Positions 1-64,000 of a DNA stretch of 64,000 nt are shown piece after piece. The notes beneath the pieces were generated by a model. That model did not search any database. It was not told where the DNA came from and was given only the letters and a program-made list of their open reading frames with translations. How positions within the stretch are numbered: position 1 is the stretch's first letter; each line of letters opens with the position of its first letter. The DNA is taken from the NCBI RefSeq assembly GCF_014252955.1, contig NZ_JACMIA010000001.1, forward strand, positions 4,238,258 through 4,302,257, given 5' to 3'. Position numbers and translations under genes: made by a program. This DNA comes from Stappia sp. 28M-7. GTDB taxonomy: Bacteria; Pseudomonadota; Alphaproteobacteria; Rhizobiales; Stappiaceae.

Positions 1-494
1 CCTCGACGATCCTGCAGATGGCGACCGGCGACGCGCTGGCCATCGCGCTGCTGGAAGCGCGCGGCTTCACCGCCCAGGATTTCAAGGTCTATCACCCCGG
101 CGGCCGGCTCGGTGCCAGCCTGCTGCATGCCCGCGACGTGATGCATGGCGGCGAGAAACTGCCGCTCGCCACCCCGGCGACCACCATGCGCGACGCCATC
201 GTCCTGATCACGCAGAAGGGCTTCGGCGTGCTCGGCATCGTCGACGAGGCCGGACAGTTGGTCGGCATCATCACCGATGGCGACCTGCGCCGCCATCTCA
301 GCCACGATTTCCTCGACAAGACCGCCGGCGACGTCATGACCCGCGCGCCGAAGACCATTCCCGGCGACATGCTGCTGGCCTCGGCAATGGAGTTCCTCAA
401 CCGCACCTCGATCACGGCGGTTTTCGTCGTCGAGGACGGGCGTCCGGTCGGCATCATCCATCTGCACGATCTGCTCCGGCATGGCGTCGCCTGA
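1..494 (+). CDS. kdsD: Arabinose-5-phosphate isomerase, C-terminal part (KdsD/KpsF/GutQ family), 5' end outside the window
   Basis: The reading frame is open from base 3 to a TGA at 492-494, so only the last 163 residues are present. The first visible residues (STILQMATGDALAIALLEA) are the end of the SIS sugar-isomerase domain, followed by the family stretch YHPGGRLGASLL. Two CBS domains follow, from about VMHGGEKLPLATP to DGDLRRHL and from AGDVMTRAP to HDLLRHG. Known KdsD proteins interconvert ribulose-5-phosphate and arabinose-5-phosphate in the cytosol, the first step to Kdo for lipopolysaccharide. The family and domain order are seen directly; the Kdo role follows from the family. An internal ATG at 18 is not the start, because SIS-domain sequence continues upstream of it. 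Confidence 0.93.
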   Translation, partial: STILQMATGDALAIALLEARGFTAQDFKVYHPGGRLGASLLHARDVMHGGEKLPLATPATTMRDAIVLITQKGFGVLGIVDEAGQLVGIITDGDLRRHLSHDFLDKTAGDVMTRAPKTIPGDMLLASAMEFLNRTSITAVFVVEDGRPVGIIHLHDLLRHGVA

Positions 495-510
495 GGCATT
501 CTTCACGCAA

Positions 511-536
511 AGCGAGGGTTGCCCTCGTGGTTTTTT
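511..536 (+). terminator. Rho-independent terminator after kdsD
   Basis: CGAGGG (513-518), a TTG loop, CCCTCG (522-527), then TGG and six T (531-536). It lies 17 bases after the kdsD stop and separates that gene from the stator operon. Confidence 0.8.
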
Positions 537-651
537 CCGATTGCGCAGCAAATTTCCCCTCGCCCCTTTAGGGATTGATTAGCCACGCCCTGCCTATGAT
601 CACCTCCAGGTCCGCGACCGGACCACAGGTTTGTTCGGAGAGTGGCACGGC

Positions 652-1419
652 ATGGATCTCGGTTCGATCATCGGCATCGTTGCAGCATTTGTGGTCGTCC
701 TCATCGCCATCATGCTGGGCGGCAACCTCACCCAGTTCATTGACGTTCCCTCCATTCTGATCGTCATCGGCGGCGGTTTCGCCGCGACCCTGGTGCGCTT
801 CCCGCTCGCCGGAATCGGCGGCGCCTTCGTGGTCGGAGGCAAGGTCGCCTTCACCCACAAGAAGTCGAGCCCGCGCGACCTGATCGAGGAGATCAGCACG
901 CTTGCCGACATCGTCCGCAAGTCCGGCCCGCTGGGCCTGGAAAATGTCGAGGTGAGCGATCCGACCCTGGCCAAGGGCGTGCAGTACATCGCCGATGGCT
1001 ATGAGGGAGAGTTCATCAAGGACGCGATGGAGCGCGACCGCGACCTCTATCTCGACCGCCTGCAGGAAGGGCGCAAGGTGTTCAAGGCGCTCGGCGATTC
1101 CGCGCCGGCCTTCGGCATGATCGGCACCCTGGTCGGCCTGGTGCAGATGCTCGCGACCATGGACGATCCCTCCACCATTGGCCCGTCGATGGCCATCGCG
1201 CTGCTGACGACGCTCTACGGCGCCCTGATCGCCAACGTCGTCTGCCTGCCGCTGGTCGACAAGCTCGATTCGAAATTCGAGACCGAAGAGGTCAACCAGA
1301 CCCTCGTCATCGACGGCATCCTGCAGATCCGCGAGAACAAGAGCCCGGCCCTGATCCGAGACATGCTGATCGCCTATCTGCCGGAAAAGGCCCGCGCCGA
1401 GTTCGCGGAAGCCGCCTGA
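652..1419 (+). CDS. motA: Flagellar stator protein, MotA/PomA family
   Basis: Predicted 255-residue inner-membrane channel subunit of the flagellar stator, which couples ion flow to torque with its MotB-type partner. Hydrophobic helices lie at about residues 4-22 and 33-50 and a second pair at about 153-170 and 183-203. Between them is the charged cytoplasmic loop (residues 65-150) expected to contact the rotor. The conserved APAFGMIGTLVGL stretch (151-163) contains the channel proline. ATG 652 is preferred over an in-frame TTG at 631 because GGAGAG at 637-642 is correctly spaced for it. The next gene is the stator partner, 40 bases downstream. Length (about 255) and the short N-terminus resemble sodium-type PomA more than E. 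coli MotA (295); the coupling ion is inference. Confidence 0.92.
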   Translation: MDLGSIIGIVAAFVVVLIAIMLGGNLTQFIDVPSILIVIGGGFAATLVRFPLAGIGGAFVVGGKVAFTHKKSSPRDLIEEISTLADIVRKSGPLGLENVEVSDPTLAKGVQYIADGYEGEFIKDAMERDRDLYLDRLQEGRKVFKALGDSAPAFGMIGTLVGLVQMLATMDDPSTIGPSMAIALLTTLYGALIANVVCLPLVDKLDSKFETEEVNQTLVIDGILQIRENKSPALIRDMLIAYLPEKARAEFAEAA

Positions 1420-1459
1420 CACCCGGCACGACACATCACGCGACGGAGACCGGCGCACC

Positions 1460-2314
1460 ATGGCCAGAAAAAAGAACGCAGGCGGCGGCGGCGCCCCGGA
1501 ATGGCTGGTCACCTTCGCCGACCTGATGTCCCTGCTCGTCTGCTTCTTCGTGCTGATCATCTCCTTCTCGATCCAGGACAAGCAGAAACTGCAGATCGTC
1601 GCCGGCTCGATGCGCGAGGCCTTCGGCGTCAAGGAAACGTCCCGGCGCACCGGCATCATCGAGGTCGAGGGCATCCCCGTCCGCGACTACATGAAGGACG
1701 TCAGTCAGGTTCCCGAAGAGGTGGATTCCGATTTCTCGCAGGAGCGGCACGAGCAACGCCGCAAGCAGGGGCCGGAAGCCAATACCCACGATGTGCGCAA
1801 GTCGGACATCGAGCATCCGCGCCAGTTCGCCACCGCCGCGGCCTCCCTGCGCCAGGCCTGGCAGGAAATGCCAGACATCACCGAAATCTCCTCCAACATC
1901 ATCCTGGAGGAGACCGATGAAGGCCTGAACATCAGCCTCGTCGACCAGGACGGCCGCTCGATGTTCCCGGAAGGCTCGAAATACCCGTATGAGCTGACCC
2001 GCCGCCTGCTGTCGAAGATGGCCCCGGTCATCGGCCGGATGCCGAACCGCATCCAGATCACCGGCCACACCACCTCGGGCGGCATCGCGCTGAACCCCAG
2101 CTACACCAACTGGGAGCTTTCGGCCGATCGCGCCAATGCCGCGCGCCAGATTCTGACCGAATACGGCGTGCCCGCCGACCGGTTTTACGGTGTCGTCGGC
2201 AAGGCCGACAGCGAACCGCTGTTCCCCAACGACCCTTATCTTGCCGCCAACCGCCGCATCGGCATCTTGCTGATGCGCGAGGAACCGCCGATCCCGCTCG
2301 GCCACAATCCGTAA
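1460..2314 (+). CDS. motB: Flagellar stator protein, MotB/PomB family with OmpA-like domain
   Basis: A 284-residue partner of the preceding gene. Residues 18-38 form the single transmembrane helix, with the ion-binding aspartate D21 in TFADLMSLLVCFF; the TFAD..LL..FFVL pattern is closer to sodium-type PomB than to proton-type MotB. A linker (about 40-150) leads to a C-terminal OmpA-like peptidoglycan-binding domain (about 160-275) containing ITGHTTSGG, NWELSADRANAARQIL and NRRIGILL. It should anchor the stator to the cell wall and gate the channel. No other flagellar or chemotaxis genes are in the window, so this is a detached stator pair. Involvement in another motor-like process cannot be excluded from sequence alone. 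Confidence 0.92.
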   Translation: MARKKNAGGGGAPEWLVTFADLMSLLVCFFVLIISFSIQDKQKLQIVAGSMREAFGVKETSRRTGIIEVEGIPVRDYMKDVSQVPEEVDSDFSQERHEQRRKQGPEANTHDVRKSDIEHPRQFATAAASLRQAWQEMPDITEISSNIILEETDEGLNISLVDQDGRSMFPEGSKYPYELTRRLLSKMAPVIGRMPNRIQITGHTTSGGIALNPSYTNWELSADRANAARQILTEYGVPADRFYGVVGKADSEPLFPNDPYLAANRRIGILLMREEPPIPLGHNP

Positions 2315-2345
2315 GGGACGGGCAGCTCCTAAACCAAACGACGAA

Positions 2346-2384
2346 GGGCCGGGAAACAAATCCCGGCCCTCTCGCATTTTTGCG
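2346..2384. terminator. Bidirectional terminator between convergent motB and nfeD-like genes
   Basis: Perfect 9-bp stem GGGCCGGGA (2346-2354) / TCCCGGCCC (2361-2369) with loop AACAAA. A T-run lies at about 2377-2381 for plus-strand transcription. The stem works for both convergent genes. Confidence 0.82.
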
Positions 2385-2409
2385 CTTCTGCGCCCCTTGA
2401 ATTGAGCTC

Positions 2410-2868
2410 TCAGCCCTCGACGGGCGTCACCACCAGCGTGCTGCCATCGACCCCGACGACACGGATGCGCGTGCCGGCCGGGCAATCGGGCCCGCTCACC
2501 CGCCAGACGCTGTCGTCGAACCGGACCGAGCCCTGCCCGCCGGAGATCGGCGCGGCCAGCACGAATTCGCGACCCACCATGCGCGCCCCGCGCTGGTTGA
2601 GCCCGGCCTCATCGCCCTCGCTGCCCTGCCGGCGCATGTAGAGGCGCCCGACAACCACGGCGATCACCGACAGCAGCCCGAACAGCACGATTTCCAGCTG
2701 CCAGGGCATTTCGACCAGGATCGCCAGCGTGCCGACGACGATGGCGGCAAGGCCGAACCACAGGAAGAACGTGCCCGGCGCCAGAACCTCGAGGCCGAGC
2801 AGGAGCAGACCGCCGATCCACCAGATCCACGGGCCCAGCTCCATCACCAGACGCTCGATCATGGTCAT
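2410..2868 (-). CDS. NfeD-like membrane protein with C-terminal OB-fold
   Basis: 152 residues. The N-terminal half holds about three hydrophobic helices (about 10-30, 32-50 and 55-73, including [17 protein letters not shown]). The C-terminal half (about 88-152) is a soluble beta-rich segment with [12 protein letters not shown] typical of the NfeD OB-fold. NfeD proteins partner with SPFH/stomatin proteins in detergent-resistant membrane patches. Here the start overlaps the stop of the SPFH gene by four bases (ATGA at 2868-2865), so the two are translationally coupled. The biochemical role of this short, protease-less NfeD class is not firmly known; quality control or organisation of membrane proteins is the usual proposal. 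Confidence 0.9.
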
Positions 2869-3869
2869 CCCCGCGGCTCGCTGCCGTCACGCGACGGACC
2901 GCTGGTCGTGGGCACGCTGCCGCGCGGCCGCGACGACCCGCCGCCCGGGCCGAACGCCTCCTTGGCGATCTCGGCGATGCCCGAGAGCGAGCCGAGGATG
3001 GCGGTGGTCTCGGTCGGCAGGATCAGGAGCTTCTGGTTCGGAGAGCGGGCGAACTGGCCGAGCGCCTCGACATATTTGTTGGCGACGAAATAGTTGATCG
3101 CCTGCATGTCGCCGGCGGCGATCGCCTCGCTGACCATGCGGGTCGCGTTGGCCTCGGCCTCGGCGGAGCGTTCCCGCGCCTCCGCATCGCGGAACGCGGC
3201 CTCGCGCCGGCCTTCCGCCTCCAGGATCAGCGACTGCTTCTCGCCTTCCGCCTGCAGGATTTCCGAGGCCCGCTTGCCCTCCGCTTCCAGGATCGAGGCG
3301 CGCTTCTCGCGCTCCGCCTTCATCTGACGGCCCATCGCCTCGACGAGGTCGCGCGGCGGGTTGATGTCCTTGATCTCGATGCGGGTCATCTTGATGCCCC
3401 AGGGAGAGGCGGCCGCATCCACCACCCGCAGCAGGCGGGCGTTGATCTCGTCGCGGTTGGACAGCAGTTCGTCGAGATCCATCGACCCCATGACCGAACG
3501 GATGTTGGTCATGGTCAGGTTCAGGATCGCATTCTCCAGGCCCGAGACCTCGTAGGCGGCGCGCGCCGCATCGAGCACCTGGTAGAAGGTGACGCCGTCG
3601 GCGCTCACCGTGGCATTGTCGCGGGTGATCACTTCCTGCGTCGGAACGTCGAGCACCTGCTCCATCATGTTGATCTGATGGCCGACGCGGTCGACGAAGG
3701 GGACGATGATGTTGAGGCCCGGGGTCAGCGTCTTGCGATACCGGCCGAAGCGCTCGACGGTGTAGTTGTAGCCCTGCGGTACGGTCTTGACGCCTGCCAG
3801 GACAACAAGGACCAGCAGGACGAGCAGAACCAGAACGAGGATATCGAAACCAAAAAGGCCTTCGAGCAT
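2865..3869 (-). CDS. qmcA: SPFH/Band 7 membrane protein, stomatin-like (QmcA type)
   Basis: 334 residues. A single N-terminal transmembrane helix (about 8-27) is followed by the Band 7 domain (about 28-190; [20 protein letters not shown] is the signature start). Next comes a long Ala/Glu/Arg coiled coil (about 190-250; repeats such as [20 protein letters not shown]) that oligomerises the protein. The tail after about 300 is disordered and rich in Gly, Ser and Pro. Stomatin-like proteins scaffold membrane microdomains and modulate membrane proteases. The gene is upstream of, and overlaps, its NfeD partner. The 167-bp gap before it (3870-4036) must carry its promoter; no clear operator is visible there. 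Confidence 0.93.
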
Positions 3870-4036
3870 CTTGCGTCACCTTCACCAAGGCCGCACTGCC
3901 GTGCGGCGGAACGGATTGCAGGCCGGTCGCGCGCAACCGGACGGCCCGCCGCTACATGTACCCGGCGAGCCGCGATCTGCAAGCGCAAGCGGCATGCAAT
4001 GGTGAAGAAGAGCGCCCCGAGGACGCGGCAAACGGC

Positions 4037-5125
4037 TCAGATCCAGCCGGACAACTCGCGCCGCACCAGGGTCTGGATGACGTTCATGCCGTCGTCGCTG
4101 TCGTTGAGGCACGGGATATGCGCGAAGTTGTCGCCGCCATTCTCGTGGAAGATCTCCCCCGCCTCTCCGGCGATTTCTTCCAGAGTTTCAAGGCAGTCGG
4201 CGACGAAGCCCGGATTCATCACCGCAATGTTGCGGGTGCCGGCCTTGGCCATCGCCTCCACGGTCTTGTCCGTGTAGGGCTGCAGCCATTCCTCGGGACC
4301 GAAGCGCGACTGGAAGGTGATCTTCAGCTTGTCCTCCGACCAGCCGAGCCGCTCGCGCAGAAGCCGCGTCGTCTTGTGGCAATGGCAGTGATAGGGATCG
4401 CCCTTGCGGAAGTAGGACTGCGGAATGCCGTGATAGGAGGCGATCACCGTCTCCGGCTCGAAGTCGAGGCCGGCAAGCGTCTTCTCGATGGAGCTGGCCA
4501 GCGCGTCGATATAGACCGGATCGTCGTGATAGGGCGGCACGGTGCGCAGCGCCGGCTGCCAGCGCAGCTTCAACAGCTCGCGGAACACAACATCGTTCAC
4601 CGTCGCCGTGGTCGAGGCCGAATATTGCGGATAGAGCGGGAAGACCAGCAGACGGTCGCAGCCCTGCTCGCGCAGCTTCGCCAGCCGGTCCGGGATCGAC
4701 GGCTGGCCGTAGCGCATCGCCCAGTCGACGACGATGCGGTCGTCGATACCGGCCATGGCGGCGGCGAGCTTGTCCGACTGCGAGCGGGTGATCGTGCGCA
4801 GCGGCGATTCGTCGAGTTCCCGGTTCCAGATCTCGTCATAGGCCTTGCCGGATTTCTTCGGCCGGGTGTTGAGGACGATGCCGAAAAGGATCGGGTACCA
4901 CAGCGCCTTGGGCCACTCGATGACCCGCTTGTCCGTCAGGAATTCCTTCAGATACCGGCGCATGGAGCGGAAGTCGGTGCCGTCGGGCGTACCGAGATTG
5001 ACGATGAGAACGCCGATCTTGCCCGCCTTGACGCCGGGATGTCCGGCCGGCAGCTGCACCTTGCCCATCTCGCGACGCCTCGTTTCCCGCTCGCTGTCGC
5101 TGTCGATCACGCTCATGCTGTCCAT
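4037..5125 (-). CDS. hemH: Ferrochelatase
   Basis: Inserts Fe2+ into protoporphyrin IX, the last step of haem synthesis. About 362 residues, usual for the family. The opening GKIGVLIVNLGTPDG, the active-site histidine in ASYHGIPQSYF and the metal-path glutamate in GPEEWLQPYT are all present. The stretch PYHCHCHKTTRLL is rich in His and Cys but there is no clear C-terminal [2Fe-2S] cysteine set. ATG 5125 is chosen because GGGAG lies four bases upstream. GTG 5140, ATG 5116 and ATG 5068 are alternatives; the homologous core begins only near residue 40. Monocistronic as far as can be seen. Confidence 0.96.
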   Translation of the reverse strand: MDSMSVIDSDSERETRRREMGKVQLPAGHPGVKAGKIGVLIVNLGTPDGTDFRSMRRYLKEFLTDKRVIEWPKALWYPILFGIVLNTRPKKSGKAYDEIWNRELDESPLRTITRSQSDKLAAAMAGIDDRIVVDWAMRYGQPSIPDRLAKLREQGCDRLLVFPLYPQYSASTTATVNDVVFRELLKLRWQPALRTVPPYHDDPVYIDALASSIEKTLAGLDFEPETVIASYHGIPQSYFRKGDPYHCHCHKTTRLLRERLGWSEDKLKITFQSRFGPEEWLQPYTDKTVEAMAKAGTRNIAVMNPGFVADCLETLEEIAGEAGEIFHENGGDNFAHIPCLNDSDDGMNVIQTLVRRELSGWI

Positions 5126-5395
5126 CTGGCTCCCGATCACATTCCGGTCCGGCTGAGCGGCACATAAGGCGCAAAAGCCGGGTCGTCCATATCCTAGTCG
5201 TTTCTACGCAGCCAAGTCGAAGAGGGTTCACCCGAATGCGCGACAGGCTGACGCAGGCGGGCAATTGCTCCGGACTTGGGCGCTGTTAACGGTCCTTTCA
5301 AAACAGATCGTCAAAATTGTCGATATTACCAAGGCTTGGCCGTTGCTTCCGGTTGCAGGAAGCGCGCCTGCACGCCGCCACCGGGACGAATTTCA

Positions 5396-5899
5396 GTGAA
5401 GAACGAGAAGATCCTCCTCGTGGAGGACAGCGCATTCACCCGCCGGCTGCTGCGCGGCATGCTGAAGGACCTCGGTTTCCATGCCGTCACCGAGGCAGCC
5501 GATGGCATGGAGGCGGAGCAGCTCCTGAAGCTGCACCGCTTCGACGTCATGCTGATCGACTGGCGCATGCCGCGCCAGGACGGCGCGGAGTTCCTGACCA
5601 AGCTGCGTGCGCACGACAATTCCGTGACCGCGTCCACCCCGGCGATCATCATCAGCGCGCATGTCGATCTTGTCTTGCTGCAAAGGGCGGCAACGCTCGG
5701 CGCCCAGTCGGTGGTGGTGAAGCCGTTCTCGCTGCAGATCCTGAAATCGCATCTCGACGCCGCGTTGGGGCGCCCCATCGACCGGGCATTGCCCGCTGCA
5801 AGACCCGACGCGAAGCCGGCCGCGCTGCCCGATCCCGCTGCCATCGCGGAGCCGGGCCCTGCCGCGGACGACGACCTCTACGAGATCGTCTATCTCTAG
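5396..5899 (+). CDS. Single-domain response regulator (CheY-like receiver with extension)
   Basis: 167 residues from GTG 5396. The receiver domain (about 4-125) has the acidic pair in LLVEDS (E10-D11), the phospho-acceptor D55 in VMLIDWRMPRQDG and the conserved lysine in VVVKPFS (about 105). After it is a 40-residue Ala/Pro-rich tail ending in DDDLYEIVYL, with no output domain. Such proteins act by protein contact or phosphotransfer. No kinase is adjacent, and the upstream 255 bp (5141-5395) hold only promoter-like sequence. An in-frame GTG-less extension upstream to 5276 has no homology-like features. The partner kinase and the pathway are unknown. Confidence 0.85.
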   Translation: MKNEKILLVEDSAFTRRLLRGMLKDLGFHAVTEAADGMEAEQLLKLHRFDVMLIDWRMPRQDGAEFLTKLRAHDNSVTASTPAIIISAHVDLVLLQRAATLGAQSVVVKPFSLQILKSHLDAALGRPIDRALPAARPDAKPAALPDPAAIAEPGPAADDDLYEIVYL

Positions 5900-5924
5900 G
5901 CTTGCGGTCTTGTAAGGAAGGCGC

Positions 5925-6377
5925 TCACTCGCCGCGATAACGCTCGGCGACGCGGAACCAGAATTCGACGATCGTGTGCAGGACCTCGCTCATGCCGGCA
6001 AGGCTGTCGGCCTTGGTGACGACGGCATTGGCGCCGGCCGCATAGGCCCGGCGAATCGTCACCGGATCATCGGCCGTGGTGAAGACGCAGACCGGGACCG
6101 CGCTGAGCCGGGCATGCTGGCGCAGCTTGCCGAGAAACTCCGTTCCCGTCATCACCGGCAGGTTGAGGTCGAGCAGAATGAGGTCCGGCGCGGCAGAACC
6201 GGCCGCCGCAGCGCGGTTGAGATGGTCGAGCGCCTCGGCGCCGTCCGAGGCGACTTCAAGGCGGACAGGCACGCTGGACGCCTTCAGCGACTGACGGATG
6301 ATGACGACGTCGTCCGGATCGTCCTCGACCAGCAACACGAAAGCGCCGTCGGCAGCCTTCTCCGCTTCATCCTGCAT
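5925..6377 (-). CDS. Single-domain response regulator, Rcp1-like
   Basis: 150 residues from ATG 6377; ATG 6422 or 6470 would add an unconserved leader. The receiver domain shows FVLLVEDDPDDVVIIRQSL, a pattern of the Rcp1/phytochrome-kinase-associated group. The phospho-acceptor is D70 in LILLDLNLPVMTG and the lysine is K122 in AVVTKADS. There is no DNA-binding domain. It is convergent with the other orphan receiver gene, with only 25 bases between stops. Rcp1-type receivers usually accept phosphate from bacteriophytochromes or related PAS/GAF kinases, but none is encoded here. Confidence 0.82.
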   Translation of the reverse strand: MQDEAEKAADGAFVLLVEDDPDDVVIIRQSLKASSVPVRLEVASDGAEALDHLNRAAAAGSAAPDLILLDLNLPVMTGTEFLGKLRQHARLSAVPVCVFTTADDPVTIRRAYAAGANAVVTKADSLAGMSEVLHTIVEFWFRVAERYRGE

Positions 6378-6525
6378 GGTATCGCTCGTCCGCACCTGAG
6401 GCCGTCCGCCGGCCATCGCCATCGGGTCCCGCACAACCGGGGTCCTCTTGCATAGGCCAGGGCGTTGCAACTGCGCAAGGGGCGAGGACGCCGGCAGACG
6501 GGAGGCCGCCGTCGCCAGGGCTTGC

Positions 6526-7767
6526 TCAGGCTTCGTAGTTGCGCTCGTCGGCGATCACCTTGCCGTCGTTCGGCAGGGCGCCGGGCAGCACCCGCTCGAC
6601 CCGGCCCGACAGCTTGGTCACCTCGCGCAAGGTGGCGGAAATCGCCTGATCGAGGCCGTCGCCATGCGTTTCGGCCTCGTAGGCCAGACGCATCACGTCC
6701 TGCTCCGCCTGCCGCTCGACGATGAGCCGGGCGCGGGTGATCTCAGGATGCCGGCCGAGCAGTTCGGAAATCTGCTTGGGATCGACGAACATGCCCTTGA
6801 TCTTGGTGCGCTGGTCGGCGCGGCCCATCCAGCCCTTGAGCCGCATGTTGGTGCGCCCGCACGGAGAGCGGCCCGGCAGCACGGCCGACAGGTCGCCCGT
6901 GCCGAACCGGATCAACGGATAGGCCCGGTTGAAATTGGTGATCACGACCTCGCCGACCTCGCCCTCCGGCACCGGCACCCCGGAGCCCGGACGAACGATC
7001 TCGACGATCACGTCCTCGTTGACAATCATGCCCTGGTCGGCGGCCGCCTCGTAGGCGATGACGCCGGCATCGGCCGTCGCATAGGCCTGCAGCACCTCGA
7101 TGCCGCGCTCACGGTATTCCGCCCGCAGGCTGGGGAACAGCGCGCCGCCGGACACCAGCCCCCGCCGCAGCGATGAGGCATCGCGGCCGAGTTCCGCCGC
7201 CTTGTCGAGGAGGATCTTCAGATAGTCGGGCGTGCCGGCATATCCGCTCGGACGCAGGGTGGCGATGGCCTCGACCTGCATCTCGGTATTGCCGACGCCG
7301 GCGGGAAACACCGCGCAGCCGAGGGCCCGCGCGCCGTGATCGAGAATGAAGCCGCCCGGCGTCAGGTGGTAGGACAGAGCGTTGTGGACGATGTCGCCCG
7401 CCCGAAAGCCGGCGGCAAAGAAGGCGCGCGCCGCCGACCAGGGATCCGCCTCGCCCCCCTGCGGCTCCCAGATCGGACCGGGCGACATGAAGATGCGCCC
7501 CATGGCCGACAGCGGCGCGGTGGCGAAGCCGCCGAAGGGCGGGGTCTGCGCCTGGGCTGCCATCAGATCCGGCTTGCGCAGCACCGGCAGACGGGCGAGC
7601 GCTGCCCGGTCGACGAGCGAGGCCGGGTCGTATCCCTCAAGGTGGCTGGCCCAGCCGGGCGCCTTCGCCATCGCATCGGCCACATGGGCGGGAAGCCGCG
7701 CGAAGAGATCGGCGTCCCGTTCACCCGGCTCGCGGATCTCCAGGTTGTCGAAATGCTCTGCGCTCAT
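6526..7767 (-). CDS. Phenylacetate-CoA-ligase-like adenylate-forming protein, unusual ATP loop
   Basis: 413 residues with the PaaK-family fold. The middle region has the GTPDYLKILLDKA stretch and the GGALFPSLRAEYRERG segment. The hinge motif YPLIRFGTGDLS is present, as is the C-terminal domain RTKIKGMFVDPKQISELL. Family enzymes join an aromatic or related acid to CoA using ATP. The Ser/Thr/Gly-rich ATP loop (SSGTTGKP in PaaK) is replaced at about residues 95-103 by SPGPIWEPQ, so ATP handling may differ or be lost. It is the last gene of the LIV-type ABC operon, 112 bp after livF. A small hairpin (CGAAAGG/CCTTTCG, 7797-7815) lies in that gap. Family placement is confident; substrate and activity are not. 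Confidence 0.8.
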   Translation of the reverse strand: MSAEHFDNLEIREPGERDADLFARLPAHVADAMAKAPGWASHLEGYDPASLVDRAALARLPVLRKPDLMAAQAQTPPFGGFATAPLSAMGRIFMSPGPIWEPQGGEADPWSAARAFFAAGFRAGDIVHNALSYHLTPGGFILDHGARALGCAVFPAGVGNTEMQVEAIATLRPSGYAGTPDYLKILLDKAAELGRDASSLRRGLVSGGALFPSLRAEYRERGIEVLQAYATADAGVIAYEAAADQGMIVNEDVIVEIVRPGSGVPVPEGEVGEVVITNFNRAYPLIRFGTGDLSAVLPGRSPCGRTNMRLKGWMGRADQRTKIKGMFVDPKQISELLGRHPEITRARLIVERQAEQDVMRLAYEAETHGDGLDQAISATLREVTKLSGRVERVLPGALPNDGKVIADERNYEA

Positions 7768-7879
7768 GTCGCGCTCCTCGTGAATTCCTGGCCGGGCGAA
7801 AGGATGGACCTTTCGCGTCTCCGTCGCCGGGCTGTCCGCCCCGCTTCGGCCTGCTGCTTTGACTGGACGCGGTGCCGGC

Positions 7880-8716
7880 TCAGGCGAGCCAGCGCTTGCG
7901 GCGCTTGTAGTGCTTCACGTTCCGGAACGACTTGCGCCCCTCGCCGCCGACGCCAAGGTAGAATTCCTTCACGTCCTCGTTCTCGCGCAGCGCCTTGGCG
8001 GCGCCGTCGAGCACGATGCGGCCCGATTCCATGATGTAGCCGTAGGTGGCGTAGCGCAGGGCGACGTTGGTGTTCTGCTCGGCAAGCAGGAAGGACACGC
8101 CCTCCTTCTCGTTGAGCTCCTTGACGATCTCGAAGATCTCCTCGACGAGCTGCGGGGCAAGGCCCATGGACGGCTCGTCGAGCAGGATCATGTTCGGCTT
8201 GCTCATCAACGCGCGGCCGATGGCGCACATCTGCTGCTCGCCGCCGGACGTGTAGCCGGCCTGGCTGCTGCGCCGCTCGCGCAGGCGCGGGAAATAGGCA
8301 TAGACCTTCTCGAGGCTCGCCTTGACGGCGGCATCGCCGTCGCGCCGGGTGAAGGCGCCGGTCAGAAGGTTCTCCTCGATGGTCAGGTGGCCGAAGCAGT
8401 GGCGGCCTTCCATGACCTGGATGCAGCCGCGGCGCACCAGGTCGCTCGGCGACAACGCCTGCACCTGCTCGCCCTTGAAGACGATGTTGCCCTTGGTCAC
8501 GTCGCCGCGTTCGGCCTGCAGAAGGTTCGACACGGCCTTCAGCGTCGTGGTCTTGCCGGCGCCGTTGGCGCCCAGCAGGGCGACGATGCCGCCTTCCGGC
8601 ACGGTCAGCGAAACGCCCTTCAGCACCAGGATGACGTGGTTGTAGATCACCTCGATGTTGTTCACAGCGAGGATGGTCGAAGCGGACGTCTCGGTCTGCC
8701 GTGCATTGGCGTCCAT
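7880..8716 (-). CDS. livF: LIV-type ABC transporter ATP-binding protein (LivF)
   Basis: 278 residues; one of two cytoplasmic ATPases of the importer. Walker A GANGAGKTT is at about residues 49-57, a signature variant is TSGGEQQM, and Walker B is MILLDEPSMGL followed by the LivF-typical APQLVEEIF. The C-terminus carries a basic tail (KHYKRRKRWLA). It is separated from the binding-protein gene upstream by 120 bp holding a hairpin. Together with LivG, LivH, LivM and the binding protein it makes a complete transporter; the substrate is not readable from the ATPase. Confidence 0.95.
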   Translation of the reverse strand: MDANARQTETSASTILAVNNIEVIYNHVILVLKGVSLTVPEGGIVALLGANGAGKTTTLKAVSNLLQAERGDVTKGNIVFKGEQVQALSPSDLVRRGCIQVMEGRHCFGHLTIEENLLTGAFTRRDGDAAVKASLEKVYAYFPRLRERRSSQAGYTSGGEQQMCAIGRALMSKPNMILLDEPSMGLAPQLVEEIFEIVKELNEKEGVSFLLAEQNTNVALRYATYGYIMESGRIVLDGAAKALRENEDVKEFYLGVGGEGRKSFRNVKHYKRRKRWLA

Positions 8717-8787
8717 GTCACTCTTCCGGCGCTAGGCGTTGGGCGGTCCGGTCCGGGCGAATGAGGCGCGGGCCGGCGGATCTAGTG

Positions 8788-8814
8788 CCGGTCCGCAGCC
8801 TCGCCGCGGACCGG
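8788..8814 (-). terminator. Hairpin between the binding-protein gene and livF (possible attenuator)
   Basis: Perfect 9-bp stem CCGGTCCGC (8788-8796) / GCGGACCGG (8806-8814) with a 9-base loop, starting 22 bases past the binding-protein stop. No T-run follows on the minus strand. It is therefore better read as an mRNA-stabilising or attenuating structure than as a full terminator. Confidence 0.5.
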
Positions 8815-8836
8815 ATGTTTCTCGAGACTGCCTGGC

Positions 8837-10159
8837 TCAGTTGGCCGGGCAGGCGTCCTCACGCGTCGGCCACGGGGCGTTCGACGTCGCGTAGTCCTTC
8901 GAGGCCTGCATCAGGATCGGCGTGACCTCTTCGGTCATCGGCGAGAACCAGTCGGTCGCCGGGGTCCACTTCTCGCCATCCCATTCCTGGATGAACAGCG
9001 AGTGGTGACCGGAGTGGTTGGCGCAGGTGATCTCGATCGGCGCGATCATGCCCTTCAGGCCGATGGCCTCCAGACGTGCCTCGTCGATCTTCAGGTTCTC
9101 AAGGCCGACGCGCATGTCCTCGGCGTTGATCACCTTCTTGCCGGTCATCTCCTGCGCGGTGCGGATCGCCTCGACCATGTAGACCGCGTTGACGACGCCG
9201 CGGTTGTAGAGGTTCTCGCCCACCGTGCTCGCCGGGGTGCTCGACTTGCCCGCATCCACGACCAGCTTCTTGATGTCCTGCAGCGCCGGGTAGTCGGCAC
9301 CGACATTGTTGAAGCTGACGGACTTGTAGCCCTTGGCGCCCGCGCCGCCGGCCCGTGCGTCCTCATCGCCGCCGGCCCACCACACGCCGATGAACTTCGA
9401 CATGTCGAACCGGTTCTTCACCGCTTCCTTGATGGCGGTCGGGTTCATGGCGCCCCAGCCCCACATCACGACATAGTCGGGACGATCGCGGCGGATGGAC
9501 AGCCACTGCGACGACTGGTTCTGCATCTCCTTGCCCGGGACCGGGTACTGCAGCACCTCGAAGCCGTACTTCTGGGCAAGGTTCTCGAGCAGCGGGATCG
9601 GCTCGCGGCCGTAGCCGGCGTCAAGGAAGATGTAGCCGATCTTCTTGCCCTTGAGGCCTTCCATGCCCCCTTCCTGCTCGCCGATATACTTGATGATCGC
9701 CGACAGGCCGTCCCAGTACGTGTCCGGCGGATTGAACACCCACGGGAAGGTGTTGCCATCGGCCGCGGCGGACAGGCCATAGGCCATCGACAGGACCGGG
9801 ATCTTGTCGACCGACGACTTGGGGATCACCTGCAGGGTAATGCCCGTCGACCAGGGGTTGAACACCAGCGTGTTCTTCGCCTTGGCCTGCTCGTAGCACT
9901 CCACGCCCTTCTGCGTGTCATAGCCGGTCTCGCACTCGTCGAAGGCGATCTTGACACCGTTCACGCCGCCGTCGCGCTCGTTGATCATCGCCAGGTAGTC
10001 GGACATGCCGTTGGCGATGTGGATCCCCGAGCCGGCATAAGGGCCGGTCCGGTAGGTCGGAAGCTGGATGTAGACGGAGTCCTCGGCGAGAGCCGGGGCG
10101 GCGAAGGACGCCGCCAGGCCCAACAGGACCGATCCCGCCAGGAGAGTTTTCATTCGCAT
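8837..10159 (-). CDS. livK: LIV-type ABC transporter periplasmic substrate-binding protein
   Basis: 440 residues from ATG 10159, which has a strong GGGAGG 8-12 bases upstream. The frame is open for another 256 codons upstream, but that stretch lies inside livM and is not coding. Residues 1-25 (ending APALA) are a Sec signal peptide; the mature protein opens EDSVYIQLPTYRTGPYAG. The rest is the two-lobed periplasmic binding fold (YGREPIPLLENLAQKYGFEVL is the lobe-2 segment). Members of this HAAT subfamily near acyl-CoA ligases are thought to bind aromatic or branched carboxylates rather than amino acids. That is inference from the two ligase genes in the operon. Confidence 0.92.
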   Translation of the reverse strand: MRMKTLLAGSVLLGLAASFAAPALAEDSVYIQLPTYRTGPYAGSGIHIANGMSDYLAMINERDGGVNGVKIAFDECETGYDTQKGVECYEQAKAKNTLVFNPWSTGITLQVIPKSSVDKIPVLSMAYGLSAAADGNTFPWVFNPPDTYWDGLSAIIKYIGEQEGGMEGLKGKKIGYIFLDAGYGREPIPLLENLAQKYGFEVLQYPVPGKEMQNQSSQWLSIRRDRPDYVVMWGWGAMNPTAIKEAVKNRFDMSKFIGVWWAGGDEDARAGGAGAKGYKSVSFNNVGADYPALQDIKKLVVDAGKSSTPASTVGENLYNRGVVNAVYMVEAIRTAQEMTGKKVINAEDMRVGLENLKIDEARLEAIGLKGMIAPIEITCANHSGHHSLFIQEWDGEKWTPATDWFSPMTEEVTPILMQASKDYATSNAPWPTREDACPAN

Positions 10160-10281
10160 GTCTTTCCTCCCATACGTGCCCCTTGCGGAGCCTTGCCAGT
10201 GGAGCCTCGCCATTTGGACCGGGTCCGGCTCGCGCCCCGATGGCATACAAGGGTCGCCCCTCCCACGCGGATCCTCCCTGA

Positions 10282-11358
10282 TCACGCGTACGGGAACGGC
10301 CAGACCCTGAGCTTCTCCTTGCCGATCGCCCACAGCCGGGCCAGCCCGTGCGGTTCGACGATCAGGAAGAAGATGATGAGCGCGCCGATGACCATCTGGG
10401 CGACCTGGAACACGGTCTCGGCGGCGACATCGACGCCAAGAGCCGGCAGGCCGACACGCAGCAGGATCGGAAGGATCCAGATGAACGCCGCGCCGAAGAA
10501 GGACCCCACCAGCGAGCCGAGGCCGCCGATGATCGCCATGAACAGCACCTGGAACGACAGGGTGATCGAGAACACCGCAGGCTCGGAGGCGCCGAGATAG
10601 AAGAACACGAACATCGCGCCGGCGACGCCGCACACATAGGACGACACCGCAAAGGCCGAGAGCTTGGCGATGAGCGGGCGCACGCCCATCAGTTCGGCGG
10701 CGATGTCCATGTCGCGGATCATCATCCACTGCCGGCCGATGCGGCCGCGGATCACGTTCTTGATGAGCAGGGTCATCACCACGACGATGGCCAGCACCAC
10801 GTAGTAACGGGCCGTGCCGCTGGCCGCCGGGCCGGTGATCAGCGTGCCGAAGACCTCGCGGCCCGGCACCTCGATCGCGCCCGACGAGTTGTAATTGTAC
10901 AGCCACGGGATGCGGATGAAGCACCACTCGAGGAAGAACTGCGCGGCAAGCGTCGTCACGGCGAGGTACAGGCCCTTGATGCGCAGCGACGGCAGGCCGA
11001 AGACCACGCCCGCGGCCGCGGCAAAGATGCCCGACAGCAGGATGTGGACGATGACGTTCACATCCGGGAAGATCGTCACCAGCTTGTAGCAGCTGTAGGC
11101 GCCCACCCCCATGAAGGCACCGGTGCCCAGCGACAGCTGGCCGGCGTAACCCGTCAGGATGTTGAGGCCGATCGTGGCGAGCGCCAGGACCAGGAAGGGA
11201 ATGGCGATGGCCGAGAGCGTGAACTCGCTCGCCGCCAGCGGCAGCAGTAGGGCAACCACGAGAATGACGGCAATGCCGATACGGTCCTGGCGGATCGGGA
11301 AGATCTGCTGATCGGCGGCATAGGTCGTCTTGTACTGGCCGGCTTCACGATAGAACAT
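10282..11358 (-). CDS. livM: LIV-type ABC transporter permease (LivM)
   Basis: 358 residues, inner-membrane subunit with about nine to ten hydrophobic helices. The LivM signature regions are ILTGYAGQLSLGTGAFMGVGAY, which opens the transmembrane core, and GGLGSLVGSFFGAAF near the ATPase-contact loop. An unusually long hydrophilic N-terminus (about 1-27) precedes the first helix. livH ends ten bases upstream of its start. There is a 122-bp gap (10160-10281) before the binding-protein gene with nothing recognisable beyond that gene's ribosome-binding site. Confidence 0.95.
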   Translation of the reverse strand: MFYREAGQYKTTYAADQQIFPIRQDRIGIAVILVVALLLPLAASEFTLSAIAIPFLVLALATIGLNILTGYAGQLSLGTGAFMGVGAYSCYKLVTIFPDVNVIVHILLSGIFAAAAGVVFGLPSLRIKGLYLAVTTLAAQFFLEWCFIRIPWLYNYNSSGAIEVPGREVFGTLITGPAASGTARYYVVLAIVVVMTLLIKNVIRGRIGRQWMMIRDMDIAAELMGVRPLIAKLSAFAVSSYVCGVAGAMFVFFYLGASEPAVFSITLSFQVLFMAIIGGLGSLVGSFFGAAFIWILPILLRVGLPALGVDVAAETVFQVAQMVIGALIIFFLIVEPHGLARLWAIGKEKLRVWPFPYA

Positions 11359-11368
11359 GGCTGGCTCC

Positions 11369-12328
11369 TCAAATCCGCTCGATGATCTTTTCGCCGAACA
11401 GGCCCTGCGGTCGGAACAGCAGGAAGATCAGCGCGATGACATAGGCAAGCCAGCTTTCGATGCCGCCTCCCACGAGGCCGCCCCAGTAGATCTCGCCGAC
11501 CTTCTCGCCGATACCGATGATCAGCCCGCCGATGATGGCGCCCGGGATGGAGGTGAAACCGCCGAGGATCAGCACCGGCAGCGCCTTCAGCGCCACGATC
11601 TCCAGTGCGAAGGACACGTCGGAGCGCGCGCCCCACATGATGCCGGTGGCCAGCGCGACGATGCCGGCGGCGAACCAGACGATCGCCCAGATCTGGTTGA
11701 GCGAGATGCCCACCGACAGGGCCGCCGTGTGGTCGTCGGCCACCGCGCGCAGGGCGCGGCCGATACGGGTGCGGTTGAAGAAGAGCGCGAGCCCGCCGAC
11801 CATCAGCAGCGCGATGACCGCTGCGGCGATGTCGATATGCTGGAGGATCACCAGGCCGCGCTCGCCCATCTCGAAGGCCGTCGAGCCCGTTGGCAGGCCG
11901 AGTTCGGAGGTGATCATCTGCTTCGGCTCGCCGCCGAAGATCACTTCGCCGAGGCCGATCAGGAAGTAGGTCATGCCAATGGTCGCCATCAGCAGGATGA
12001 TGTCCGGCTGGCCGACCAGCGGCCGCATGACGAACTTTTCGATGCACACGGCGAGGATCGCCATGATGCCGATTGCCAGGATCAGCGCCAGCCAGGCCGG
12101 CACCCCCTTCTCGTGCAGGCCGACCAGAGACAGGCCCGCGAACACGACCATGATGCCTTGCGCGAAGTTGAAGACGCCCGAGGCCTTGTAGATCAGCACG
12201 AAACCGAGCGCGATCAGGGCGTAGAGCACACCGGCGACGAAACCTTCCCAGACCACCTGGATCAGGAAGTCCGGCGCGTCGACCATCTGCACGAAGGGGT
12301 CGATGAGGATGTTGTAGAGCATGTCCAT
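11369..12328 (-). CDS. livH: LIV-type ABC transporter permease (LivH)
   Basis: 319 residues with about eight hydrophobic helices. Diagnostic segments are GVLYALIALGFVLIYKASGV and NFAQGIMVVFAGLS near the N-terminus and ILGGFTSIPGAIIGGLIIGI in the second half. It forms the heteromeric membrane channel with LivM. The start codon at 12328 shares one base with the livG stop, indicating tight coupling. The order livG-livH-livM-livK-livF in one operon is standard for this transporter class. Confidence 0.95.
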   Translation of the reverse strand: MDMLYNILIDPFVQMVDAPDFLIQVVWEGFVAGVLYALIALGFVLIYKASGVFNFAQGIMVVFAGLSLVGLHEKGVPAWLALILAIGIMAILAVCIEKFVMRPLVGQPDIILLMATIGMTYFLIGLGEVIFGGEPKQMITSELGLPTGSTAFEMGERGLVILQHIDIAAAVIALLMVGGLALFFNRTRIGRALRAVADDHTAALSVGISLNQIWAIVWFAAGIVALATGIMWGARSDVSFALEIVALKALPVLILGGFTSIPGAIIGGLIIGIGEKVGEIYWGGLVGGGIESWLAYVIALIFLLFRPQGLFGEKIIERI

Positions 12329-13149
12329 TAGTGCGGAACCCCGAGATACGCGTCGATCACATCCTGGTTCGACTGCACCTCCTCCGGAGGCCCGTCGGCG
12401 ATCTTGCGGCCGTAGTCGAGCACCACGACGCGGTCGGACAGGTCCATGACCACGCCCATGTCGTGCTCGATCAGCGCAATCGTCGTGCCGAACTGCTGGT
12501 TCACGTCGAGGATGAAGCGGCTCATGTCCTCCTTCTCCTCAAGGTTCATGCCCGCCATCGGCTCGTCGAGCAGCAGCAGTTCGGGCTCCATGGCCAAGGC
12601 CCGGGCCAGCTCCACCCGCTTTTGCAGGCCGTAGGGCAGCCGGCCCACCGGCGTCTTGCGGATCGCCTGGATCTCGAGGAAGTCGATGATCTCCTCGACC
12701 TTGCGGCGATGCTCGATCTCCTCGTTCAGCGCCGGCCCCCAGTGCAGGCACTGCCAGAAGAAGTTCTTGTTCATCTTCAGGCCGCGGCCGGTCATGATGT
12801 TGTCGAGCGTGGTCATGCCCTTGAACAGCGCCACGTTCTGGAACGTGCGGGCAATGCCGTGGCTCGCCGCCTCGTAGGGCTTCATCTTCCGCCGGACCTG
12901 GCCGCGCCAGGTGATCGTCCCCTCCTGGGGATGGTAGAAGCCGTTGATGACGTTGAGCATCGAGGTCTTGCCGGCACCGTTCGGCCCGATGATCGCCCTC
13001 ACCTCACCCTTGAGGATGTCGAAGGAGATGTTGGTGATCGCCTTCACGCCGCCGAAGGACAACGAAACGTTGTCGACGCGCAGAAGGACTTCGCCCTTGG
13101 TCAGGCCGGAATGCCCGGCCATGCCGGCGGGGTCGACAAAGGCGTTCAT
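12328..13149 (-). CDS. livG: LIV-type ABC transporter ATP-binding protein (LivG)
   Basis: 273 residues from ATG 13149. The reading frame stays open upstream to 13548 but only across the preceding ligase gene. Walker A is GPNGAGKTS, Walker B LLLLDEPMAGM, and the switch histidine is in ALIEHDMGVVM. The ABC signature is degenerate: LPYGLQKRVELARAL in place of LSGGQ..., a variant typical of LivG relatives near acyl-CoA ligases. The 13146-13149 ATGA overlap couples it to the ligase gene. Confidence 0.94.
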   Translation of the reverse strand: MNAFVDPAGMAGHSGLTKGEVLLRVDNVSLSFGGVKAITNISFDILKGEVRAIIGPNGAGKTSMLNVINGFYHPQEGTITWRGQVRRKMKPYEAASHGIARTFQNVALFKGMTTLDNIMTGRGLKMNKNFFWQCLHWGPALNEEIEHRRKVEEIIDFLEIQAIRKTPVGRLPYGLQKRVELARALAMEPELLLLDEPMAGMNLEEKEDMSRFILDVNQQFGTTIALIEHDMGVVMDLSDRVVVLDYGRKIADGPPEEVQSNQDVIDAYLGVPH

Positions 13150-15134
13150 TCTGCCGCCTCCCTGAGGCCGCTGCTTGCGGCCGGATAGGTCTGCATGTCG
13201 CGGATCTCGACGGTGGCCTCGATCGCGCCCTTCCGGCCATCCTCGAAGGTGACCTCGGTGCGCACATGCTTGTTGGTGGAACCGTCGTAGAGCGCCTCGA
13301 TGAGCGGGGCGTAGCGGTCGGCGATGAAGGAGCGGCGGACCTTCTGCGTGCGCGTCAGCTCGCCATCGTCGGCGTCGAGCTCCTTGTGCAGCACCAGGAA
13401 GCGCTTGATCTGCGCGCCCGCCATCATCGGCTCGTTCGCAAGATCGCGGTTCACCTCGTCGACATGGCTGCGAACCATCTCGTAGACCTGCGGATGCGCC
13501 GCCAGCTCCTGGTAGGAGGCATAGTTGACGTTGTTGCGCTCGGCCCACGATCCCACGGCGGTCAGGTCGATATTGACGAAGACGCCGCAGAAATCGCGGC
13601 CGTCACCGAAGGCCACGACCTCCTTCACGTTGGGATAGAACTTCAGCTTGTTCTCGATGTATTTCGGCGCGAACAGCGAGCCGTCGGTGAGCTTGCCCAC
13701 GTCCTTGGCACGGTCGATGATCTTGAGATGGCCGTTGTCGGCGATGAAGCCCGCATCGCCCGTCAGCACCCAGCCGTCCTCGGTCTTGGTGGTGCGGGTG
13801 GCCTCCTCGTTCTTGTAGTAGCCGACGAAGACGCCCGGCGAGCGGTAGAGCACCTCGCCGTTCTCGGCGATCTTGATCTCGACGTCCGGCGCCGGCATGC
13901 CGACCGTGTCGCCGAAAATCTCGCCGTCCGGCTGCATGGTGATGTAGACGCTGGCTTCGGTCTGGCCGTAGAGCTGCTTCAGGTTGAGGCCGAGCGAGCG
14001 GTAGAAGCGGAAGATCTCCGGGCCGATCGCCTCGCCGGCAGTGTAGCCGACGCGCAGACGGGTAAAGCCCATCTGGTTCTTCAACGGTCCGTAGACCATG
14101 AATTCGCCGAGCTGGTAGAGCAGACGGTCGACCAGCGACACCTTCTCGCCGTTGAGGATCGGCTCGCCGACCCGGCGCGCCAGCGCCATGAAGCTGTCGA
14201 ACATCTTCTTCTTGAGCCGGCCGGCATCTTCCATGCGGACCATGATGAGGGTCAAAAGGCCCTCGAAGACGCGCGGCGGGGCGAAGAAATAGGTCGGGGC
14301 GATCTCGCGCCGGTCCGACAGCACCGTTTCGAGATTTTCCGGGCAATTGACGCAATAGCCGGCGAGATAGGCCTGGGCGAGCGAGAACACGTGGTCGCCG
14401 ATCCAGGCCATCGGCAGGTAGGCGATGGTCTCCTCGGTCTCGTTCAGCTTGTCGAAGGCGTTGCCGTTGCGCGCCGAGATGACGAGGTTGTCGAAGGACA
14501 GCATCACGCCCTTCGGCCGGCCGGTGGTGCCGGAGGTGTAGAGCATGACCGCAAGGTCGGCGCCCTTCGTCGCGGCGATGCCCTCGAGCCAGGCCTTTTC
14601 GCGCGCGCCGTCCTCGGCAAGCGCGGCGCGGCCGTTCACCTGCAGCTGCTCGAAGGAGTGGAGCCGGGTGTGGTCGTAGTCGCGCAGGCCCCGCGGATCG
14701 TCGTAGACGATGTGCTCGAGCCTCGGCAGCTGCTCCGACATGGAGAGAAGCTTGTCGACCTGCTCCTGGTCCTCGACACAGGCGAAGCGAACCTCCGCGT
14801 GCTCCAGGACATAGGCCATCTCTTCGGCAACTGAGTCCGAATAGAGCGGGACCGGCACGCCGCCGAGCGACTGCGCCGCGACCATCGACCAGTAGAGCCG
14901 CGGACGGTTGGCGCCGACGATGGCGATCCTGTCTCCCGGCTTGAAGCCGGCGTCCTGCAGACCGATCGAAAAGGAGCGGATTTCCTCCAGCACCTGCGAC
15001 CAGGTCCAAGTCTGCCAGATTCCGAGATCCTTCTCGCGCATGGATGGCCGGTCCGCGAAGACACGGGCATTGCGCAGAAGAATTTTCGGAAAGGTGTCCT
15101 CGTCGAGGCGCTCGACGACGGGCGACCCTGCCAT
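13146..15134 (-). CDS. Long-chain acyl-CoA synthetase-like AMP-dependent ligase
   Basis: 662 residues from ATG 15134, chosen for the GAGGGGA ribosome-binding site 9-15 bases upstream; a TTG at 15191 is a weaker alternative. The AMP-binding motif YTSGTTGRPKG, the QLYGQTEASVYIT motif and the adenylate motif GWVLTGDAGFIADNGHLKIIDR-like region are all present. The C-terminal catalytic region LTRTQKVRRSF lacks the usual PRTxxGK form but matches the long-chain-type FadD15/LACS group. It would activate a carboxylic acid to its CoA thioester in the cytosol, trapping what the transporter imports. It is the first gene of the seven-gene operon. The substrate is unknown. Confidence 0.9.
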   Translation of the reverse strand: MAGSPVVERLDEDTFPKILLRNARVFADRPSMREKDLGIWQTWTWSQVLEEIRSFSIGLQDAGFKPGDRIAIVGANRPRLYWSMVAAQSLGGVPVPLYSDSVAEEMAYVLEHAEVRFACVEDQEQVDKLLSMSEQLPRLEHIVYDDPRGLRDYDHTRLHSFEQLQVNGRAALAEDGAREKAWLEGIAATKGADLAVMLYTSGTTGRPKGVMLSFDNLVISARNGNAFDKLNETEETIAYLPMAWIGDHVFSLAQAYLAGYCVNCPENLETVLSDRREIAPTYFFAPPRVFEGLLTLIMVRMEDAGRLKKKMFDSFMALARRVGEPILNGEKVSLVDRLLYQLGEFMVYGPLKNQMGFTRLRVGYTAGEAIGPEIFRFYRSLGLNLKQLYGQTEASVYITMQPDGEIFGDTVGMPAPDVEIKIAENGEVLYRSPGVFVGYYKNEEATRTTKTEDGWVLTGDAGFIADNGHLKIIDRAKDVGKLTDGSLFAPKYIENKLKFYPNVKEVVAFGDGRDFCGVFVNIDLTAVGSWAERNNVNYASYQELAAHPQVYEMVRSHVDEVNRDLANEPMMAGAQIKRFLVLHKELDADDGELTRTQKVRRSFIADRYAPLIEALYDGSTNKHVRTEVTFEDGRKGAIEATVEIRDMQTYPAASSGLREAAE

Positions 15135-15399
15135 GCGTTTCTTCCCCTCTGGACGCCCCGTTTTCGGGGTCGTTCGTTTCAGCGTTGCCAAGACGCAAGT
15201 GGTCTCAGCGGCGACAACCCCTTCTCTCTTGTTGGAGACTCGGCACGGGTTGACGCGGATTTCCGCTTAAAGGCAACGCTAGGGCCCCAGCGTTGCGCCA
15301 GTATGTGCCAAATGCAACGAATTGTTTCAGGGGCGAGGAAGACCCAGTATCGACGAGAGACGATATCGACAGCGGCCAAGCGCTGGATAAACTCGCCCC
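15135..15399. promoter_or_regulatory. Divergent promoter region with operator-like palindrome and repeated half-site
   Basis: The 265 bp between the ABC/ligase operon and the histidine kinase gene contain a near-perfect 24-bp dyad. Its arms are GCAACGCT (15273-15280) and AGCGTTGC (15289-15296), around a GGGCCC centre. The same half-site AGCGTTGC recurs at 15181-15188. This looks like a transcription-factor site; the regulator is not identifiable, and no TetR/MarR gene is adjacent. Confidence 0.5.
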
Positions 15400-17340
15400 A
15401 TGACACGCCGCGACCTGTATCGCGAGCGGCTCGACCTGTTGCAGGCGGCGCTCGATCACATCAACCAGGGGTTCTCCGTCTTCGACGCGGACCTGCGCCT
15501 CGTTGCCTGGAACCGTCAGCTGTTCTCGATGCTGGAGTTTCCCTGGCACCTGGCCCGTCGCGGCACGCATCTGTCCGCCTTTCTCGAGGTGAACGCGGCA
15601 CGCGGCGAATACGGCCCAGGCGATGTCGGCGACATCGTCGCGCGCCGGGTCGAGCGGGCAAAGCTGTTCGAGCCGCACACCTTCGAGCGGGTACGCCCCG
15701 ACGGTCAGGTGGTGATGGTGACCGGCGCGCCCCTGCCCGAGGGCGGCTTCGTCACCACCTATACCGACATCACCCGCGAGCGGCAGCACCAGGCCTCGCT
15801 GGAGCGCACCGTCGCCGAGCGCACGCACCAGCTGCGCCAGAGCGAGGACTGGCTGCGCCTCGTCACGGAAAACATCCCCGCACTCGTTGCCTATATCAGC
15901 CCCGGCCCGATCTACCGCTTCGCCAACCGCCGCTATGCCAAGTGGTTCGACCAGACGGTGGAATCCATCGCCGGCCGGCATGTGGGCGACATTCTCGGCC
16001 CCGACCTTTATGCCCGGCTCGAGCCGCATATCGAGAAGGCCTTCCAGGGCCAGGCGGTTTCCTATGAATATTCGCGCACCCGGCCGACCGGCGTCGTCGC
16101 GCATATGCGCTCCACCCTCATCCCCGACCGTACGCTGGACGGGCGGGTGCTCGGCTGCTTCGTGCTGTCGCTGGATGCGACCGAGCAGAAGCGCAGCGAG
16201 GCGGCCCTGGCCCAGGCCCAGCGCATGGAGGCGGTCGGCCAGCTGACCGGCGGGCTGGCGCACGACTTCAACAACCTGCTGACGATCATCATCGGCAACG
16301 TGCTGGCGCTGAGGCGCAAGGTCGACCTCCCGGCGATGCCCGACCTTGCCATGCATCTCGATCCAATCCACCAGGCCGCCCAGCGCGGCGCCGACCTGAC
16401 CCGGCGCCTCCTGGCCTTCGCCAGAGGCGATGCTTCCGACGTGCGGCCGCTGCGGCTCGCCCCGCTGACGGCGAATGTGGAAGGACTGCTTGCCGGCTCC
16501 CTGCCGAAATCGGTGGAGCTGGTGCTCGACCTTGCCGCATGCGACGCTATCGTGCGCATCGACCCGGCGGAGTTCGAGAATGCGCTGGTCAACCTGGTGC
16601 TCAATGCCCGCGATGCGATGCCCTCGGGCGGGACCATTTCCATCTCGCTCACCTGCGCCGATCTCAACCGGGCGGAGGCCGACCGGTTCGGCGTCATGCC
16701 CGGCGCCCATGCGTTGCTGGAGGTACGGGACAACGGCGAGGGCATGAGCGAGGAGGTGCGCCGCCAGGCCTTTGACCCGTTCTTTTCAACCAAGCCTTTC
16801 GGAACGGGCAGCGGCCTCGGCCTGCCGACCGTCTATGGCTGCGTGCGGCGCAGCGGCGGCGGCATCCTGATCGACAGCACCCCGGGAGAAGGAACGGTGA
16901 TCCGCCTCGCCTTTCCGGTGATCGACGCCGAGCCGGGCCAACACGACAACGCAGACGGCGAGCCCGCCGCCGACGGCAACGGCGAACTGGTGCTGGTGGT
17001 GGACGACGACACCGACGTCGCCGACGTGGTGCGCGACCAGCTCTGCGCCCTCGGCTATTCGGTGCTGGTGACCGGCAGCACGGACGACGCGCTGGACCTT
17101 GTGCGCGACGTCGAGGACATCCGTGCGGTGCTCAGCGACATCGTCATGCCGGGCCAGACCAACGGCATCGCGCTTGTTGCCGAGCTAAGAAAACGGCGGC
17201 CGGGTCTTCCGGTGGCGCTGATGACCGGTTACCGTCAGGGGCCGACGCTTGAGGCCCAGTCACCGGACTGCCCTGTGCTGCCAAAACCCTTTTCCAGCCG
17301 CCTGCTCGCCCGGACCATGAACGAGATACTTGCTTCATGA
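15400..17340 (+). CDS. Hybrid sensor histidine kinase (PAS-PAS-HisKA-HATPase-REC)
   Basis: 646 residues with no transmembrane segment, so a cytosolic sensor. An N-terminal PAS-like domain (about 10-130; ALDHINQGFSVFDADLRLVAW) is followed by a coiled linker (RQHQASLERTVAERTHQLRQ) and a second PAS (about 150-260). HisKA has the phospho-acceptor H288 in GGLAHDFNNLL. The ATPase domain has N-box NLVLNARDAMP, G1 DNGEGM and G2 GTGSGLGL. A C-terminal receiver (about 530-645) has D580 in LSDIVMPG and KPF near the end. The stop overlaps the next gene by four bases (ATGA at 17337), so the response regulator downstream is the presumed partner. The signal is unknown. Confidence 0.93.
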   Translation: MTRRDLYRERLDLLQAALDHINQGFSVFDADLRLVAWNRQLFSMLEFPWHLARRGTHLSAFLEVNAARGEYGPGDVGDIVARRVERAKLFEPHTFERVRPDGQVVMVTGAPLPEGGFVTTYTDITRERQHQASLERTVAERTHQLRQSEDWLRLVTENIPALVAYISPGPIYRFANRRYAKWFDQTVESIAGRHVGDILGPDLYARLEPHIEKAFQGQAVSYEYSRTRPTGVVAHMRSTLIPDRTLDGRVLGCFVLSLDATEQKRSEAALAQAQRMEAVGQLTGGLAHDFNNLLTIIIGNVLALRRKVDLPAMPDLAMHLDPIHQAAQRGADLTRRLLAFARGDASDVRPLRLAPLTANVEGLLAGSLPKSVELVLDLAACDAIVRIDPAEFENALVNLVLNARDAMPSGGTISISLTCADLNRAEADRFGVMPGAHALLEVRDNGEGMSEEVRRQAFDPFFSTKPFGTGSGLGLPTVYGCVRRSGGGILIDSTPGEGTVIRLAFPVIDAEPGQHDNADGEPAADGNGELVLVVDDDTDVADVVRDQLCALGYSVLVTGSTDDALDLVRDVEDIRAVLSDIVMPGQTNGIALVAELRKRRPGLPVALMTGYRQGPTLEAQSPDCPVLPKPFSSRLLARTMNEILAS

Positions 17341-18107
17341 ACCATCCCGACCCCATCCAGGGTGGAGACGCCGCCGCCGGCGCGGACCCGCTCGTCTTCA
17401 TCATCGAGGACGAAGCCGACATCCGCGCCCTGCTGGCCGATACGCTCTCCACCTACCGGTTCCGCACGGAAGTCTTCGCGACGGCCGACGCGGCCCTGAT
17501 CGGCATCGGCCAGCGCATGCCCGCCGCGATCATCCTCGACCTCGGCCTGCCCGACATGGACGGGATGGAGATGATCAACCGGGTGCGCGCGCGCGGGCCC
17601 GTGCCGATTCTCGTGCTCTCCGCCCGCGCCCATGCCTCCGACCGGATCATGGGGCTGGAATTCGGCGCCGACGATTATGTGGTGAAGCCGTTCGACCCGC
17701 GCGAAATCGTCGCCCGGGTACGCTCCCTCCTGCGCCGCGCCGCACCGGCGGCGGCAACGGGCAGCAGCGAGAGCGGCGAACGGGTGCCCCGGGAATTCGC
17801 TCGTTTCGAGAACTGGCGGTTCGAGCCGCAAAGCCACCGCCTCGTCGATCCGGACGGCGAGGAGACGTTCCTGTCGACCGGCGAAGCGGCGATCCTGACA
17901 GCTTTGCTGAAAGCCCCCCGCCGGGTGCTCAGCCGCGACTATCTTCTGGAACACGGCGGGCGCGACGACACGCTCGACCGGGCCATCGACGTGCGCATCT
18001 CACGGATCCGCAAGAAGCTGACCCGCCCCGACACGCCGACCCTCATCCGGACCGTCTACGGCTCAGGCTACATGCTGACCGCACAGGTTGACTGGGTCTC
18101 CGGATAG
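17337..18107 (+). CDS. OmpR-family response regulator
   Basis: 256 residues. The receiver domain (about 18-135) has FIIEDEADIRALL, the phospho-acceptor D68 in IILDLGLPDMDG and the lysine in YVVKPFDPREI. An Ala/Ser/Glu linker leads to a winged-helix output domain (about 155-250), with FLSTGEAAILTALLKAPRRVLSR-type recognition region and DRAIDVRISRIRKKL. It is translationally coupled to the hybrid kinase upstream and should be its DNA-binding output. Target genes cannot be read from sequence; the divergent ABC/ligase operon and the small gene just downstream are candidates by position only. Confidence 0.94.
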   Translation: MNHPDPIQGGDAAAGADPLVFIIEDEADIRALLADTLSTYRFRTEVFATADAALIGIGQRMPAAIILDLGLPDMDGMEMINRVRARGPVPILVLSARAHASDRIMGLEFGADDYVVKPFDPREIVARVRSLLRRAAPAAATGSSESGERVPREFARFENWRFEPQSHRLVDPDGEETFLSTGEAAILTALLKAPRRVLSRDYLLEHGGRDDTLDRAIDVRISRIRKKLTRPDTPTLIRTVYGSGYMLTAQVDWVSG

Positions 18108-18123
18108 GGCCGGATCATTTGCC

Positions 18124-18270
18124 TCAGTGACAGTGATAAGGCTGGGAACCGGCGTGGCAACACTGCCCGCGCGGGCTGTCCTTGCGACATCCACCGCCAT
18201 GGGCGCTGGCGCTGACCGTTGCAAACGCAACACTCATCAGAACGCAAACCAGCAAATACATCGTCTTCAT
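18124..18270 (-). CDS. 48-residue secreted Cys/His-rich protein (YHYH-like)
   Basis: Short gene not evident from length alone: ATG 18270, TGA 18124-18126, with AGGGGA seven bases upstream. Residues 1-23 (MKTMYLLVCVLMSVAFATVSASA read in two parts: a positively started hydrophobic core, then SASA) form a clear signal peptide. The mature product is only about 25 residues, beginning HGGGCRKDSPRGQCCH and ending PYHCH. Four cysteines and four histidines in so short a chain suggest metal binding or disulfides. It resembles small periplasmic proteins with an HGG...GQCCH...HCH pattern seen in other alphaproteobacteria (recalled, not searched). It lies 16 bp from the stop of the convergent regulator gene and is preceded by an AT-rich island. 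Function unknown. Confidence 0.72.
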   Translation of the reverse strand: MKTMYLLVCVLMSVAFATVSASAHGGGCRKDSPRGQCCHAGSQPYHCH

Positions 18271-18505
18271 TTCAAAATCCCCTTAATCGATAAAAAACAA
18301 ATCTATATTCGAATCAATAAATATTCAAATAGATTACCCACAACTCATCGCAACCATAAGATTTATTAGCGAAACAAAAGATTATTTATGCCAAGAGGCA
18401 TGCAAATCCTGGAGCCCGCGAAAGACGCGCGATATCAGATCGTTCCGCGTGCCTTGCAGAAGGGCAGAGCCGTTGCCTGCGCGGCAAAGCACAACCGGAA
18501 ACGAA
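18271..18505. promoter_or_regulatory. AT-rich island upstream of the small secreted-protein gene
   Basis: Bases 18280 to about 18395 are strikingly AT-rich compared with the surrounding GC-rich genome, with runs such as GATAAAAAACAAATC and AATAAATATTCAAATAG. This is typical of a promoter or a nucleoid-protein (H-NS/MucR/Ros-like) binding region. No convincing gene is present in it. It most likely drives the minus-strand gene at 18124-18270. Confidence 0.45.
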
Positions 18506-18529
18506 CACGGCCGCCGAAAGGCGGCCGTG
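18506..18529 (-). terminator. Hairpin downstream of the indolepyruvate oxidoreductase gene
   Basis: Perfect 10-bp stem CACGGCCGCC (18506-18515) / GGCGGCCGTG (18520-18529) with a GAAA tetraloop. It lies 50 bases past the minus-strand stop. On that strand only a weak TTCGTTTCC stretch follows; on the plus strand TTCTTTTT follows at 18536-18543. Confidence 0.65.
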
Positions 18530-18578
18530 AGCTGATTCTTTTTCGAGAAAAGTGCCGAAACCGGTGTGACCGCGCTAC

Positions 18579-21500
18579 CTACTCCGCCGCAAGCCGGGCA
18601 CTGCGCCCCTCGCGGAACGCCGCAAGCAACTCGGGCAGCCGCGCCTCCGCCTCGTGCATCGAGGCTTCCCGGACCGGGCCGAAGCCGCGGATCGAGCGCG
18701 GGAAGGCGAGCAGTGCCTGCGCCGCAGCCGCGTTGCCGGCATCGAGCGCACCCGCCACCTCGTCGACGATCCGCTCATACTCGTCGCGCAGCCGGCGTTC
18801 GCGCTGCCGTTCCTGCGTACGCCCGAACACATCGAACGTACCGCCGCGCAGGCCCTTCATGCGGGCAAGCAGGCGGAAGAGCGGCATCATCCAGGGGCCG
18901 AAACGGCGCTTGGCCGGACGCCCGGTCCGCTTGTCGGTGCGCGACAGCAGCGGCGGGGCGAGATGGAACTCCAGCTTCTTGAAGCTCTCGAACGTCTCCG
19001 ACAGCTGGCGTGCGAAACTCTCGCCGGTGAACAGGCGGGCGACCTCGTATTCGTCCTTGATCGCCATCAGGCGGAAGAGCTCGCGCGCCACCGTTTCGCG
19101 GATTTCCTCGCCGGACGCGCCGAGACGGCTTGCCGCCTGCGACAGGCGCGCGACGCGCTCGCTGTAGCGCGCCGCATAGGCCGCGTCCTGGTAGTCGGTG
19201 AGGAAGGCGGCACGGCGCGCGACCATCTCCTCGACGCTTTCCGACAAGCGCCGGTGCTCGAGTTGGTCGGGACGCGACTTTACCGCCCGCACCACCGCCT
19301 CCGGATCCACCGCCGCGACCCGGCCCCAGGCAAAGGCGGACAGGTTCATCTCCACCGACACCTTGTTGAGGCGGATCGCCTCTTCCAGAGCCTCGCGGGT
19401 GAGCGGCAAGGCACCGAGCTGCCAGCCGAAGCCGAGCAGGAACATGTTGGCGGCGATGGCATCGCCGAAGAGTTCGGTGGCAAGCTCCGTCGCATCGATG
19501 AAGCGGGCGCGGTCAGGCCCTGCCGCCTCACTGAGCGCCGCCACCAGGCGCCGGCCGGGAAGGCTGAAGTCGGGATTGCGGGCAAAGTCGCCCGGCAGGG
19601 TCTCGTGGGTGTTGATCACCGCGAAGCTCCGTCCCGGCGTCATCGCCGAGAGGATCTTGGCCGAGCCGGCAACGACGATATCGCAACCGAGCACCAGATC
19701 CGCCGAGCCGGGGCCGACGCGGATCGCCGAGATTTCCTCGGGCCGCGGCGCCAGCTTCAGATGGCTGATCACCGCCCCGCCCTTCTGGGCAAGGCCGGCC
19801 ATGTCGATGATGCCGCAGCCGAGCCCGTCGAGATGGGCGGCCATGCCGATCACCGCGCCGATGGTGACGACGCCGGTGCCGCCGACGCCGGTGATCATCA
19901 CCGAATGCATGCCGGTGAGCGGAGCGATCTGCGGCTCGGCGACCTGCGGTGCCGCCGGCGGCATCACCGCACGGCCCTTCAGCACCCCCCCGCGCACGCT
20001 GACGAAGGACGGGCAGAAGCCCTTCACGCAGGAGAAGTCCTTGTTGCAGGACGACTGGTCGATCGTCCGCTTGCGCCCCCACTCGGTCTCTACCGGCTGG
20101 ATGGCGACGCAGTTGGACTGCACGCCGCAATCGCCGCAGCCCTCGCAGACCAGCTCGTTCACCACCACCCGCTCGTCCGGATCGGGGAAGAGGCCGCGCT
20201 TGCGCCGGCGCCGCTTCTCGGCGGCGCAGGTCTGGTCGTAGATGAGAACGGTGAGCCCCGGCTCGCCGGCAAGCTCGCGCTCCACCTCGATCAGCTCGTC
20301 GCGGTGATGGATTGCGGTGCCGGACGGCCAGGCGGTCGCCGGGGGATATTTGCCCGGCTCGTCGGTGACGATGACGACCCGCCGCGCACCTTCCGCCGCG
20401 ACCTGCCGGGCGATCTCGTCGACGCGCAGGCCGCCGTCATGGGACTGGCCACCGGTCATCGCCACCGCATCGTTGTAGAGGATCTTGTAGGTGATGTTGA
20501 CGCCGGCCGCCTTGGCTGCGCGGATCGCCAGCGCGCCCGAGTGGTTGTAAGTACCGTCGCCGAGATTCTGGAAGACGTGGCCGGTGCGCGAGAAATGCGC
20601 TTCGCCGACCCAGTTGGCACCCTCACCGCCCATCTGGGTGTAGCCTTCCGTGTTCCGGTCCATCCACTGGACCATGTAGTGGCAGCCGATGCCCGCATAG
20701 GCGCGGCTGCCCTCGGGAACGCGGGTCGAGGAATTGTGCGGACAGCCGGCGCAGAAATACGGGCTGCGCACGGCAACGTCCCGCGTCGCGGCAAGGCGCA
20801 GGAACCGCTCCTCCAGATCCGCAAGACGGGCGGAGAGCGCATCGGAGGCGCGCCGCCGCGCCACCCGGCGGCCGATCTCGCGGGCGATCTGGATCGGCTC
20901 CAGCGCGCCGGGCGCTCGGAACAGCACGGCTCCTTCCTCATCGGCCTTGCCGATTACCGCCGGGGCGTCGGTCATGCCGTAGAGGATTTCCTTGACCTGC
21001 GGCTCGATCAGCCCGCGCTTTTCCTCCACCACGATCAGCAATTCGAGGCGCTGCGCGAAATCGCGCAGACGGCCCGGCGACAGCGGCCAGGGGCAGCCGA
21101 TCTTGAGGAAGGAAACGCCGAGATCCGCGGCCGCCACCTCGTCGATGCCGAGCAGGTCCAGCGCTTCCAGCACGTCGAGATAGCTCTTGCCGGTGGAGAC
21201 GATGCCGACAACGGGCCGGCGGCCGCCCGACAGCACCACCTTGTCCAGCGGATTGGCGGCGATGAAGGCCTTGGCCGCCGGCAGCTTGACTTCGTGCAGG
21301 CGCGCTTCCTGCACCAGGGGATGATCGGAAGGGCGAATGTGCACGCCATCCGGCGGGAAGGGAAAGTCGGGAAGCACCGGCAGGACCCGGTCGAGCCGCC
21401 CGTCGATGGTCGCGGTCGATTCGACATTGTCCTTGACCAGCTTCAGGCCGGCCCAGATGCCGGCATAGCGCGACAGGGCCCAGCCGTAGAGGCCGAAATC

Positions 21501-22040
21501 GAGGATCTCCTGGGCGCCGGCAGGATTGAGGATCGGCATCATCGCATCGACCAGCGCGAATTCCGACTGGTGGGCCGTGGTGGAGCTCTCGCAAGTGTGA
21601 TCGTCGCCCATCAGCGCCAGGACGCCGCCATGGCGCGAGGTGCCTGCGAGATTGGCGTGGCGAAAGGCATCGCCCGAGCGGTCGACGCCCGGCCCCTTGC
21701 CGTACCAGATGCCGAAGACACCGTCGTAGCGACCCTCGCCGCGCATTTCCGCCTGCTGGGTGCCCCACAGTGCGGTAGCGGCCAGGTCCTCGTTGATCGC
21801 CGGCGAGAACACGACGTCCTGCGGGGCAAGCAGCCGCGCGGCCTTCTGGAACTGCTGGTCGAGCGCACCGAGCGGCGAACCGCGATAGCCGGTGACATAA
21901 CCGCCGGTGTTGAGCCCGGCGCGGCGGTCCCGCTCCTTCTGCATCAGCACCAGACGGATCAGCGCCTGGGTGCCGGAGATGAAGATGCGCTCCCTCGAAA
22001 GGTCGAACTTGTCGTCGAGCGAGACCGTATTGCGTGCCAT
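18579..22040 (-). CDS. Indolepyruvate ferredoxin oxidoreductase, fused alpha-beta subunits
   Basis: A 1153-residue single-chain 2-oxoacid:ferredoxin oxidoreductase, which oxidatively decarboxylates aryl- (and perhaps branched) 2-keto acids to acyl-CoA. The N-terminal pyrimidine-binding domain starts LNTGGYVTGYRGSPLGALDQ. The TPP/diphosphate domain carries SPYFCAGCPHNSSTRVPEGS and the GDGTYNHSG metal-binding segment. A Cys-rich cluster region is VCEGCGDCGVQSNCVAIQ plus SSCNKDFSCVKGFCPSF. The C-terminal gamma-like domain has GVGGTGVVTIGAVIGMAAH. ATG 22040 has GGAGGGAG upstream. Single-chain forms are common in aerobic alphaproteobacteria, where the physiological acceptor is poorly defined. No ferredoxin gene is next to it. 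Confidence 0.93.
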   Translation of the reverse strand: MARNTVSLDDKFDLSRERIFISGTQALIRLVLMQKERDRRAGLNTGGYVTGYRGSPLGALDQQFQKAARLLAPQDVVFSPAINEDLAATALWGTQQAEMRGEGRYDGVFGIWYGKGPGVDRSGDAFRHANLAGTSRHGGVLALMGDDHTCESSTTAHQSEFALVDAMMPILNPAGAQEILDFGLYGWALSRYAGIWAGLKLVKDNVESTATIDGRLDRVLPVLPDFPFPPDGVHIRPSDHPLVQEARLHEVKLPAAKAFIAANPLDKVVLSGGRRPVVGIVSTGKSYLDVLEALDLLGIDEVAAADLGVSFLKIGCPWPLSPGRLRDFAQRLELLIVVEEKRGLIEPQVKEILYGMTDAPAVIGKADEEGAVLFRAPGALEPIQIAREIGRRVARRRASDALSARLADLEERFLRLAATRDVAVRSPYFCAGCPHNSSTRVPEGSRAYAGIGCHYMVQWMDRNTEGYTQMGGEGANWVGEAHFSRTGHVFQNLGDGTYNHSGALAIRAAKAAGVNITYKILYNDAVAMTGGQSHDGGLRVDEIARQVAAEGARRVVIVTDEPGKYPPATAWPSGTAIHHRDELIEVERELAGEPGLTVLIYDQTCAAEKRRRRKRGLFPDPDERVVVNELVCEGCGDCGVQSNCVAIQPVETEWGRKRTIDQSSCNKDFSCVKGFCPSFVSVRGGVLKGRAVMPPAAPQVAEPQIAPLTGMHSVMITGVGGTGVVTIGAVIGMAAHLDGLGCGIIDMAGLAQKGGAVISHLKLAPRPEEISAIRVGPGSADLVLGCDIVVAGSAKILSAMTPGRSFAVINTHETLPGDFARNPDFSLPGRRLVAALSEAAGPDRARFIDATELATELFGDAIAANMFLLGFGWQLGALPLTREALEEAIRLNKVSVEMNLSAFAWGRVAAVDPEAVVRAVKSRPDQLEHRRLSESVEEMVARRAAFLTDYQDAAYAARYSERVARLSQAASRLGASGEEIRETVARELFRLMAIKDEYEVARLFTGESFARQLSETFESFKKLEFHLAPPLLSRTDKRTGRPAKRRFGPWMMPLFRLLARMKGLRGGTFDVFGRTQERQRERRLRDEYERIVDEVAGALDAGNAAAAQALLAFPRSIRGFGPVREASMHEAEARLPELLAAFREGRSARLAAE

Positions 22041-22444
22041 GTGAACTCCCTCCCTGCGAGCGCTCTCACGCGCGCCCGCTGCGCCAAGGTTCTTTCCCAA
22101 CCCCCGGTGCCGTCAAATGAAATCCGCAACCCGATCGGATCAATCCTCTCTCGCAGGCGGCTGTTCCACACCCTTTCGCCGGTCATTTCGCACCTGCAAC
22201 AGAACTTGCCGCAACGTCCGCACCGCAGATTGTCGGCGCGATGCCGGCAAGGCGATTTTGCCTGCAACCCATGCAGCATTGCTTTTGCAATGGGCGCAAA
22301 GCTGCTAAGCAAACGCCCATCGTCATATGGGGAAGCGGGCCGGAACGGCGAATACGTCGACGCCCCGCTGGGGGAACTACCGGAGAAGGTCTGTGATGAA
22401 ACTCGAGAACGCGCGCCGCCAAACGCGCGATTGGGAGTGAGCCC
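22041..22444. promoter_or_regulatory. Divergent promoter region, oxidoreductase / TRAP permease
   Basis: 404 bp without a convincing gene. It holds a nested palindrome: ATTGC (22278-22282) / GCAAT (22287-22291), then ATGGGCG (22290-22296) / CGCCCAT (22314-22320). A 37-codon open frame (22327-22440) ends just before the dctQ start and is probably not a gene, although GGAGAAGG precedes an internal ATG at 22396. The palindromes are possible operator sites. Confidence 0.4.
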
Positions 22445-23017
22445 GTGCGTGCGCTTGCCCTGATCGTCCGCATCATCAGCGGTATCAACGCGCTGGTCGG
22501 GAATGTGTTTTCCTGGCTTTCGCTGGCCATCGTCGCCGTCTGCTTCACCGTCGTGGTGCAGCGCTATGTCTTCGCGATCAGCTATGTCTGGATGCAGGAT
22601 CTTTACGTCTGGCTGAACGGCGCCATGTTCACCGCCGTTGCGGGATTCGCGCTGCTGCGCAACGACCATGTCCGCGTCGACATCTTCTACCGGCCCGCCA
22701 GCATTCGCCGCAAGGCGATGGTGGACCTGATCGGCGTCTTCCTGTTCCTGCTGCCCTTCACCTATGTGGTGATCAACTTCGGCTGGACCTTCGTCGCCCG
22801 CTCCTGGCGCCTGCACGAGGCGTCGGCCAATGTCGGCGGCATGCCCGGACTGTTCATCCTGAAGTCCTTCATCATCGCCTTCGCCGCGCTTCTGGCCCTG
22901 CAGGGTATCGCCATGGCCGCCCGGGCGATCCTGGCTCTGGCCGACCGGGAAGACCTTCTGCCGCCGCATCTGCGCTACGAAAGCGTCGCCGCATCCACTG
23001 GGGAGGCTGAGGCCTGA
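22445..23017 (+). CDS. dctQ: TRAP transporter small permease (DctQ)
   Basis: 190 residues from GTG 22445, with GGGAG about eight bases upstream. Four hydrophobic helices fit the DctQ family. Characteristic segments are VVVQRYVFAISYVWMQDLYVW and DHVRVDIFYRPASIRRK. It forms the membrane complex with DctM for sodium- or proton-driven uptake of an organic acid delivered by a periplasmic binding protein. It overlaps the dctM start by one base (TGATG at 23015-23019). The binding-protein gene sits convergently downstream. Confidence 0.93.
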   Translation: MRALALIVRIISGINALVGNVFSWLSLAIVAVCFTVVVQRYVFAISYVWMQDLYVWLNGAMFTAVAGFALLRNDHVRVDIFYRPASIRRKAMVDLIGVFLFLLPFTYVVINFGWTFVARSWRLHEASANVGGMPGLFILKSFIIAFAALLALQGIAMAARAILALADREDLLPPHLRYESVAASTGEAEA

Positions 23018-24408
23018 TGGATCCCGTTCTTATCGGCGAGCTCCTGTCGGGGCTCATGTTCTTCGGCATTATCGGCTTCCTGCTGCTCGGCTTCCCGGTC
23101 GCCTTCACGCTCTCCGGCGTGTCGCTGATGTTCGGCCTCGTCGGCATGTGGTTCGGCGTCTTCGACCCGTCCAATCTCGGCAGCCTGGCCAACCGCTACA
23201 TCGGCTACATGACCAACGAGGTCCTGGTCGCCGTGCCGCTGTTCATCTTCATGGGCGTCATGCTGGAGCGCTCGAAGATCGCCGAACAGCTGCTGCTGAC
23301 CATGGGCAAGCTGTTCGGCAACCTGCGCGGCGGCCTCGGCATGTCGGTGATCGTGGTGGGCGCGCTGCTGGCCGCCTCCACCGGCGTCGTCGGTGCCACC
23401 GTCGTGACGATGGGCCTGATCTCGCTGCCGGCGATGCTGCGCGCCAATTACGACCCGCGCCTCGCCACCGGCGTCATCTGCGCCTCGGGCACGCTCGGCC
23501 AGATCATCCCGCCCTCGACCGTGCTGATCTTCATGGGCGACATGCTGTCGGGCATCAACGCCCAGGTGCAGATGTCGAAGGGCAACTTCGCTCCCACGCC
23601 GGTCTCGGTCGGCGACCTGTTCGCCGGCGCGCTGCTGCCGGGCCTGCTGCTGGTCGGCCTCTACCTGTCCTGGACGATCTTCAAGGCGATCGTGGATCCC
23701 AAATCCTGTCCGGCAACGCCCGTGCCGCAGGAGGAGAAAGCGCATCTCTTCCGCGAGGTGCTCACCGCGCTGCTGCCGCCGTTGATGCTGATCCTGGCCG
23801 TGCTCGGCTCGATCCTCGGCGGCGTCGCAACGCCGACGGAAGCGGCTTCCGTGGGCGCGGTCGGTGCGCTGGTGCTCGCCGCCCTGCGCTGGCGCCTGTC
23901 CTTCTCGATCCTGCGGGAAACCGCGATCGCGACGGCGACCATCACCTGCATGGTCTTCATCATCCTGTTCGGCGCTGCCGTGTTCTCCATCGTCTTCCGC
24001 CTGATGGGCGGCGACAACCTGGTGCACGAGTTCCTGTCGAACCTGCCCGGCGGCACCCTGGCGGCCGTGGCGGTGGTGATGTTCATCATGTTCCTGCTGG
24101 GCTTCATCCTCGACACGTTCGAGATCATCTTCATCGTGATCCCCATCACCGCGCCGATCCTGCTGGCGCTGGACGTCGACCCGGTCTGGCTCGGCATCAT
24201 CGTCGGCGTGAACCTGCAGACCTCGTTCCTGACGCCGCCCTTCGGCTTCGCACTGTTCTATCTGCGAGGCGTTGCACCGCACTCGGTGTCGACGGCGATG
24301 ATCTACAAGGGCGTGCTGCCTTTCGTCTGCCTGCAGCTGCTGGCCATCGCGATCCTGTTCATCTTCCCGGAGATCGCAACCTGGCTGCCCAAGCAGATCT
24401 ACAACTGA
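23017..24408 (+). CDS. dctM: TRAP transporter large permease (DctM)
   Basis: 463 residues with about twelve hydrophobic segments. Typical DctM stretches include GFPVAFTLSGVSLMFGL, ASTGVVGATVVTMGLISLPAML, CASGTLGQIIPPSTVLIFMGD and ATPTEAASVGAVGAL. The sequence NLQTSFLTPPFGFALFYLRGVAP near the end is a family hallmark. It is the ion-coupled translocating subunit. Internal hydrophilic insert at about residues 225-250 (DPKSCPATPVPQEEK). A bidirectional terminator follows. Confidence 0.95.
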   Translation: MDPVLIGELLSGLMFFGIIGFLLLGFPVAFTLSGVSLMFGLVGMWFGVFDPSNLGSLANRYIGYMTNEVLVAVPLFIFMGVMLERSKIAEQLLLTMGKLFGNLRGGLGMSVIVVGALLAASTGVVGATVVTMGLISLPAMLRANYDPRLATGVICASGTLGQIIPPSTVLIFMGDMLSGINAQVQMSKGNFAPTPVSVGDLFAGALLPGLLLVGLYLSWTIFKAIVDPKSCPATPVPQEEKAHLFREVLTALLPPLMLILAVLGSILGGVATPTEAASVGAVGALVLAALRWRLSFSILRETAIATATITCMVFIILFGAAVFSIVFRLMGGDNLVHEFLSNLPGGTLAAVAVVMFIMFLLGFILDTFEIIFIVIPITAPILLALDVDPVWLGIIVGVNLQTSFLTPPFGFALFYLRGVAPHSVSTAMIYKGVLPFVCLQLLAIAILFIFPEIATWLPKQIYN

Positions 24409-24493
24409 GGACCGGTCGCCGCGCACATCCCAGCGCGGCGATCCCTTCCCCGTCCGCAAGGCGGTGTCCCGGGCAACTCCTCGAGACGAACAA

Positions 24494-24522
24494 AAAACCC
24501 CGGCCGCAAGGCCGGGGTTTTT
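24494..24522. terminator. Bidirectional terminator after dctM
   Basis: CCCCGGCC (24498-24505), GCAA loop, GGCCGGGG (24510-24517), flanked by A-run (24492-24497) and T-run (24518-24522). It is functional in both directions. Confidence 0.9.
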
Positions 24523-24548
24523 CCGTTTCGGGCTTTCGAAAAGCCTCA

Positions 24549-24589
24549 AAAAGCTCCGGATGGACCCGCCGTCAGGCGGGCCCATCCGG
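24549..24589 (-). terminator. Terminator of the TRAP binding-protein gene
   Basis: Long hairpin: CCGGATGG plus CCCGCC (24556-24570) pairs with GGCGGG plus CCATCCGG (24575-24589), with one A/C mismatch and a GTCA loop. On the minus strand it begins ten bases after the stop and is followed by AGCTTTTTG. Confidence 0.85.
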
Positions 24590-24598
24590 CGTGTTGCA

Positions 24599-25693
24599 TC
24601 AGATCTTGAAGTAGGCCTTGCGCGCCTCGATGAAGGCGCCGTCAGTGCCCTCGGTGCGGGTGCGCAGGATGTTGAGCGACTCGATGAAGCTCTCGGTCGT
24701 CTTCTTGACGAGAGCATCGTCGGAATCGCGCAGGCTGGTCAGGATCTCGATCGCAGCCTTGGCACCGGCTTCCATGATGTCGTCCGGGAACTGGCGGACA
24801 TTGACGCCATGCTCTTCGACGAGCGTCTTCAGGGCACGCGGGTCGTTGGCATAGAAGTCCGAGGCAACCTGGTCGTACTCGGCCTGGCAGACATCGCGGA
24901 CGATCGCCTGCAGGTCGGCCGGCAGGGCCTGATACTTGGACTTGTTGACGACCAGCTCGGTGGCGAGGCCCGGCTCAACGAAGCTCGGGAAGTAGTAGTT
25001 CTTCGCCACCTGATAGAAGCCGAGAGCCAGGTCGTTGTACGGACCGACGAACTCGGCCGCATCCAGCGTACCGGACTGCAGGGCCTGGAAAATCTCGCCG
25101 CCGGCCATGTTGGTGACGGTGGCGCCGAGCTTCTCCCACACACGGCCGCCGAGGCCCGGCGTACGGAAACGCAGGCCCTTGACGGACTCAAGGCTCGTCA
25201 GCTCGTTGCGGAACCAGCCGCCCGCCTGGGTGCCGGTGTCGCCGGACAGGAAGCCCTGCACGCCGAACTGGTCGTAGATTTCGTCCCAGAGCTCCTGGCC
25301 GCCCATGAAGCGCACCCACGCGGTGAGCTCACGCGAGGTCATGCCGTAGGGCACGCCGGTGAAGAACGACAGGGCCGGGCTCTTGTTCTGCCAGTAGTAG
25401 GCAGCGCCATGGCTCATCTCGGCCGAACCGTCGATGACCGCATCGAGCGACTGGAGCGGCGGAACCAGCTCGCCAGCCGAATAGACCTGGATGGTCAGAC
25501 GGCCGCCGGATGCTGCGGTGATGCGATCGGCCAGACGCTGCGCGCCGACACCTAGGCCCGGGAAGTTCTTCGGCCAGGTGGTAACCATGCGCCAGGTCTG
25601 GTTGCCCTGCGCGATGGCCGGAGCGGCGAGCGTTGCTGCGCCGGCGCCAACGCCGGCCAGGCCGGCCTTCTTGATGAATGAACGGCGATCCAT
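24599..25693 (-). CDS. dctP: TRAP transporter substrate-binding protein, Tat-exported, alpha-keto-acid (TakP) type
   Basis: 364 residues from ATG 25693, preceded by GGGAGGG. The N-terminus DRRSFIKKAGLAGVGAGAA with a cleavage region LAAPAIAQ is a twin-arginine signal, so the protein is exported folded. The mature start TWRMVTTWPKNFPGLGVGAQRLA and AYYWQNKSPALSFFTGVPYG match the DctP subgroup that includes TakP of Rhodobacter sphaeroides, a 2-oxoacid binder. FVGPYNDLALGFYQVAKNYY is part of the ligand-binding lobe. It should deliver ligand to DctQM, encoded convergently. The substrate class is inferred from family resemblance, supported by the nearby 2-oxoacid oxidoreductase. Confidence 0.9.
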   Translation of the reverse strand: MDRRSFIKKAGLAGVGAGAATLAAPAIAQGNQTWRMVTTWPKNFPGLGVGAQRLADRITAASGGRLTIQVYSAGELVPPLQSLDAVIDGSAEMSHGAAYYWQNKSPALSFFTGVPYGMTSRELTAWVRFMGGQELWDEIYDQFGVQGFLSGDTGTQAGGWFRNELTSLESVKGLRFRTPGLGGRVWEKLGATVTNMAGGEIFQALQSGTLDAAEFVGPYNDLALGFYQVAKNYYFPSFVEPGLATELVVNKSKYQALPADLQAIVRDVCQAEYDQVASDFYANDPRALKTLVEEHGVNVRQFPDDIMEAGAKAAIEILTSLRDSDDALVKKTTESFIESLNILRTRTEGTDGAFIEARKAYFKI

Positions 25694-26095
25694 GCGGTCC
25701 CTCCCTTGGGATTTGTCGAGATGTCGAGTCCCTCGCCCGATTTCCCGAACTCGTGTCGGCAACCGGGGTTGCCAGACGTTGCCAAGTACCCTTCTCCTAA
25801 AGGCACTTTGACAGCGATATAAACCGCATATGCCTATGGGACACAAGGCCGGCCGATACAACTGCGCGAATTTTCACCATGCCCGGCAAGCCCCTGGCAA
25901 AGCCCGCTCCACCTGCGGCCGAGCCGGGCCCGGCGGAGGGGGAACCGGGTGCCACAGGCGTGTGCGGTGGTGGACAAGCGCGCGCCTTTCGCTAATCTCG
26001 CGAAACATGACCGGCGACCGGTTGCAGTCGCTCTGCGGGCTTGAGGTCGCGCCCCACGCGGCCAGCCCCTTTCTCGGAGCTTTTCAGGAGCCCAA
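25694..26095. promoter_or_regulatory. Divergent promoter region, TRAP binding protein / amidotransferase-like hydrolase
   Basis: 402 bp. Near the binding-protein gene it carries GGCACTTTGACAGCGATATAAACC (split here: TTTGACA-like at 25806-25812 and TATAAA at 25818-25823), which could form a plus-strand promoter with a short spacer. The rest is GC-rich. A 38-codon open frame (25879-25995) of Pro/Gly/Ala composition has no homology-like features. Nothing else recognised. Confidence 0.3.
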
Positions 26096-26857
26096 ATGTC
26101 CGCCCCCGTTGTTCTCGTCAGCTGCGACGTGAAGGAACTCGACGGCTATGCCTGGCATGCCGCCCCATCGACCTATCTGGAGGCCTTGGTGCAGGGCGCG
26201 GGCGCCATGCCGCTGCTGCTGCCGTCCCTGGGCCCCGCGATCGATCTGGACGCGGTGCTCGACCGCGTCGACGGCGTGCTGTTGACCGGCTCCCGCTCCA
26301 ACGTCCATCCGACCCTGTACGGCGCCGAGGCCCAGGAGAAGGACGGCCCGTTCGACAACCGCCGCGACACAACCACCCTTCCGCTGATCCGCCGCGCCAT
26401 CGCCCGCGCCCTGCCGGTCTTCGCCATCTGCCGCGGCCTGCAGGAGCTGAATGTCGCGCTCGGCGGCACGCTGGTCAGCGAAGTGCAGGAGATGGACGGA
26501 CGCCGCGATCACCGGGCCCCGGAGGCGGAGAGCCAGGATGCCCGCTTCGCCCTGGCCCACCATGTGGAGATCGTTCCCGGCGGAAAGCTGGCGGCGGTGC
26601 TCGGAGATGCCCGCATCGACGTCAACTCCCTGCACCGGCAGGCGATCGGGCGCCTGGCGCCCGGTCTCACCATCGAGGCCACCGCCGACGACGGCACCAT
26701 CGAGGCGGTCTCCATCGACGGAGCGGCCTCCTTTGCCCTCGCCACCCAATGGCACCCGGAATACTGGGTCGGCAGCGACGCCGCGTCCTCGCGCCTGTTC
26801 GCCGCCTTCGGCGCAGCCTTGCGAGAAAACCGCAGCATGCGCCAGGCAGCCGAATAG
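26096..26857 (+). CDS. Class I glutamine-amidotransferase-like hydrolase (peptidase C26, PuuD-like)
   Basis: 253 residues. The nucleophile C112 lies in [17 protein letters not shown], and the catalytic His and Glu in ATQWHPEYW (about 218-226). [15 protein letters not shown] is the oxyanion-region motif of the gamma-glutamyl-gamma-aminobutyrate hydrolase group. Known PuuD enzymes cleave gamma-glutamyl amides in putrescine breakdown. No other Puu genes are here. It sits 43 bp before the nitrile hydratase operon on the same strand and may be co-transcribed. A role in processing an amide is plausible but unproven. Confidence 0.88.
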
Positions 26858-26900
26858 CAACGCCGACCGGCACCAAAGATACAAAGAAAGGCCCATCACC

Positions 26901-27581
26901 ATGTCAGGCGGCAACGATCATCACGGTCACCATCACCACGATCACGACCATGATCACCATCATGACCACGACCACGGCTCGCACCTGTCGCAGACCGACG
27001 CCCGGGTACGCGCCTTGGAATCGATCCTGATCGACAAAGGTTATGTCGACCCGGCTGCCCTCGACGTGCTGATCGAGACCTACGAGACGCAGGTCGGACC
27101 GCACAACGGCGCCCGCGTCGTAGCGAAGGCCTGGAGCGACCCGCAGTTCCACGACTGGCTGATGAGCGATGCCACGGCCGCCATCCACTCGCTCGGCTAT
27201 GTCGGCCGTCAGGGCGAGCACATGGTGGCGGTCGAGAACACCGCGAGCGAACACAACATGGTCGTCTGCACCCTGTGCTCCTGCTACCCGTGGCCGGTGC
27301 TCGGCCTGCCGCCGGTCTGGTACAAGTCCGCCCCCTACCGCGCCAAGGCGGTACGCGATCCACGCGGCGTGCTGGCAGATTTCGGCGTCACCCTGCCGGA
27401 GGGCAAGGAGATCCGCGTCTGGGATTCCACCGCCGAGATCCGCTACCTGGTGCTGCCGCAGCGACCGGAGGGCACCGATGGCTGGAGCGAGGAGGAGCTC
27501 GCCCGTCTCGTCACCCGCGACAGCATGATCGGCACCGGACTCGCCCTGACCCCGGCCGAGCTTCAGGAGCAGAACGCATGA
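26901..27581 (+). CDS. nthA: Nitrile hydratase alpha subunit, cobalt type, with His-rich N-terminus
   Basis: 226 residues. The metal site is C123-T-L-C126-S-C128; threonine (not serine) after the first cysteine marks the non-corrin cobalt class. The two inner cysteines should be oxidised to sulfinic/sulfenic acids. [17 protein letters not shown] completes the active-site region. The enzyme hydrates nitriles to amides in the cytosol. Odd feature: residues 7-28 contain 14 histidines interleaved with Asp and Gly, not part of the usual alpha subunit, perhaps a metal reservoir. ATG 26901 is followed at once by this tract. The stop overlaps the beta start by four bases. Confidence 0.94.
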
Positions 27582-28237
27582 ACGGCGCACAGGACCTCGG
27601 AGGCATGATGGGGTTCGGCGCCGTGGTGCCGGAACCGGTCAAGCCGTTGTTCCATGCGGACTGGGAGCCGCGCGCCTTCGCCCTGACCCTGGCCATGGGC
27701 GCGACCGGCGAGTGGAATATCGACATGTCCCGCCGCGCGCGGGAAAGCATGGAGCCGGGCCGCTACCTGACCTCGAGCTACTATCAGATCTGGCTGTCTG
27801 CACTGGAGCGCCTGCTGGCCGAACGCGACCTTGTCGGCGCCGACGAGATCGCCGCCGGCCGCAGTCTGCGTCCTTCCCGGCCGGTCAAGCGGGTCCTGGC
27901 CGCCGGCGACGTCGCCGCCATGCTGGCCCGCGGCGGACCGAGCGAGCGCGAGAGCGATATGCCTGCCGGCTTTGCCGTCGGCGACCGGGTGCGGGCCCGC
28001 AACATGCACCCGACCGGCCACACCCGCATCCCGCGCTATTGCCGCGGGCGCGTCGGCGTGATCGAGGCCGTGCACGGCGTCCATGTCTTCCCCGACGCGA
28101 GTTCCGCCGGTGACGGCGAGCAGCCGACCTGGCTTTACGGCGTTGTCTTCGACGGACCGGAGTTGTGGGGCGAAGGCACCGACCCTTCGCTCAAGGTGCG
28201 TATCGACCTGTGGGAGCCCTATCTTGAAGCCCTTTGA
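27578..28237 (+). CDS. nthB: Nitrile hydratase beta subunit
   Basis: 219 residues. The N-terminus [14 protein letters not shown] and the segment [16 protein letters not shown] are typical of beta subunits. The C-terminal SH3-like barrel (about 125-219) includes [23 protein letters not shown] with the conserved arginines that hydrogen-bond the oxidised cysteines of the alpha subunit. It forms the heterodimer with the preceding gene (ATGA overlap at 27578). Gene order alpha-beta-accessory is the one found in several proteobacterial cobalt nitrile hydratases. Confidence 0.94.
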
Positions 28238-28622
28238 AACAACGGGCGGGCAGACCCCGCTGCCGCCGCTGGAAAACCTGCCCCAACATGACGGCGAGCC
28301 GGTTTTCCGCGAGCCCTGGGAGGCGCGGGCCTTTGCGCTCGCCGTGGAGCTGAATGGGCGCGGCGTCTTCACCTGGACCGAGTGGGCGGAAACCCTGTCG
28401 CAGGCGATCCGCGACGCCCAGTCGCGCGGCGATCCCGATTGCGGCGACAACTACTATGAGCACTGGCTTGTGGCGCTGGAGACCATGATCACGCGCAAGG
28501 CGCTGACCTCCGTCGAGCGCATCGACGCAAGGCAGGACGCCTGGCTACGGGCGGCGGCGGCCACGCCGCATGGCGAGCCGATAGAACTCGGCCGCGACGG
28601 CTCCCCGGTTCCGCCGGCCTGA
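28224..28622 (+). CDS. Nitrile hydratase accessory/activator protein
   Basis: 132 residues starting at TTG 28224, the only start with a good ribosome-binding site (GGGAG at 28212-28216, inside the end of nthB). The two genes overlap by 14 bases. The core EPWEARAFALAVELNGRGVFTWTEWAETL is related to the N-terminal half of the beta subunit, as expected for P14K-type activators. In cobalt nitrile hydratases such a protein carries the alpha subunit for metal insertion and cysteine oxidation by subunit exchange. It completes a self-sufficient operon. Confidence 0.88.
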   Translation: MKPFETTGGQTPLPPLENLPQHDGEPVFREPWEARAFALAVELNGRGVFTWTEWAETLSQAIRDAQSRGDPDCGDNYYEHWLVALETMITRKALTSVERIDARQDAWLRAAAATPHGEPIELGRDGSPVPPA

Positions 28623-28769
28623 ACGGCTTCCACTCCGCATCAATTGCAGGCCTCTTGCCAAGTCGCATGGGGTGCGTCAGGACTGGCAACTGACAATTTT
28701 GCCGATCCGATGCAACCCGATACAACCTGGACGCTTCCCTTGCGCGGCGCCCGGGCCTAGTGTGCGACA

Positions 28770-29714
28770 ATGACCCAGGACAAGCCCCTGAGCGGCATGC
28801 TGCTCATGACCGGTTTCTGCCTTCTCGCCCCGCTGGGCGATGCCTTTGCCAAGATCCTCGGCGAGACGGTGCCGCTTGGCCAGTTGCTGATCGTGCGCTT
28901 CGCCCTGCAGGCGGCATTGCTGATCCCGGTCGTGTGGCTTGTGCGGGGCAGCCTGCGCATTCCCATGCGGCTGCTGCATCTGACCGTGCTGCGCACCATC
29001 CTGCACATTCTCGGCATCGCGGCGATGTTTGCCTCGCTCCGCTTCCTGCCCCTAGCCGACGCCATCGCCATCGCCTTCGTCATGCCGTTCCTGATGCTGC
29101 TGCTCGGTCGTTTTGTGCTGGGAGAGGAAGTCGGGCCTCACCGGCTGATGGCCTGCGTCGTCGGCTTTGTCGGCACCTTGCTGGTGATCCAGCCGAACTA
29201 CGCCGCCGTCGGTGCCCCTGCCCTGCTCCCGCTTGGAGTCGCAGTCGCCTTCGCCCTGTTCATGATGGTCACCCGCAGCATCGCCAAGGCGACGGACCCG
29301 ATCAGCCTGCAGGCGGTCAGCGGCCTCATCGCCACAGCCATTCTCGGCAGCGCCTGGCTGGTCTTTTCAGGTGCAGGCATGCCCGGGCTCGGCTTCGTTT
29401 CGGTAGACGGGCGGGAAATCTGGCTGCTGGGGGCCATCGGGGTCGTGGGGACCCTGGCGCATCTACTGATGACATGGTCGCTGCGGCTTGCCCCCGCCGC
29501 GACGCTGGCGCCGATGCAATATCTGGAGCTTCCTTTCGCGACGCTGATCGGCTTCGCGATCTTTGCCGACCTGCCCGACACGCTGGCCTCGCTCGGCATC
29601 GTGCTGACGATCTGCTCCGGCCTTTATGTCATCCACCGCGAACAAGTGGCCGCGCGCAGACAGGCAACCGCAACGCTTGGCGCCTCTCCGGCCAATGTCG
29701 GCAGCAAGGCCTGA
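28770..29714 (+). CDS. DMT-superfamily permease (EamA domains)
   Basis: 314 residues, ten predicted helices arranged as two EamA repeats. The first repeat ends with LPLADAIAIAFVMPFLMLLLG; the second contains RLAPAATLAPMQYLELPFATLIG, where the proline-rich helix is typical. Proteins of this group export small metabolites or amino acids, less often import. It lies 147 bp after the nitrile hydratase operon with no visible terminator between, and only 7 bp from the convergent NicO stop. Substrate unknown. Confidence 0.88.
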   Translation: MTQDKPLSGMLLMTGFCLLAPLGDAFAKILGETVPLGQLLIVRFALQAALLIPVVWLVRGSLRIPMRLLHLTVLRTILHILGIAAMFASLRFLPLADAIAIAFVMPFLMLLLGRFVLGEEVGPHRLMACVVGFVGTLLVIQPNYAAVGAPALLPLGVAVAFALFMMVTRSIAKATDPISLQAVSGLIATAILGSAWLVFSGAGMPGLGFVSVDGREIWLLGAIGVVGTLAHLLMTWSLRLAPAATLAPMQYLELPFATLIGFAIFADLPDTLASLGIVLTICSGLYVIHREQVAARRQATATLGASPANVGSKA

Positions 29715-29721
29715 TCTGTCG

Positions 29722-30858
29722 TCAGACGGTGCCGCCCCAGCCGAGCGCGGCGACCAGTAGAGACGTTCCCAGCAGGAAGACGACGAGAGCGGCAAAGCCC
29801 TCGATGCCGGCGTGAAGACGCGCGGCGGCACGGCCGCCGACGCTGCGCAGCGCCACGTCCTTGGCAACCACCGCAAGCACCGCCAGCACCGAGACCGTCA
29901 GACCGGTCCCCACCGCCATGGCGAAGGTCGCTGCAACGCCCGCCAACGCAAGCCCCTGCGAAATGGCAAACACCAGCACCACCAGCGCACCCGTGCAGGG
30001 CCGCAGGCCGATGGCCAGGATCACCGACCAGGCTCGGGCCAGCGTGAAGCGGCCGGCCAGCATCGACGGCGGCGGCGCATGCACATGGCCGCAGCTGCCG
30101 CAAACCTCGCCCGCCTCGTGGGCGTGGTCATGGTGTTGCGCATGGTCATGGCTGTGATGGTGATCGTGATGCCCGTGCCCATGACCGTGACCGTGACCGT
30201 GGTGATGATGGTCGTGATCGTGGGAGTGATCATGCGTGCAGGCTGCCACCGCCTGCGCGCCCAGCGCGACGGGTCGGCGCGGCGTCAGCATCGGCTTCAG
30301 GATCTTGCGCCAGACCAGAAAGGCGCCAAGCAGGGCGACGGCCGCGTAGGAGCCGATCTCGAACCAGCGAGTGGTCTCGGTGATGGCGATCGACGTCATC
30401 CGCAGCAGCACCGAGGCGATCCCGATCAGCACCACCGCCGTCACCGCCTGGGCGAAGGCGGAAGCGAAGGACAGCGCGATGCCGCGCCGCAGGGTCTCGC
30501 CGTTTGCCAGCACATAAGACGAGATCACCGCCTTGCCGTGGCCGGGGCCAGCAGCATGGAAGACGCCGTAAAGAAACGACAGTCCCATCAGCCACCAGCC
30601 GGCGCTGCCGTCTTCCTTCATCGCCTTGATCGCCGTCGTCAGCGAGGCATAGAAGGCCTTTTGCTGCTGGGCGATCCAGCCGAAGAAGCCGGAGAAGATC
30701 CCGCCAGGCGCGACGGACGGCTCAACCAGGCCGACGCCGAAGGGCGAAGGCGAAGCCAGCGCCGGTGTGGCGGCAACGACCACGAGACAGGCAAGCGCCA
30801 GAAAAACAGGAAGCGAGGACGGAACGCGCGGGGCGGAACGGGTCATCGGATGCCTCAT
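29722..30858 (-). CDS. NicO/RcnA-family nickel/cobalt transporter with His-rich loop
   Basis: 378 residues. A cleavable-looking N-terminal hydrophobic segment, then membrane helices including FLYGVFHAAGPGHGKAVISSY, the signature HxxxGPGHGKA region of NicO permeases. A cytosolic loop (roughly residues 205-265) carries about 30 histidines with Asp/Gly and then VCGSCGHVH. The second half (RPCTGALVVLVFAISQG) repeats the permease fold. Starts at ATG 30858 or 30846; both have GAGG upstream. The gene is 10 bp after a DUF1007 gene, its usual partner. Direction (efflux as in RcnA, or uptake) cannot be decided from sequence. Cobalt supply to nitrile hydratase is one possibility. Confidence 0.88.
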   Translation of the reverse strand: MRHPMTRSAPRVPSSLPVFLALACLVVVAATPALASPSPFGVGLVEPSVAPGGIFSGFFGWIAQQQKAFYASLTTAIKAMKEDGSAGWWLMGLSFLYGVFHAAGPGHGKAVISSYVLANGETLRRGIALSFASAFAQAVTAVVLIGIASVLLRMTSIAITETTRWFEIGSYAAVALLGAFLVWRKILKPMLTPRRPVALGAQAVAACTHDHSHDHDHHHHGHGHGHGHGHHDHHHSHDHAQHHDHAHEAGEVCGSCGHVHAPPPSMLAGRFTLARAWSVILAIGLRPCTGALVVLVFAISQGLALAGVAATFAMAVGTGLTVSVLAVLAVVAKDVALRSVGGRAAARLHAGIEGFAALVVFLLGTSLLVAALGWGGTV

Positions 30859-30868
30859 CGGCGGGGCC

Positions 30869-31528
30869 TCACTTGCAGCCGATCCTTGCGGAGTTCGACA
30901 GGGTCTCGGTGATCTGCACCAGATCGGAAGGCAGTTCCCGCTCGGTCTGGGGAATGGCGGCGAGCGTCGTCGCGGTCTGCGGATCCAGCGGCGGCGGAGG
31001 CGTGAAGTCGAGTGTGCAGGTCGGCGGCGCGTCCACCATCGCGAAGGGCGTGTCCTGGGTCATCTCGAAGGCGACGAAATAATTCGGATCGAAGACATCG
31101 AGTTCGACGGTGGAGGCGTCCATCACCCTCGCCTCGCGCAGCGGCAGCGTGAAGAACAGCGTCAGCCGACCACCGTAGAAGTCGAGCCAGTATTCCTTCG
31201 GCGGGTCGAACGCCACCTCGGCGTCGCCCTGCTGCAGGAAGGTGAAGAACTCGTACTCGGCAAGCGACTCTACATTGACCTGTGCCAGCGGCTGCAGTTC
31301 CTCGCGGGAGAGCTCGCCATCGCCGTTCTCGTCGAGGCCCTGCACGGCAAAGGCCGTGAATGCCTCGTCGAAGCTCCAGACATGACGCACGGCCGACAGG
31401 CGCCCGGCATCGTCGAACACCACCTCCGCCCGCGCTTCCACGAAGACATGCGGATGGGCCTGGGCCGCACCGGCAAGGCCGGCCGTCAAAGCGGCGGCAA
31501 TCAATCCGGTCTTCCACATGCGACGCAT
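30869..31528 (-). CDS. DUF1007 periplasmic protein, partner of NicO transporter
   Basis: 219 residues from ATG 31528, or 216 from ATG 31519, which has better spacing from GGGAGA. A signal peptide (KTGLIAAALTAGLAGAAQA) precedes the mature start HPHVFVEARAEVVFDDAG, the DUF1007 hallmark. An EF-hand-like loop DENGDGELSREEL follows at about 68-80. DUF1007 proteins occur next to NicO-type permeases and are taken as periplasmic metal-binding components of that system. The His at the new N-terminus (HPH) could bind metal. It forms a two-gene operon with the transporter. Confidence 0.88.
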   Translation of the reverse strand: MRRMWKTGLIAAALTAGLAGAAQAHPHVFVEARAEVVFDDAGRLSAVRHVWSFDEAFTAFAVQGLDENGDGELSREELQPLAQVNVESLAEYEFFTFLQQGDAEVAFDPPKEYWLDFYGGRLTLFFTLPLREARVMDASTVELDVFDPNYFVAFEMTQDTPFAMVDAPPTCTLDFTPPPPLDPQTATTLAAIPQTERELPSDLVQITETLSNSARIGCK

Positions 31529-31878
31529 TTCTCCCAGCCTCGAATCCATGGTGCCGATATTGGCAAACTTCACGGCAACAGCAAGGCAGGCGGTCTCAGC
31601 CGGCATACTCGCTGGCCCATGCCCCGAAGGCTCTCATCGGCAGCAAGACCCATTTTCAATAGGATAAATTTTTCGAAAATACGCGCTCTAAAGGATATAT
31701 TCCTGCATCAATAAACATCTATTCGAACAGAAAAGACGGAAATTTCAAATTCACCGACCTATATTTTTCTTGTCCAGAGAAGAGCGATGCCACATGGCTC
31801 GGTGCTGCCCTGCAGGGGCCGCGCCCCCTTCGTGCCATCCGTTGCATGCTGCCTCGACAGGGCAGGAGGAGAGACGTC
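31529..31878. promoter_or_regulatory. AT-rich divergent promoter region (DUF1007-NicO / leucine dehydrogenase)
   Basis: 350 bp whose middle (about 31650-31775) is strongly AT-rich, with a 10-bp palindrome TTTTCGAAAA at 31670-31679 and TATTCGAA at 31721-31728. No gene is seen. It probably contains the promoters of both flanking operons. The palindrome is a candidate regulator site. Confidence 0.45.
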
Positions 31879-32955
31879 ATGAATGCCCCAGTGATCGGCC
31901 GCAAGCTTCAATCGGTGCAGAACGGCATGTTCGATCATCCGGAATTTCGCGGCCACGAGCAGGTCGTCTTCGGTCACGACCGCGCAAGCGGCCTGTTCAC
32001 CATCATCGCGGTTCACGATACGCGCCTTGGCCCGGCACTCGGCGGCTGCCGCATGTGGGCCTATGCCAACAGTGCAGAGGCGCTGACGGACGCACTGCGA
32101 CTGTCGCGCGGCATGACCTACAAGAATGCACTCGCCGGTCTCGATCTCGGCGGCGGCAAGGCCGTGATCATCGGTGATGCCCGCAGCGCCAAGACCCCGG
32201 ACCTGCTCGCCGCGTTCGGTACCCAGGTCGACCGCCTGGGCGGCACCTATATCACCGCCGAGGATGTCGGCATCTCTGCTCCCGACATGGAGATCGTCGC
32301 CACGCGCACGGATCACGTGCGCGGTACGCGCGCCACCGGCCTGGGTGATCCCTCGCCCTACACCGCGCTCGGCGTCTTCTGCGGTATCCGCGCGGCGCTG
32401 CGCCACCGCTTCGGCTCGGACAGCCTGGAGGGGCGCAGGGTCTGCGTCCAGGGGCTCGGCCATGTCGGCATGGATCTCGCCGGACAGTTGCACCGCGCCG
32501 GAGCCCGCCTTGTGCTTGCCGACATCCACAAGCCGACGCTGGAAGAAGCCGTCGCCCGCCTCGGCGCCGAGGCGGTGGCCGCCGACAACGCCCACGCGGC
32601 CGATGTCGACGTCTTTGCACCCTGCGCGCTTGGAGCTGGCCTCAATGACGAGACGATCCCGCAGATCCGTGCCGGCATCGTCGCAGGCGCGGCCAACAAT
32701 CAGCTGGCCGAGGAACGCCACGACGAAGCGCTGCGCGAACGCGGCATCCTCTATGCACCCGACTATGCCATCAATGCGGGCGGGGTGATCTCCATCGCGC
32801 TGGCCACCCCGGGCGGCGACGACGCGTTGGTGCGGAGCAAGGTCGAGGCCATCGACGCCACGCTGACGCGCATCTTCGAGCGGGCCGAACGCCTGTCGCT
32901 GCCGACGCAGAAGGTGGCCGACACGCTGGCCGAGGAACGGCTCGCCGCAGCCTGA
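31879..32955 (+). CDS. ldh: Leucine dehydrogenase (Glu/Leu/Phe/Val dehydrogenase family)
   Basis: 358 residues from ATG 31879, preceded by GGAGGAGAG. NAD-dependent oxidative deamination of branched-chain amino acids to 2-oxo acids. The substrate-site lysines are in SRGMTYKNALAGLDLGGGKAVI, the DVGISAPDM segment follows, and the Rossmann NAD motif is VQGLGHVGMDLAGQL. The C-terminal CALGAGLNDETI and AGAANNQLA segments are typical of leucine rather than glutamate dehydrogenase. It is a lone gene, convergent with a LysR gene. Its 2-oxoacid products match the type of substrate predicted for the TRAP system and the ferredoxin oxidoreductase 10 kb away. Confidence 0.93.
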   Translation: MNAPVIGRKLQSVQNGMFDHPEFRGHEQVVFGHDRASGLFTIIAVHDTRLGPALGGCRMWAYANSAEALTDALRLSRGMTYKNALAGLDLGGGKAVIIGDARSAKTPDLLAAFGTQVDRLGGTYITAEDVGISAPDMEIVATRTDHVRGTRATGLGDPSPYTALGVFCGIRAALRHRFGSDSLEGRRVCVQGLGHVGMDLAGQLHRAGARLVLADIHKPTLEEAVARLGAEAVAADNAHAADVDVFAPCALGAGLNDETIPQIRAGIVAGAANNQLAEERHDEALRERGILYAPDYAINAGGVISIALATPGGDDALVRSKVEAIDATLTRIFERAERLSLPTQKVADTLAEERLAAA

Positions 32956-32988
32956 GTATCGGGAACAGACTTGGAGGCAGGCGCGGGA

Positions 32989-33897
32989 TCAGCAGACCTC
33001 GCCCTGCCGCCGTCGCTCGGCGAACCACTCGCTGAGGAAATCAACAAAGGCGCGCACCTTGCCCGAAAGGTGCCGCCGATGCGGGTAGACGACATAGATC
33101 GCCTGCCCTTCCGGGTGGAAACCTTCCAGCATCGGCTCGAGGCGTCCTTCCGCCAGATCCCGATGCACGAAGATGTAGGGGATGCGCAGGAACCCCAACC
33201 CGGCGACGGCCGCAGCACGCGCCGCCTCGGCGCTGTTCACCTCGACACGTCCCTTCACCGGCACGTTGATCCGGTTGCCTTCCACCTGGAACTGCCAGTT
33301 GTTCCGGAAGCGGTAATTGTTGTCGATGATGCAGGGAAGGTTCGCCAGTTCCTGCGGATGCAGCGGTCGGCCGAAGCGTGCGATGGCCTCCGGCGAGGCG
33401 CAGACCACGCCGCGAAACGGCGCCAGCTTGCGGGCGATCAGACTGGAATCGGTCAGCTCCGCCACACGGATCGCCGCATCGAACCCTTCCTCGACCAGAT
33501 CGACGAACCGGTCCTCCAGCCGCAGATCCACGGAAATCTGCGGCTCGGCCGCCAGAAAGGCCATGATCGCGGGGTTGAGGAAGTCATCGCCCATCGATCG
33601 CGGGGCGGAGATCCGCAAGGTGCCGCGCGCTTCCTGATGCGTGTTCTGGATCGAGGCCTTGAGGTCGTCGATGCGGGTCAGGATATCGCTCGCCTCCTTG
33701 TAGAAGGCATGGCCGACCTCGGTCATCGAGATCTGGCGCGTGGTGCGGTTGAGCAGCCGGGCCCCGAGCTCGTCCTCCAGCTCGCCGACATATTTCGAGA
33801 CGAGAGCCTTGGAGCGGCCCAGCTCGCGCGCGGCGGCCGAAAATCCGCCGGCGTCGACCACCTTCAGGAAACAGCGCATCCGGCTGAGCGTGTCCAT
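32989..33897 (-). CDS. LysR-family transcriptional regulator
   Basis: 302 residues. The N-terminal winged helix (about 1-60) has FLKVVDAGGFSAAARELGRS and KYVGELEDELGARLLNRTT. The ligand-binding part (about 90-290) begins GTLRISAPRSMGDDFLNPA, the subgroup with the PxxxG start (AaeR/YhcS-like). It is transcribed in the same direction as the DUF2937 gene 33 bp upstream and away from leucine dehydrogenase, so its target is not obvious from divergence. Confidence 0.93.
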   Translation of the reverse strand: MDTLSRMRCFLKVVDAGGFSAAARELGRSKALVSKYVGELEDELGARLLNRTTRQISMTEVGHAFYKEASDILTRIDDLKASIQNTHQEARGTLRISAPRSMGDDFLNPAIMAFLAAEPQISVDLRLEDRFVDLVEEGFDAAIRVAELTDSSLIARKLAPFRGVVCASPEAIARFGRPLHPQELANLPCIIDNNYRFRNNWQFQVEGNRINVPVKGRVEVNSAEAARAAAVAGLGFLRIPYIFVHRDLAEGRLEPMLEGFHPEGQAIYVVYPHRRHLSGKVRAFVDFLSEWFAERRRQGEVC

Positions 33898-33930
33898 GCC
33901 TTCCCCTTTCCCCCGACCGGCGCAGGCGCC

Positions 33931-34428
33931 TCAGGCGTCCCGCCGCCGACGCAGTCGCCGCGTCGCCCTGCCGAATAACCCCGCGCCGAACAGCACCGTC
34001 AGGAACCCGCCGGCGGCCGTAACCGCCCCTTCCATCGTCACCGGCACCGCCGGCTCGAAATCCTCGAAGGCGCGGCTGGCGATTTGCGGATCGAGGTCCC
34101 GGGCAAGCACGACGAGACGCTCGAAGGGACCGGCCTCGCGAAAGGCCTCCTGCTGCCGCTGCAGGCCCGCAAGGCGATCGAGCGCACGCTGTGCACGCTC
34201 GCCCTGGGCTGCGACCAGCCGGTCGGACGAGCTTTCCAGCCGGTCGATGGCCTCGCCCGGCGTGAGACCATGGGTGGCGGCATCGGCACGAAACTCCTCG
34301 ACCACCTGGGTGAGCGCATCGATGGCCCCGCCGAGCCGCTGGCGGTATTGCTGGGCAAACTCCGGGAGCTGGGACGTGGTAACGCCGCCGAGCATCGCGA
34401 CGGCCAGTGCCATGGTGCGAGCGATCAT
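33931..34428 (-). CDS. DUF2937 family membrane protein
   Basis: 165 residues. An N-terminal hydrophobic segment (AMALAVAMLGGV region, 4-17) begins TSQLPEFAQQYRQRLGGAID, characteristic of DUF2937. The middle is a long amphipathic helix rich in Arg, Glu and Gln. A second hydrophobic segment (VTAAGGFLTVLFGAGLFG, about 138-155) ends in a basic tail (RRLRRRRDA). Predicted hairpin topology with the coiled part outside the membrane. No biochemical function is established for this family. It follows the WD40 gene by 25 bp and may belong to that operon. Confidence 0.75.
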   Translation of the reverse strand: MIARTMALAVAMLGGVTTSQLPEFAQQYRQRLGGAIDALTQVVEEFRADAATHGLTPGEAIDRLESSSDRLVAAQGERAQRALDRLAGLQRQQEAFREAGPFERLVVLARDLDPQIASRAFEDFEPAVPVTMEGAVTAAGGFLTVLFGAGLFGRATRRLRRRRDA

Positions 34429-34453
34429 GCCCCGTCCCTCCCTGTGAGACCTG

Positions 34454-35428
34454 CTAGAGCGAGATCAGCCCCGCCTCGCCGGTTTCGGTGCCGAAGGCCA
34501 GCTGTGTGCCTTCGTCGTTCCATGCAAGCGCGCTGACCGCCCCCTCGCCCGGACGTCGCAACAACACCTCTTCGCCATCCGAAAAGCGCGCCATCAGCAC
34601 CAACCCGTCCTGATAGCCGATAGCCACCACCTCCTCGTCCGGATGGCAGGCGACACGCGTGACGATCTGGTCGCCGCGGGTTCCCAGCTGCAAGGGCTGC
34701 TGTCCCATCGGCCCGCTCTTTCCGAAGAACGGCCATACGATGGCGGCATTGGCGCCGGAAGTCGCGAGATAGCGCCCCTTCGCCGACCAGCTCATCGAGC
34801 GGATCTTGCCGGGATAGCCGGTCATCCGCATGTCCTGTCCGTCGGACAGCCGCCAGCCATGCAGCGCATTCTCCTGCATGGTCGTCACCAGATACTTGCC
34901 GTCAGGCGAGAATGTGACGTCCTTGTGCGCGCCCTTCCAGTCGAGCTGCTGGGGCGCTGCGGCCGTGTTGACGAAGCGCAAGGTCGCCCCGTCGTATCGG
35001 GCGATCGCCAGCCGCAACCCCTTCGGGGCGAAGGCGAGCCCGCCGACGGCGCGGGGCTGCGAGAAGTCCTTCACAGTGCCGTCGGCCTGGCGGACGAATG
35101 CACTGCGCCCTGCACCATAGGCGACCGCGCGCTGCGGACCGGCCGCCAGCATGTCGATCCACTTGCGCGGCATCTCGGCGAGCGTCTCGACGGTGCCGTC
35201 GGCGCCAAGGCGCCGCACCGTCCCGTCATCGCCGCCGGACAACAGCGCATCGCCCTCCAGCGTGCGGCAGGCAACGAGCAGCCCGCCGTCATGGACGGGG
35301 ATGCGGCGCTCGCCTGTATCGGTGAGAAGAAGCACGGCGCCGGCGCCGGAGGCGAAGGCCGGCTGCCCCCGAAGGAAGGCAGCCGCCACGACGAAACCGC
35401 CCGGATCGAGCGGAGCAACGGAGACCAT
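34454..35428 (-). CDS. WD40-repeat protein linked to a COG0523 GTPase
   Basis: 324 residues from ATG 35428; GTG 35446 would overlap the GTPase stop by 13 bases. Repeating beta-blade units end in DG/WS patterns: LLTDTGERRIPVHDGG, LSGGDDGTVRRLGADG, VTFSPDGKYLVTTMQEN, SWSAKGRYLATSGANAAIVW and WNDEGTQLAFGTETGEAGLI. There is no signal peptide, so it is a cytosolic propeller. In several alphaproteobacteria a WD40 gene directly follows the CobW/COG0523 gene (recalled association). Partner binding for the metallochaperone is a reasonable guess; no catalytic residues are visible. Confidence 0.83.
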   Translation of the reverse strand: MVSVAPLDPGGFVVAAAFLRGQPAFASGAGAVLLLTDTGERRIPVHDGGLLVACRTLEGDALLSGGDDGTVRRLGADGTVETLAEMPRKWIDMLAAGPQRAVAYGAGRSAFVRQADGTVKDFSQPRAVGGLAFAPKGLRLAIARYDGATLRFVNTAAAPQQLDWKGAHKDVTFSPDGKYLVTTMQENALHGWRLSDGQDMRMTGYPGKIRSMSWSAKGRYLATSGANAAIVWPFFGKSGPMGQQPLQLGTRGDQIVTRVACHPDEEVVAIGYQDGLVLMARFSDGEEVLLRRPGEGAVSALAWNDEGTQLAFGTETGEAGLISL

Positions 35429-35433
35429 CCCGA

Positions 35434-36519
35434 TCAGGCCTCGCACGCCTTGAACGCGACCTCGAGCGCGTCGAAGTCGAGTTCCCGGCCGATCACCACC
35501 AGGCGGCTGTTGCGGACCTCACCGTCCTTCCACTCGCGCTGATGGTCGCCCTCAAGGATCATGTGGACGCCCTGCACCACATAGCGCTGCGGGTCGTCCT
35601 TGAAGGCGATGATGCCCTTGAGCCGCAAGATGTTCGGCCCGTTGACCTGGGTCATGTCACCAATCCAGCGGAAGAAGACCTGCGGGTCGAGCTCACCTGC
35701 GGTCATCGATACGCTCATCACCGAATGCGGCGCGTCGTGGTCGTGGTGATGGTGGTGATCATGGCCGTGATCGTGGTCATGATGGTGATGGTCGTGACCG
35801 TCATGGTGGTGGTGATGGTGGTCATGGTCGCAGTCCGGCCCGCACTCATGCGTATGCTCGGCCTCTTCCAGGAAATGCGGATCCAGCGACAGGATCCGTT
35901 CCAGGTCGAAGGCGCCGCGGTTGAGCACCTCGTCCAGCGGCACTGCGCAGCGCTCGCTGCGGATCCGCTTGGCATAGGGGTTGATCGACTGGATGCGCGT
36001 CTCAACGGCCTTCAGCTCATCGGCGGTCACCAGGTCGGTCTTGTTGAGCAGGATCACATCGGCGAAGGCGATCTGGTCCTCGGCCTCGTCGGTGTCGGCC
36101 AGCCGCTGCAGCACGTGACGGCAGTCGACGACGGCAACCACCGCATCGAGCTTGGCCTTGGCGCGCACGTCCTCGTCCATGAAGAAGGTCTGCGCGACCG
36201 GCGCCGGATCGGCAACGCCCGTGGTCTCGACCACGATGGCATCGAAGCTGCCCTGGCGCTTCATCAGGTTCTCGACGGTGCGGATCAGGTCGCCGCGAAC
36301 GGTGCAGCAGATGCAGCCGTTGTTCATCTCGAAGATTTCCTCGTCGGATTCGACGAGCAGGTCGTTGTCGATGCCGATCTCGCCGAACTCGTTGACGATC
36401 ACCGCATAGCGGGTGCCGTGGTTCTCGCTGAGGATGCGGTTGAGCAGCGTCGTCTTGCCGGCGCCGAGATAGCCCGTCAGCACGGTGACGGGGATCTTGC
36501 TGTCCTGGGATAGGGTCAT
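35434..36519 (-). CDS. COG0523 (CobW/ZNG-like) GTPase metallochaperone with His-rich loop
   Basis: 361 residues. Walker [10 protein letters not shown] (16-24); metal motif C69-x-C71-C72 in [12 protein letters not shown]; base-recognition NKTD in [10 protein letters not shown] (about 152). A loop at about 222-265 holds over 20 histidines interleaved with Asp, after HECGPDC. The C-terminal CobW_C domain follows ([21 protein letters not shown]). The family uses GTP hydrolysis to hand Zn, Co or Fe to client enzymes. Fe-type nitrile hydratase activators belong here, but the window's nitrile hydratase is cobalt-type with its own activator, so a zinc or general role is equally likely. The 143 bp upstream show no obvious Zur box. 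Confidence 0.92.
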
Positions 36520-36662
36520 GGCCTTGCCTGTATCTGACTTGGGCGCGGCCCGGCGTGGATCGCCTGCCGCGCTTTCCCGTGAATATGGGGTGCGTTACCC
36601 ATCGCAGTACCGAATTTTCCGCGCCTTGGCAAAATGTGGCGCGCGAGACGGGTCACCGGGAT

Positions 36663-37121
36663 CTAGAGCAGGAACGGAAAGCCGCCCTCGAGCTTCAGCA
36701 GCGCGATCTTTGTCTCGCTGCCTCCTTCCCCCGAATATCCGCCGAGGCCGCCGGCCGACAGCACCCGATGACAGGGGATGATCACCGGGATCGGGTTGGC
36801 CCCGCAAGCCTGGCCGATGGGCTGGCCAAAGGTGGAAAGCCGGGCGGCAAGGTCGCCATAAGTGCGCGTTTCGCCGTAGGGAATGGCCAGCAGCTCGCGA
36901 AACACCGACTGCTGGAACTCGTTGCCGGCCGGCGCCAAAGGCAGGTCGAAACGCGTCAGGTCACCGGCGAAATAGCGCCGCAGCTGGTCGAGCGCCTCCT
37001 CCAGCAGCGGCGTGGGAGACGGATCGCGCCGGCGGCCCCAGCCGACGCGCACGATGGCATCGTGTGCCGCCTCGATCTCGAGCGGTCCGACGGGAGTATC
37101 GAGATGCACAACGTCGCTCAC
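36663..37121 (-). CDS. ogt: Methylated-DNA--protein-cysteine methyltransferase
   Basis: 152 residues from GTG 37121, with GGAG eight bases upstream; the open frame beyond that is non-coding and antisense to the aminotransferase gene. The alkyl-acceptor C117 lies in PVIIPCHRVL, preceded by the helix-turn-helix stretch YGETRTYGDLAARL and the arginine-finger neighbourhood. It ends GGYSGEGGSETKIALLKLEG. This is a suicide repair protein removing alkyl groups from O6 of guanine. Monocistronic; no Ada regulatory domain. Confidence 0.93.
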   Translation of the reverse strand: MSDVVHLDTPVGPLEIEAAHDAIVRVGWGRRRDPSPTPLLEEALDQLRRYFAGDLTRFDLPLAPAGNEFQQSVFRELLAIPYGETRTYGDLAARLSTFGQPIGQACGANPIPVIIPCHRVLSAGGLGGYSGEGGSETKIALLKLEGGFPFLL

Positions 37122-37277
37122 AACAACCGCTCCGGAAAGTGCAGGGGGAGATGCCCCTTGCGGCCCAGGACACCAGTCCCCTTCCAAGGGGCGTAAGCCC
37201 GCGATATCAAGGGCCTCAATGACTCTACCATGACACACCGTGCGGACGAGATCGCCTGCCCGGTCCCGGGAGGAACC

Positions 37278-38456
37278 ATGCTGAAAACCATCGAAGGCTT
37301 CAACAGGATCGGCGAGGAGAACGCCTTCGCCGTTCTGGCGCGCGCCACCGAGCTTGCCCGTACCGGCAAGGACATCATCAATCTCGGCATCGGCCAACCC
37401 GATTTCCGCACGCCCGACCACATTGTCGAGGCGGCGGTGAAGGCGCTCCGCGACGGCCATCACGGCTACACACCGGCAACCGGTATCCTGCCCCTGCGCG
37501 AAGGCGTTGCAGCGGACATCGAGAAGCGCACGGGCGTTGCGGTTGATCCCGACAAGGTCGTCGTCGTGCCGGGCGGCAAGGTCACCATGTTCATGGCGAT
37601 CCTCATGTTCGGCGAGCCGGGTGCGGAGATCCTCTATCCGGATCCCGGTTTCCCCATCTACCGGTCGATGATCGAGTTCACCGGCGCAACGCCGGTTCCG
37701 GTGCCGATCCGCGAGGAGAACGATTTCGCCTTCTCCGCAGAGGAAACGCTCGGCCTGCTGACGTCGAATACCCGCCTGATCATTCTCAACTCGCCCGCCA
37801 ACCCGACCGGCGGCGTGACGCCGCGCGCCGAGATCGAAAAGCTGGTGGCCGGCCTTGCCGCACGTCCCGACATCGCCATCCTGTCGGACGAGATCTACGG
37901 CCAGATGACCTATGACGGGGCGGTCCACACCTCGCTGCTGGAGTTCGAGGCGATCCGCGACCGGCTGATCCTGCTCGACGGCTGGTCCAAGACTTATGCC
38001 ATGACCGGCTGGCGCATGGGCTATGCGGTCTGGCCGCAAGCGCTGATCGACAAGGCGCGCAAGCTCGCGGTCAACTGCTGGTCCTGCGTCAACGCACCCG
38101 CCCAATATGCCGGTCTTGCCGCGCTGGAAGGCCCGCAAGATGCGGTCGCCGACATGATGCAGGAATTCGACAAGCGCCGGAAGCTGGTGGTGGACGGTCT
38201 GAATGCCCTGCCCGGCGTCAGCGCACGCACGCCGATGGGCGCCTTCTACGCCTTCCCCAACATCTCCGCGACCGGCTGGAAGGCGAAGCCCTTGGCAAGC
38301 GCCCTGCTGGAGGAAACCGGCGTCGCCACCATCGGCGGGCCGGATTTCGGTATTCTCGGCGAAGGTTATATCCGCCTGTCCTACGCCAATTCGGCAGAGA
38401 ACATCGCCCGCGCGCTGGAGCGCATGGGCGAGTTCCTGTCCAACAAGGCCAAGTAG
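37278..38456 (+). CDS. Class I/II PLP-dependent aminotransferase
   Basis: 392 residues from ATG 37278, preceded by GGGAGGA. The PLP lysine is K238 in LLDGWSKTYAMTGWRMGY. The cofactor-ring motifs NLGIGQPDF, HHGYTPATGILPLREG, SPANPTGG and SDEIYGQM are intact. It falls in the group of aspartate/prephenate or broad-range 2-oxoacid aminotransferases. Exact donor and acceptor cannot be read. It is divergent from ogt. Predicted soluble and cytosolic. Confidence 0.92.
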   Translation: MLKTIEGFNRIGEENAFAVLARATELARTGKDIINLGIGQPDFRTPDHIVEAAVKALRDGHHGYTPATGILPLREGVAADIEKRTGVAVDPDKVVVVPGGKVTMFMAILMFGEPGAEILYPDPGFPIYRSMIEFTGATPVPVPIREENDFAFSAEETLGLLTSNTRLIILNSPANPTGGVTPRAEIEKLVAGLAARPDIAILSDEIYGQMTYDGAVHTSLLEFEAIRDRLILLDGWSKTYAMTGWRMGYAVWPQALIDKARKLAVNCWSCVNAPAQYAGLAALEGPQDAVADMMQEFDKRRKLVVDGLNALPGVSARTPMGAFYAFPNISATGWKAKPLASALLEETGVATIGGPDFGILGEGYIRLSYANSAENIARALERMGEFLSNKAK

Positions 38457-38472
38457 GCTTTAGGGCTTCGGA

Positions 38473-38913
38473 TCAGCGCGCTGTCGGAATGAGTGCCGAC
38501 AGCGCGATTGCCTGCTCGGGCACGAGAAGCAGGAAAGCGCCGGCAGGCGCCACCGAGGCAAGCCCCTCGCTCTCGCCGACGTCGAAGGCGGCAAGCACGC
38601 TGCCGTTTTCCAGCACGAACTCGATGCCGCCCTCCGGCGGCACACGCCAGCCCAGCTGCGGCAGCTCGCCGCCCGCCGGGCTTGTGCAGGCGCTCATGTC
38701 GGCGCGAAACGCGTCCTGCGGAAAGATGCCGCCGGCAACCTCGGCCTTGAGATCCAGCCGGCAAACCGTCCCGGACACCTCGTCGATGAGCTGCCAGTGA
38801 CCTGCGACGCGCGCCTCGACCGGCTGAGCGCCCGTGAAGCCGGTGCCGAAGAACACCAGCGAGAACAGCGTGACGGCGACGAGAACGCCGATCCGTTGCA
38901 TGTGAAGCGCCAT
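38473..38913 (-). CDS. inh: Inh/AprI-type metalloprotease inhibitor domain protein
   Basis: 146 residues from ATG 38913; ATG 38901 is also possible. A hydrophobic N-terminal segment (IGVLVAVTLFSLVFFGTGF) acts as signal or anchor. The beta-barrel Inh domain (about 37-135) starts AGHWQLIDEVSGTVCRLDL, has a second cysteine in ADMSACTSPAGG (probable disulfide) and continues LGWRVPPEGGIEFVLENGS. Inhibitors of this family protect the periplasm from secreted serralysin-type proteases. No serralysin or type I secretion gene is in the window. A perfect 11-bp hairpin (38477-38506) lies inside its 3' end, facing the convergent aminotransferase gene, and could help terminate that gene. Confidence 0.75.
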   Translation of the reverse strand: MALHMQRIGVLVAVTLFSLVFFGTGFTGAQPVEARVAGHWQLIDEVSGTVCRLDLKAEVAGGIFPQDAFRADMSACTSPAGGELPQLGWRVPPEGGIEFVLENGSVLAAFDVGESEGLASVAPAGAFLLLVPEQAIALSALIPTAR

Positions 38914-39062
38914 GATCCCGTTCCTGCTCCTGCAAGGCGCGCGATGCGCACCCCGGTCCGGCAGCGGACGACGAAGGAACGACCTCAACCGCTCGTAACA
39001 TCGTCATCCAACTGCAATCGGAACAGGATCGGCTGAACCCATTAACGCTTCGTTAAGCTTGT

Positions 39063-40031
39063 TCAGACCTTTCGCACGAAAGGCGTCTCGGCAACCGGTG
39101 TGACCGGCTTCCCGTTCTGGAACCAGGACAACAGGTTGTCGACGACGAGCTGGCCCATCGCGTTGCGGGTGTGCTGCGACGCCGACCCGACATGCGGGAG
39201 CAGGACCACGTGCTCCAAGTCGATGAGCGCCTGCGGCACCCGCGGCTCGTCCTCGAAGACATCGAGACCGGCGGACAGGATCGTCCCGTCCTGCAAGGCC
39301 TTCACCAGCGCCGGCTCGTCGATCACCGTTCCGCGGCCGACATTCACGACGATGCCCTCCGGCCCCAGCGCCTGCAGCACCTCGGCATTGACGATGCCCT
39401 TGGTGGAGGCCCCGCCCGGCGCCACCACCATCAGCGTGTCGCAGGCCTCGGCCATGCCCAGCAGCGTCTCGTGATAGCGATAGGCGACGTCCGGCTGGCG
39501 GGAGCGTCCATGATAGTGGATCTCGAGACCGAAGGCCTCTGCGCGCCTTGCAATCGCCTTGCCGATACGGCCGAGACCGAGAATGCCGAGCTTGCGGCCA
39601 CGCAGCGTCGCGCGGGTCAGCGGGAACGGTCCCTTGGCCACCCACTGGCCGGCGCGCAGGTAGCGCTCGGCGGCCGGCAACTCGCGCGCTGCCATCAGCA
39701 GCAAGCCCATCGCGGTATCGGCGACTTCCTCGCTCAACACATCAGGCGTGTTGGTGACGCAGATCCCCTTCGTCGCGCAGTAGCGCGCATCGACGGAATC
39801 GTAGCCGACGCCGAAATTGGCAACGATCTCCAGCGACGGCAGGCGGTCGATAAGTGCGGCATTGACCGGGATATGCGGACCACCCGCCACCGCCTGCACC
39901 CTTGCGCAGAGATCGGCCGGCAACGCGGCCACATCCGCAGCCGTCGCGCGGTGGACGGTGAACTGCTCGTCCAGGCTCGTCTCCACCAGCGGCAGCATGC
40001 GCCCGAGCATCAGGATTTCAGCCAAGGCCAT
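39063..40031 (-). CDS. D-isomer 2-hydroxyacid dehydrogenase (glyoxylate/hydroxypyruvate reductase-like)
   Basis: 322 residues. The NAD(P) Rossmann motif is LGILGLGRIGKAIARRAEAF, with HGRS (about 176) suggesting NADP preference. Catalytic Arg lies in VVNVGRGTVID, Glu in GLDVFEDEP and His in VVLLPHVGSAS. It would reduce glyoxylate, hydroxypyruvate or a related 2-oxo acid. Transcribed 43 bp after the LacI gene on the same strand, so it is the likely target of that regulator. Confidence 0.92.
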   Translation of the reverse strand: MALAEILMLGRMLPLVETSLDEQFTVHRATAADVAALPADLCARVQAVAGGPHIPVNAALIDRLPSLEIVANFGVGYDSVDARYCATKGICVTNTPDVLSEEVADTAMGLLLMAARELPAAERYLRAGQWVAKGPFPLTRATLRGRKLGILGLGRIGKAIARRAEAFGLEIHYHGRSRQPDVAYRYHETLLGMAEACDTLMVVAPGGASTKGIVNAEVLQALGPEGIVVNVGRGTVIDEPALVKALQDGTILSAGLDVFEDEPRVPQALIDLEHVVLLPHVGSASQHTRNAMGQLVVDNLLSWFQNGKPVTPVAETPFVRKV

Positions 40032-40074
40032 TATGTCTCTCTCCCTTTCAGATCGAATGAAATGTTGCGGATCG

Positions 40075-41208
40075 TCACCCCGTTTGACCGCCTCCCGGCG
40101 GCGGAGTGCTCTCGCGGATGTTGAGGGACGGCGCGATCATGCGACGCTCGTCGCTGACCGTTTCTCCGCCGATCTGGCGCAGGATCAGTTCCGCCGCCTC
40201 GCGGCCGATGCGCTCTGGATTGTTGCAGACGGACGTCAAAGACGGCGAGCCGCCCGCAGCCCCGTCGGTATCGTCATAGCCGCCCACGGCCATGCCGTCC
40301 CCCGGCGCCACCCCGGTGCGCTTCAATGCATCGATCAGCCCGAAGGAAATAAGATCGTTGAAGCCGAAGACGGCCGTCGGTCGCGGATTTGCAGCAAGCA
40401 GCGCCGGCACGGCCTGGCGCCCATCCGCTTGCGTCATCAGTTCGGGGATGTCGACCTGGGCGGCCGGGTCGAGGCCGGCCGCTTCCAGTGCCTGGCGCCA
40501 GCCGAGATTGCGGTCGCGTCCGGCCGAACTGCGGCGCCTGCCGCCGACCATGGCGATGTGTTGGTGCCCCTGCGCGATCAGGTGCTCGGTCAGCATCCGC
40601 CCTCCGGCAACGTCATCGCCGCGCACCACCGGCGCGCGCGCGCCGTCCACGTCCCGGCAGATCAGCGTCACGGGAATGCCGGTCTCGACCAGCTGATTGA
40701 TTTCCTCCGCGGTCGTGTCGACCGAGGCGCACAGAAGCAGGCCATCTATGCGGTGTTGCAAGAGGCTATCGACAAAACTGCGCTGGCGCCGCACGTCGTC
40801 GCGGTGATTGCAGATCAGGACGACCTGCTGTTCCCGCCCCAGCTCGTCCTCCAGCGCCCGGAAAATCTCGGCGAAATAGGGATTGAGGATATCGTGGACG
40901 GCAATGCCGACCATGTTCGAGCGTGCCGTACGCAAGGCAGCCGCCGACCGGTTGTAGATGTACCCGACGCTGCGCGCATGCGCCTTGATCCGCTCGCGCG
41001 TTTCAGCGGCGACCAGCGGCGAGTTGCGCAAGGCAAGCGACACGGTCGCCGTCGAGACCTGAAGTTCGGCGGCCATGTCGCCGAGAGTGATGCGGCGATG
41101 GGCGCTGCGCGAGGATCCGCGCGCGGACGGGCCTTCGGAAAGGCCGGATCCAGCCTCGCCCGCGGGCCTTTCGGGACGACCCCGGTTCGGGGAAGATCTG
41201 TCGCTCAC
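40075..41208 (-). CDS. LacI-family transcriptional regulator
   Basis: 377 residues. After a 30-residue Arg/Gly/Ser-rich leader comes the helix-turn-helix (ITLGDMAAELQVSTATVSLAL) and hinge region (NRSAAALRTARSNMVG). The sugar-binding-like effector domain follows (about 95-360; ALEDELGREQQVVLICNHRDD, VGGYDDTDGAA). The leader makes it longer than usual LacI members (about 340); a later start is possible. It precedes the hydroxyacid dehydrogenase gene, suggesting control of 2-hydroxyacid metabolism. Confidence 0.92.
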   Translation of the reverse strand: MSDRSSPNRGRPERPAGEAGSGLSEGPSARGSSRSAHRRITLGDMAAELQVSTATVSLALRNSPLVAAETRERIKAHARSVGYIYNRSAAALRTARSNMVGIAVHDILNPYFAEIFRALEDELGREQQVVLICNHRDDVRRQRSFVDSLLQHRIDGLLLCASVDTTAEEINQLVETGIPVTLICRDVDGARAPVVRGDDVAGGRMLTEHLIAQGHQHIAMVGGRRRSSAGRDRNLGWRQALEAAGLDPAAQVDIPELMTQADGRQAVPALLAANPRPTAVFGFNDLISFGLIDALKRTGVAPGDGMAVGGYDDTDGAAGGSPSLTSVCNNPERIGREAAELILRQIGGETVSDERRMIAPSLNIRESTPPPGGGQTG

Positions 41209-41292
41209 GATGCGCCCCTCGCGCCGGATCGCGTGTCCGCGACCCTAATCGATTGAAAGATCGCCCATCGCACCATGGCACACAAGGCGAAC

Positions 41293-42234
41293 CTACCCCC
41301 GTCCCTGCGATGCAGCCTCGGCCGCCACCTCGGCATGCGAGATCTTGCGCTCGCGGTAGAGGATGTAGAGACCCGAGGCAGTGACGATGGCCGCGCCAAT
41401 CACCGTGTAGACGGTCGGAACGTCGGCGAAGACCAGATAGCCGAGCGCCACCATCCACAGGATCTGCGTATACATGAAAGGCGCCAGCACCGGGGCGGGC
41501 GCCAGCACATGCGCACGGATCAGCGCGAAATGGCCGATACCGCCCAGCGCGCCGGTCGCCAGCAGCAGCACCCAATGCCAGGCACTGGACGGCATCTGCC
41601 AGGCGGAAATGCCAAAAGGCGCTATCGCGGTGGCTGCGACGATTGCCGAGATCATCAGCATTCCGACCGGTGAATCCGTCTGCGTCAGCATCCGCGTGGT
41701 CAGCACGTAGATCGCATAGCAGAGCATCGAGCAGACCGAGAGAAGCGCTGCCCAGTGCATCTCTCCAAATCCCGGCCGGGTGACGACCAGAATGCCGATG
41801 AAGCCGACGATGATCGCCATCCAGCGGCGCATCCCGGCCCACTCGTTGAGCAGCGGCCCTGCCAGAGCAGTCACGACGAAGGGCGTCGCGAACATGATCG
41901 AGACCGTTTCGGCCAGCTGCATGTAGCGGATCGCGAAGAAGTTGAACGCCGTCGACCCCAGCAGGCAGAGCGCACGCAGGATCTGCAGCCCCCAGCGGCG
42001 CGTGTGCAGCACCTGCGGCGTACGCCAGAGACGGAACAGCAAGATGCCGTAGAAGATATGCGTCATGAACCGCATCCACACGACCTGCTCGGTCGGCAGA
42101 TACTGGCCGAGATACTTCGCTGTCGTATCGAGGCAGGAAAAGCACAGGAACGCGAAACAGATCAGCGCAATGCCGACGAAACGCTCCGGAATGAGCTGGC
42201 GCCAGCCGCTGACAGCCCGTTGCAGGGAATCCAA
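41293..42234 (-). CDS. DMT-superfamily permease (EamA domains)
   Basis: 313 residues with ten predicted helices in two EamA repeats. ALICFAFLCFSCLDTTAKYLG opens the first, and YMQLAETVSIMFATPFVVTALAG ends it. The second ends APVLAPFMYTQILWMVALGYLVFADVPT. It resembles the paralogue at 28770-29714 in layout (tens of residues align by eye around the MPF/TPF helix). Substrate unknown. The start is 85 bp from the LacI gene on the same strand; co-transcription is uncertain. Confidence 0.88.
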   Translation of the reverse strand: MDSLQRAVSGWRQLIPERFVGIALICFAFLCFSCLDTTAKYLGQYLPTEQVVWMRFMTHIFYGILLFRLWRTPQVLHTRRWGLQILRALCLLGSTAFNFFAIRYMQLAETVSIMFATPFVVTALAGPLLNEWAGMRRWMAIIVGFIGILVVTRPGFGEMHWAALLSVCSMLCYAIYVLTTRMLTQTDSPVGMLMISAIVAATAIAPFGISAWQMPSSAWHWVLLLATGALGGIGHFALIRAHVLAPAPVLAPFMYTQILWMVALGYLVFADVPTVYTVIGAAIVTASGLYILYRERKISHAEVAAEAASQGRG

Positions 42235-42488
42235 GATCTACCCTCACTCGTCTGCCGACAGGCGTCGGCAGGTCGACGCACTCCATCGGTCACGACCGGA
42301 ATCGTGCATTTGTCCTATTAATTAGAGTAGATCAGGGAATGTTGCGACTTGTCATGTCGCGGAAATGCACACCGGCTATGCGCTGGGAGCAACCCGGACC
42401 ACCGCCCTGCGCAGGGCGAACGCGCAGAGACGCGAAGCGCACCGGGGAGCGCTCCGCAAATTCTTCGAAAAACAGTCGAAAGACCGGC

Positions 42489-42959
42489 CTACTCGGCGTC
42501 ATCGACCTCGAGATCGACCTCATCGACGGTCCGCGATCCGAGGTTCTTCTCGACCTGACGCAGAAGCTTGCGCAGCTTCTTTCGGTCCTTCTCGTCGAGA
42601 CCTGCAAGCGCCTCGCGCTCCAGCCGCTTCCAGGAGCGGTCGACGGTCTCGACCAGCGCCCGGCCCTCGTCGGTGAGAAAGACCCGGGCAAGGCGCCCGT
42701 CGGTTTCGGAGGCCGCGCGGCGCAGGAAGCCCTGCGCCGAAAGGCGGGTCACCATCTTGGTGATGGTCGGCGGCTGCACCGAAAGTACAGCCGCGAGCTG
42801 GCTCATGGTCTGGCCGTCATCTTCCGACAGGACCTTGAGCACGGCTTCCTGACCCGGATGAAGCCCGATCCGGGAGAGGTGGATGCCTGCGCGCGAACGA
42901 TGGGCCTTGGCCGTTTGAGCCAGGCGAAACGTCACGCTCTTTTTGTAATTGAACGCCAT
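42489..42959 (-). CDS. MarR-family transcriptional regulator
   Basis: 156 residues from ATG 42959; upstream in-frame sequence is not conserved-looking. The winged helix-turn-helix (about 50-110) includes MSQLAAVLSVQPPTITKMVTRL and the wing ASETDGRLARVFLT. An N-terminal dimerisation helix precedes it, and a long charged C-terminal helix (LREALAG-like, DEKDRKKLRKLLRQVEKNL) follows. MarR proteins usually repress efflux or detoxification genes and respond to phenolic ligands. It lies just downstream of the flavodoxin-fold reductase pair on the same strand, making those genes plausible targets. Confidence 0.92.
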   Translation of the reverse strand: MAFNYKKSVTFRLAQTAKAHRSRAGIHLSRIGLHPGQEAVLKVLSEDDGQTMSQLAAVLSVQPPTITKMVTRLSAQGFLRRAASETDGRLARVFLTDEGRALVETVDRSWKRLEREALAGLDEKDRKKLRKLLRQVEKNLGSRTVDEVDLEVDDAE

Positions 42960-43087
42960 GTCCCGCCTTCTAATGCCGGCAAATGAAAGCTTGATGACAG
43001 CGAACGAAAATCGCGTCCACGCTTCACAGCCAATCCCCGGACATGATGTCCTGCCACGCATAATGCGTCCGGAACGGCAAGGAATCA

Positions 43088-43113
43088 AAAGGGATTCGCC
43101 GTCACGGCGAAAT
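43088..43113 (-). terminator. Terminator at the end of the ABC/amidohydrolase operon
   Basis: Stem TTCGCCG (43095-43101) / CGGCGAA (43105-43111) with a three-base loop. On the minus strand it is followed by TCCCTTTTGATT. It lies 44 bases after the stop of the last operon gene. Confidence 0.65.
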
Positions 43114-43156
43114 CGCGGTCAGGCGGCCGGGCATTGGAGCGGACAGGAAAGACGGC

Positions 43157-43747
43157 TCACCACCGCGCGAGCTTGCGTTTCACTTTTTCAAGATAGCGCC
43201 TGCGGCTGTCATCCGTGGAGGTATCCATCTTGTAGTGGGCAAGATAGCGGACACGGCAGCGCGGATGGCAAAGCGCCCGGATGCCGCGCAACACGGTCTT
43301 GCGACCCGGCTCGCCGATTATCTTGGAGATCAGCCAGGACGCGCCGCAGGTCGTGACCACCGCGATCTTGCGGATATGCTGCATGCGTGGCCGCGTGCCG
43401 GTGGTCTCGGTCGGGATATCGAAGGTGACATGGGGGATCCAGACCCGGTCCAGATATCCCTTGAGCATCGCAGGAAGCCCGTACCACCAGGTCGGGTAGA
43501 CGAAGACCAGCGCCTCCGCCCACAGGATGTCGTCGACATGTTCGGCGACCGGGTCCCGGTTGACCGCCGGATCGGCATAGCGCCGCCACTCACCCTCCTG
43601 CATCACGGGATCGAAGCCGCGGGCATAAAGATCGGTAAGCCGCGTCTCGTGGCCGGCGGCGCGGAGCGTTTCCATCACCGTCCGGCAAAGGGACGCGGAA
43701 AAGCTGTCCGAGGCGGGATGGCAGAAGATCACCAGGACGCGCATCAA
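43157..43747 (-). CDS. Flavodoxin-fold NAD(P)H oxidoreductase, copy 2
   Basis: 196 residues of the NAD(P)H dehydrogenase (quinone)/KefF-like family. The phosphate loop is VIFCHPASDSFSASL. The flavin-contact region is LVFVYPTWWYGLPAMLKGYLDR, where the PxWWY and KGYxDR elements are family hallmarks. VTTCGASW is the third FMN loop. These enzymes use FMN or FAD to reduce quinones or azo/nitro compounds. The gene overlaps the previous paralogue by four bases (ATGA) and ends the operon. Sequence identity with its neighbour is plain along the whole length, so this is a tandem duplication that has diverged. Confidence 0.88.
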   Translation of the reverse strand: MMRVLVIFCHPASDSFSASLCRTVMETLRAAGHETRLTDLYARGFDPVMQEGEWRRYADPAVNRDPVAEHVDDILWAEALVFVYPTWWYGLPAMLKGYLDRVWIPHVTFDIPTETTGTRPRMQHIRKIAVVTTCGASWLISKIIGEPGRKTVLRGIRALCHPRCRVRYLAHYKMDTSTDDSRRRYLEKVKRKLARW

Positions 43748-44325
43748 AGCCTCTTAAGTTCTGCAGTCACGCGCGCGACGAAGGCCTTGCGCCCGGCCTC
43801 GTCGATCCGGTTCATGTCATAGAGCGCCAGATAGGACAGCCGCCCGGTCGGCGCGATGAGCGCCCGCAGCACCCGGCGGACCAGCTTGCGCGGCGGATCC
43901 CCGACGAGGCAGGCGCGAAGCCGGCTGCCGCCATAGGTGGTCACTGCGACGAGCCGGCGGATGTGCTGGAGATTTGGCACGACCTTGCCGTCACGCATGC
44001 GGAAGGAAACCCCGGGCAGGAAGACACGGTCGAAATAGCCCTTCAGGATCGCCGGGAAGCCGAAGTTCCAGACCGGATAGACAAGGACGATCGCCTCCGC
44101 CCGCATCAGCTGCTCGACATACTCCGCCACCGGTTCGCGATTGCGTTCGACGTCGTGATAGGCGAGCCGCTCTTCCCGGCTGAGCACCGGGTCGAAGCCC
44201 CTGGCGTAGAGATCGCATTCCTCGACCGAATGGCCCGCCGCCACGAGCACTCGCAAGACCTCGTTCTTCAGCGCGGTGGAGAAGCTTTCCTCCACCGGAT
44301 GCGCATGGATGAGGAGCACGCGCAA
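43744..44325 (-). CDS. Flavodoxin-fold NAD(P)H oxidoreductase, copy 1
   Basis: 193 residues, paralogous to the next gene. Flavin-binding segments are LLIHAHPVEESFSTAL, IVLVYPVWNFGFPAILKGYFDRVF and VAVTTYGGSRL. The copies share ECDLYARGFDPVLSREE / DLYARGFDPVMQEGE and differ in the flavin-contact aromatic residues (WNF versus WWY). Ten bases separate it from the FAD-linked oxidase stop. Its position in the operon suggests reduction of an oxidised intermediate or supply of reduced flavin. Confidence 0.88.
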   Translation of the reverse strand: MRVLLIHAHPVEESFSTALKNEVLRVLVAAGHSVEECDLYARGFDPVLSREERLAYHDVERNREPVAEYVEQLMRAEAIVLVYPVWNFGFPAILKGYFDRVFLPGVSFRMRDGKVVPNLQHIRRLVAVTTYGGSRLRACLVGDPPRKLVRRVLRALIAPTGRLSYLALYDMNRIDEAGRKAFVARVTAELKRL

Positions 44326-44335
44326 GGCTGAAGAC

Positions 44336-45736
44336 CTATCGCGCCAGACCGGGGAACAGGAAGGTCTGCTCGGCCGAGAAGTCGAAGTCCGGGTTCTCCC
44401 AGGCGATCATCTTGCCCGGATTGAGCAGGCCCTTGGGGTCGGCCTCGCCCTTGAAGGCGAGCTGAACCGCATCGGTCTGCTTCATGCCGCCCTCTTCCAG
44501 CGTGTAGCGATGCGGATTGAAGATCGGGCAGCCGAGATCCTCGTGGATGCGGATGATCTCGTTGAGACGCTCCTCGGTCGTGTAGCGCACCACCGGCAGG
44601 CCGAAGCAGGTGATCTTGCCGTCGAAACGGACGAATTCCAGGTGGCCCGGCACCTCGTCGCCGAGCATCTCCGAAAGCTTCACCGCCTTCTGCACATGGT
44701 CGGGGAAGGGATAGAGCACCTGCAGGTAGGTGATGGTCGGGTCGACCCTGAGACCGCGCAGCGTCGTGTGGTTCCAGGTCAGCTCATAGACCGGCGGCAG
44801 TCCCTTGCTCTCCTCCTCGCTCGCCAGGTCCGAGCGGTAGACGAAGTCCGCCCCTTTCTGGCGCCGGGTGAAGGCATCGAACGCGTCCATCGCGAAGGGC
44901 GCCACCATGAGCGCGCACACGGACTGGTCCGACCGCAGGAACTTGCGGTGCCGCAGGAAGTAGTCGTGCGGCAGCGGCGCGGCGATCGGCGCGATCTCCT
45001 TGGTCAGGATGCCGTCCTGATTGGCAACCGCGTCGGCGTAGCGTGCCGCGCCTGCGAAATCGTCGAAGCCGACGAGAACGTCGACCCAGTCGTAGGCCGC
45101 CGTCAGCGGCACGGTGACTTCGGTGATGATGCCATTGGTGCCGTAGGCATGGCTGACCTTGTGCATGTCCTCGCCGGACAGCGTCAGCACTCGCGGCTCG
45201 GCCTCCATCGTCACCACCTTCAGCGAGATGATGTTGCCGAAGTCCCGCAGTCCGCCCCAGTTGATCGATCCGACGCCGCCGGACCCGCCGGCAATGAAGC
45301 CGCCGATGGTTGCCGTCCGGTAGGTGGACGGGTGCATCCGCAGTTCCTGACCCGTGGAACGTACGGCCTCGTCGATGGCGTACATGATCGCGCCGGCCTC
45401 GGCCCGCACGAAACCGCGACCGGTCTCCAGCACCTGGTTCATCTCGGCAAGGCTGAGCACGACGCCGCCGGACAGCGGCATTGCCTGGCCATAATTGCCG
45501 GTCCCGGCGCCGCGCGTCGTCACCGGAATATTCAACTCGTAGCAGGCCTTCAGGACGCGGATGACATCCTCCTGGCTGCGGGCACTGACGACGATGTCGG
45601 CGGTAACGTCCTCGAGCTGGCGCTTGAGAACGGGCGAATACCAGAAGAAGTCGCGGCTCTTCTGCCGCACGATCTGCGGATTGTCCTCGATCGCCAGACC
45701 CTCCAGGGCGGTCTTGAGCGCGGCGATGTCATGCAT
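44336..45736 (-). CDS. FAD-linked oxidase / FAD-FMN dehydrogenase (VAO/GlcD family)
   Basis: 466 residues. The FAD-binding PCMH domain (about 40-220) has TADIVVSARSQEDVIRVLKAC, the pyrophosphate loop PVTTRGAGTGNYGQAMPLSGG, and ATIGGFIAGGSGGVGSINWGG. The C-terminal half contains the substrate domain; the last residues DPKGLLNPGKMI are typical of glycolate/D-lactate-type oxidases. There is no signal peptide or obvious covalent-flavin histidine. It follows the deaminase-like gene by three bases. The substrate is unknown; oxidation of a hydroxylated or CH-NH intermediate is plausible. Confidence 0.9.
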   Translation of the reverse strand: MHDIAALKTALEGLAIEDNPQIVRQKSRDFFWYSPVLKRQLEDVTADIVVSARSQEDVIRVLKACYELNIPVTTRGAGTGNYGQAMPLSGGVVLSLAEMNQVLETGRGFVRAEAGAIMYAIDEAVRSTGQELRMHPSTYRTATIGGFIAGGSGGVGSINWGGLRDFGNIISLKVVTMEAEPRVLTLSGEDMHKVSHAYGTNGIITEVTVPLTAAYDWVDVLVGFDDFAGAARYADAVANQDGILTKEIAPIAAPLPHDYFLRHRKFLRSDQSVCALMVAPFAMDAFDAFTRRQKGADFVYRSDLASEEESKGLPPVYELTWNHTTLRGLRVDPTITYLQVLYPFPDHVQKAVKLSEMLGDEVPGHLEFVRFDGKITCFGLPVVRYTTEERLNEIIRIHEDLGCPIFNPHRYTLEEGGMKQTDAVQLAFKGEADPKGLLNPGKMIAWENPDFDFSAEQTFLFPGLAR

Positions 45737-45739
45737 GAT

Positions 45740-47059
45740 TCAAGGCTCCATCAGATCGTCGAGTTCGCGATAGTCGGGCAGTGTGCGCTCAAGAGCAATG
45801 CCGGCGCGCATGACCCGGCGCGGTCCGGACGGCCGCGCGCAGAGTTCGTTCCAGTTGCGGGCCCGGAAAAGCACGAGATCAGCGGCCAGCCCCGCATCGA
45901 TCCGCCCGCGCGTCGGATCGCCGAGCAGGCTCGCCGGTGTCGTCGTCACCGTGCGGATCCAGTCGTCGGCGGGATGGTCGAGATGGAGGATGCGCGTCGC
46001 CTGGGTGAACACCTCGACCATGTCGAGATCGCCATAGGCATAGAAGGGATCGCGCGTGTTGTCGGAGGCTACCGCAACAGGGATGCCCCGCGCCTTCATC
46101 TCGTGCAGCAGCGTCACGCCGCGCCAACGCGGTGTCCGCCCGGCCTGCCGGTCCATCAGATACATGTTGCAGAGCGGCAGCGACACCACGCCGATCCCCG
46201 CCTCTGCCACGAGGTCCAGCGTGCGGTCGGCCTCATCAGCGTCCTGCCGGGCCAGCGAGCAGCAATGGCCGCAGACGATCCGGCCCTCGAAGCGGTTGCG
46301 AAGCGCGCCCTCGGCAATAAGCGCCAGCGAGCGCGCCTGCGGGTCCGCGGTCTCGTCGACATGGAAGTCGAGGTCGAGACCGCGCTCGGACGCAGCGCGA
46401 AACAGGGCGTCGATATGCCCCTCTAGCCCCTCGATCATGTATGTGACGGCGCCGAGCGTGCCGCCCGTCTTCTTCACCGTGTCGGCGATCCGGTCGAGAA
46501 AACCAGGGATCAGAAGGCTCTCGACACCATAGAGGGCGGACGCCTGCAGCTCTATCCGGTCCATCCATTCCTGCCGGATCTCGGCGAAAAGCGGCCAGCT
46601 GATCTCGTCCTGCGGCGGAATGCTGTCGAGATGCGTGCGGATCATCACCGTGCCGTGGGCATGGGCGCAGCGCAGGGCAAAGTCCATGCGCCGCCGCAGA
46701 TCCGCTGCCGACCAGCGTGCCGGCCGATCTGCCGACACCGCTTCCAGCGCGCCGGGAAAGGTGCCGTCGGGATTGGGCCGGCGCGGCCAGATATGGCCCT
46801 TGTCGAGATGCGTGTGCATGTCGACAAAACCCGGCAGCACCAGTCCGCCGTCGAGCTCGACCATCGCCATTCTGTCCCGCTCGTCCAGCAGTCCCGGCGG
46901 CGCGATGGCGGCGATCTCGCCGTGCTCGATCAGGATGTCCGCGCGGCCGAGACCATCGCCGATATGGTTCAGCGTGCCGCTGGTGACGGCGCTCGGCACG
47001 GTGGCGTTGGCCAGCAGGACCCTGCCGGTTGCGGGAATTTCGGGCACGGCATGTGTCAT
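45740..47059 (-). CDS. Cytosine-deaminase-like amidohydrolase
   Basis: 439 residues with the CodA-type metal-dependent TIM barrel. The metal ligands are HTH in GFVDMHTHLDKGH, His in DLDFHVDET (the glutamate is the general acid/base), His in IVCGHCCSLA and Asp in AVASDNTRDPFYAYGD. The N- and C-terminal beta-sandwich (PGFVDM preceded by VELDGGLVLP) is typical. The family deaminates cytosine, isoguanine, hydroxy-pyrimidines or N-methylated analogues. The gene follows the ABC permease by four bases, so it probably acts on the imported compound. Confidence 0.9.
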   Translation of the reverse strand: MTHAVPEIPATGRVLLANATVPSAVTSGTLNHIGDGLGRADILIEHGEIAAIAPPGLLDERDRMAMVELDGGLVLPGFVDMHTHLDKGHIWPRRPNPDGTFPGALEAVSADRPARWSAADLRRRMDFALRCAHAHGTVMIRTHLDSIPPQDEISWPLFAEIRQEWMDRIELQASALYGVESLLIPGFLDRIADTVKKTGGTLGAVTYMIEGLEGHIDALFRAASERGLDLDFHVDETADPQARSLALIAEGALRNRFEGRIVCGHCCSLARQDADEADRTLDLVAEAGIGVVSLPLCNMYLMDRQAGRTPRWRGVTLLHEMKARGIPVAVASDNTRDPFYAYGDLDMVEVFTQATRILHLDHPADDWIRTVTTTPASLLGDPTRGRIDAGLAADLVLFRARNWNELCARPSGPRRVMRAGIALERTLPDYRELDDLMEP

Positions 47060-47063
47060 GAGA

Positions 47064-47939
47064 TCAGGAGTCCCGCTTGATCGCGCTTTCGTGCCAGTGG
47101 CGCAGAAGAAGATGCGACAGCACGCTCAAGCTGGCGAAGATGATGATGCCCGTGACCGAGATGAGCAGGATGGCGGCGAACATGCGCGGGATGTTCAGCC
47201 GGTAGCTCGCCTCCAGGATCTTGAAGGCAAGGCCCGAGCCGAGACCGCCGGTGCCGGCGACGAACTCCGCCACGATGGCACCGATCAGCGACAGTCCCCC
47301 GGCGATCTTCAACCCGCCGAGGAAATAGGGCAGCGCCGCCGGCAGGCGGAGATAGCGCAGCGTCTGCCAGCGGGTGGCACCATAAAGCTGGAACAGGTTG
47401 CGCAGATTGTGATCGGCGGAGTTCAGCCCGAGCGTCGTGTTCGACAGGATCGGGAAGAACGCAACGATCCACGCGCAGATCAAAAGGCCAGCGATCTTCG
47501 AGGGGACATAGATGAAGATCAGCGGCGCGATCACGATGACCGGGGTCACCTGCAGGATCACCGCATAGGGAAAGAAAGACATCTCCACCCATTTCGACTG
47601 GGCGAAGAGCACCGCCAGGCCGACACCGCCGACGGTAGCGATGACCAGCGCCCCCAGGGTGATCGCGATGGTGATCAGCAGGGCCGGCCACAACATCGAC
47701 CAGTCGGAGATCAGCGCCTGCACCACCCGGTCCGGACCCGGCAGGATGTAGTGGGGCACCTTGAAGGCAACGACATACCATTGCCACAGGGCGATGGTGG
47801 CGATCATCACCACCACCGGCAGCAGCCAGCGGGCGGTCCGGTCGATACGCTCGCGGCGCGCCTTGCGCTGTTCCGCCGGGTCGACGGGCGCGGCCGCCTC
47901 GACGCTCGGGCTTGCGGTCGTGTCCAGGTTGGCCGTCAT
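47064..47939 (-). CDS. ABC transporter permease (SsuC/ThiX/TauC family)
   Basis: 291 residues from ATG 47939. After a hydrophilic N-terminus (about 1-32) come six predicted helices. The BPD_transp_1 motif region reads LFQLYGATRWQTLRYLRLPAALPYFLGG, which contains the EAA-type loop contacting the ATPase. LIGAIVAEFVAGTGGLG follows. The family imports sulfonates, nitrate, pyrimidine precursors and similar small organics. It belongs to the tripartite system with the next two genes upstream. Confidence 0.93.
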   Translation of the reverse strand: MTANLDTTASPSVEAAAPVDPAEQRKARRERIDRTARWLLPVVVMIATIALWQWYVVAFKVPHYILPGPDRVVQALISDWSMLWPALLITIAITLGALVIATVGGVGLAVLFAQSKWVEMSFFPYAVILQVTPVIVIAPLIFIYVPSKIAGLLICAWIVAFFPILSNTTLGLNSADHNLRNLFQLYGATRWQTLRYLRLPAALPYFLGGLKIAGGLSLIGAIVAEFVAGTGGLGSGLAFKILEASYRLNIPRMFAAILLISVTGIIIFASLSVLSHLLLRHWHESAIKRDS

Positions 47940-48002
47940 GCGGTCGTCCTCTGGCTGTTCGGCGAAAAAGCGGCGCAGGTCGCCTCGACCCGGCACCGCA
48001 AC

Positions 48003-48824
48003 TCAGTGGTTGTTGTCACCCTCGGCGGCCATCGCGGCCTGCAACGCCTCCGACGCGCTGCGGCAGTAATCCGAGTAGACATGCGAGGTCCGGAACGTCT
48101 CGTCCCGCGGATAGGGCGCATCCACGGCAAGATCGGCAACGACGCGTCCGGGCCGGGCAGCCATGACGACGATCCGGTTGGACAGATAGACGCTCTCGAA
48201 CACCGAGTGGGTTACAAAGATCACCGTCCAGCCGAACTCCTGCCACAGGCGCAGCAAGTCGTTGTTGAGGCGGAAGCGGGTGATCTCGTCGAGTGCTGCA
48301 AAAGGCTCGTCCATCAGAAGAAGACGCGGTTTCGTGACCAGCGCCCGAGCGATGGAAACGCGCATCTTCATGCCGCCGGACAGTTCCCGCGGATAGCTGG
48401 TCGCGAAGCGCTCCAGCCCCACCATTTCCAGCGCCTCCATCACGGCCGTGCGCGAGGCGTCGGCGGACTTGCCCTTCAGCTTGAGCGGCAGGTGCACGTT
48501 GTCGAACACCGTCGCCCAGGGCATCAGGGTCGGCTCCTGGAAGACGAAGCTGATGGCGTGATCGTGCGCACCGGGCCGCTCGTCCGGCCACATGAGCCGA
48601 CCCGCCGTCGGGCTCGACAGCCCGGCGATGATGCGCAGCGCCGTCGACTTGCCGCAGCCAGAGGGACCAAGAAGGCTGACGAACTCGCCACTGTTGATGT
48701 CGAGCGTCATGTCCTTCAACGCCACTGTGGCGTTGGCGAAGGTCTTCGACACCCGTTGTAGCGAGACGATGGGGGTACGGGGGGCGACCGCGCCCCCCGC
48801 CGTGATGATCGGGGAGGCGCTCAT
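48003..48824 (-). CDS. ABC transporter ATP-binding protein (SsuB/TauB/ThiZ type)
   Basis: 273 residues from ATG 48824, with GGAGG seven bases upstream; the frame is open further only across the binding-protein gene. Walker A GPSGCGKST, Q-loop FVFQEPTLMPW, signature LSGGMKMRVSIARAL, Walker B LLLMDEPFAALDE and switch-His VTHSVFESVYLSNR are all intact. It energises the neighbouring permease. The VFQEPTLMPWATV Q-loop pattern is usual for nitrate/sulfonate/pyrimidine-type importers. Confidence 0.94.
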   Translation of the reverse strand: MSASPIITAGGAVAPRTPIVSLQRVSKTFANATVALKDMTLDINSGEFVSLLGPSGCGKSTALRIIAGLSSPTAGRLMWPDERPGAHDHAISFVFQEPTLMPWATVFDNVHLPLKLKGKSADASRTAVMEALEMVGLERFATSYPRELSGGMKMRVSIARALVTKPRLLLMDEPFAALDEITRFRLNNDLLRLWQEFGWTVIFVTHSVFESVYLSNRIVVMAARPGRVVADLAVDAPYPRDETFRTSHVYSDYCRSASEALQAAMAAEGDNNH

Positions 48825-48886
48825 CGCGCGCCTCCCTCTGGTGCCGGCCGGGCCGACCGGATCGCTGTGCAACTGGACAAGGCCGT

Positions 48887-49912
48887 TCAGTTCCCCGTCA
48901 GCTTCTTCTTCAGGTCGAGGCCGACGCCCTTGTTCACGAACTCGAGCGTGTAGGTCTTCTTGATGTCGAGCCCGTCCTCGATGACGCCGGCCTTGACCAT
49001 CTTCTGGTAGAAGTCGGTCATCCGCTCGTCGGTCATCGCACCGATGCCCATCGTCTCGGAATCGCCGGAATCGACGATGCCGTACTCCTTCATCTTGTCG
49101 ATGGAGAAGGCGATCTGCTCGTCGGTCATTTCCGGATTGGCAGCCTTGATCGCATCGTTCGCGGCGGAGTTGTCGCCGTACAGGTAGTTGTTCCAGCCGA
49201 TGGCCGAGCCTTCGACGAAGCACTTCACGACCTCGGGCCGGTTGGCGACCGTGTCGGCCATCGTCTCGACCGTCGTCGCGTAGGTGCTGAAGCCGTAGTC
49301 GGCGATCAGGTAGATGTCGGGAACGAACCCGCCTTCGCGCTCGACCGCGTAGGGCTCGGATGTCACGTAACCCTGCTGGCCGGCCGCCGGATCCGCAAGG
49401 AACGGCGCCGGATTGAACGTGTAGGGGCGGCGCTGCTCGACGGTGAAGCCGAACTCGGAGATCATCCACTGGTAGTAGGAGGCAAAGCCGTTGTCGCCGA
49501 TCAGCAGCGGCGCGGTGCCGGCCATCGCCTCGAAGCTCTCATACTTGCCGGGATGGGTGATGATCACCTGCGGCTCTTTCTGGAAGTCCGCGGCCACCAC
49601 GACGACCGGAATGTCCTCGCGCACGGCGAAGAAGGTCTGCAGCATGTTGCCGCCCATCAGGAAGTCGATCTTGCCGGCCAGCATGAGTGCCCGGTTGTTC
49701 ACCTGCGGACCGCCCGGCACGATGGTGACATCGAGACCGCAAGCCTTGTAGGTGCCGTCGGCAACGGCCTGGTAGTAGCCGCCATGCTCAGCCTGGGCGA
49801 GCCAGTTGGTGCCGAACGTCACCGCCTCCTGGGCAAGCGACGCGCCCGCCGAAACCGAAACAAGCGCAAGTGCCGCGCCCCCAAGCAGGGCGCCCTTCGA
49901 AACTGTCCGCAT
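48887..49912 (-). CDS. NMT1/THI5-like ABC substrate-binding protein
   Basis: 341 residues from ATG 49912 (GGAGG 12 bases upstream). A signal peptide (TVSKGALLGGAALALVSVSAGASLAQ in parts: basic start, hydrophobic core, ASLAQ end) directs it to the periplasm. The mature part has FGTNWLAQAEHGGYYQAVADG, the signature opening of NMT1/THI5-type proteins. GGPQVNNRALMLAGKIDFLMGG forms the ligand loop. Relatives bind formylaminopyrimidine, hydroxymethylpyrimidine, riboflavin or aromatic N-compounds. With a deaminase in the operon, a pyrimidine- or purine-like ligand is the best guess. It is the first gene of the operon. Confidence 0.9.
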   Translation of the reverse strand: MRTVSKGALLGGAALALVSVSAGASLAQEAVTFGTNWLAQAEHGGYYQAVADGTYKACGLDVTIVPGGPQVNNRALMLAGKIDFLMGGNMLQTFFAVREDIPVVVVAADFQKEPQVIITHPGKYESFEAMAGTAPLLIGDNGFASYYQWMISEFGFTVEQRRPYTFNPAPFLADPAAGQQGYVTSEPYAVEREGGFVPDIYLIADYGFSTYATTVETMADTVANRPEVVKCFVEGSAIGWNNYLYGDNSAANDAIKAANPEMTDEQIAFSIDKMKEYGIVDSGDSETMGIGAMTDERMTDFYQKMVKAGVIEDGLDIKKTYTLEFVNKGVGLDLKKKLTGN

Positions 49913-50447
49913 GATGCTGTTCGCCTCCAGAAATGCTTCAAACTCGCTTCGGCCTTTGCGGGCCATCCGTCCTGTTCTTGTTTTAGGGCGATCCACGCTC
50001 GCGGAGCGGGAACCGCCACAGCCGATCGAGTATGATCGGCCATCGAGGATCGGCCACGCTCAAATTGCAGCCATCTCCTCTCAGCACAGCAATCGACGTG
50101 CCATACGCCCAAGGGTACCAGTCAATTCTGACAGTCCTGCAAGGGCCGGAACCGTTTCTGGAACCTGCGCCGAAGGGACAGTGGCAAAAGCGACCAGTTA
50201 CATCCCCTTCAGCAGCGCTTCATGACATCGACGCGCCACACTAACCCAGCTTGTCCGCACAAAAAAGCAGCATCGCACCCTTCGATTGCGCCGGAAATTT
50301 CAGCACGTCCGAGCGACCGGAATGCGACAGGACCTTTCCCGGCGCCCCCCGATCCGGCTAGCCTTTCATCCACCACCCGCCCGCCTTTCCCTGACGCAAC
50401 CGGCTGCAGGCGCGCCCAGTCAGGACAGGCACCGTCCGGAGACCCGC
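49913..50447. promoter_or_regulatory. Long divergent control region between the two catabolic operons
   Basis: 535 bp with no gene. It includes a tight direct repeat GATCGGCCA at 50034-50042 and 50048-50056 (14-bp period, so not the same helix face), embedded in CGATCGAG-type sequence. A THI-box-like TCTCAG/CTGAGA at 50079-50084 stands alone, without the other parts of a TPP riboswitch. Both flanking operons must start here; I cannot assign exact promoters. Confidence 0.45.
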
Positions 50448-50840
50448 ATGAAAACAGCGATCACGCCCGCCGACATGGCCCCGCCGTTTGCCCGCTACAG
50501 CCACGCGATAGAGGTGCCGGCCGGGCACCGCCTGGTCGTCTGCTCAGGCCAGCTCGGCATCGATTCGCGAGGCGATGTGCCGGCCGATGTGGAAGGCCAG
50601 ACCCGCCTGTGCTTCGAGAACATTCGCCGCATCCTTGGGGCCGCCGGAATGGACCTTTCGGACATTGTGCGGATCAACGCCTATGTGACGGGCCGCGAAC
50701 ATCTTCCCGGCTACATGAAGACGCGCGACGAGTTCACCGACTCGCCCCCGCCCGCCTCCACGCTGATGATCGTCTCGGGCTTCGCCAGACCCGAATTCGT
50801 GGTCGAGGTGGAAGTGATCGCTGCCGCTCCGCAGGCGTGA
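50448..50840 (+). CDS. RidA/YjgF/YER057c-family protein (enamine/imine deaminase)
   Basis: 130 residues from ATG 50448 (GGAG ten bases upstream). Family features: VVCSGQLGIDSRGDVPADVEGQ, IRRILGAAGMDLSDIVRINAYVT and PPPASTLMIVSGFARPEFVVEVEVIA. The conserved arginine that holds the substrate carboxylate in canonical RidA (R105 in E. coli) corresponds to FARPEF. Members hydrolyse reactive enamines/imines, and subfamily members act in catabolic pathways for pyrimidines or aromatic amines. Here it opens the plus-strand set facing the ABC/deaminase operon. Confidence 0.88.
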   Translation: MKTAITPADMAPPFARYSHAIEVPAGHRLVVCSGQLGIDSRGDVPADVEGQTRLCFENIRRILGAAGMDLSDIVRINAYVTGREHLPGYMKTRDEFTDSPPPASTLMIVSGFARPEFVVEVEVIAAAPQA

Positions 50841-51018
50841 TTCGCTCCGCCCGCTGAAGGAGCCCGTTGCCGGGTCTTTCCCCCCTCTGCTAGGGTCGGT
50901 TCCGCGCCCGCGCTTCGCAGGCCGGCGCCGATCTTGCAACCTTTCCCTGTGCGGAACTCGGGCGGCCTCGGGTCGCTATCCAAGCCTGCAGGTCGACCCG
51001 ACAACAGGACGCACCTTC

Positions 51019-52362
51019 ATGCGCATGTGGATCAAGGACCCGCTCGCAATCCTTGCCGACAATGCCGCCCGCGGCATCGTGGTGGAGGAGGGACGCATCG
51101 CCGAATGCGTGCCGGCCGGGCAGGAGCCGTCGAGCCCGGTGGACACCACCTACGACGCCTCTTCCGAAGTGGTCATCCCCGGGCTCATCAACACCCACCA
51201 CCATTTCTTCCAGACGCTGACCCGGGCCCATCCCAGCGCCATCAACAAGGAGCTGTTTCCCTGGCTCCAGGCGCTCTACCCGATCTGGGCCAGAAACGTC
51301 ACGCCGGAGACCTTCCGGCTCGGCACGCGTCTCGCCCTCACCGAGTTGCTGATGTCGGGCTGCACCGCCGCCTCGGACCATCACTATCTCTTTCCCGCCG
51401 GGCTCGAGAACGCGATGGATATCCAGGTGGAAGAGGCAACGCGTCTCGGCATCCGCATGACGGTGACGCGCGGCTCGATGAATCTCAGCCAGAAGGATGG
51501 CGGCCTGCCCCCCGACACGGCCGTGCAGGACGAGGACACGATCCTTGCCGACTGCGAGCGGGTGCTGTCGCGCTATCACGACACGTCAGAAGGCGCGATG
51601 ATCCAGGTGGCTCTTGCCCCTTGCGCGCCCTTCACCGTCACCAAGCGGCTGATGCGCGAGAGCGTCACCCTGGCCGAGCGCTTCGACTGTCGCCTGCACA
51701 CGCATCTCGGCGAGACCATCGACGAGGACGATTACTGCCTGCACCATTTCCAGTGCCGCCCCGTCGACTATCTCGAGGAATGCGGATGGCTCAACGAGCG
51801 TGTCTGGCTGGCCCACGGCATCCATTTCAACGATGACGAGGTACGGCGTCTCGGCCATGCCTGCGTCGGCGTCTGCCATTGCCCGACGTCCAACATGACG
51901 CTGGCCTCCGGTCAGTGTCGGACGAAGGAGCTGGAAGCGGCGGGCTGTCCGGTGGGCCTCGGCGTCGACGGCTCGGCCTCCAACGACAATTCCAATCTGA
52001 TGGAGAGCCTGCGCCACGCCTTGATGATCAACCGGCTGACCTACGACGCGGCCTCGGTAACCCATTTCGACACCTACCGCTGGGCGACGGAAGGATCGGC
52101 GCGCTGCCTCGGCCGCAAGGACCTGGGCGCCATCGCCGTCGGCAAGCAGGCGGACCTTGCCTTTTACCGGCTCGACGAGCTTCGCTTTTCCGGTGCCGGC
52201 GATCCGCTTGCCGCGCTGATCCTGTGCGGTGCCCACAGCGCGAACCGCGTGATGGTGGCCGGAGACTGGAAAGTGATCGACGCTCGCCCCGTGCACATGG
52301 ACATCGAACGCCTGCGCGCCGAGCACGGCGCTGCTGCAAAGCGCTTCCTGGAAGCACTTTGA
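51019..52362 (+). CDS. 8-oxoguanine deaminase / TrzN-AtzA-type amidohydrolase
   Basis: 447 residues from ATG 51019. Metal-site motifs: NTHHHFFQTLTRAHP, LHTHLGET (the glutamate is the acid/base), WLAHGIHF and GLGVDGSASNDNSNLMES. LFPWLQALYPIWA matches the bacterial 8-oxoguanine deaminase branch, which also includes hydroxyatrazine-type hydrolases. It would release ammonia from an amino-purine or -triazine ring. A 178-bp gap separates it from RidA. Whether the true substrate is 8-oxoguanine, guanine or another azaheterocycle cannot be decided here. Confidence 0.9.
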   Translation: MRMWIKDPLAILADNAARGIVVEEGRIAECVPAGQEPSSPVDTTYDASSEVVIPGLINTHHHFFQTLTRAHPSAINKELFPWLQALYPIWARNVTPETFRLGTRLALTELLMSGCTAASDHHYLFPAGLENAMDIQVEEATRLGIRMTVTRGSMNLSQKDGGLPPDTAVQDEDTILADCERVLSRYHDTSEGAMIQVALAPCAPFTVTKRLMRESVTLAERFDCRLHTHLGETIDEDDYCLHHFQCRPVDYLEECGWLNERVWLAHGIHFNDDEVRRLGHACVGVCHCPTSNMTLASGQCRTKELEAAGCPVGLGVDGSASNDNSNLMESLRHALMINRLTYDAASVTHFDTYRWATEGSARCLGRKDLGAIAVGKQADLAFYRLDELRFSGAGDPLAALILCGAHSANRVMVAGDWKVIDARPVHMDIERLRAEHGAAAKRFLEAL

Positions 52363-52394
52363 CGACCGGCTCCGCAGGCCCACATCACAGGAGG

Positions 52395-52419
52395 CCGGGC
52401 TCCCCGCCCGGTCCTTTTC
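52395..52419 (+). terminator. Terminator after the 8-oxoguanine-deaminase-like gene
   Basis: CCGGGC (52395-52400), TCCCC loop, GCCCGG (52406-52411), then TCCTTTTC. It lies 33 bases after the stop. The creatininase gene follows 57 bp later, so it may be a partial stop or attenuator within the operon. Confidence 0.7.
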
Positions 52420-52475
52420 GCCTTCGGCCCTGACTTCGCAAGAAGAGGCCGCAACGCCAACGAGAGCTGCAAAAC

Positions 52476-53291
52476 ATGACAGACCTGCCCCGCCGCTTCT
52501 GGCACGAGATGACCGCCTTCGACTTTGCCAACGCCGACACCTCGTCGTGGGTCGCGGTGCTGCCCGTGGCGGCGATCGAGCAGCATGGCCCTCACCTGCC
52601 TGTGTTCACCGACACCTGCATCGCCGAGGGCCAGATCTCGCGGGTGCTGGAACTTTTGCCGCGCGACGTGCCGGCAACGTTCCTGCCCGTTCAGGCCGTC
52701 GGTAAGTCCAACGAGCACATCTCCTCGCCGGGCACGCTGACGCTGTCGTGGGAAACGGCGACCCGTGCCTGGGTCGAGATCGGCGAAAGCGTGTTTCGCG
52801 CCGGCGTGCGCAAGCTTGTCCTGGTCACCTCGCATGGCGGCAACGTGCCCTTGATCGACATCGTTGCCCGCGAGCTGCGTGTGAAGCATGACATGCTGGT
52901 CACCGCGACCGGCTGGTCACGTTTCGGTCAGCCGCACGGCATCTTCCCGGACAAGGAATTCACCTACGGCATCCATGGCGGTGACGTCGAGACATCGCTG
53001 ATGCTGTATCTGCGCCCGGATCTGGTCGACATGCGCAAGGCGGAGGATTTCCGCTCCACCCAGCTCGACTTCCTGCGCGAATTCAAGCACCTGCGCGGCC
53101 ACGGCCCGGCCCAGTTCGGCTGGAAGGCCCAGGACCTCAATCCGGCAGGAACGGTGGGCAATGCAGCTGCGGCCAACGCTGCCAAGGGCGAAGCCTCGCT
53201 CGATCATGCCGCGCGCGGCTTCGTCGATCTGCTCAAGGACATGCACGCCTTCGACCTCGACCGGCTGTGGAAGCCGGACGGCGACGCCTGA
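52476..53291 (+). CDS. Creatininase-family amidohydrolase
   Basis: 271 residues. Metal ligands of the family are visible: Glu and His in PVAAIEQHGPHLPVFTDT, Asp in the same stretch, His in LVTSHGGNVPLID and Glu in GGDVETSLML. Members include creatinine amidohydrolase, formamide-pyrimidine deformylase (ArfB) and MftE. They open cyclic amides or cleave formyl/peptide amides. The third metallo-hydrolase in this locus, after two amidohydrolases, it fits ring opening of a lactam formed by deamination. This role is inference. Confidence 0.9.
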   Translation: MTDLPRRFWHEMTAFDFANADTSSWVAVLPVAAIEQHGPHLPVFTDTCIAEGQISRVLELLPRDVPATFLPVQAVGKSNEHISSPGTLTLSWETATRAWVEIGESVFRAGVRKLVLVTSHGGNVPLIDIVARELRVKHDMLVTATGWSRFGQPHGIFPDKEFTYGIHGGDVETSLMLYLRPDLVDMRKAEDFRSTQLDFLREFKHLRGHGPAQFGWKAQDLNPAGTVGNAAAANAAKGEASLDHAARGFVDLLKDMHAFDLDRLWKPDGDA

Positions 53292-53301
53292 GGCAGGAAC
53301 G

Positions 53302-53649
53302 TCAGCGCAGCGTTGACCAGGACGCCGGATCGAACCCGATCAGCCAGCGGTCGCCATCGTGATAGATCGGCCGCTTGATCGCTGACGGGTTCTCCATGAG
53401 CACGGTGAGCGCTCCGGCCTCACCGGCCGCCTTGGCTTTCGTTTCGTCCGGCAGCTTGCGCCAGGTGGTGCCGCGCGTGTTGACCACGGCCTCCCATCCG
53501 AAAGCCTCGAAGAAGGACCGCAACAGGCCTTCGTCGACGCCGGCCTTCTTGTAGTCGTGAAAGGTGTAGGCGACGCCGTTTTCGTCGAGGAAACGGCGAG
53601 CCTTCTTCACCGTGTCGCAATTCGGTATACCGTAGAGCATGGCGGCCAT
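53302..53649 (-). CDS. ArsC/Spx-family thioredoxin-fold protein (YffB type)
   Basis: 115 residues from ATG 53649; ATG 53640 is possible. It opens LYGIPNCDTVKKARRFL with a single redox cysteine C11 (no CxxC). The rest (FGWEAVVNTRGTTWRKLPDE, NPSAIKRPI) is standard for YffB-type reductases. Arsenate reduction is unlikely; YffB is proposed to be glutathione-dependent. It is convergent with creatininase and divergent from the ferredoxin-cyclase gene, 142 bp away. Confidence 0.9.
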   Translation of the reverse strand: MAAMLYGIPNCDTVKKARRFLDENGVAYTFHDYKKAGVDEGLLRSFFEAFGWEAVVNTRGTTWRKLPDETKAKAAGEAGALTVLMENPSAIKRPIYHDGDRWLIGFDPASWSTLR

Positions 53650-53791
53650 GGTCAGGGTTCCTGACAGGAGGGGTTGGCGAGACATCGCCAAGGGTCGCCG
53701 CAGGATGGGCGACCGGCGCTTGCAACGTCAAGGCCGGGCCCGAAAGACGTGACCTTCCCGCAAGCTGCGGGACGAGCGGACGGCGGCTTGG

Positions 53792-55495
53792 ATGGCACAG
53801 AAGAAGACGTCCGCATCTGCGGACGGACAGGGAATCCGGCAGCGGCTCAGGCTGGGCAGCGGCCTTGTGCTGCTCGCCTTCGCGTTCAGCCACTTCCTCA
53901 ACCACATGCTCGGCATCTGGTCGATCGAGGCGATGGAGGCCGGACGGCAGGTATTTCTTGCCATCTGGCGCAGCCCGCCCGGCGAAATCCTGCTGCTCTC
54001 GGCCCTCTTGGTGCACATCGCACTCGCCCTGTGGAAGACTGCCCGCCGCCGCAGCCTTCGCCTTTCAGCCTGGCAGTGGGCGCAGCTCCTGCTCGGGCTG
54101 TCCATACCCTTCCTCCTGCTGCCCCATGCCATCGGCACCGGCGGGTTGGCTTATCGCTTCGGCTATGAGGACACCTACCGCAACGTGCTCACGGTCCTGT
54201 GGCCCGGCCTGATTTTCAACCAGACCGTCTTGATGCTGCTGGTCTGGCTGCACGGCATGATCGGGGTGCACTTCTGGCTCCGCCTGAAGCCCGGCTACGC
54301 ACCGTTCAAGCCGTTTCTGTTCGCCCTAGCGCTTCTCGTGCCCGTATTGGCGTCCTGGGGCTGGATCGACGCGGGCCGCCGACTGCGCCTGACGGAGAAC
54401 ACGCCGTTCCCCCTGACCCAGGAAATGACCTCCTGGTCCGATCCACTGGTCACCTTTTTGCGCAACGGCTTTTATGCACTGGTTGCGCTGGTCGTCGTCG
54501 TCATCGTCCTCAGGGCGCTTGTCCGCCGCTCGCGCCAGACTATCGAGATCACCTACCCGGGCGACCGGGTGGTGAAGGTCGCCCCCGGCCCGACATTGCT
54601 GGAAATCAGCAAGATGAACGGCATTCCCCATGCCGATGTCTGCGGCGGGCGCGCGCGCTGCTCGACATGCCGGACCCGCATTCTCGACGGGCTGGACACG
54701 CTGCCCGCCCCGTCCGCCACCGAAGCCAAGGTGCTGACCAGGATCAGCGCGGGCGAGGACATCCGCCTCGCCTGCCAAGTGCGGCCGGAAGCTCCCCTCA
54801 AGGTCCAGCCCCTGGTGCCGGCAAGCGGCGCTGTGCGGGTCGCCGGATCCGATGGCGATGCCTATCACTGGGGCGTGGAGCAGCCGGCGGCAATCCTGTT
54901 CATCGACCTGCGCAACTTCACGGGCCTTGCCGAAACCCGCCTTTCCTACGACGTCGTGTTCCTGCTCAACCGCTATCTTGGCGAGACCGCCCGCGCCATC
55001 GAAGCCTGCGGCGGCTATGTCGACAAGTTCATCGGCGACGGCGTGATGGCGATCTTCGGCATGAAGGACGGTCTGCAGGCCGGGTGCCGTAACGCCCTGG
55101 CAGCAACCAGTGCCATCGCGGAAACCATGGAGCGGCTGAATGTCGAACTCGGCCCGCAGCTCAGCGCGCCGCTGCGGGTCGGCATGGGCCTGCATGCCGG
55201 GCCGGTGATCCTCGGCCGCATCGGCGCGGTCAGCGGCAACGGTGCCAGCGGCCGCATCACCGCGCTCGGCGATGTCGTCAACATCGCCAGCCGGCTGGAG
55301 ACCGCAACGAAGGAACTGGGCCACAGTCTCGTCGTGTCGAGCGCCGTGCTGGAGGCTGCCGGCTACACCTGCGACCTGACGGGCAGAACGGAGATCGCGG
55401 TCAGAGGCCGACGCGAGCCGCTCGATGTTTTCGCTCTCGACCCGCCGGCGCACCTGGTCGATACTCTCGGCAAGTCGTCTCCTTCCCCCGCCTGA
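53792..55495 (+). CDS. Membrane haem-b/ferredoxin/adenylate cyclase fusion (redox-responsive class III cyclase)
   Basis: 567 residues in three parts. (1) Six predicted helices (about 22-40, 66-82, 96-112, 132-153, 174-192, 225-245) with histidines H34, H38, H75, H112, H154 and H160 placed as haem-b ligands, like an SdhC-type diheme anchor. (2) A plant-type [2Fe-2S] ferredoxin domain (about 250-342), with C284-x5-C290-x2-C293 and C328. (3) A class III cyclase domain (about 365-545). In it the metal Asp are D372 and D416 (IDLRNFTGL, DKFIGDG), the adenine-site Lys is K412, and D494 plus N497 and R501 are in GDVVNIASRLE. All catalytic residues are present, so it should make cAMP. Similar architecture is known for CyaC of Sinorhizobium meliloti, reported as quinone-responsive (recalled). 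Input ligand here is inference. Confidence 0.9.
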   Translation: MAQKKTSASADGQGIRQRLRLGSGLVLLAFAFSHFLNHMLGIWSIEAMEAGRQVFLAIWRSPPGEILLLSALLVHIALALWKTARRRSLRLSAWQWAQLLLGLSIPFLLLPHAIGTGGLAYRFGYEDTYRNVLTVLWPGLIFNQTVLMLLVWLHGMIGVHFWLRLKPGYAPFKPFLFALALLVPVLASWGWIDAGRRLRLTENTPFPLTQEMTSWSDPLVTFLRNGFYALVALVVVVIVLRALVRRSRQTIEITYPGDRVVKVAPGPTLLEISKMNGIPHADVCGGRARCSTCRTRILDGLDTLPAPSATEAKVLTRISAGEDIRLACQVRPEAPLKVQPLVPASGAVRVAGSDGDAYHWGVEQPAAILFIDLRNFTGLAETRLSYDVVFLLNRYLGETARAIEACGGYVDKFIGDGVMAIFGMKDGLQAGCRNALAATSAIAETMERLNVELGPQLSAPLRVGMGLHAGPVILGRIGAVSGNGASGRITALGDVVNIASRLETATKELGHSLVVSSAVLEAAGYTCDLTGRTEIAVRGRREPLDVFALDPPAHLVDTLGKSSPSPA

Positions 55496-55511
55496 TCAGG
55501 TCGTCCTCTCC

Positions 55512-56672
55512 ATGTCGCAACAGTATTCTTCCCAGGAAATGCTTGCTCGTCTCGTCGCCTTTCCGACGGTCTCTTCCAACAGCAACCTCGATCTCATCGA
55601 CTTCGTCGAAACCTATCTCGCCGGACATGGCATCGCATCGCAACGCGTGCCCGACGCCACCGGCGCCAAGGCCGCGCTTCATGCGGTGATCGGCCCGCAG
55701 AAGGACGGCGGCGTCGCCCTGTCGGCACATACCGACGTCGTGCCCGTCGAGGGACAAGCCTGGAGCAGCGACCCATTCGTCCTGCGCGAGGCGGACGGTC
55801 GGCTCTATGGCCGCGGCACCTGCGACATGAAGGGCTTTGCCGCCGTCGCACTGGCCGCCGTGCCGCAAATGGTCGCCGCCCCCCTGACCCGGCCGATCCA
55901 CATCGCCCTGTCCTATGACGAGGAACTGGGGTGCATCGGTGCCCCGCCGATGATCGATTCGATGCTGCGCAGCGGTCCCAAGCCCTCGATGGTGGTTGTC
56001 GGCGAGCCCAGCAACATGCGCGTCATCACCGCGCACAAGGGAACGGCGGTCATCCGCGTCACGGTTCGCGGCCACTCGGTTCACTCCAGCCAGTGGGATC
56101 GCGGCGTCTCGGCGATCGCCAACGCTGCCCGCATCATTTCCTGGCTGGACGATCGCACCCGCGAAAACCAGCGCGCCGCCGATCCGGCCCTTGCGATGGA
56201 TCCGCCCTTCACCACGCTCCATTGCGGCGTGATCGAGGGCGGCACGGCGGCCAATATCGTCTCGCGCTCCTGCTCGTTCTTCTGCGACATCCGCACCGTT
56301 CCCGGCGACACGCTGGAAGCCTGGCTGGAGCGGTTGGACGGCTTCATCCGCACGCAGATCGAGCCGGGCATGCACGCGATCCATCCGGACACCGGGGTCA
56401 GCGTGGAGAAGATCGCCTATGCCCCCGCTCTCAGCGAGGAGCAGGACGGTCCGGCCGAAGCGCTCGCCCGCCGTCTGACCGGCGACAACAGCCGCCAGAT
56501 GGTCGTCTACGGCACCGAGGCCGGCCAGTTCCAGGAACGGGGCATTTCCGCCGTCGTGTGCGGCCCGGGCTCCATCGACCAGGCCCACCAGCCGGACGAG
56601 TTCATCGAGAAAGCGGAGATCGCCGCGGCGGACAGGTTCGTTTCGCGGCTGATCGCCGACATGTGCCGCTAG
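55512..56672 (+). CDS. argE: M20 peptidase/deacylase, acetylornithine deacetylase (ArgE) family
   Basis: 386 residues from ATG 55512, 16 bp after the cyclase gene. Dizinc site: SAHTDVVPVEGQ, GRGTCDMKGF, SYDEELGCIG (catalytic Glu-Glu), VVGEPSNM and a C-terminal QAHQPDEF His. A lid/dimerisation domain inserts at about 180-290. ArgE deacylates N-acetylornithine. In alphaproteobacteria this M20 branch also includes N-acyl-amino-acid deacylases. Position before a peptide ABC operon favours a peptide or acyl-amino-acid catabolic role; argE cannot be excluded. Confidence 0.88.
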   Translation: MSQQYSSQEMLARLVAFPTVSSNSNLDLIDFVETYLAGHGIASQRVPDATGAKAALHAVIGPQKDGGVALSAHTDVVPVEGQAWSSDPFVLREADGRLYGRGTCDMKGFAAVALAAVPQMVAAPLTRPIHIALSYDEELGCIGAPPMIDSMLRSGPKPSMVVVGEPSNMRVITAHKGTAVIRVTVRGHSVHSSQWDRGVSAIANAARIISWLDDRTRENQRAADPALAMDPPFTTLHCGVIEGGTAANIVSRSCSFFCDIRTVPGDTLEAWLERLDGFIRTQIEPGMHAIHPDTGVSVEKIAYAPALSEEQDGPAEALARRLTGDNSRQMVVYGTEAGQFQERGISAVVCGPGSIDQAHQPDEFIEKAEIAAADRFVSRLIADMCR

Positions 56673-57159
56673 ACCGCCGACACGCAATTCCGTCGGAAAT
56701 GGCGCCCGGTCCGGCGCTGATCGCCAGAAGAGCCGCTTGGCCGGGACAGCGCCGGCCAAGCGGCCCGACGCCGCACCTCGACGGCGCGCGCTTTTTTGCG
56801 CTCCCCGCCCGTCTGCCCGAACAGCTTCGACATCGCGTTTCCCGCCGGAGCTGCGAGCCCCGCCCCTGCCAATTCGGATCACACCTGCCTGCGAGCCGAA
56901 CAGATAATCCACAGGCACCTGGCGCTTGCATGCGAGGATCTGGCGCGCGTTCCGCAAGGAACGGTGCGGAGACAGGACGGTCATTCCGTTACGTCATACG
57001 CCATTCCTCTCTTTCGCATCCAGCGCATGCTGGACTGTCGCTTTCGACATTGCTTAGATGCAGTCTGGTGATCCGCAAAAATGCGGCACATCGGGTCGGC
57101 GCCATCCGTTGAGGTCGGCGTCGGAGGAGCCCGAGACAACGATAAGTCATGAGGGGACT
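56673..57159. promoter_or_regulatory. Intergenic region before the peptide ABC operon, with large hairpin
   Basis: 487 bp with no gene. A perfect 12-bp hairpin CCGCTTGGCCGG (56733-56744) / CCGGCCAAGCGG (56752-56763) follows the ArgE stop. A separate T6 run lies at 56792-56797 after a GC-alternating stretch. A single DnaA-box-like TAATCCACA occurs at 56905-56913 and is not an origin. The promoter of the ABC operon should lie in the last 200 bp; no clear -35/-10 can be assigned. Confidence 0.5.
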
Positions 57160-58743
57160 ATGCGCATCAAATCGACAATAGCTGCGGCAGCACTCATCAC
57201 GTCGCTGCTGGGAACGGCTGCATCGGCAGAAACGCTCCGCTATGCCTTCCAGGGAACCCTGAACCAGCTCGATCCCTACTCCCTGAACGAGACCTTCACG
57301 CTTGGCACGCTCGGCAATGTCTACGAGGGTCTGACCCGGCGTGCTCCCGACCTCACGATCGAGCCCGGCCTGGCGGAGCGCTGGGAAATCCTTGAGCCGA
57401 CCCGCTGGCGCTTCTATCTGCGCAAAGGCGTCAAGTTCCACAACGGCAACGACTTCACGGCCGACGACGTGGTGTTCTCCGCCGAGCGCATCCGTTCCGA
57501 AGGCTCGGACCTCACAACGCGCATCGGCGCCGACGTGAAGGTCGAGAAGGTCGACGATCACACCGTCGACTTCGTGCTGACCGGCCCGAATCCCATTCTC
57601 CACTACGAGTGGGACACCTGGTACATCATGGACAAGGAATGGACCGAGGCGAACAACGCCGTGAAGGTCACCTCCGCGTCCGACACCGCGCCGAACTATG
57701 CCTCGCTGCACGCCAACGGCACGGGCTCCTACAAGCTCATCAGCCATGAGCCGGGCGTGAAGACCACGTTCGAGAAGAACGAGAACTGGTGGGACAAGGT
57801 CGCCGGCAACATCGACAAGGTCGAGTTCACGCCGATCGGCTCCGACGCGACCCGCGTCGCGGCGCTGCTGTCGGGCGAGCTCGACATGGTGTTCCCGATC
57901 CCGGTGCAGGACATCAAGCGCGTCGAGGACAGCCCGCAGACCAAGGCCCTCACCGGTCCGGAGCTGCGCACCATCTTCCTCGGCTTCGACCAGAAGCGCG
58001 ACGAGCTGCTCTATTCCAGCGTGAAGGGCAAGAACCCGTTCAAGGACGTGCGGGTCCGCAAAGCCTTCTACCAGGCCATCGACATGGACGCGATCCGCGA
58101 CAAGGTGATGCGCGGCCTGTCGACCCCGTCCGCCCTGCTGATCTCGCCGTTCCAGTACTCGCGGTCGGACGAGTTCAAGCGTCACCCGTATGATCCCGAG
58201 GCCTCCAAGGCCCTGCTCGCCGAGGCCGGCTATGCGGACGGCTTCTCGGTCGGCATGGACTGCCCGAACGATCGCTACGTCAACGACGAGGCGATCTGCC
58301 AGGCGGTTGCCTCCTTCCTTGCCCGCGTCGGCATCAAGGTGGATCTCAACGCCCAGCCCAAAGCGCAGTATTTCGCCAAGGTGCTGGCCTCGAACGGCTA
58401 CGACACCTCGTTCTACCTGCTCGGCTGGACCCCGGGTTCCTTCGACAGCTGGAACGTGCTGCACAACATCACCGGCTGCCGCGACGACAAGGGTAAGGGT
58501 GGCCCCTTCAACCTCGGCGGCTACTGCAATCCGAAGGTCGACGAGCTGGCAGCGCAGATTCTCGTCGAGAACGACGCGACCAAGCGCGACGAGCTGATTG
58601 CCCAGGCTTTCACCATCGTGCATGAGGACGTGTCCCACATCCCGCTGCACCAGCAGGCGCTGGCCTGGGGTGTCGCCGAGAACGTCGACGTCGTGCAGCG
58701 TGCGGACGACCAGTTCCACTATCGCTGGGTCGTCAAGAAGTAA
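57160..58743 (+). CDS. dppA: Peptide-type ABC substrate-binding protein (SBP_bac_5)
   Basis: 527 residues from ATG 57160, with GAGGGGA just upstream. The signal peptide ends TAASA before ETLRYAFQG. Family signatures: LTIEPGLAERWEILEPTRWRF, FHNGNDFTADDVVFSAERI and NVLHNITGCRDD in the ligand-facing lobe. The two-domain fold of the class C cluster (peptides, nickel, glutathione, oligosaccharides) spans the protein. SFDSWNVLHNITG is in the peptide-binding group. It delivers ligand to the following permeases; a stem-loop separates it from them. Confidence 0.93.
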   Translation: MRIKSTIAAAALITSLLGTAASAETLRYAFQGTLNQLDPYSLNETFTLGTLGNVYEGLTRRAPDLTIEPGLAERWEILEPTRWRFYLRKGVKFHNGNDFTADDVVFSAERIRSEGSDLTTRIGADVKVEKVDDHTVDFVLTGPNPILHYEWDTWYIMDKEWTEANNAVKVTSASDTAPNYASLHANGTGSYKLISHEPGVKTTFEKNENWWDKVAGNIDKVEFTPIGSDATRVAALLSGELDMVFPIPVQDIKRVEDSPQTKALTGPELRTIFLGFDQKRDELLYSSVKGKNPFKDVRVRKAFYQAIDMDAIRDKVMRGLSTPSALLISPFQYSRSDEFKRHPYDPEASKALLAEAGYADGFSVGMDCPNDRYVNDEAICQAVASFLARVGIKVDLNAQPKAQYFAKVLASNGYDTSFYLLGWTPGSFDSWNVLHNITGCRDDKGKGGPFNLGGYCNPKVDELAAQILVENDATKRDELIAQAFTIVHEDVSHIPLHQQALAWGVAENVDVVQRADDQFHYRWVVKK

Positions 58744-58762
58744 CACCGGCGCCCTGCCGGTT

Positions 58763-58799
58763 CTGCAGCCCGGACTCTCGTGCCGGGCTGCAGCCTTTT
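58763..58799 (+). terminator. Stem-loop between dppA and dppB (attenuating terminator)
   Basis: Perfect 11-bp stem CTGCAGCCCGG (58763-58773) / CCGGGCTGCAG (58783-58793), 9-base loop, then CCTTTTCTC. It sits 20 bases after the binding-protein stop. Partial read-through would give more binding protein than membrane components, a common arrangement. Confidence 0.75.
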
Positions 58800-58890
58800 C
58801 TCGGTAATCCCGCCCGACGACAGAAGGGATCCGCCGGAGCGAAACCGGAACCTGCGACCCGAAGGTCGAGGTACCTGACGCAGAGGCCCC

Positions 58891-59868
58891 ATGCTCGCCT
58901 TCACAATCCGCCGCCTCCTGCAGGCCATCCTGGTCATGCTTGTCGTGGCCCTGATCTCCTTCACCCTGTTCCGTTTCGTCGGCGACCCGGTCAACCAGAT
59001 GGTCGGTGTCGAGACGACGCCAGAGCAACGCGAGGCGCTGCGCGAGCGCCTTGGCCTCAACGACCCGATGCTCGTCCAGTTCGGCCGCTTCATCACCAAG
59101 GCGGCACAGTTCGACTTCGGCACCTCCTACCAGTTCCGCCAACCCGTCGCCGAACTGGTCGGGCGCCGCTTGCCGGCGACCCTGGAGCTCTCCCTGGTCT
59201 CGGCCCTGTTCGCCCTGCTCGTCGGTATCCCGATGGGCGTCTACACGGGCCTGCACCGGGACAGCTGGCTGTCGAAACTCTTCCTGTCGATCTCGCTGAT
59301 CGGCATCTCGCTCCCCACCTTCTTCATCGGCATTCTGCTGATCTTCGTCTTCGCAGTGACCCTGCAATGGCTGCCGAGTTTCGGCCGCGGCGAAGTCGTG
59401 CAACTGGGCTGGTGGTCCACGGGTCTGCTCACCTGGAGCGGCATCAAGGCGTTGATCCTGCCCGCCATCACGCTCGGCCTGTTCCAGATGACGCTGATCA
59501 TGCGCCTGGTGCGGTCGGAGATGCTGGAAGTGATCCGCACCGACTACATCAAGTTCGCCCGCGCCCGGGGGTTGCGTCAGCGCAGCATCAACTTCCGACA
59601 CGCACTCAAGAACACCCTCGTCCCGGTCATCACCATCACCGGCCTGCAGCTCGGCTCGATCATCGCCTTCGCCATCATCACCGAAACGGTGTTCCAGTGG
59701 CCGGGCATGGGCCTGCTGTTCCTGCAGGCGGTCCAGAATGTCGATATCCCGATCATGGCGGCCTACCTGATGCTGATCGCCTTCCTGTTCGTGATCATCA
59801 ATCTGATCGTCGACCTGCTCTATTTCCGCGTCGATCCGCGCTTGCGGGTCGAGCGTGCAGCGCACTAG
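58891..59868 (+). CDS. dppB: Peptide ABC transporter permease (DppB-like)
   Basis: 325 residues with six predicted helices. The first TM segment LLQAILVMLVVALISFTLFRF and the following FVGDPVNQM are typical of DppB. Next come the signature LGLNDPMLVQFGRF and the EAA loop YIKFARARGLRQRSINFRHALKN. A long periplasmic loop after TM1 is normal for the family. Forms the heterodimeric channel with the next gene, nine bases away. Confidence 0.95.
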   Translation: MLAFTIRRLLQAILVMLVVALISFTLFRFVGDPVNQMVGVETTPEQREALRERLGLNDPMLVQFGRFITKAAQFDFGTSYQFRQPVAELVGRRLPATLELSLVSALFALLVGIPMGVYTGLHRDSWLSKLFLSISLIGISLPTFFIGILLIFVFAVTLQWLPSFGRGEVVQLGWWSTGLLTWSGIKALILPAITLGLFQMTLIMRLVRSEMLEVIRTDYIKFARARGLRQRSINFRHALKNTLVPVITITGLQLGSIIAFAIITETVFQWPGMGLLFLQAVQNVDIPIMAAYLMLIAFLFVIINLIVDLLYFRVDPRLRVERAAH

Positions 59869-59877
59869 GAGGCGATC

Positions 59878-60837
59878 ATGACCAATGCCACCGACGAGAG
59901 CGCAATCAAGCAGGACGCGCGCGGCCGCAGCAGGCTGTCGCGCATGCTCGACAGCGACATCATGCACTCCTTCCTGCGGTCGAAGGTCACCATCCTCTCC
60001 GCGATCGTGACGCTCTTGTTCCTGTTCGGCGCGGCCCTTGCGCCCTGGATCGCCCCGCATAATCCGTTCGACCTCGCCAGTATCTCCATTCTCGATGCAC
60101 GGTTGCCGCCGGTCGGCATGGAGTATTCCGATCCGAACTATCTTCTGGGCACCGACGACCAGGGCCGCGACGTGTTCTCGGGCATCCTGTACGGCGCCCG
60201 CATCTCCATCGCCGTCGGCTTCCTGTCGGTGTTCTTCGCCGCTATCGTCGGCGTGCTGCTGGGACTGATCGCCGGCTATGTCGGCGGCAAGGTCGATGCG
60301 GTCATCATGCGCGTGGCCGAAGTGCAGCTGACCTTCCCGGCGATCCTGATCGCGCTGCTGGTCGATGGCGTCGCCCGCGCCGTCTTCGGCAATCTCGACC
60401 GCGAACGCTTCGCATTCTGGATTCTGGTCTTCTCCATCGCACTGTCCTTCTGGGTTCAGTTCGCCCGTACGGTGCGCGGCTCGACGCTGGTGGAGCGCAA
60501 CAAGGAATATGTGCAGGCTGCCCGGCTGATCGGCATCCCGCCCTTCCTGATCATGATCCGGCATGTGCTGCCCAACGTCATCGGGCCGGTGCTGGTCATC
60601 GCTACGATCAATCTCGGCCTCGCGATCATCACCGAGGCGACCCTGTCGTTCCTCGGCGTCGGCATCCCGCCCACCCAGCCCTCGCTCGGAACGCTGGTGC
60701 GCATCGGCAACGACTTCCTGTTCTCGGGAGAGTGGTGGATTGCGATGTTCCCCGGCTGCGCGCTCGCCGTGCTGGTGCTGGCGGTGAACCTTCTGGGCGA
60801 TTGGCTGCGCGATGCCCTCAACCCGAAACTGCGCTGA
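59878..60837 (+). CDS. dppC: Peptide ABC transporter permease (DppC-like)
   Basis: 319 residues. An N-terminal cytosolic segment (about 1-40) precedes the first helix; the motif LLGTDDQGRDVFSGILYGARISI is the OppC signature. The EAA-type loop reads YVQAARLIGIPPFLIMIRHVLPN. GWL-type elements near the C-terminus (PSLGTLVRIGNDFLFSGEWWIAMFPG) are as in DppC/OppC. Partner of the previous permease. Confidence 0.95.
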   Translation: MTNATDESAIKQDARGRSRLSRMLDSDIMHSFLRSKVTILSAIVTLLFLFGAALAPWIAPHNPFDLASISILDARLPPVGMEYSDPNYLLGTDDQGRDVFSGILYGARISIAVGFLSVFFAAIVGVLLGLIAGYVGGKVDAVIMRVAEVQLTFPAILIALLVDGVARAVFGNLDRERFAFWILVFSIALSFWVQFARTVRGSTLVERNKEYVQAARLIGIPPFLIMIRHVLPNVIGPVLVIATINLGLAIITEATLSFLGVGIPPTQPSLGTLVRIGNDFLFSGEWWIAMFPGCALAVLVLAVNLLGDWLRDALNPKLR

Positions 60838-60864
60838 CATGAACACGGACAGAGACGGCTGATC

Positions 60865-61851
60865 ATGACGAGACATCCCCTGCTTTCCGTGAAGGACCTT
60901 CGGGTCGAATTCCCCACCCGTCGCGGCGTGCTGACGGCGATCGACGGCATCTCGTTCAACCTGCGCGAAGGTGAAGTGCTGGGCGTCGTCGGCGAGTCCG
61001 GCGCAGGCAAATCGATCACCGGCACGGCGGTGATCGGCCTGCTCGAGCCACCCGGGCGCATTGCCGGCGGCGAGATCCGCCTCAAGGGCGAGCGCATCGA
61101 CAACCTGTCGCCGGCCGCAATGCGCAAGCTGCGCGGCAAGCGCATCGGCATGGTCTTTCAAGACCCGCTGACCAGCCTCAATCCGCTCTTCACCATCGGC
61201 GACCAGATCATCGAAACGATCATGACGCACCTGCCCGTCTCCGAGCGGGAGGCGCGCGACCGGGCGGTGGCGCTGCTGGAGGAAGTCGGCATTCCGGCGG
61301 CCGGACAACGACTGTCCGCCTATCCGCATCAGTTCTCGGGAGGCATGCGCCAACGCGTGGTGATCGCCCTTGCCCTGTGCGCCGAGCCGGAACTGGTGAT
61401 CGCAGACGAACCGACCACCGCTCTCGACGTTTCGGTGCAGTCGCAGATCATCCGCCTTCTGCAGCGCGTATGCCGCGACCACGGCACGGCGGTGATGCTG
61501 ATCACCCACGACATGGGCGTCATCGCCGAGACCGCCGACCGGGTGGCCGTGATGTATTCCGGGCGCATCGCCGAGATCGGACCGGTCAAGGATGTCATCA
61601 AGTCTCCCAGCCACCCCTACACGATCGGTCTGATGGGCGCGATTCCCTCCCTCACCGGAGACCACGACCGGCTGACCCAGATCCCCGGGTCCATGCCCCG
61701 GCTCGATTCCATTCCCAGCGGCTGCGCCTTCAATCCGCGCTGCTCGCTGACGATGGACCGCTGCCGCGTCGAACGGCCCGACCTGATGCCCGCCGGCGAA
61801 AGCCACGCCGCCTGCTGGAAACTGCTGGAAACCGAAGGGGCAGGCCGATGA
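60865..61851 (+). CDS. dppD: Peptide ABC transporter ATP-binding protein (DppD-like)
   Basis: 328 residues. Walker A GESGAGKSITG, Q-loop VFQDPLTSLNPL, signature FSGGMRQRVVIALAL, Walker B LVIADEPTTALDVS. The C-terminal oligopeptide-type extension includes GCAFNPRCSLTMDRC and CWKLLE, four cysteines that bind an iron-sulfur cluster in some members. Its stop overlaps the start of the next ATPase gene (ATGA at 61848). Confidence 0.95.
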   Translation: MTRHPLLSVKDLRVEFPTRRGVLTAIDGISFNLREGEVLGVVGESGAGKSITGTAVIGLLEPPGRIAGGEIRLKGERIDNLSPAAMRKLRGKRIGMVFQDPLTSLNPLFTIGDQIIETIMTHLPVSEREARDRAVALLEEVGIPAAGQRLSAYPHQFSGGMRQRVVIALALCAEPELVIADEPTTALDVSVQSQIIRLLQRVCRDHGTAVMLITHDMGVIAETADRVAVMYSGRIAEIGPVKDVIKSPSHPYTIGLMGAIPSLTGDHDRLTQIPGSMPRLDSIPSGCAFNPRCSLTMDRCRVERPDLMPAGESHAACWKLLETEGAGR

Positions 61852-62876
61852 GCACAGCCACGCAGCACGCCGTCGCCGATAACGACCCTGTTGTCGAGGT
61901 CCGCTCGCTCTCGCGGACGTTCGACGTTTCAAAGCCCTGGCTCAACCGGGTACTGGAGCGCACGCCAAAAGCCTTCCTCAAGGCAGCCCAGGACATTTCC
62001 TTCTCCATTTCGAAGGGCGAGACCTTTGCGCTGGTGGGAGAATCCGGCTCGGGCAAGTCGACCGTCGCCAAGATGGTCGTCGGCCTGCTGGAGGCAAGCG
62101 CAGGCGAGATCCGCATCGAGGGCGTCGACATGCGCTCGCGCCGCCAGTCGGGACAGGAGATGCGCGACCTGCGCCGGCGGATCCAGATGATCTTCCAGGA
62201 CCCATACGCGAGCCTCAACCCGCGCTGGCGGGTCGACCGGATCATCGCGGAGCCGATCCGCGCCTTCCAGCTGGAAAGTTCCGAGGCGGCGATTTCCGCC
62301 CGTGTCGGCGAACTGCTTGAACTGGTTCGCCTGCATCCGCGCGATGGCGCGAAGTATCCGCACGAGTTTTCCGGCGGACAGCGGCAGCGTATCTGCATTG
62401 CCCGCGCGCTTGCGTCAAAGCCCGAGTTCCTGGTCTGCGATGAGCCGACCTCGGCGCTGGATGTGTCGGTACAGGCGCAGATCCTCAACCTGATGCGCGA
62501 CCTGCAGGACGAGTTCGGGCTGACCTACCTTTTCATCAGCCATGACCTCGCCGTGGTCCGCCACATGGCCAAGCGCATCGGCGTGATGTATCTCGGCCGC
62601 CTCGTCGAAGTAGCTGAAAGCCATGAGCTTTTCCGCAATCCAAGCCACCCCTACACCCGGATGCTGCTGGCCGCGATCCCCGACCTGGAGATGACCGGCA
62701 CACCTCGCCGGCCCGTCGAAGGCGAGATCCCCAATCCGATCAATCCGCCGAGCGGCTGCGCCTTCCATCCGCGCTGTCCCCTCGCGAACGAGCGCTGCAA
62801 AAACGAGCTGCCTCTGCTGCGGGATACCGGCAGCGCCGGGGTCGCCTGTCATGCCGTCGAGGAAGGGCGGGCCTGA
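61848..62876 (+). CDS. dppF: Peptide ABC transporter ATP-binding protein (DppF-like)
   Basis: 342 residues from ATG 61848; the frame is open upstream only inside dppD. It carries an N-terminal extension ([15 protein letters not shown]) usual for DppF. Walker [11 protein letters not shown]-loop [12 protein letters not shown], signature [15 protein letters not shown], Walker [14 protein letters not shown]. The C-terminal Cys-rich motif is [14 protein letters not shown] and CHAVEEG. Together with dppD it forms the ATPase heterodimer. It is the last gene of the operon. Confidence 0.95.
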
Positions 62877-62891
62877 CCTCGCCCTGCCCCC

Positions 62892-62922
62892 TTGACCTTC
62901 CAGTGACCGGAAGTCCTATACC
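62892..62922 (+). promoter_or_regulatory. MerR/CueR-type copper promoter of the copA-like gene
   Basis: -35 TTGACC (62892-62897) and -10 TATACC (62917-62922) are separated by 19 bp, the overlong spacer that defines MerR-family activated promoters. Inside the spacer the near-dyad CCTTCC (62896-62901) / GGAAGT (62909-62914) matches the CueR operator layout (ACCTTCC...GGAAGGT), one base off. The copper ATPase gene starts 70 bp downstream. The CueR gene itself is not in the window. Confidence 0.75.
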
Positions 62923-62991
62923 CGCTGCCGACACCATCGGAACCTGTCCTGCCCTCCTGCCGGACAGGGCTCCTGCAACGGAGATCAGCGG

Positions 62992-64000
62992 ATGACACAA
63001 GCCGCCCCCCAAATGCGTGACGCACTCCCGGCCTCGCCGCCCGGAGCCACGCCTCTCGTTCATCTCGATATCGGCGGAATGACCTGCGCGGCCTGCTCGG
63101 CACGCATCGAGAAAGTCCTGAGCCGCAAGCCCGGCATCTTGCGCGCCACCGTGAACCTGCCGCTGGAGACAGCGGTGGTCCAGACGGACGGCAGCGTGAC
63201 GGCCGGAGACATCATTTCCGCGGTGGAGGCGACGGGATATACCGCCCGCGAGCGCTCCACCGGGTGGCAGGAAGAAAAGCGCCGACAGGACGAAACCGAC
63301 GCCCGCATTCGCCGCGAAGAACGGCAGACGCTGCTTCTGCTGATTTTCTCCGCTCTCATGTCGGCCCCGATGGTCGCTTCGATGGTGGCAATGCCCTTCG
63401 GCGTCATGCTGATGCCCCCGGGCTGGCTGCAGGCCATTCTGGCGGGTCTGGTGCAGGTTCTGGCCGGGCGCCGCTTCTATGTGGGCGCCTTCAAGGCACT
63501 GGCCGGCGGCGGCGCCAACATGGACGTGCTGGTGGTCCTCGGCACGACCGCGGCCTATGGCTACAGCCTTGTCCTAACCGTGATGGCCTGGCCGCAGGAG
63601 CCCGGACATCTCTATTTCGAGGCCTCTTCGGTCATCCTGACGCTGATCCTGTTCGGCAAGCTGCTGGAAATGCGCGCAAAGCGCACCACCACGGCCGCCA
63701 TCCGGGCCTTGAGCGAGTTGAAGCCCCAGATCGCCCACAAGATCTCGGGCGAGGATATCGAGACCGTGCCGGTCGAGAGCCTGTTTCCGGGCGACGCCAT
63801 TCTCGTGCGCCCCGGCGAGCGTGTGCCGGTAGACGGCACCGTGCGCGACGGCGCCAGCGAGGTGGACGAAGCGCTTCTGACCGGCGAAAGCATGCCGGTC
63901 GCCAAGGCCGCCGGTGACGAGGTCATCGGCGGGACGATCAACGGATCGGGCGCTCTGACCGTCGAGGTCAGCGCCGTTGCGGGCGACAGCAAGCTCGCCT
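62992..64000 (+). CDS. copA: Copper-transporting P-type ATPase (CopA), 3' end outside the window
   Basis: Starts at ATG 62992 (GGAG 9-12 bases upstream) and stays open to the window edge, giving the first 336 residues. An HMA metal-binding domain has C32 and C35 in GGMTCAACSARIEKVL. After a short linker there are membrane helices (LLLLIFSALMSAPMVASMV and following). LVVLGTTAAYGYSLVL is next, and the actuator domain follows with the TGES loop in EALLTGESMPVAKAAGDEV. The phosphorylation site DKTGT and later domains lie beyond the window. Export of Cu+ to the periplasm is the expected role. There is a single HMA here, as in many alphaproteobacterial CopA proteins. The CueR-type promoter directly upstream fits. 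Confidence 0.95.
   Translation, partial: MTQAAPQMRDALPASPPGATPLVHLDIGGMTCAACSARIEKVLSRKPGILRATVNLPLETAVVQTDGSVTAGDIISAVEATGYTARERSTGWQEEKRRQDETDARIRREERQTLLLLIFSALMSAPMVASMVAMPFGVMLMPPGWLQAILAGLVQVLAGRRFYVGAFKALAGGGANMDVLVVLGTTAAYGYSLVLTVMAWPQEPGHLYFEASSVILTLILFGKLLEMRAKRTTTAAIRALSELKPQIAHKISGEDIETVPVESLFPGDAILVRPGERVPVDGTVRDGASEVDEALLTGESMPVAKAAGDEVIGGTINGSGALTVEVSAVAGDSKLA

Follow-up and report, generated by a model that had tools for sequence, protein, structure and literature searches.

The window examined here, a stretch of 64,000 nucleotides from Stappia sp. 28M-7 (contig NZ_JACMIA010000001.1, positions 4,238,258 to 4,302,257), was found to carry a gene for a CyaC-type class III adenylate cyclase, flanked by genes for a divergently transcribed reductase, a deacetylase-like enzyme and a peptide-type transporter (Table 1). 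The cyaC reading frame contains no internal stop, and its G+C content by codon position (0.66/0.48/0.84) has the composition of a real gene. In the encoded chain the Fer2 and Guanylate_cyc matches both exceed the Pfam gathering scores; the sole further Pfam match, to EACC1 at residues 196-264, falls below its cut-off (17.3 versus 23.6 bits), and residues 1-195 gave no Pfam match. Six hydrophobic stretches, at roughly residues 22-42, 62-84, 97-117, 140-163, 170-192 and 220-245, are helices in the anchor model described below. The preliminary description of this DNA had placed six such stretches, a [2Fe-2S] ferredoxin and a class III cyclase in one chain, which was confirmed by ORF, Pfam and hydropathy analysis, and every residue that it had named is present in the translated protein.

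Table 1 Features of the cyaC locus of Stappia sp. 28M-7 and of six loci with a cyclase-less relative. Positions refer to the sequence named in the second column; residue numbers are those of the window CyaC protein.
Feature	Sequence	Position	Strand	Evidence
ArsC/Spx-family reductase gene, divergent	window	53302..53691	-	Pfam, NCBIfam
CyaC-type class III adenylate cyclase, 567 aa	window	53792..55495	+	ORF, Pfam, S. meliloti CyaC identity
Six-helix membrane anchor, residues about 22-245, likely di-haem b	window	53855..54526	+	hydropathy, anchor model, Foldseek 2bs4_C
H34, likely distal-haem ligand	window	53891..53893	+	kept in 100/102 rows
H38, usual, not required ligand	window	53903..53905	+	94/102 rows; others Ala, Leu, Ile, Tyr or Arg
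H75, likely proximal-haem ligand	window	54014..54016	+	kept in 101/102 rows
H112, likely distal-haem ligand	window	54125..54127	+	kept in 100/102 rows
H154, likely proximal-haem ligand	window	54251..54253	+	kept in 102/102 rows
[2Fe-2S] ferredoxin domain, residues 259-333; Cys 284, 290, 293, 328	window	54566..54790	+	Pfam PF00111 Fer2, E 9.6e-7
Class III cyclase domain, residues 365-542; D372, K412, D416, T490, N497, R501	window	54884..55417	+	Pfam PF00211 Guanylate_cyc, E 3.4e-13; PDB cyclase matches
ArgE-like (acetylornithine deacetylase) M20 gene	window	55425..56672	+	NCBIfam PRK07522; family match from about 55512, just past the cyaC stop
Family 5 (peptide-type) solute-binding protein, first gene of transporter cluster	window	57058..58743	+	Pfam PF00496
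Cyclase-less gene and MscS-family gene	L061 (genome G228)	1819-5321
Cyclase-less gene and MscS-family gene	L062 (genome G182)	1123-4310
Cyclase-less gene and MscS-family gene	L063 (genome G121)	3958-7046
Cyclase-less gene and MscS-family gene	L178 (genome G487)	1767-5095
Cyclase-less gene and MscS-family gene	L187 (genome G972)	5920-9008
Cyclase-less gene and MscS-family gene	L188 (genome G769)	2714-6231

The ferredoxin region was also matched by TIGR01941, the profile for the ferredoxin part of NqrF (E 4.5e-13, below cut-off), and neither Pfam nor NCBIfam detected a flavin domain in the chain. The CyaC protein had ten matches in the genome (5.13 Mb, 11 contigs), nine of which cover the cyclase part only, and the anchor plus ferredoxin was matched once. 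A full-length AlphaFold2 model, built with 5 sequences, was poor (pLDDT 53.8) and was not used for geometry; the best 50 of its 609 Foldseek matches were cyclases or cyclase-like chains.

Matches to the protein were found in 53 of 61 genomes of the window's relatives, many through the ferredoxin part alone, in 117 of 397 genomes of the order at E up to 1e-20 and in 28 of 249 genomes of the phylum, while anchor-ferredoxin matches occurred in 112 of the 385 genomes of the class that were searched. The named relatives at 89-95% identity are Stappia. An alignment of 102 rows was assembled from the window, from loci of its relatives, order and phylum that represent only part of the matching genomes, and from named records; L100, one gene of the collection, contains a disrupting frame change, and its residue readings are uncertain. 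In a quick tree of these rows, with moderate supports, the window lies inside a supported set of 43 rows and CyaC of Sinorhizobium meliloti is on a different branch, in no starred set.

The cyclase site of the window protein is intact, with D, D, K, T, N and R all present. Among the 91 rows with both ferredoxin and cyclase, D372 and D416 are each kept in 90, R501 in 89, N497 in 86 and K412 in 72; T490, which was absent from the list in the preliminary description, is kept in 83. K412 and T490, the adenine pair of class IIIb, occur together in 72 of these rows. Elsewhere residue 412 is Q (12 rows), A (3), G (2), R (1) or S (1), and judging by this residue such proteins may use a different substrate or be inactive. 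The four cluster cysteines are kept in all 95 aligned rows that have the ferredoxin domain.

Conservation in the anchor is concentrated on a few positions. Only 10 of its 230 columns are kept in at least 100 of the 102 rows, and H34, H75, H112 and H154 are among them, so that this pattern is not due to chance; H75 and H154 are present in all 91 three-domain rows. Six histidines had been pointed out earlier as candidates for haem binding, and all six are indeed in the chain; the proposal stands for the four just named as likely ligands, whereas H38 is dispensable and H160, found in 60 of 102 rows, is not conserved. The question of the haem ligands is thereby narrowed to four residues that lend themselves to mutagenesis. 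A degenerate paralog (L070, 2755-4497) has H34, H38 and H112 replaced together, along with five of the six cyclase residues, and retains H75, H154 and the cluster cysteines. This joint loss is a single case; H112 alone is replaced in L068, and H38 alone in L071 and L113.

The anchor modelled alone reached pLDDT 72.8 and pTM 0.72. Of 294 Foldseek matches at E 10 or lower, all had E above 0.001. Within the best 50 of these 294, subunit C of the Wolinella fumarate reductase (2bs4_C, E 1.3) had both the top probability (0.84, the next being 0.28) and the top query-normalised TM-score (0.49, the next being 0.27). This protein, FrdC of the Wolinella succinogenes quinol:fumarate reductase, is a subunit of an enzyme and not a sensor, and it has five helices whereas the window anchor has six. 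Its four ligands alternate distal, proximal, distal, proximal along the chain, which is the order proposed for the window anchor. From the depth of the residues in their helices, their conservation and the FrdC match, the haem pairs H34-H112 and H75-H154 are proposed; by position in the helices, H75 and H154 would lie at similar depth toward the cytoplasm and H34 and H112 toward the periplasm.

Comparison of sequence profiles gave a negative result. With hhalign, 58 anchors aligned to the SdhC (30 sequences) and SdhD (31 sequences) of the order with probabilities of 1.2 and 0.1, and to the controls oppB, oppC and znuB with 0.1, 0.2 and 0.1. Pfam Sdh_cyt touched 3 of the 58 anchors (best E 0.0014), and a search of solved structures with the anchor profile gave only two irrelevant matches. 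TIGR02046 had no match in the window's own genome at E up to 1, and none in the 249 genomes of the phylum at E up to 1e-10.

The three-domain architecture has been described before, and the window protein is an ordinary representative of that published family. According to the available text of Beltz et al. 2016 (PMC4821796), an isolated cluster is made up by 30 class IIIb cyclases of alpha- and betaproteobacterial origin, one example being from Rhodopseudomonas palustris, and in it a ferredoxin sits between the membrane and catalytic domains; their anchors resemble cytochrome b of fumarate reductase and succinate dehydrogenase, with four spaced histidines, and two haems are predicted. With this ferredoxin cluster (1), of class IIIb cyclases with 6TM anchors, the window protein shares, as far as that text describes it, the position of the ferredoxin, the fumarate-reductase-like anchor and the four spaced intramembrane histidines, and nothing was seen that sets it apart from that cluster. 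For S. meliloti CyaC, the accessible part of Klein et al. 2023 (PMC10463352, citing Wissig 2019) states that two haem B are bound, that ubiquinone oxidises or reduces them and that quinone oxidation can activate the cyclase, and a figure legend in it marks a [2Fe-2S] cluster. The same protein is stated to be a dimer in the literature available in part. Di-haem regulation is described in the available portions of PMC9552081 and PMC13259868, and that of PMC12505454 merely lists the reference.

Resemblance to CyaC of S. meliloti had been pointed out in the preliminary description, and the lead proved sound, both in the sequence and in the two b haems, [2Fe-2S] cluster and quinone control given by this literature. 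The annotated cyaC of S. meliloti AK57 (L057), which from its name and a neighbouring TetR gene is probably the counterpart of SMc01818, encodes a protein with 41% identity to the window protein over 550 aligned columns (E 8e-129), nearly end to end. It carries both Pfam domains, has the three domains in the same order and keeps H34, H38, H75, H112 and H154, all four cysteines and the D/K/D/T/N/R set; position 160 is Trp, in contrast to His in the window.

Gene order around cyaC was compared at 59 loci, 52 of which have a cyaC match, same-family loci with short flanks being outside this count. A divergent ArsC gene lies within 300 bases of cyaC at 12 of the 52, an ArgE-like gene follows on the same strand at 10, and a gene for a solute-binding protein lies downstream on the same strand at 15, comprising 14 of the 15 same-family loci and one locus of another family (L085). 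The ArsC, ArgE and peptide-transport genes thus travel with cyaC in the window's family. The arrangement gives a hint, and a hint only, of a functional connection between cyaC and ArsC or ArgE, as conserved order can reflect shared ancestry. Genes of the 8-oxoguanine deaminase type and of the creatininase family, upstream at 51019-53291, accompany cyaC in several relatives.

Within flanks of 4-8 kb and at the identity thresholds used, the records of S. meliloti, R. etli, Sinorhizobium RAC02, Azospirillum, Tistrella and Burkholderia showed none of the six genes sought next to cyaC. While the window cyaC stands beside the ArsC, ArgE and peptide-type transporter genes, that of S. meliloti neighbours pyrimidine genes and a RutR-type TetR gene, and in AK57 two transposase genes intervene. 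Homologs of these S. meliloti neighbours are grouped on another Stappia contig (L177, G000:C3:103000-121000) without cyaC, with identities over the aligned parts of 63% for the PreT-type protein, 81% for PreA, 56% for the CycR/RutR-type regulator, 75% for the Zn hydrolase and 86% for HydA; a second CycR-like gene (40%) adjoins the first. The window itself yielded none of the five. In the CyaC-CycR-Clr complex system, cycR precedes cyaC, an arrangement that is absent from the window. The best CycR homolog (52% identity) lies on that other contig in a cluster of the pyrimidine type, away from cyaC, and none was found in the window, so the Stappia genome does not share the cyaC-cycR linkage seen in S. 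meliloti.

The domain content of the relatives was surveyed with 68 anchor frames, taken from loci of at least 7,900 bases and the window; L177 and L179 were left out, and shorter loci such as L191 and L192, whose short frames end near a contig edge, lie outside the survey. Both ferredoxin and cyclase follow the anchor in 53 frames, 8 have a ferredoxin with no cyclase in the same frame, and 7 are anchor-only, one of these being a fragment of the broken L100. L189 (4697-6429) and L190 (4845-6520) were considered as cyclase-less and rejected, as in both the anchor-ferredoxin frame is followed just downstream by a cyclase in another frame, which points to a split gene or a frame change.

Six of the relatives examined have the ferredoxin but lack a cyclase (Table 1), and in all six a gene for an MscS-family channel directly follows the anchor-ferredoxin gene. 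Such a gene occurs within 3 kb of 2 of the 53 cyclase-bearing relatives, directly downstream in L012 and upstream on the other strand in L094. Pfam confirmed four of these channel genes, and the remaining two were recognised through similarity to those four. All six anchor-ferredoxin genes end in ATGA or GTGA, which is the form of a 4-base overlap. H38 is absent in all six, as it is in the cyclase-bearing L071, L113 and L193. The six cases are not independent events, because L061 and L062 are closely related and those four cyclase-less sequences that are in the tree group in a single supported clade, where one has a long branch. L187 and L188 were picked out by the shortness of their frames when the first four served as queries; their channel genes were not part of that query. 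A literature search for a pair of sensor and channel found nothing relevant, and these side variants with the sensor beside an ion-channel gene may be new.

Very probably, the Stappia member of the CyaC family is a membrane-bound adenylate cyclase of class III, and the redox state of the quinone pool is what switches it. As judged from the conserved ligands and the fold match, two b haems would lie between helices 1-4 of a bundle of the fumarate-reductase type, one bound by H34 and H112 on the periplasmic side and the other by H75 and H154 on the cytoplasmic side. Quinone would oxidise or reduce these haems, and the change in their redox state would pass to the cytoplasmic [2Fe-2S] domain and so set the activity of a homodimeric cyclase; this relay through the cluster, the direction of the switch and its targets are what we infer for Stappia. 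The cyclase would convert ATP to cAMP for regulators of the Crp/Clr type. HTH_Crp_2 had 21 matches in the genome, 9 of them over the cut-off, and regulators of the Crp/Fnr type are therefore likely to be present in Stappia. A gene for a Crp/Fnr regulator divergently adjoins the cyclase gene in the named records of Azospirillum and Tistrella, which fits an output through cAMP.

Redox conditions in the cytoplasm, sensed by the [2Fe-2S] cluster, might instead be what mainly sets the cyclase, the haems and quinone doing no more than resetting the cluster as a source or sink of electrons. The strict retention of the cluster cysteines (95/95) and the place of the ferredoxin directly between membrane part and cyclase speak for this, yet the four anchor ligands are conserved almost as strictly and S. 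meliloti CyaC is stated, in the accessible part of PMC10463352, to respond via haem B and ubiquinone; we regard it as unlikely. A different role for the same two domains, that of a small electron-transfer enzyme of the quinone:ferredoxin type that works with some partner and has its turnover reported by the cyclase, would accord with the TIGR01941 match, with the retention of anchor and ferredoxin in relatives without the cyclase, and with two flavodoxin-fold reductase-type genes and an FAD-binding gene at 43157-45736 on the reverse strand, about 8-10 kb upstream of cyaC. These flavin genes, however, are outside the neighbourhood whose conservation was examined, the immediate neighbours of cyaC are of the ArsC and ArgE types, and the chain itself is without a detected flavin domain, which makes such an enzyme highly improbable.

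Bicarbonate is a signal for other class IIIb cyclases, and K412 and T490 of the window protein are of the class IIIb type. A signal such as this could then set the cyclase, with the membrane part as a plain anchor, but the near-invariant intramembrane histidines would be left without a role, and the probability of this explanation is close to negligible. Read as a cyclase switched by the quinone pool, the window CyaC extends a characterised redox-to-cAMP switch to Stappia, within a family that is common in the class.

The 4-base overlap with the MscS-family gene in all six cyclase-less relatives suggests a channel that is opened or closed by the redox state of the membrane. Tentatively, and with slightly less than an even chance of being right, the di-haem anchor and [2Fe-2S] ferredoxin can be viewed as an interchangeable input cassette for quinone redox state, of which the cyclase is just one output. 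If so, one redox input would drive ion channels in some bacteria, and respiration and membrane permeability would be coupled in a way of a new kind.

The anchor also occurs without either partner domain. Loci L064-L069, from six genomes of one genus and forming one clade, have neither ferredoxin nor cyclase. At L064-L067 and L069 the anchor gene follows or overlaps a COG0523 (CobW) gene in a zinc-uptake cluster of the znuABC type, and at L068 only ABC-type genes were recognised near it. CobW, ZnuA, ABC-3 and ATPase matches were obtained on proteins of L065 and L069, and at L064, L066, L067 and L069 the COG0523 gene was read from a similar start sequence. A remote anchor-like protein (L130 / L179, 3744-4787; frame of 367 residues, E 9.2e-8) has Gln in place of H75 and no Pfam match. 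Among viral contigs, one fragment matches the ferredoxin-cyclase part.
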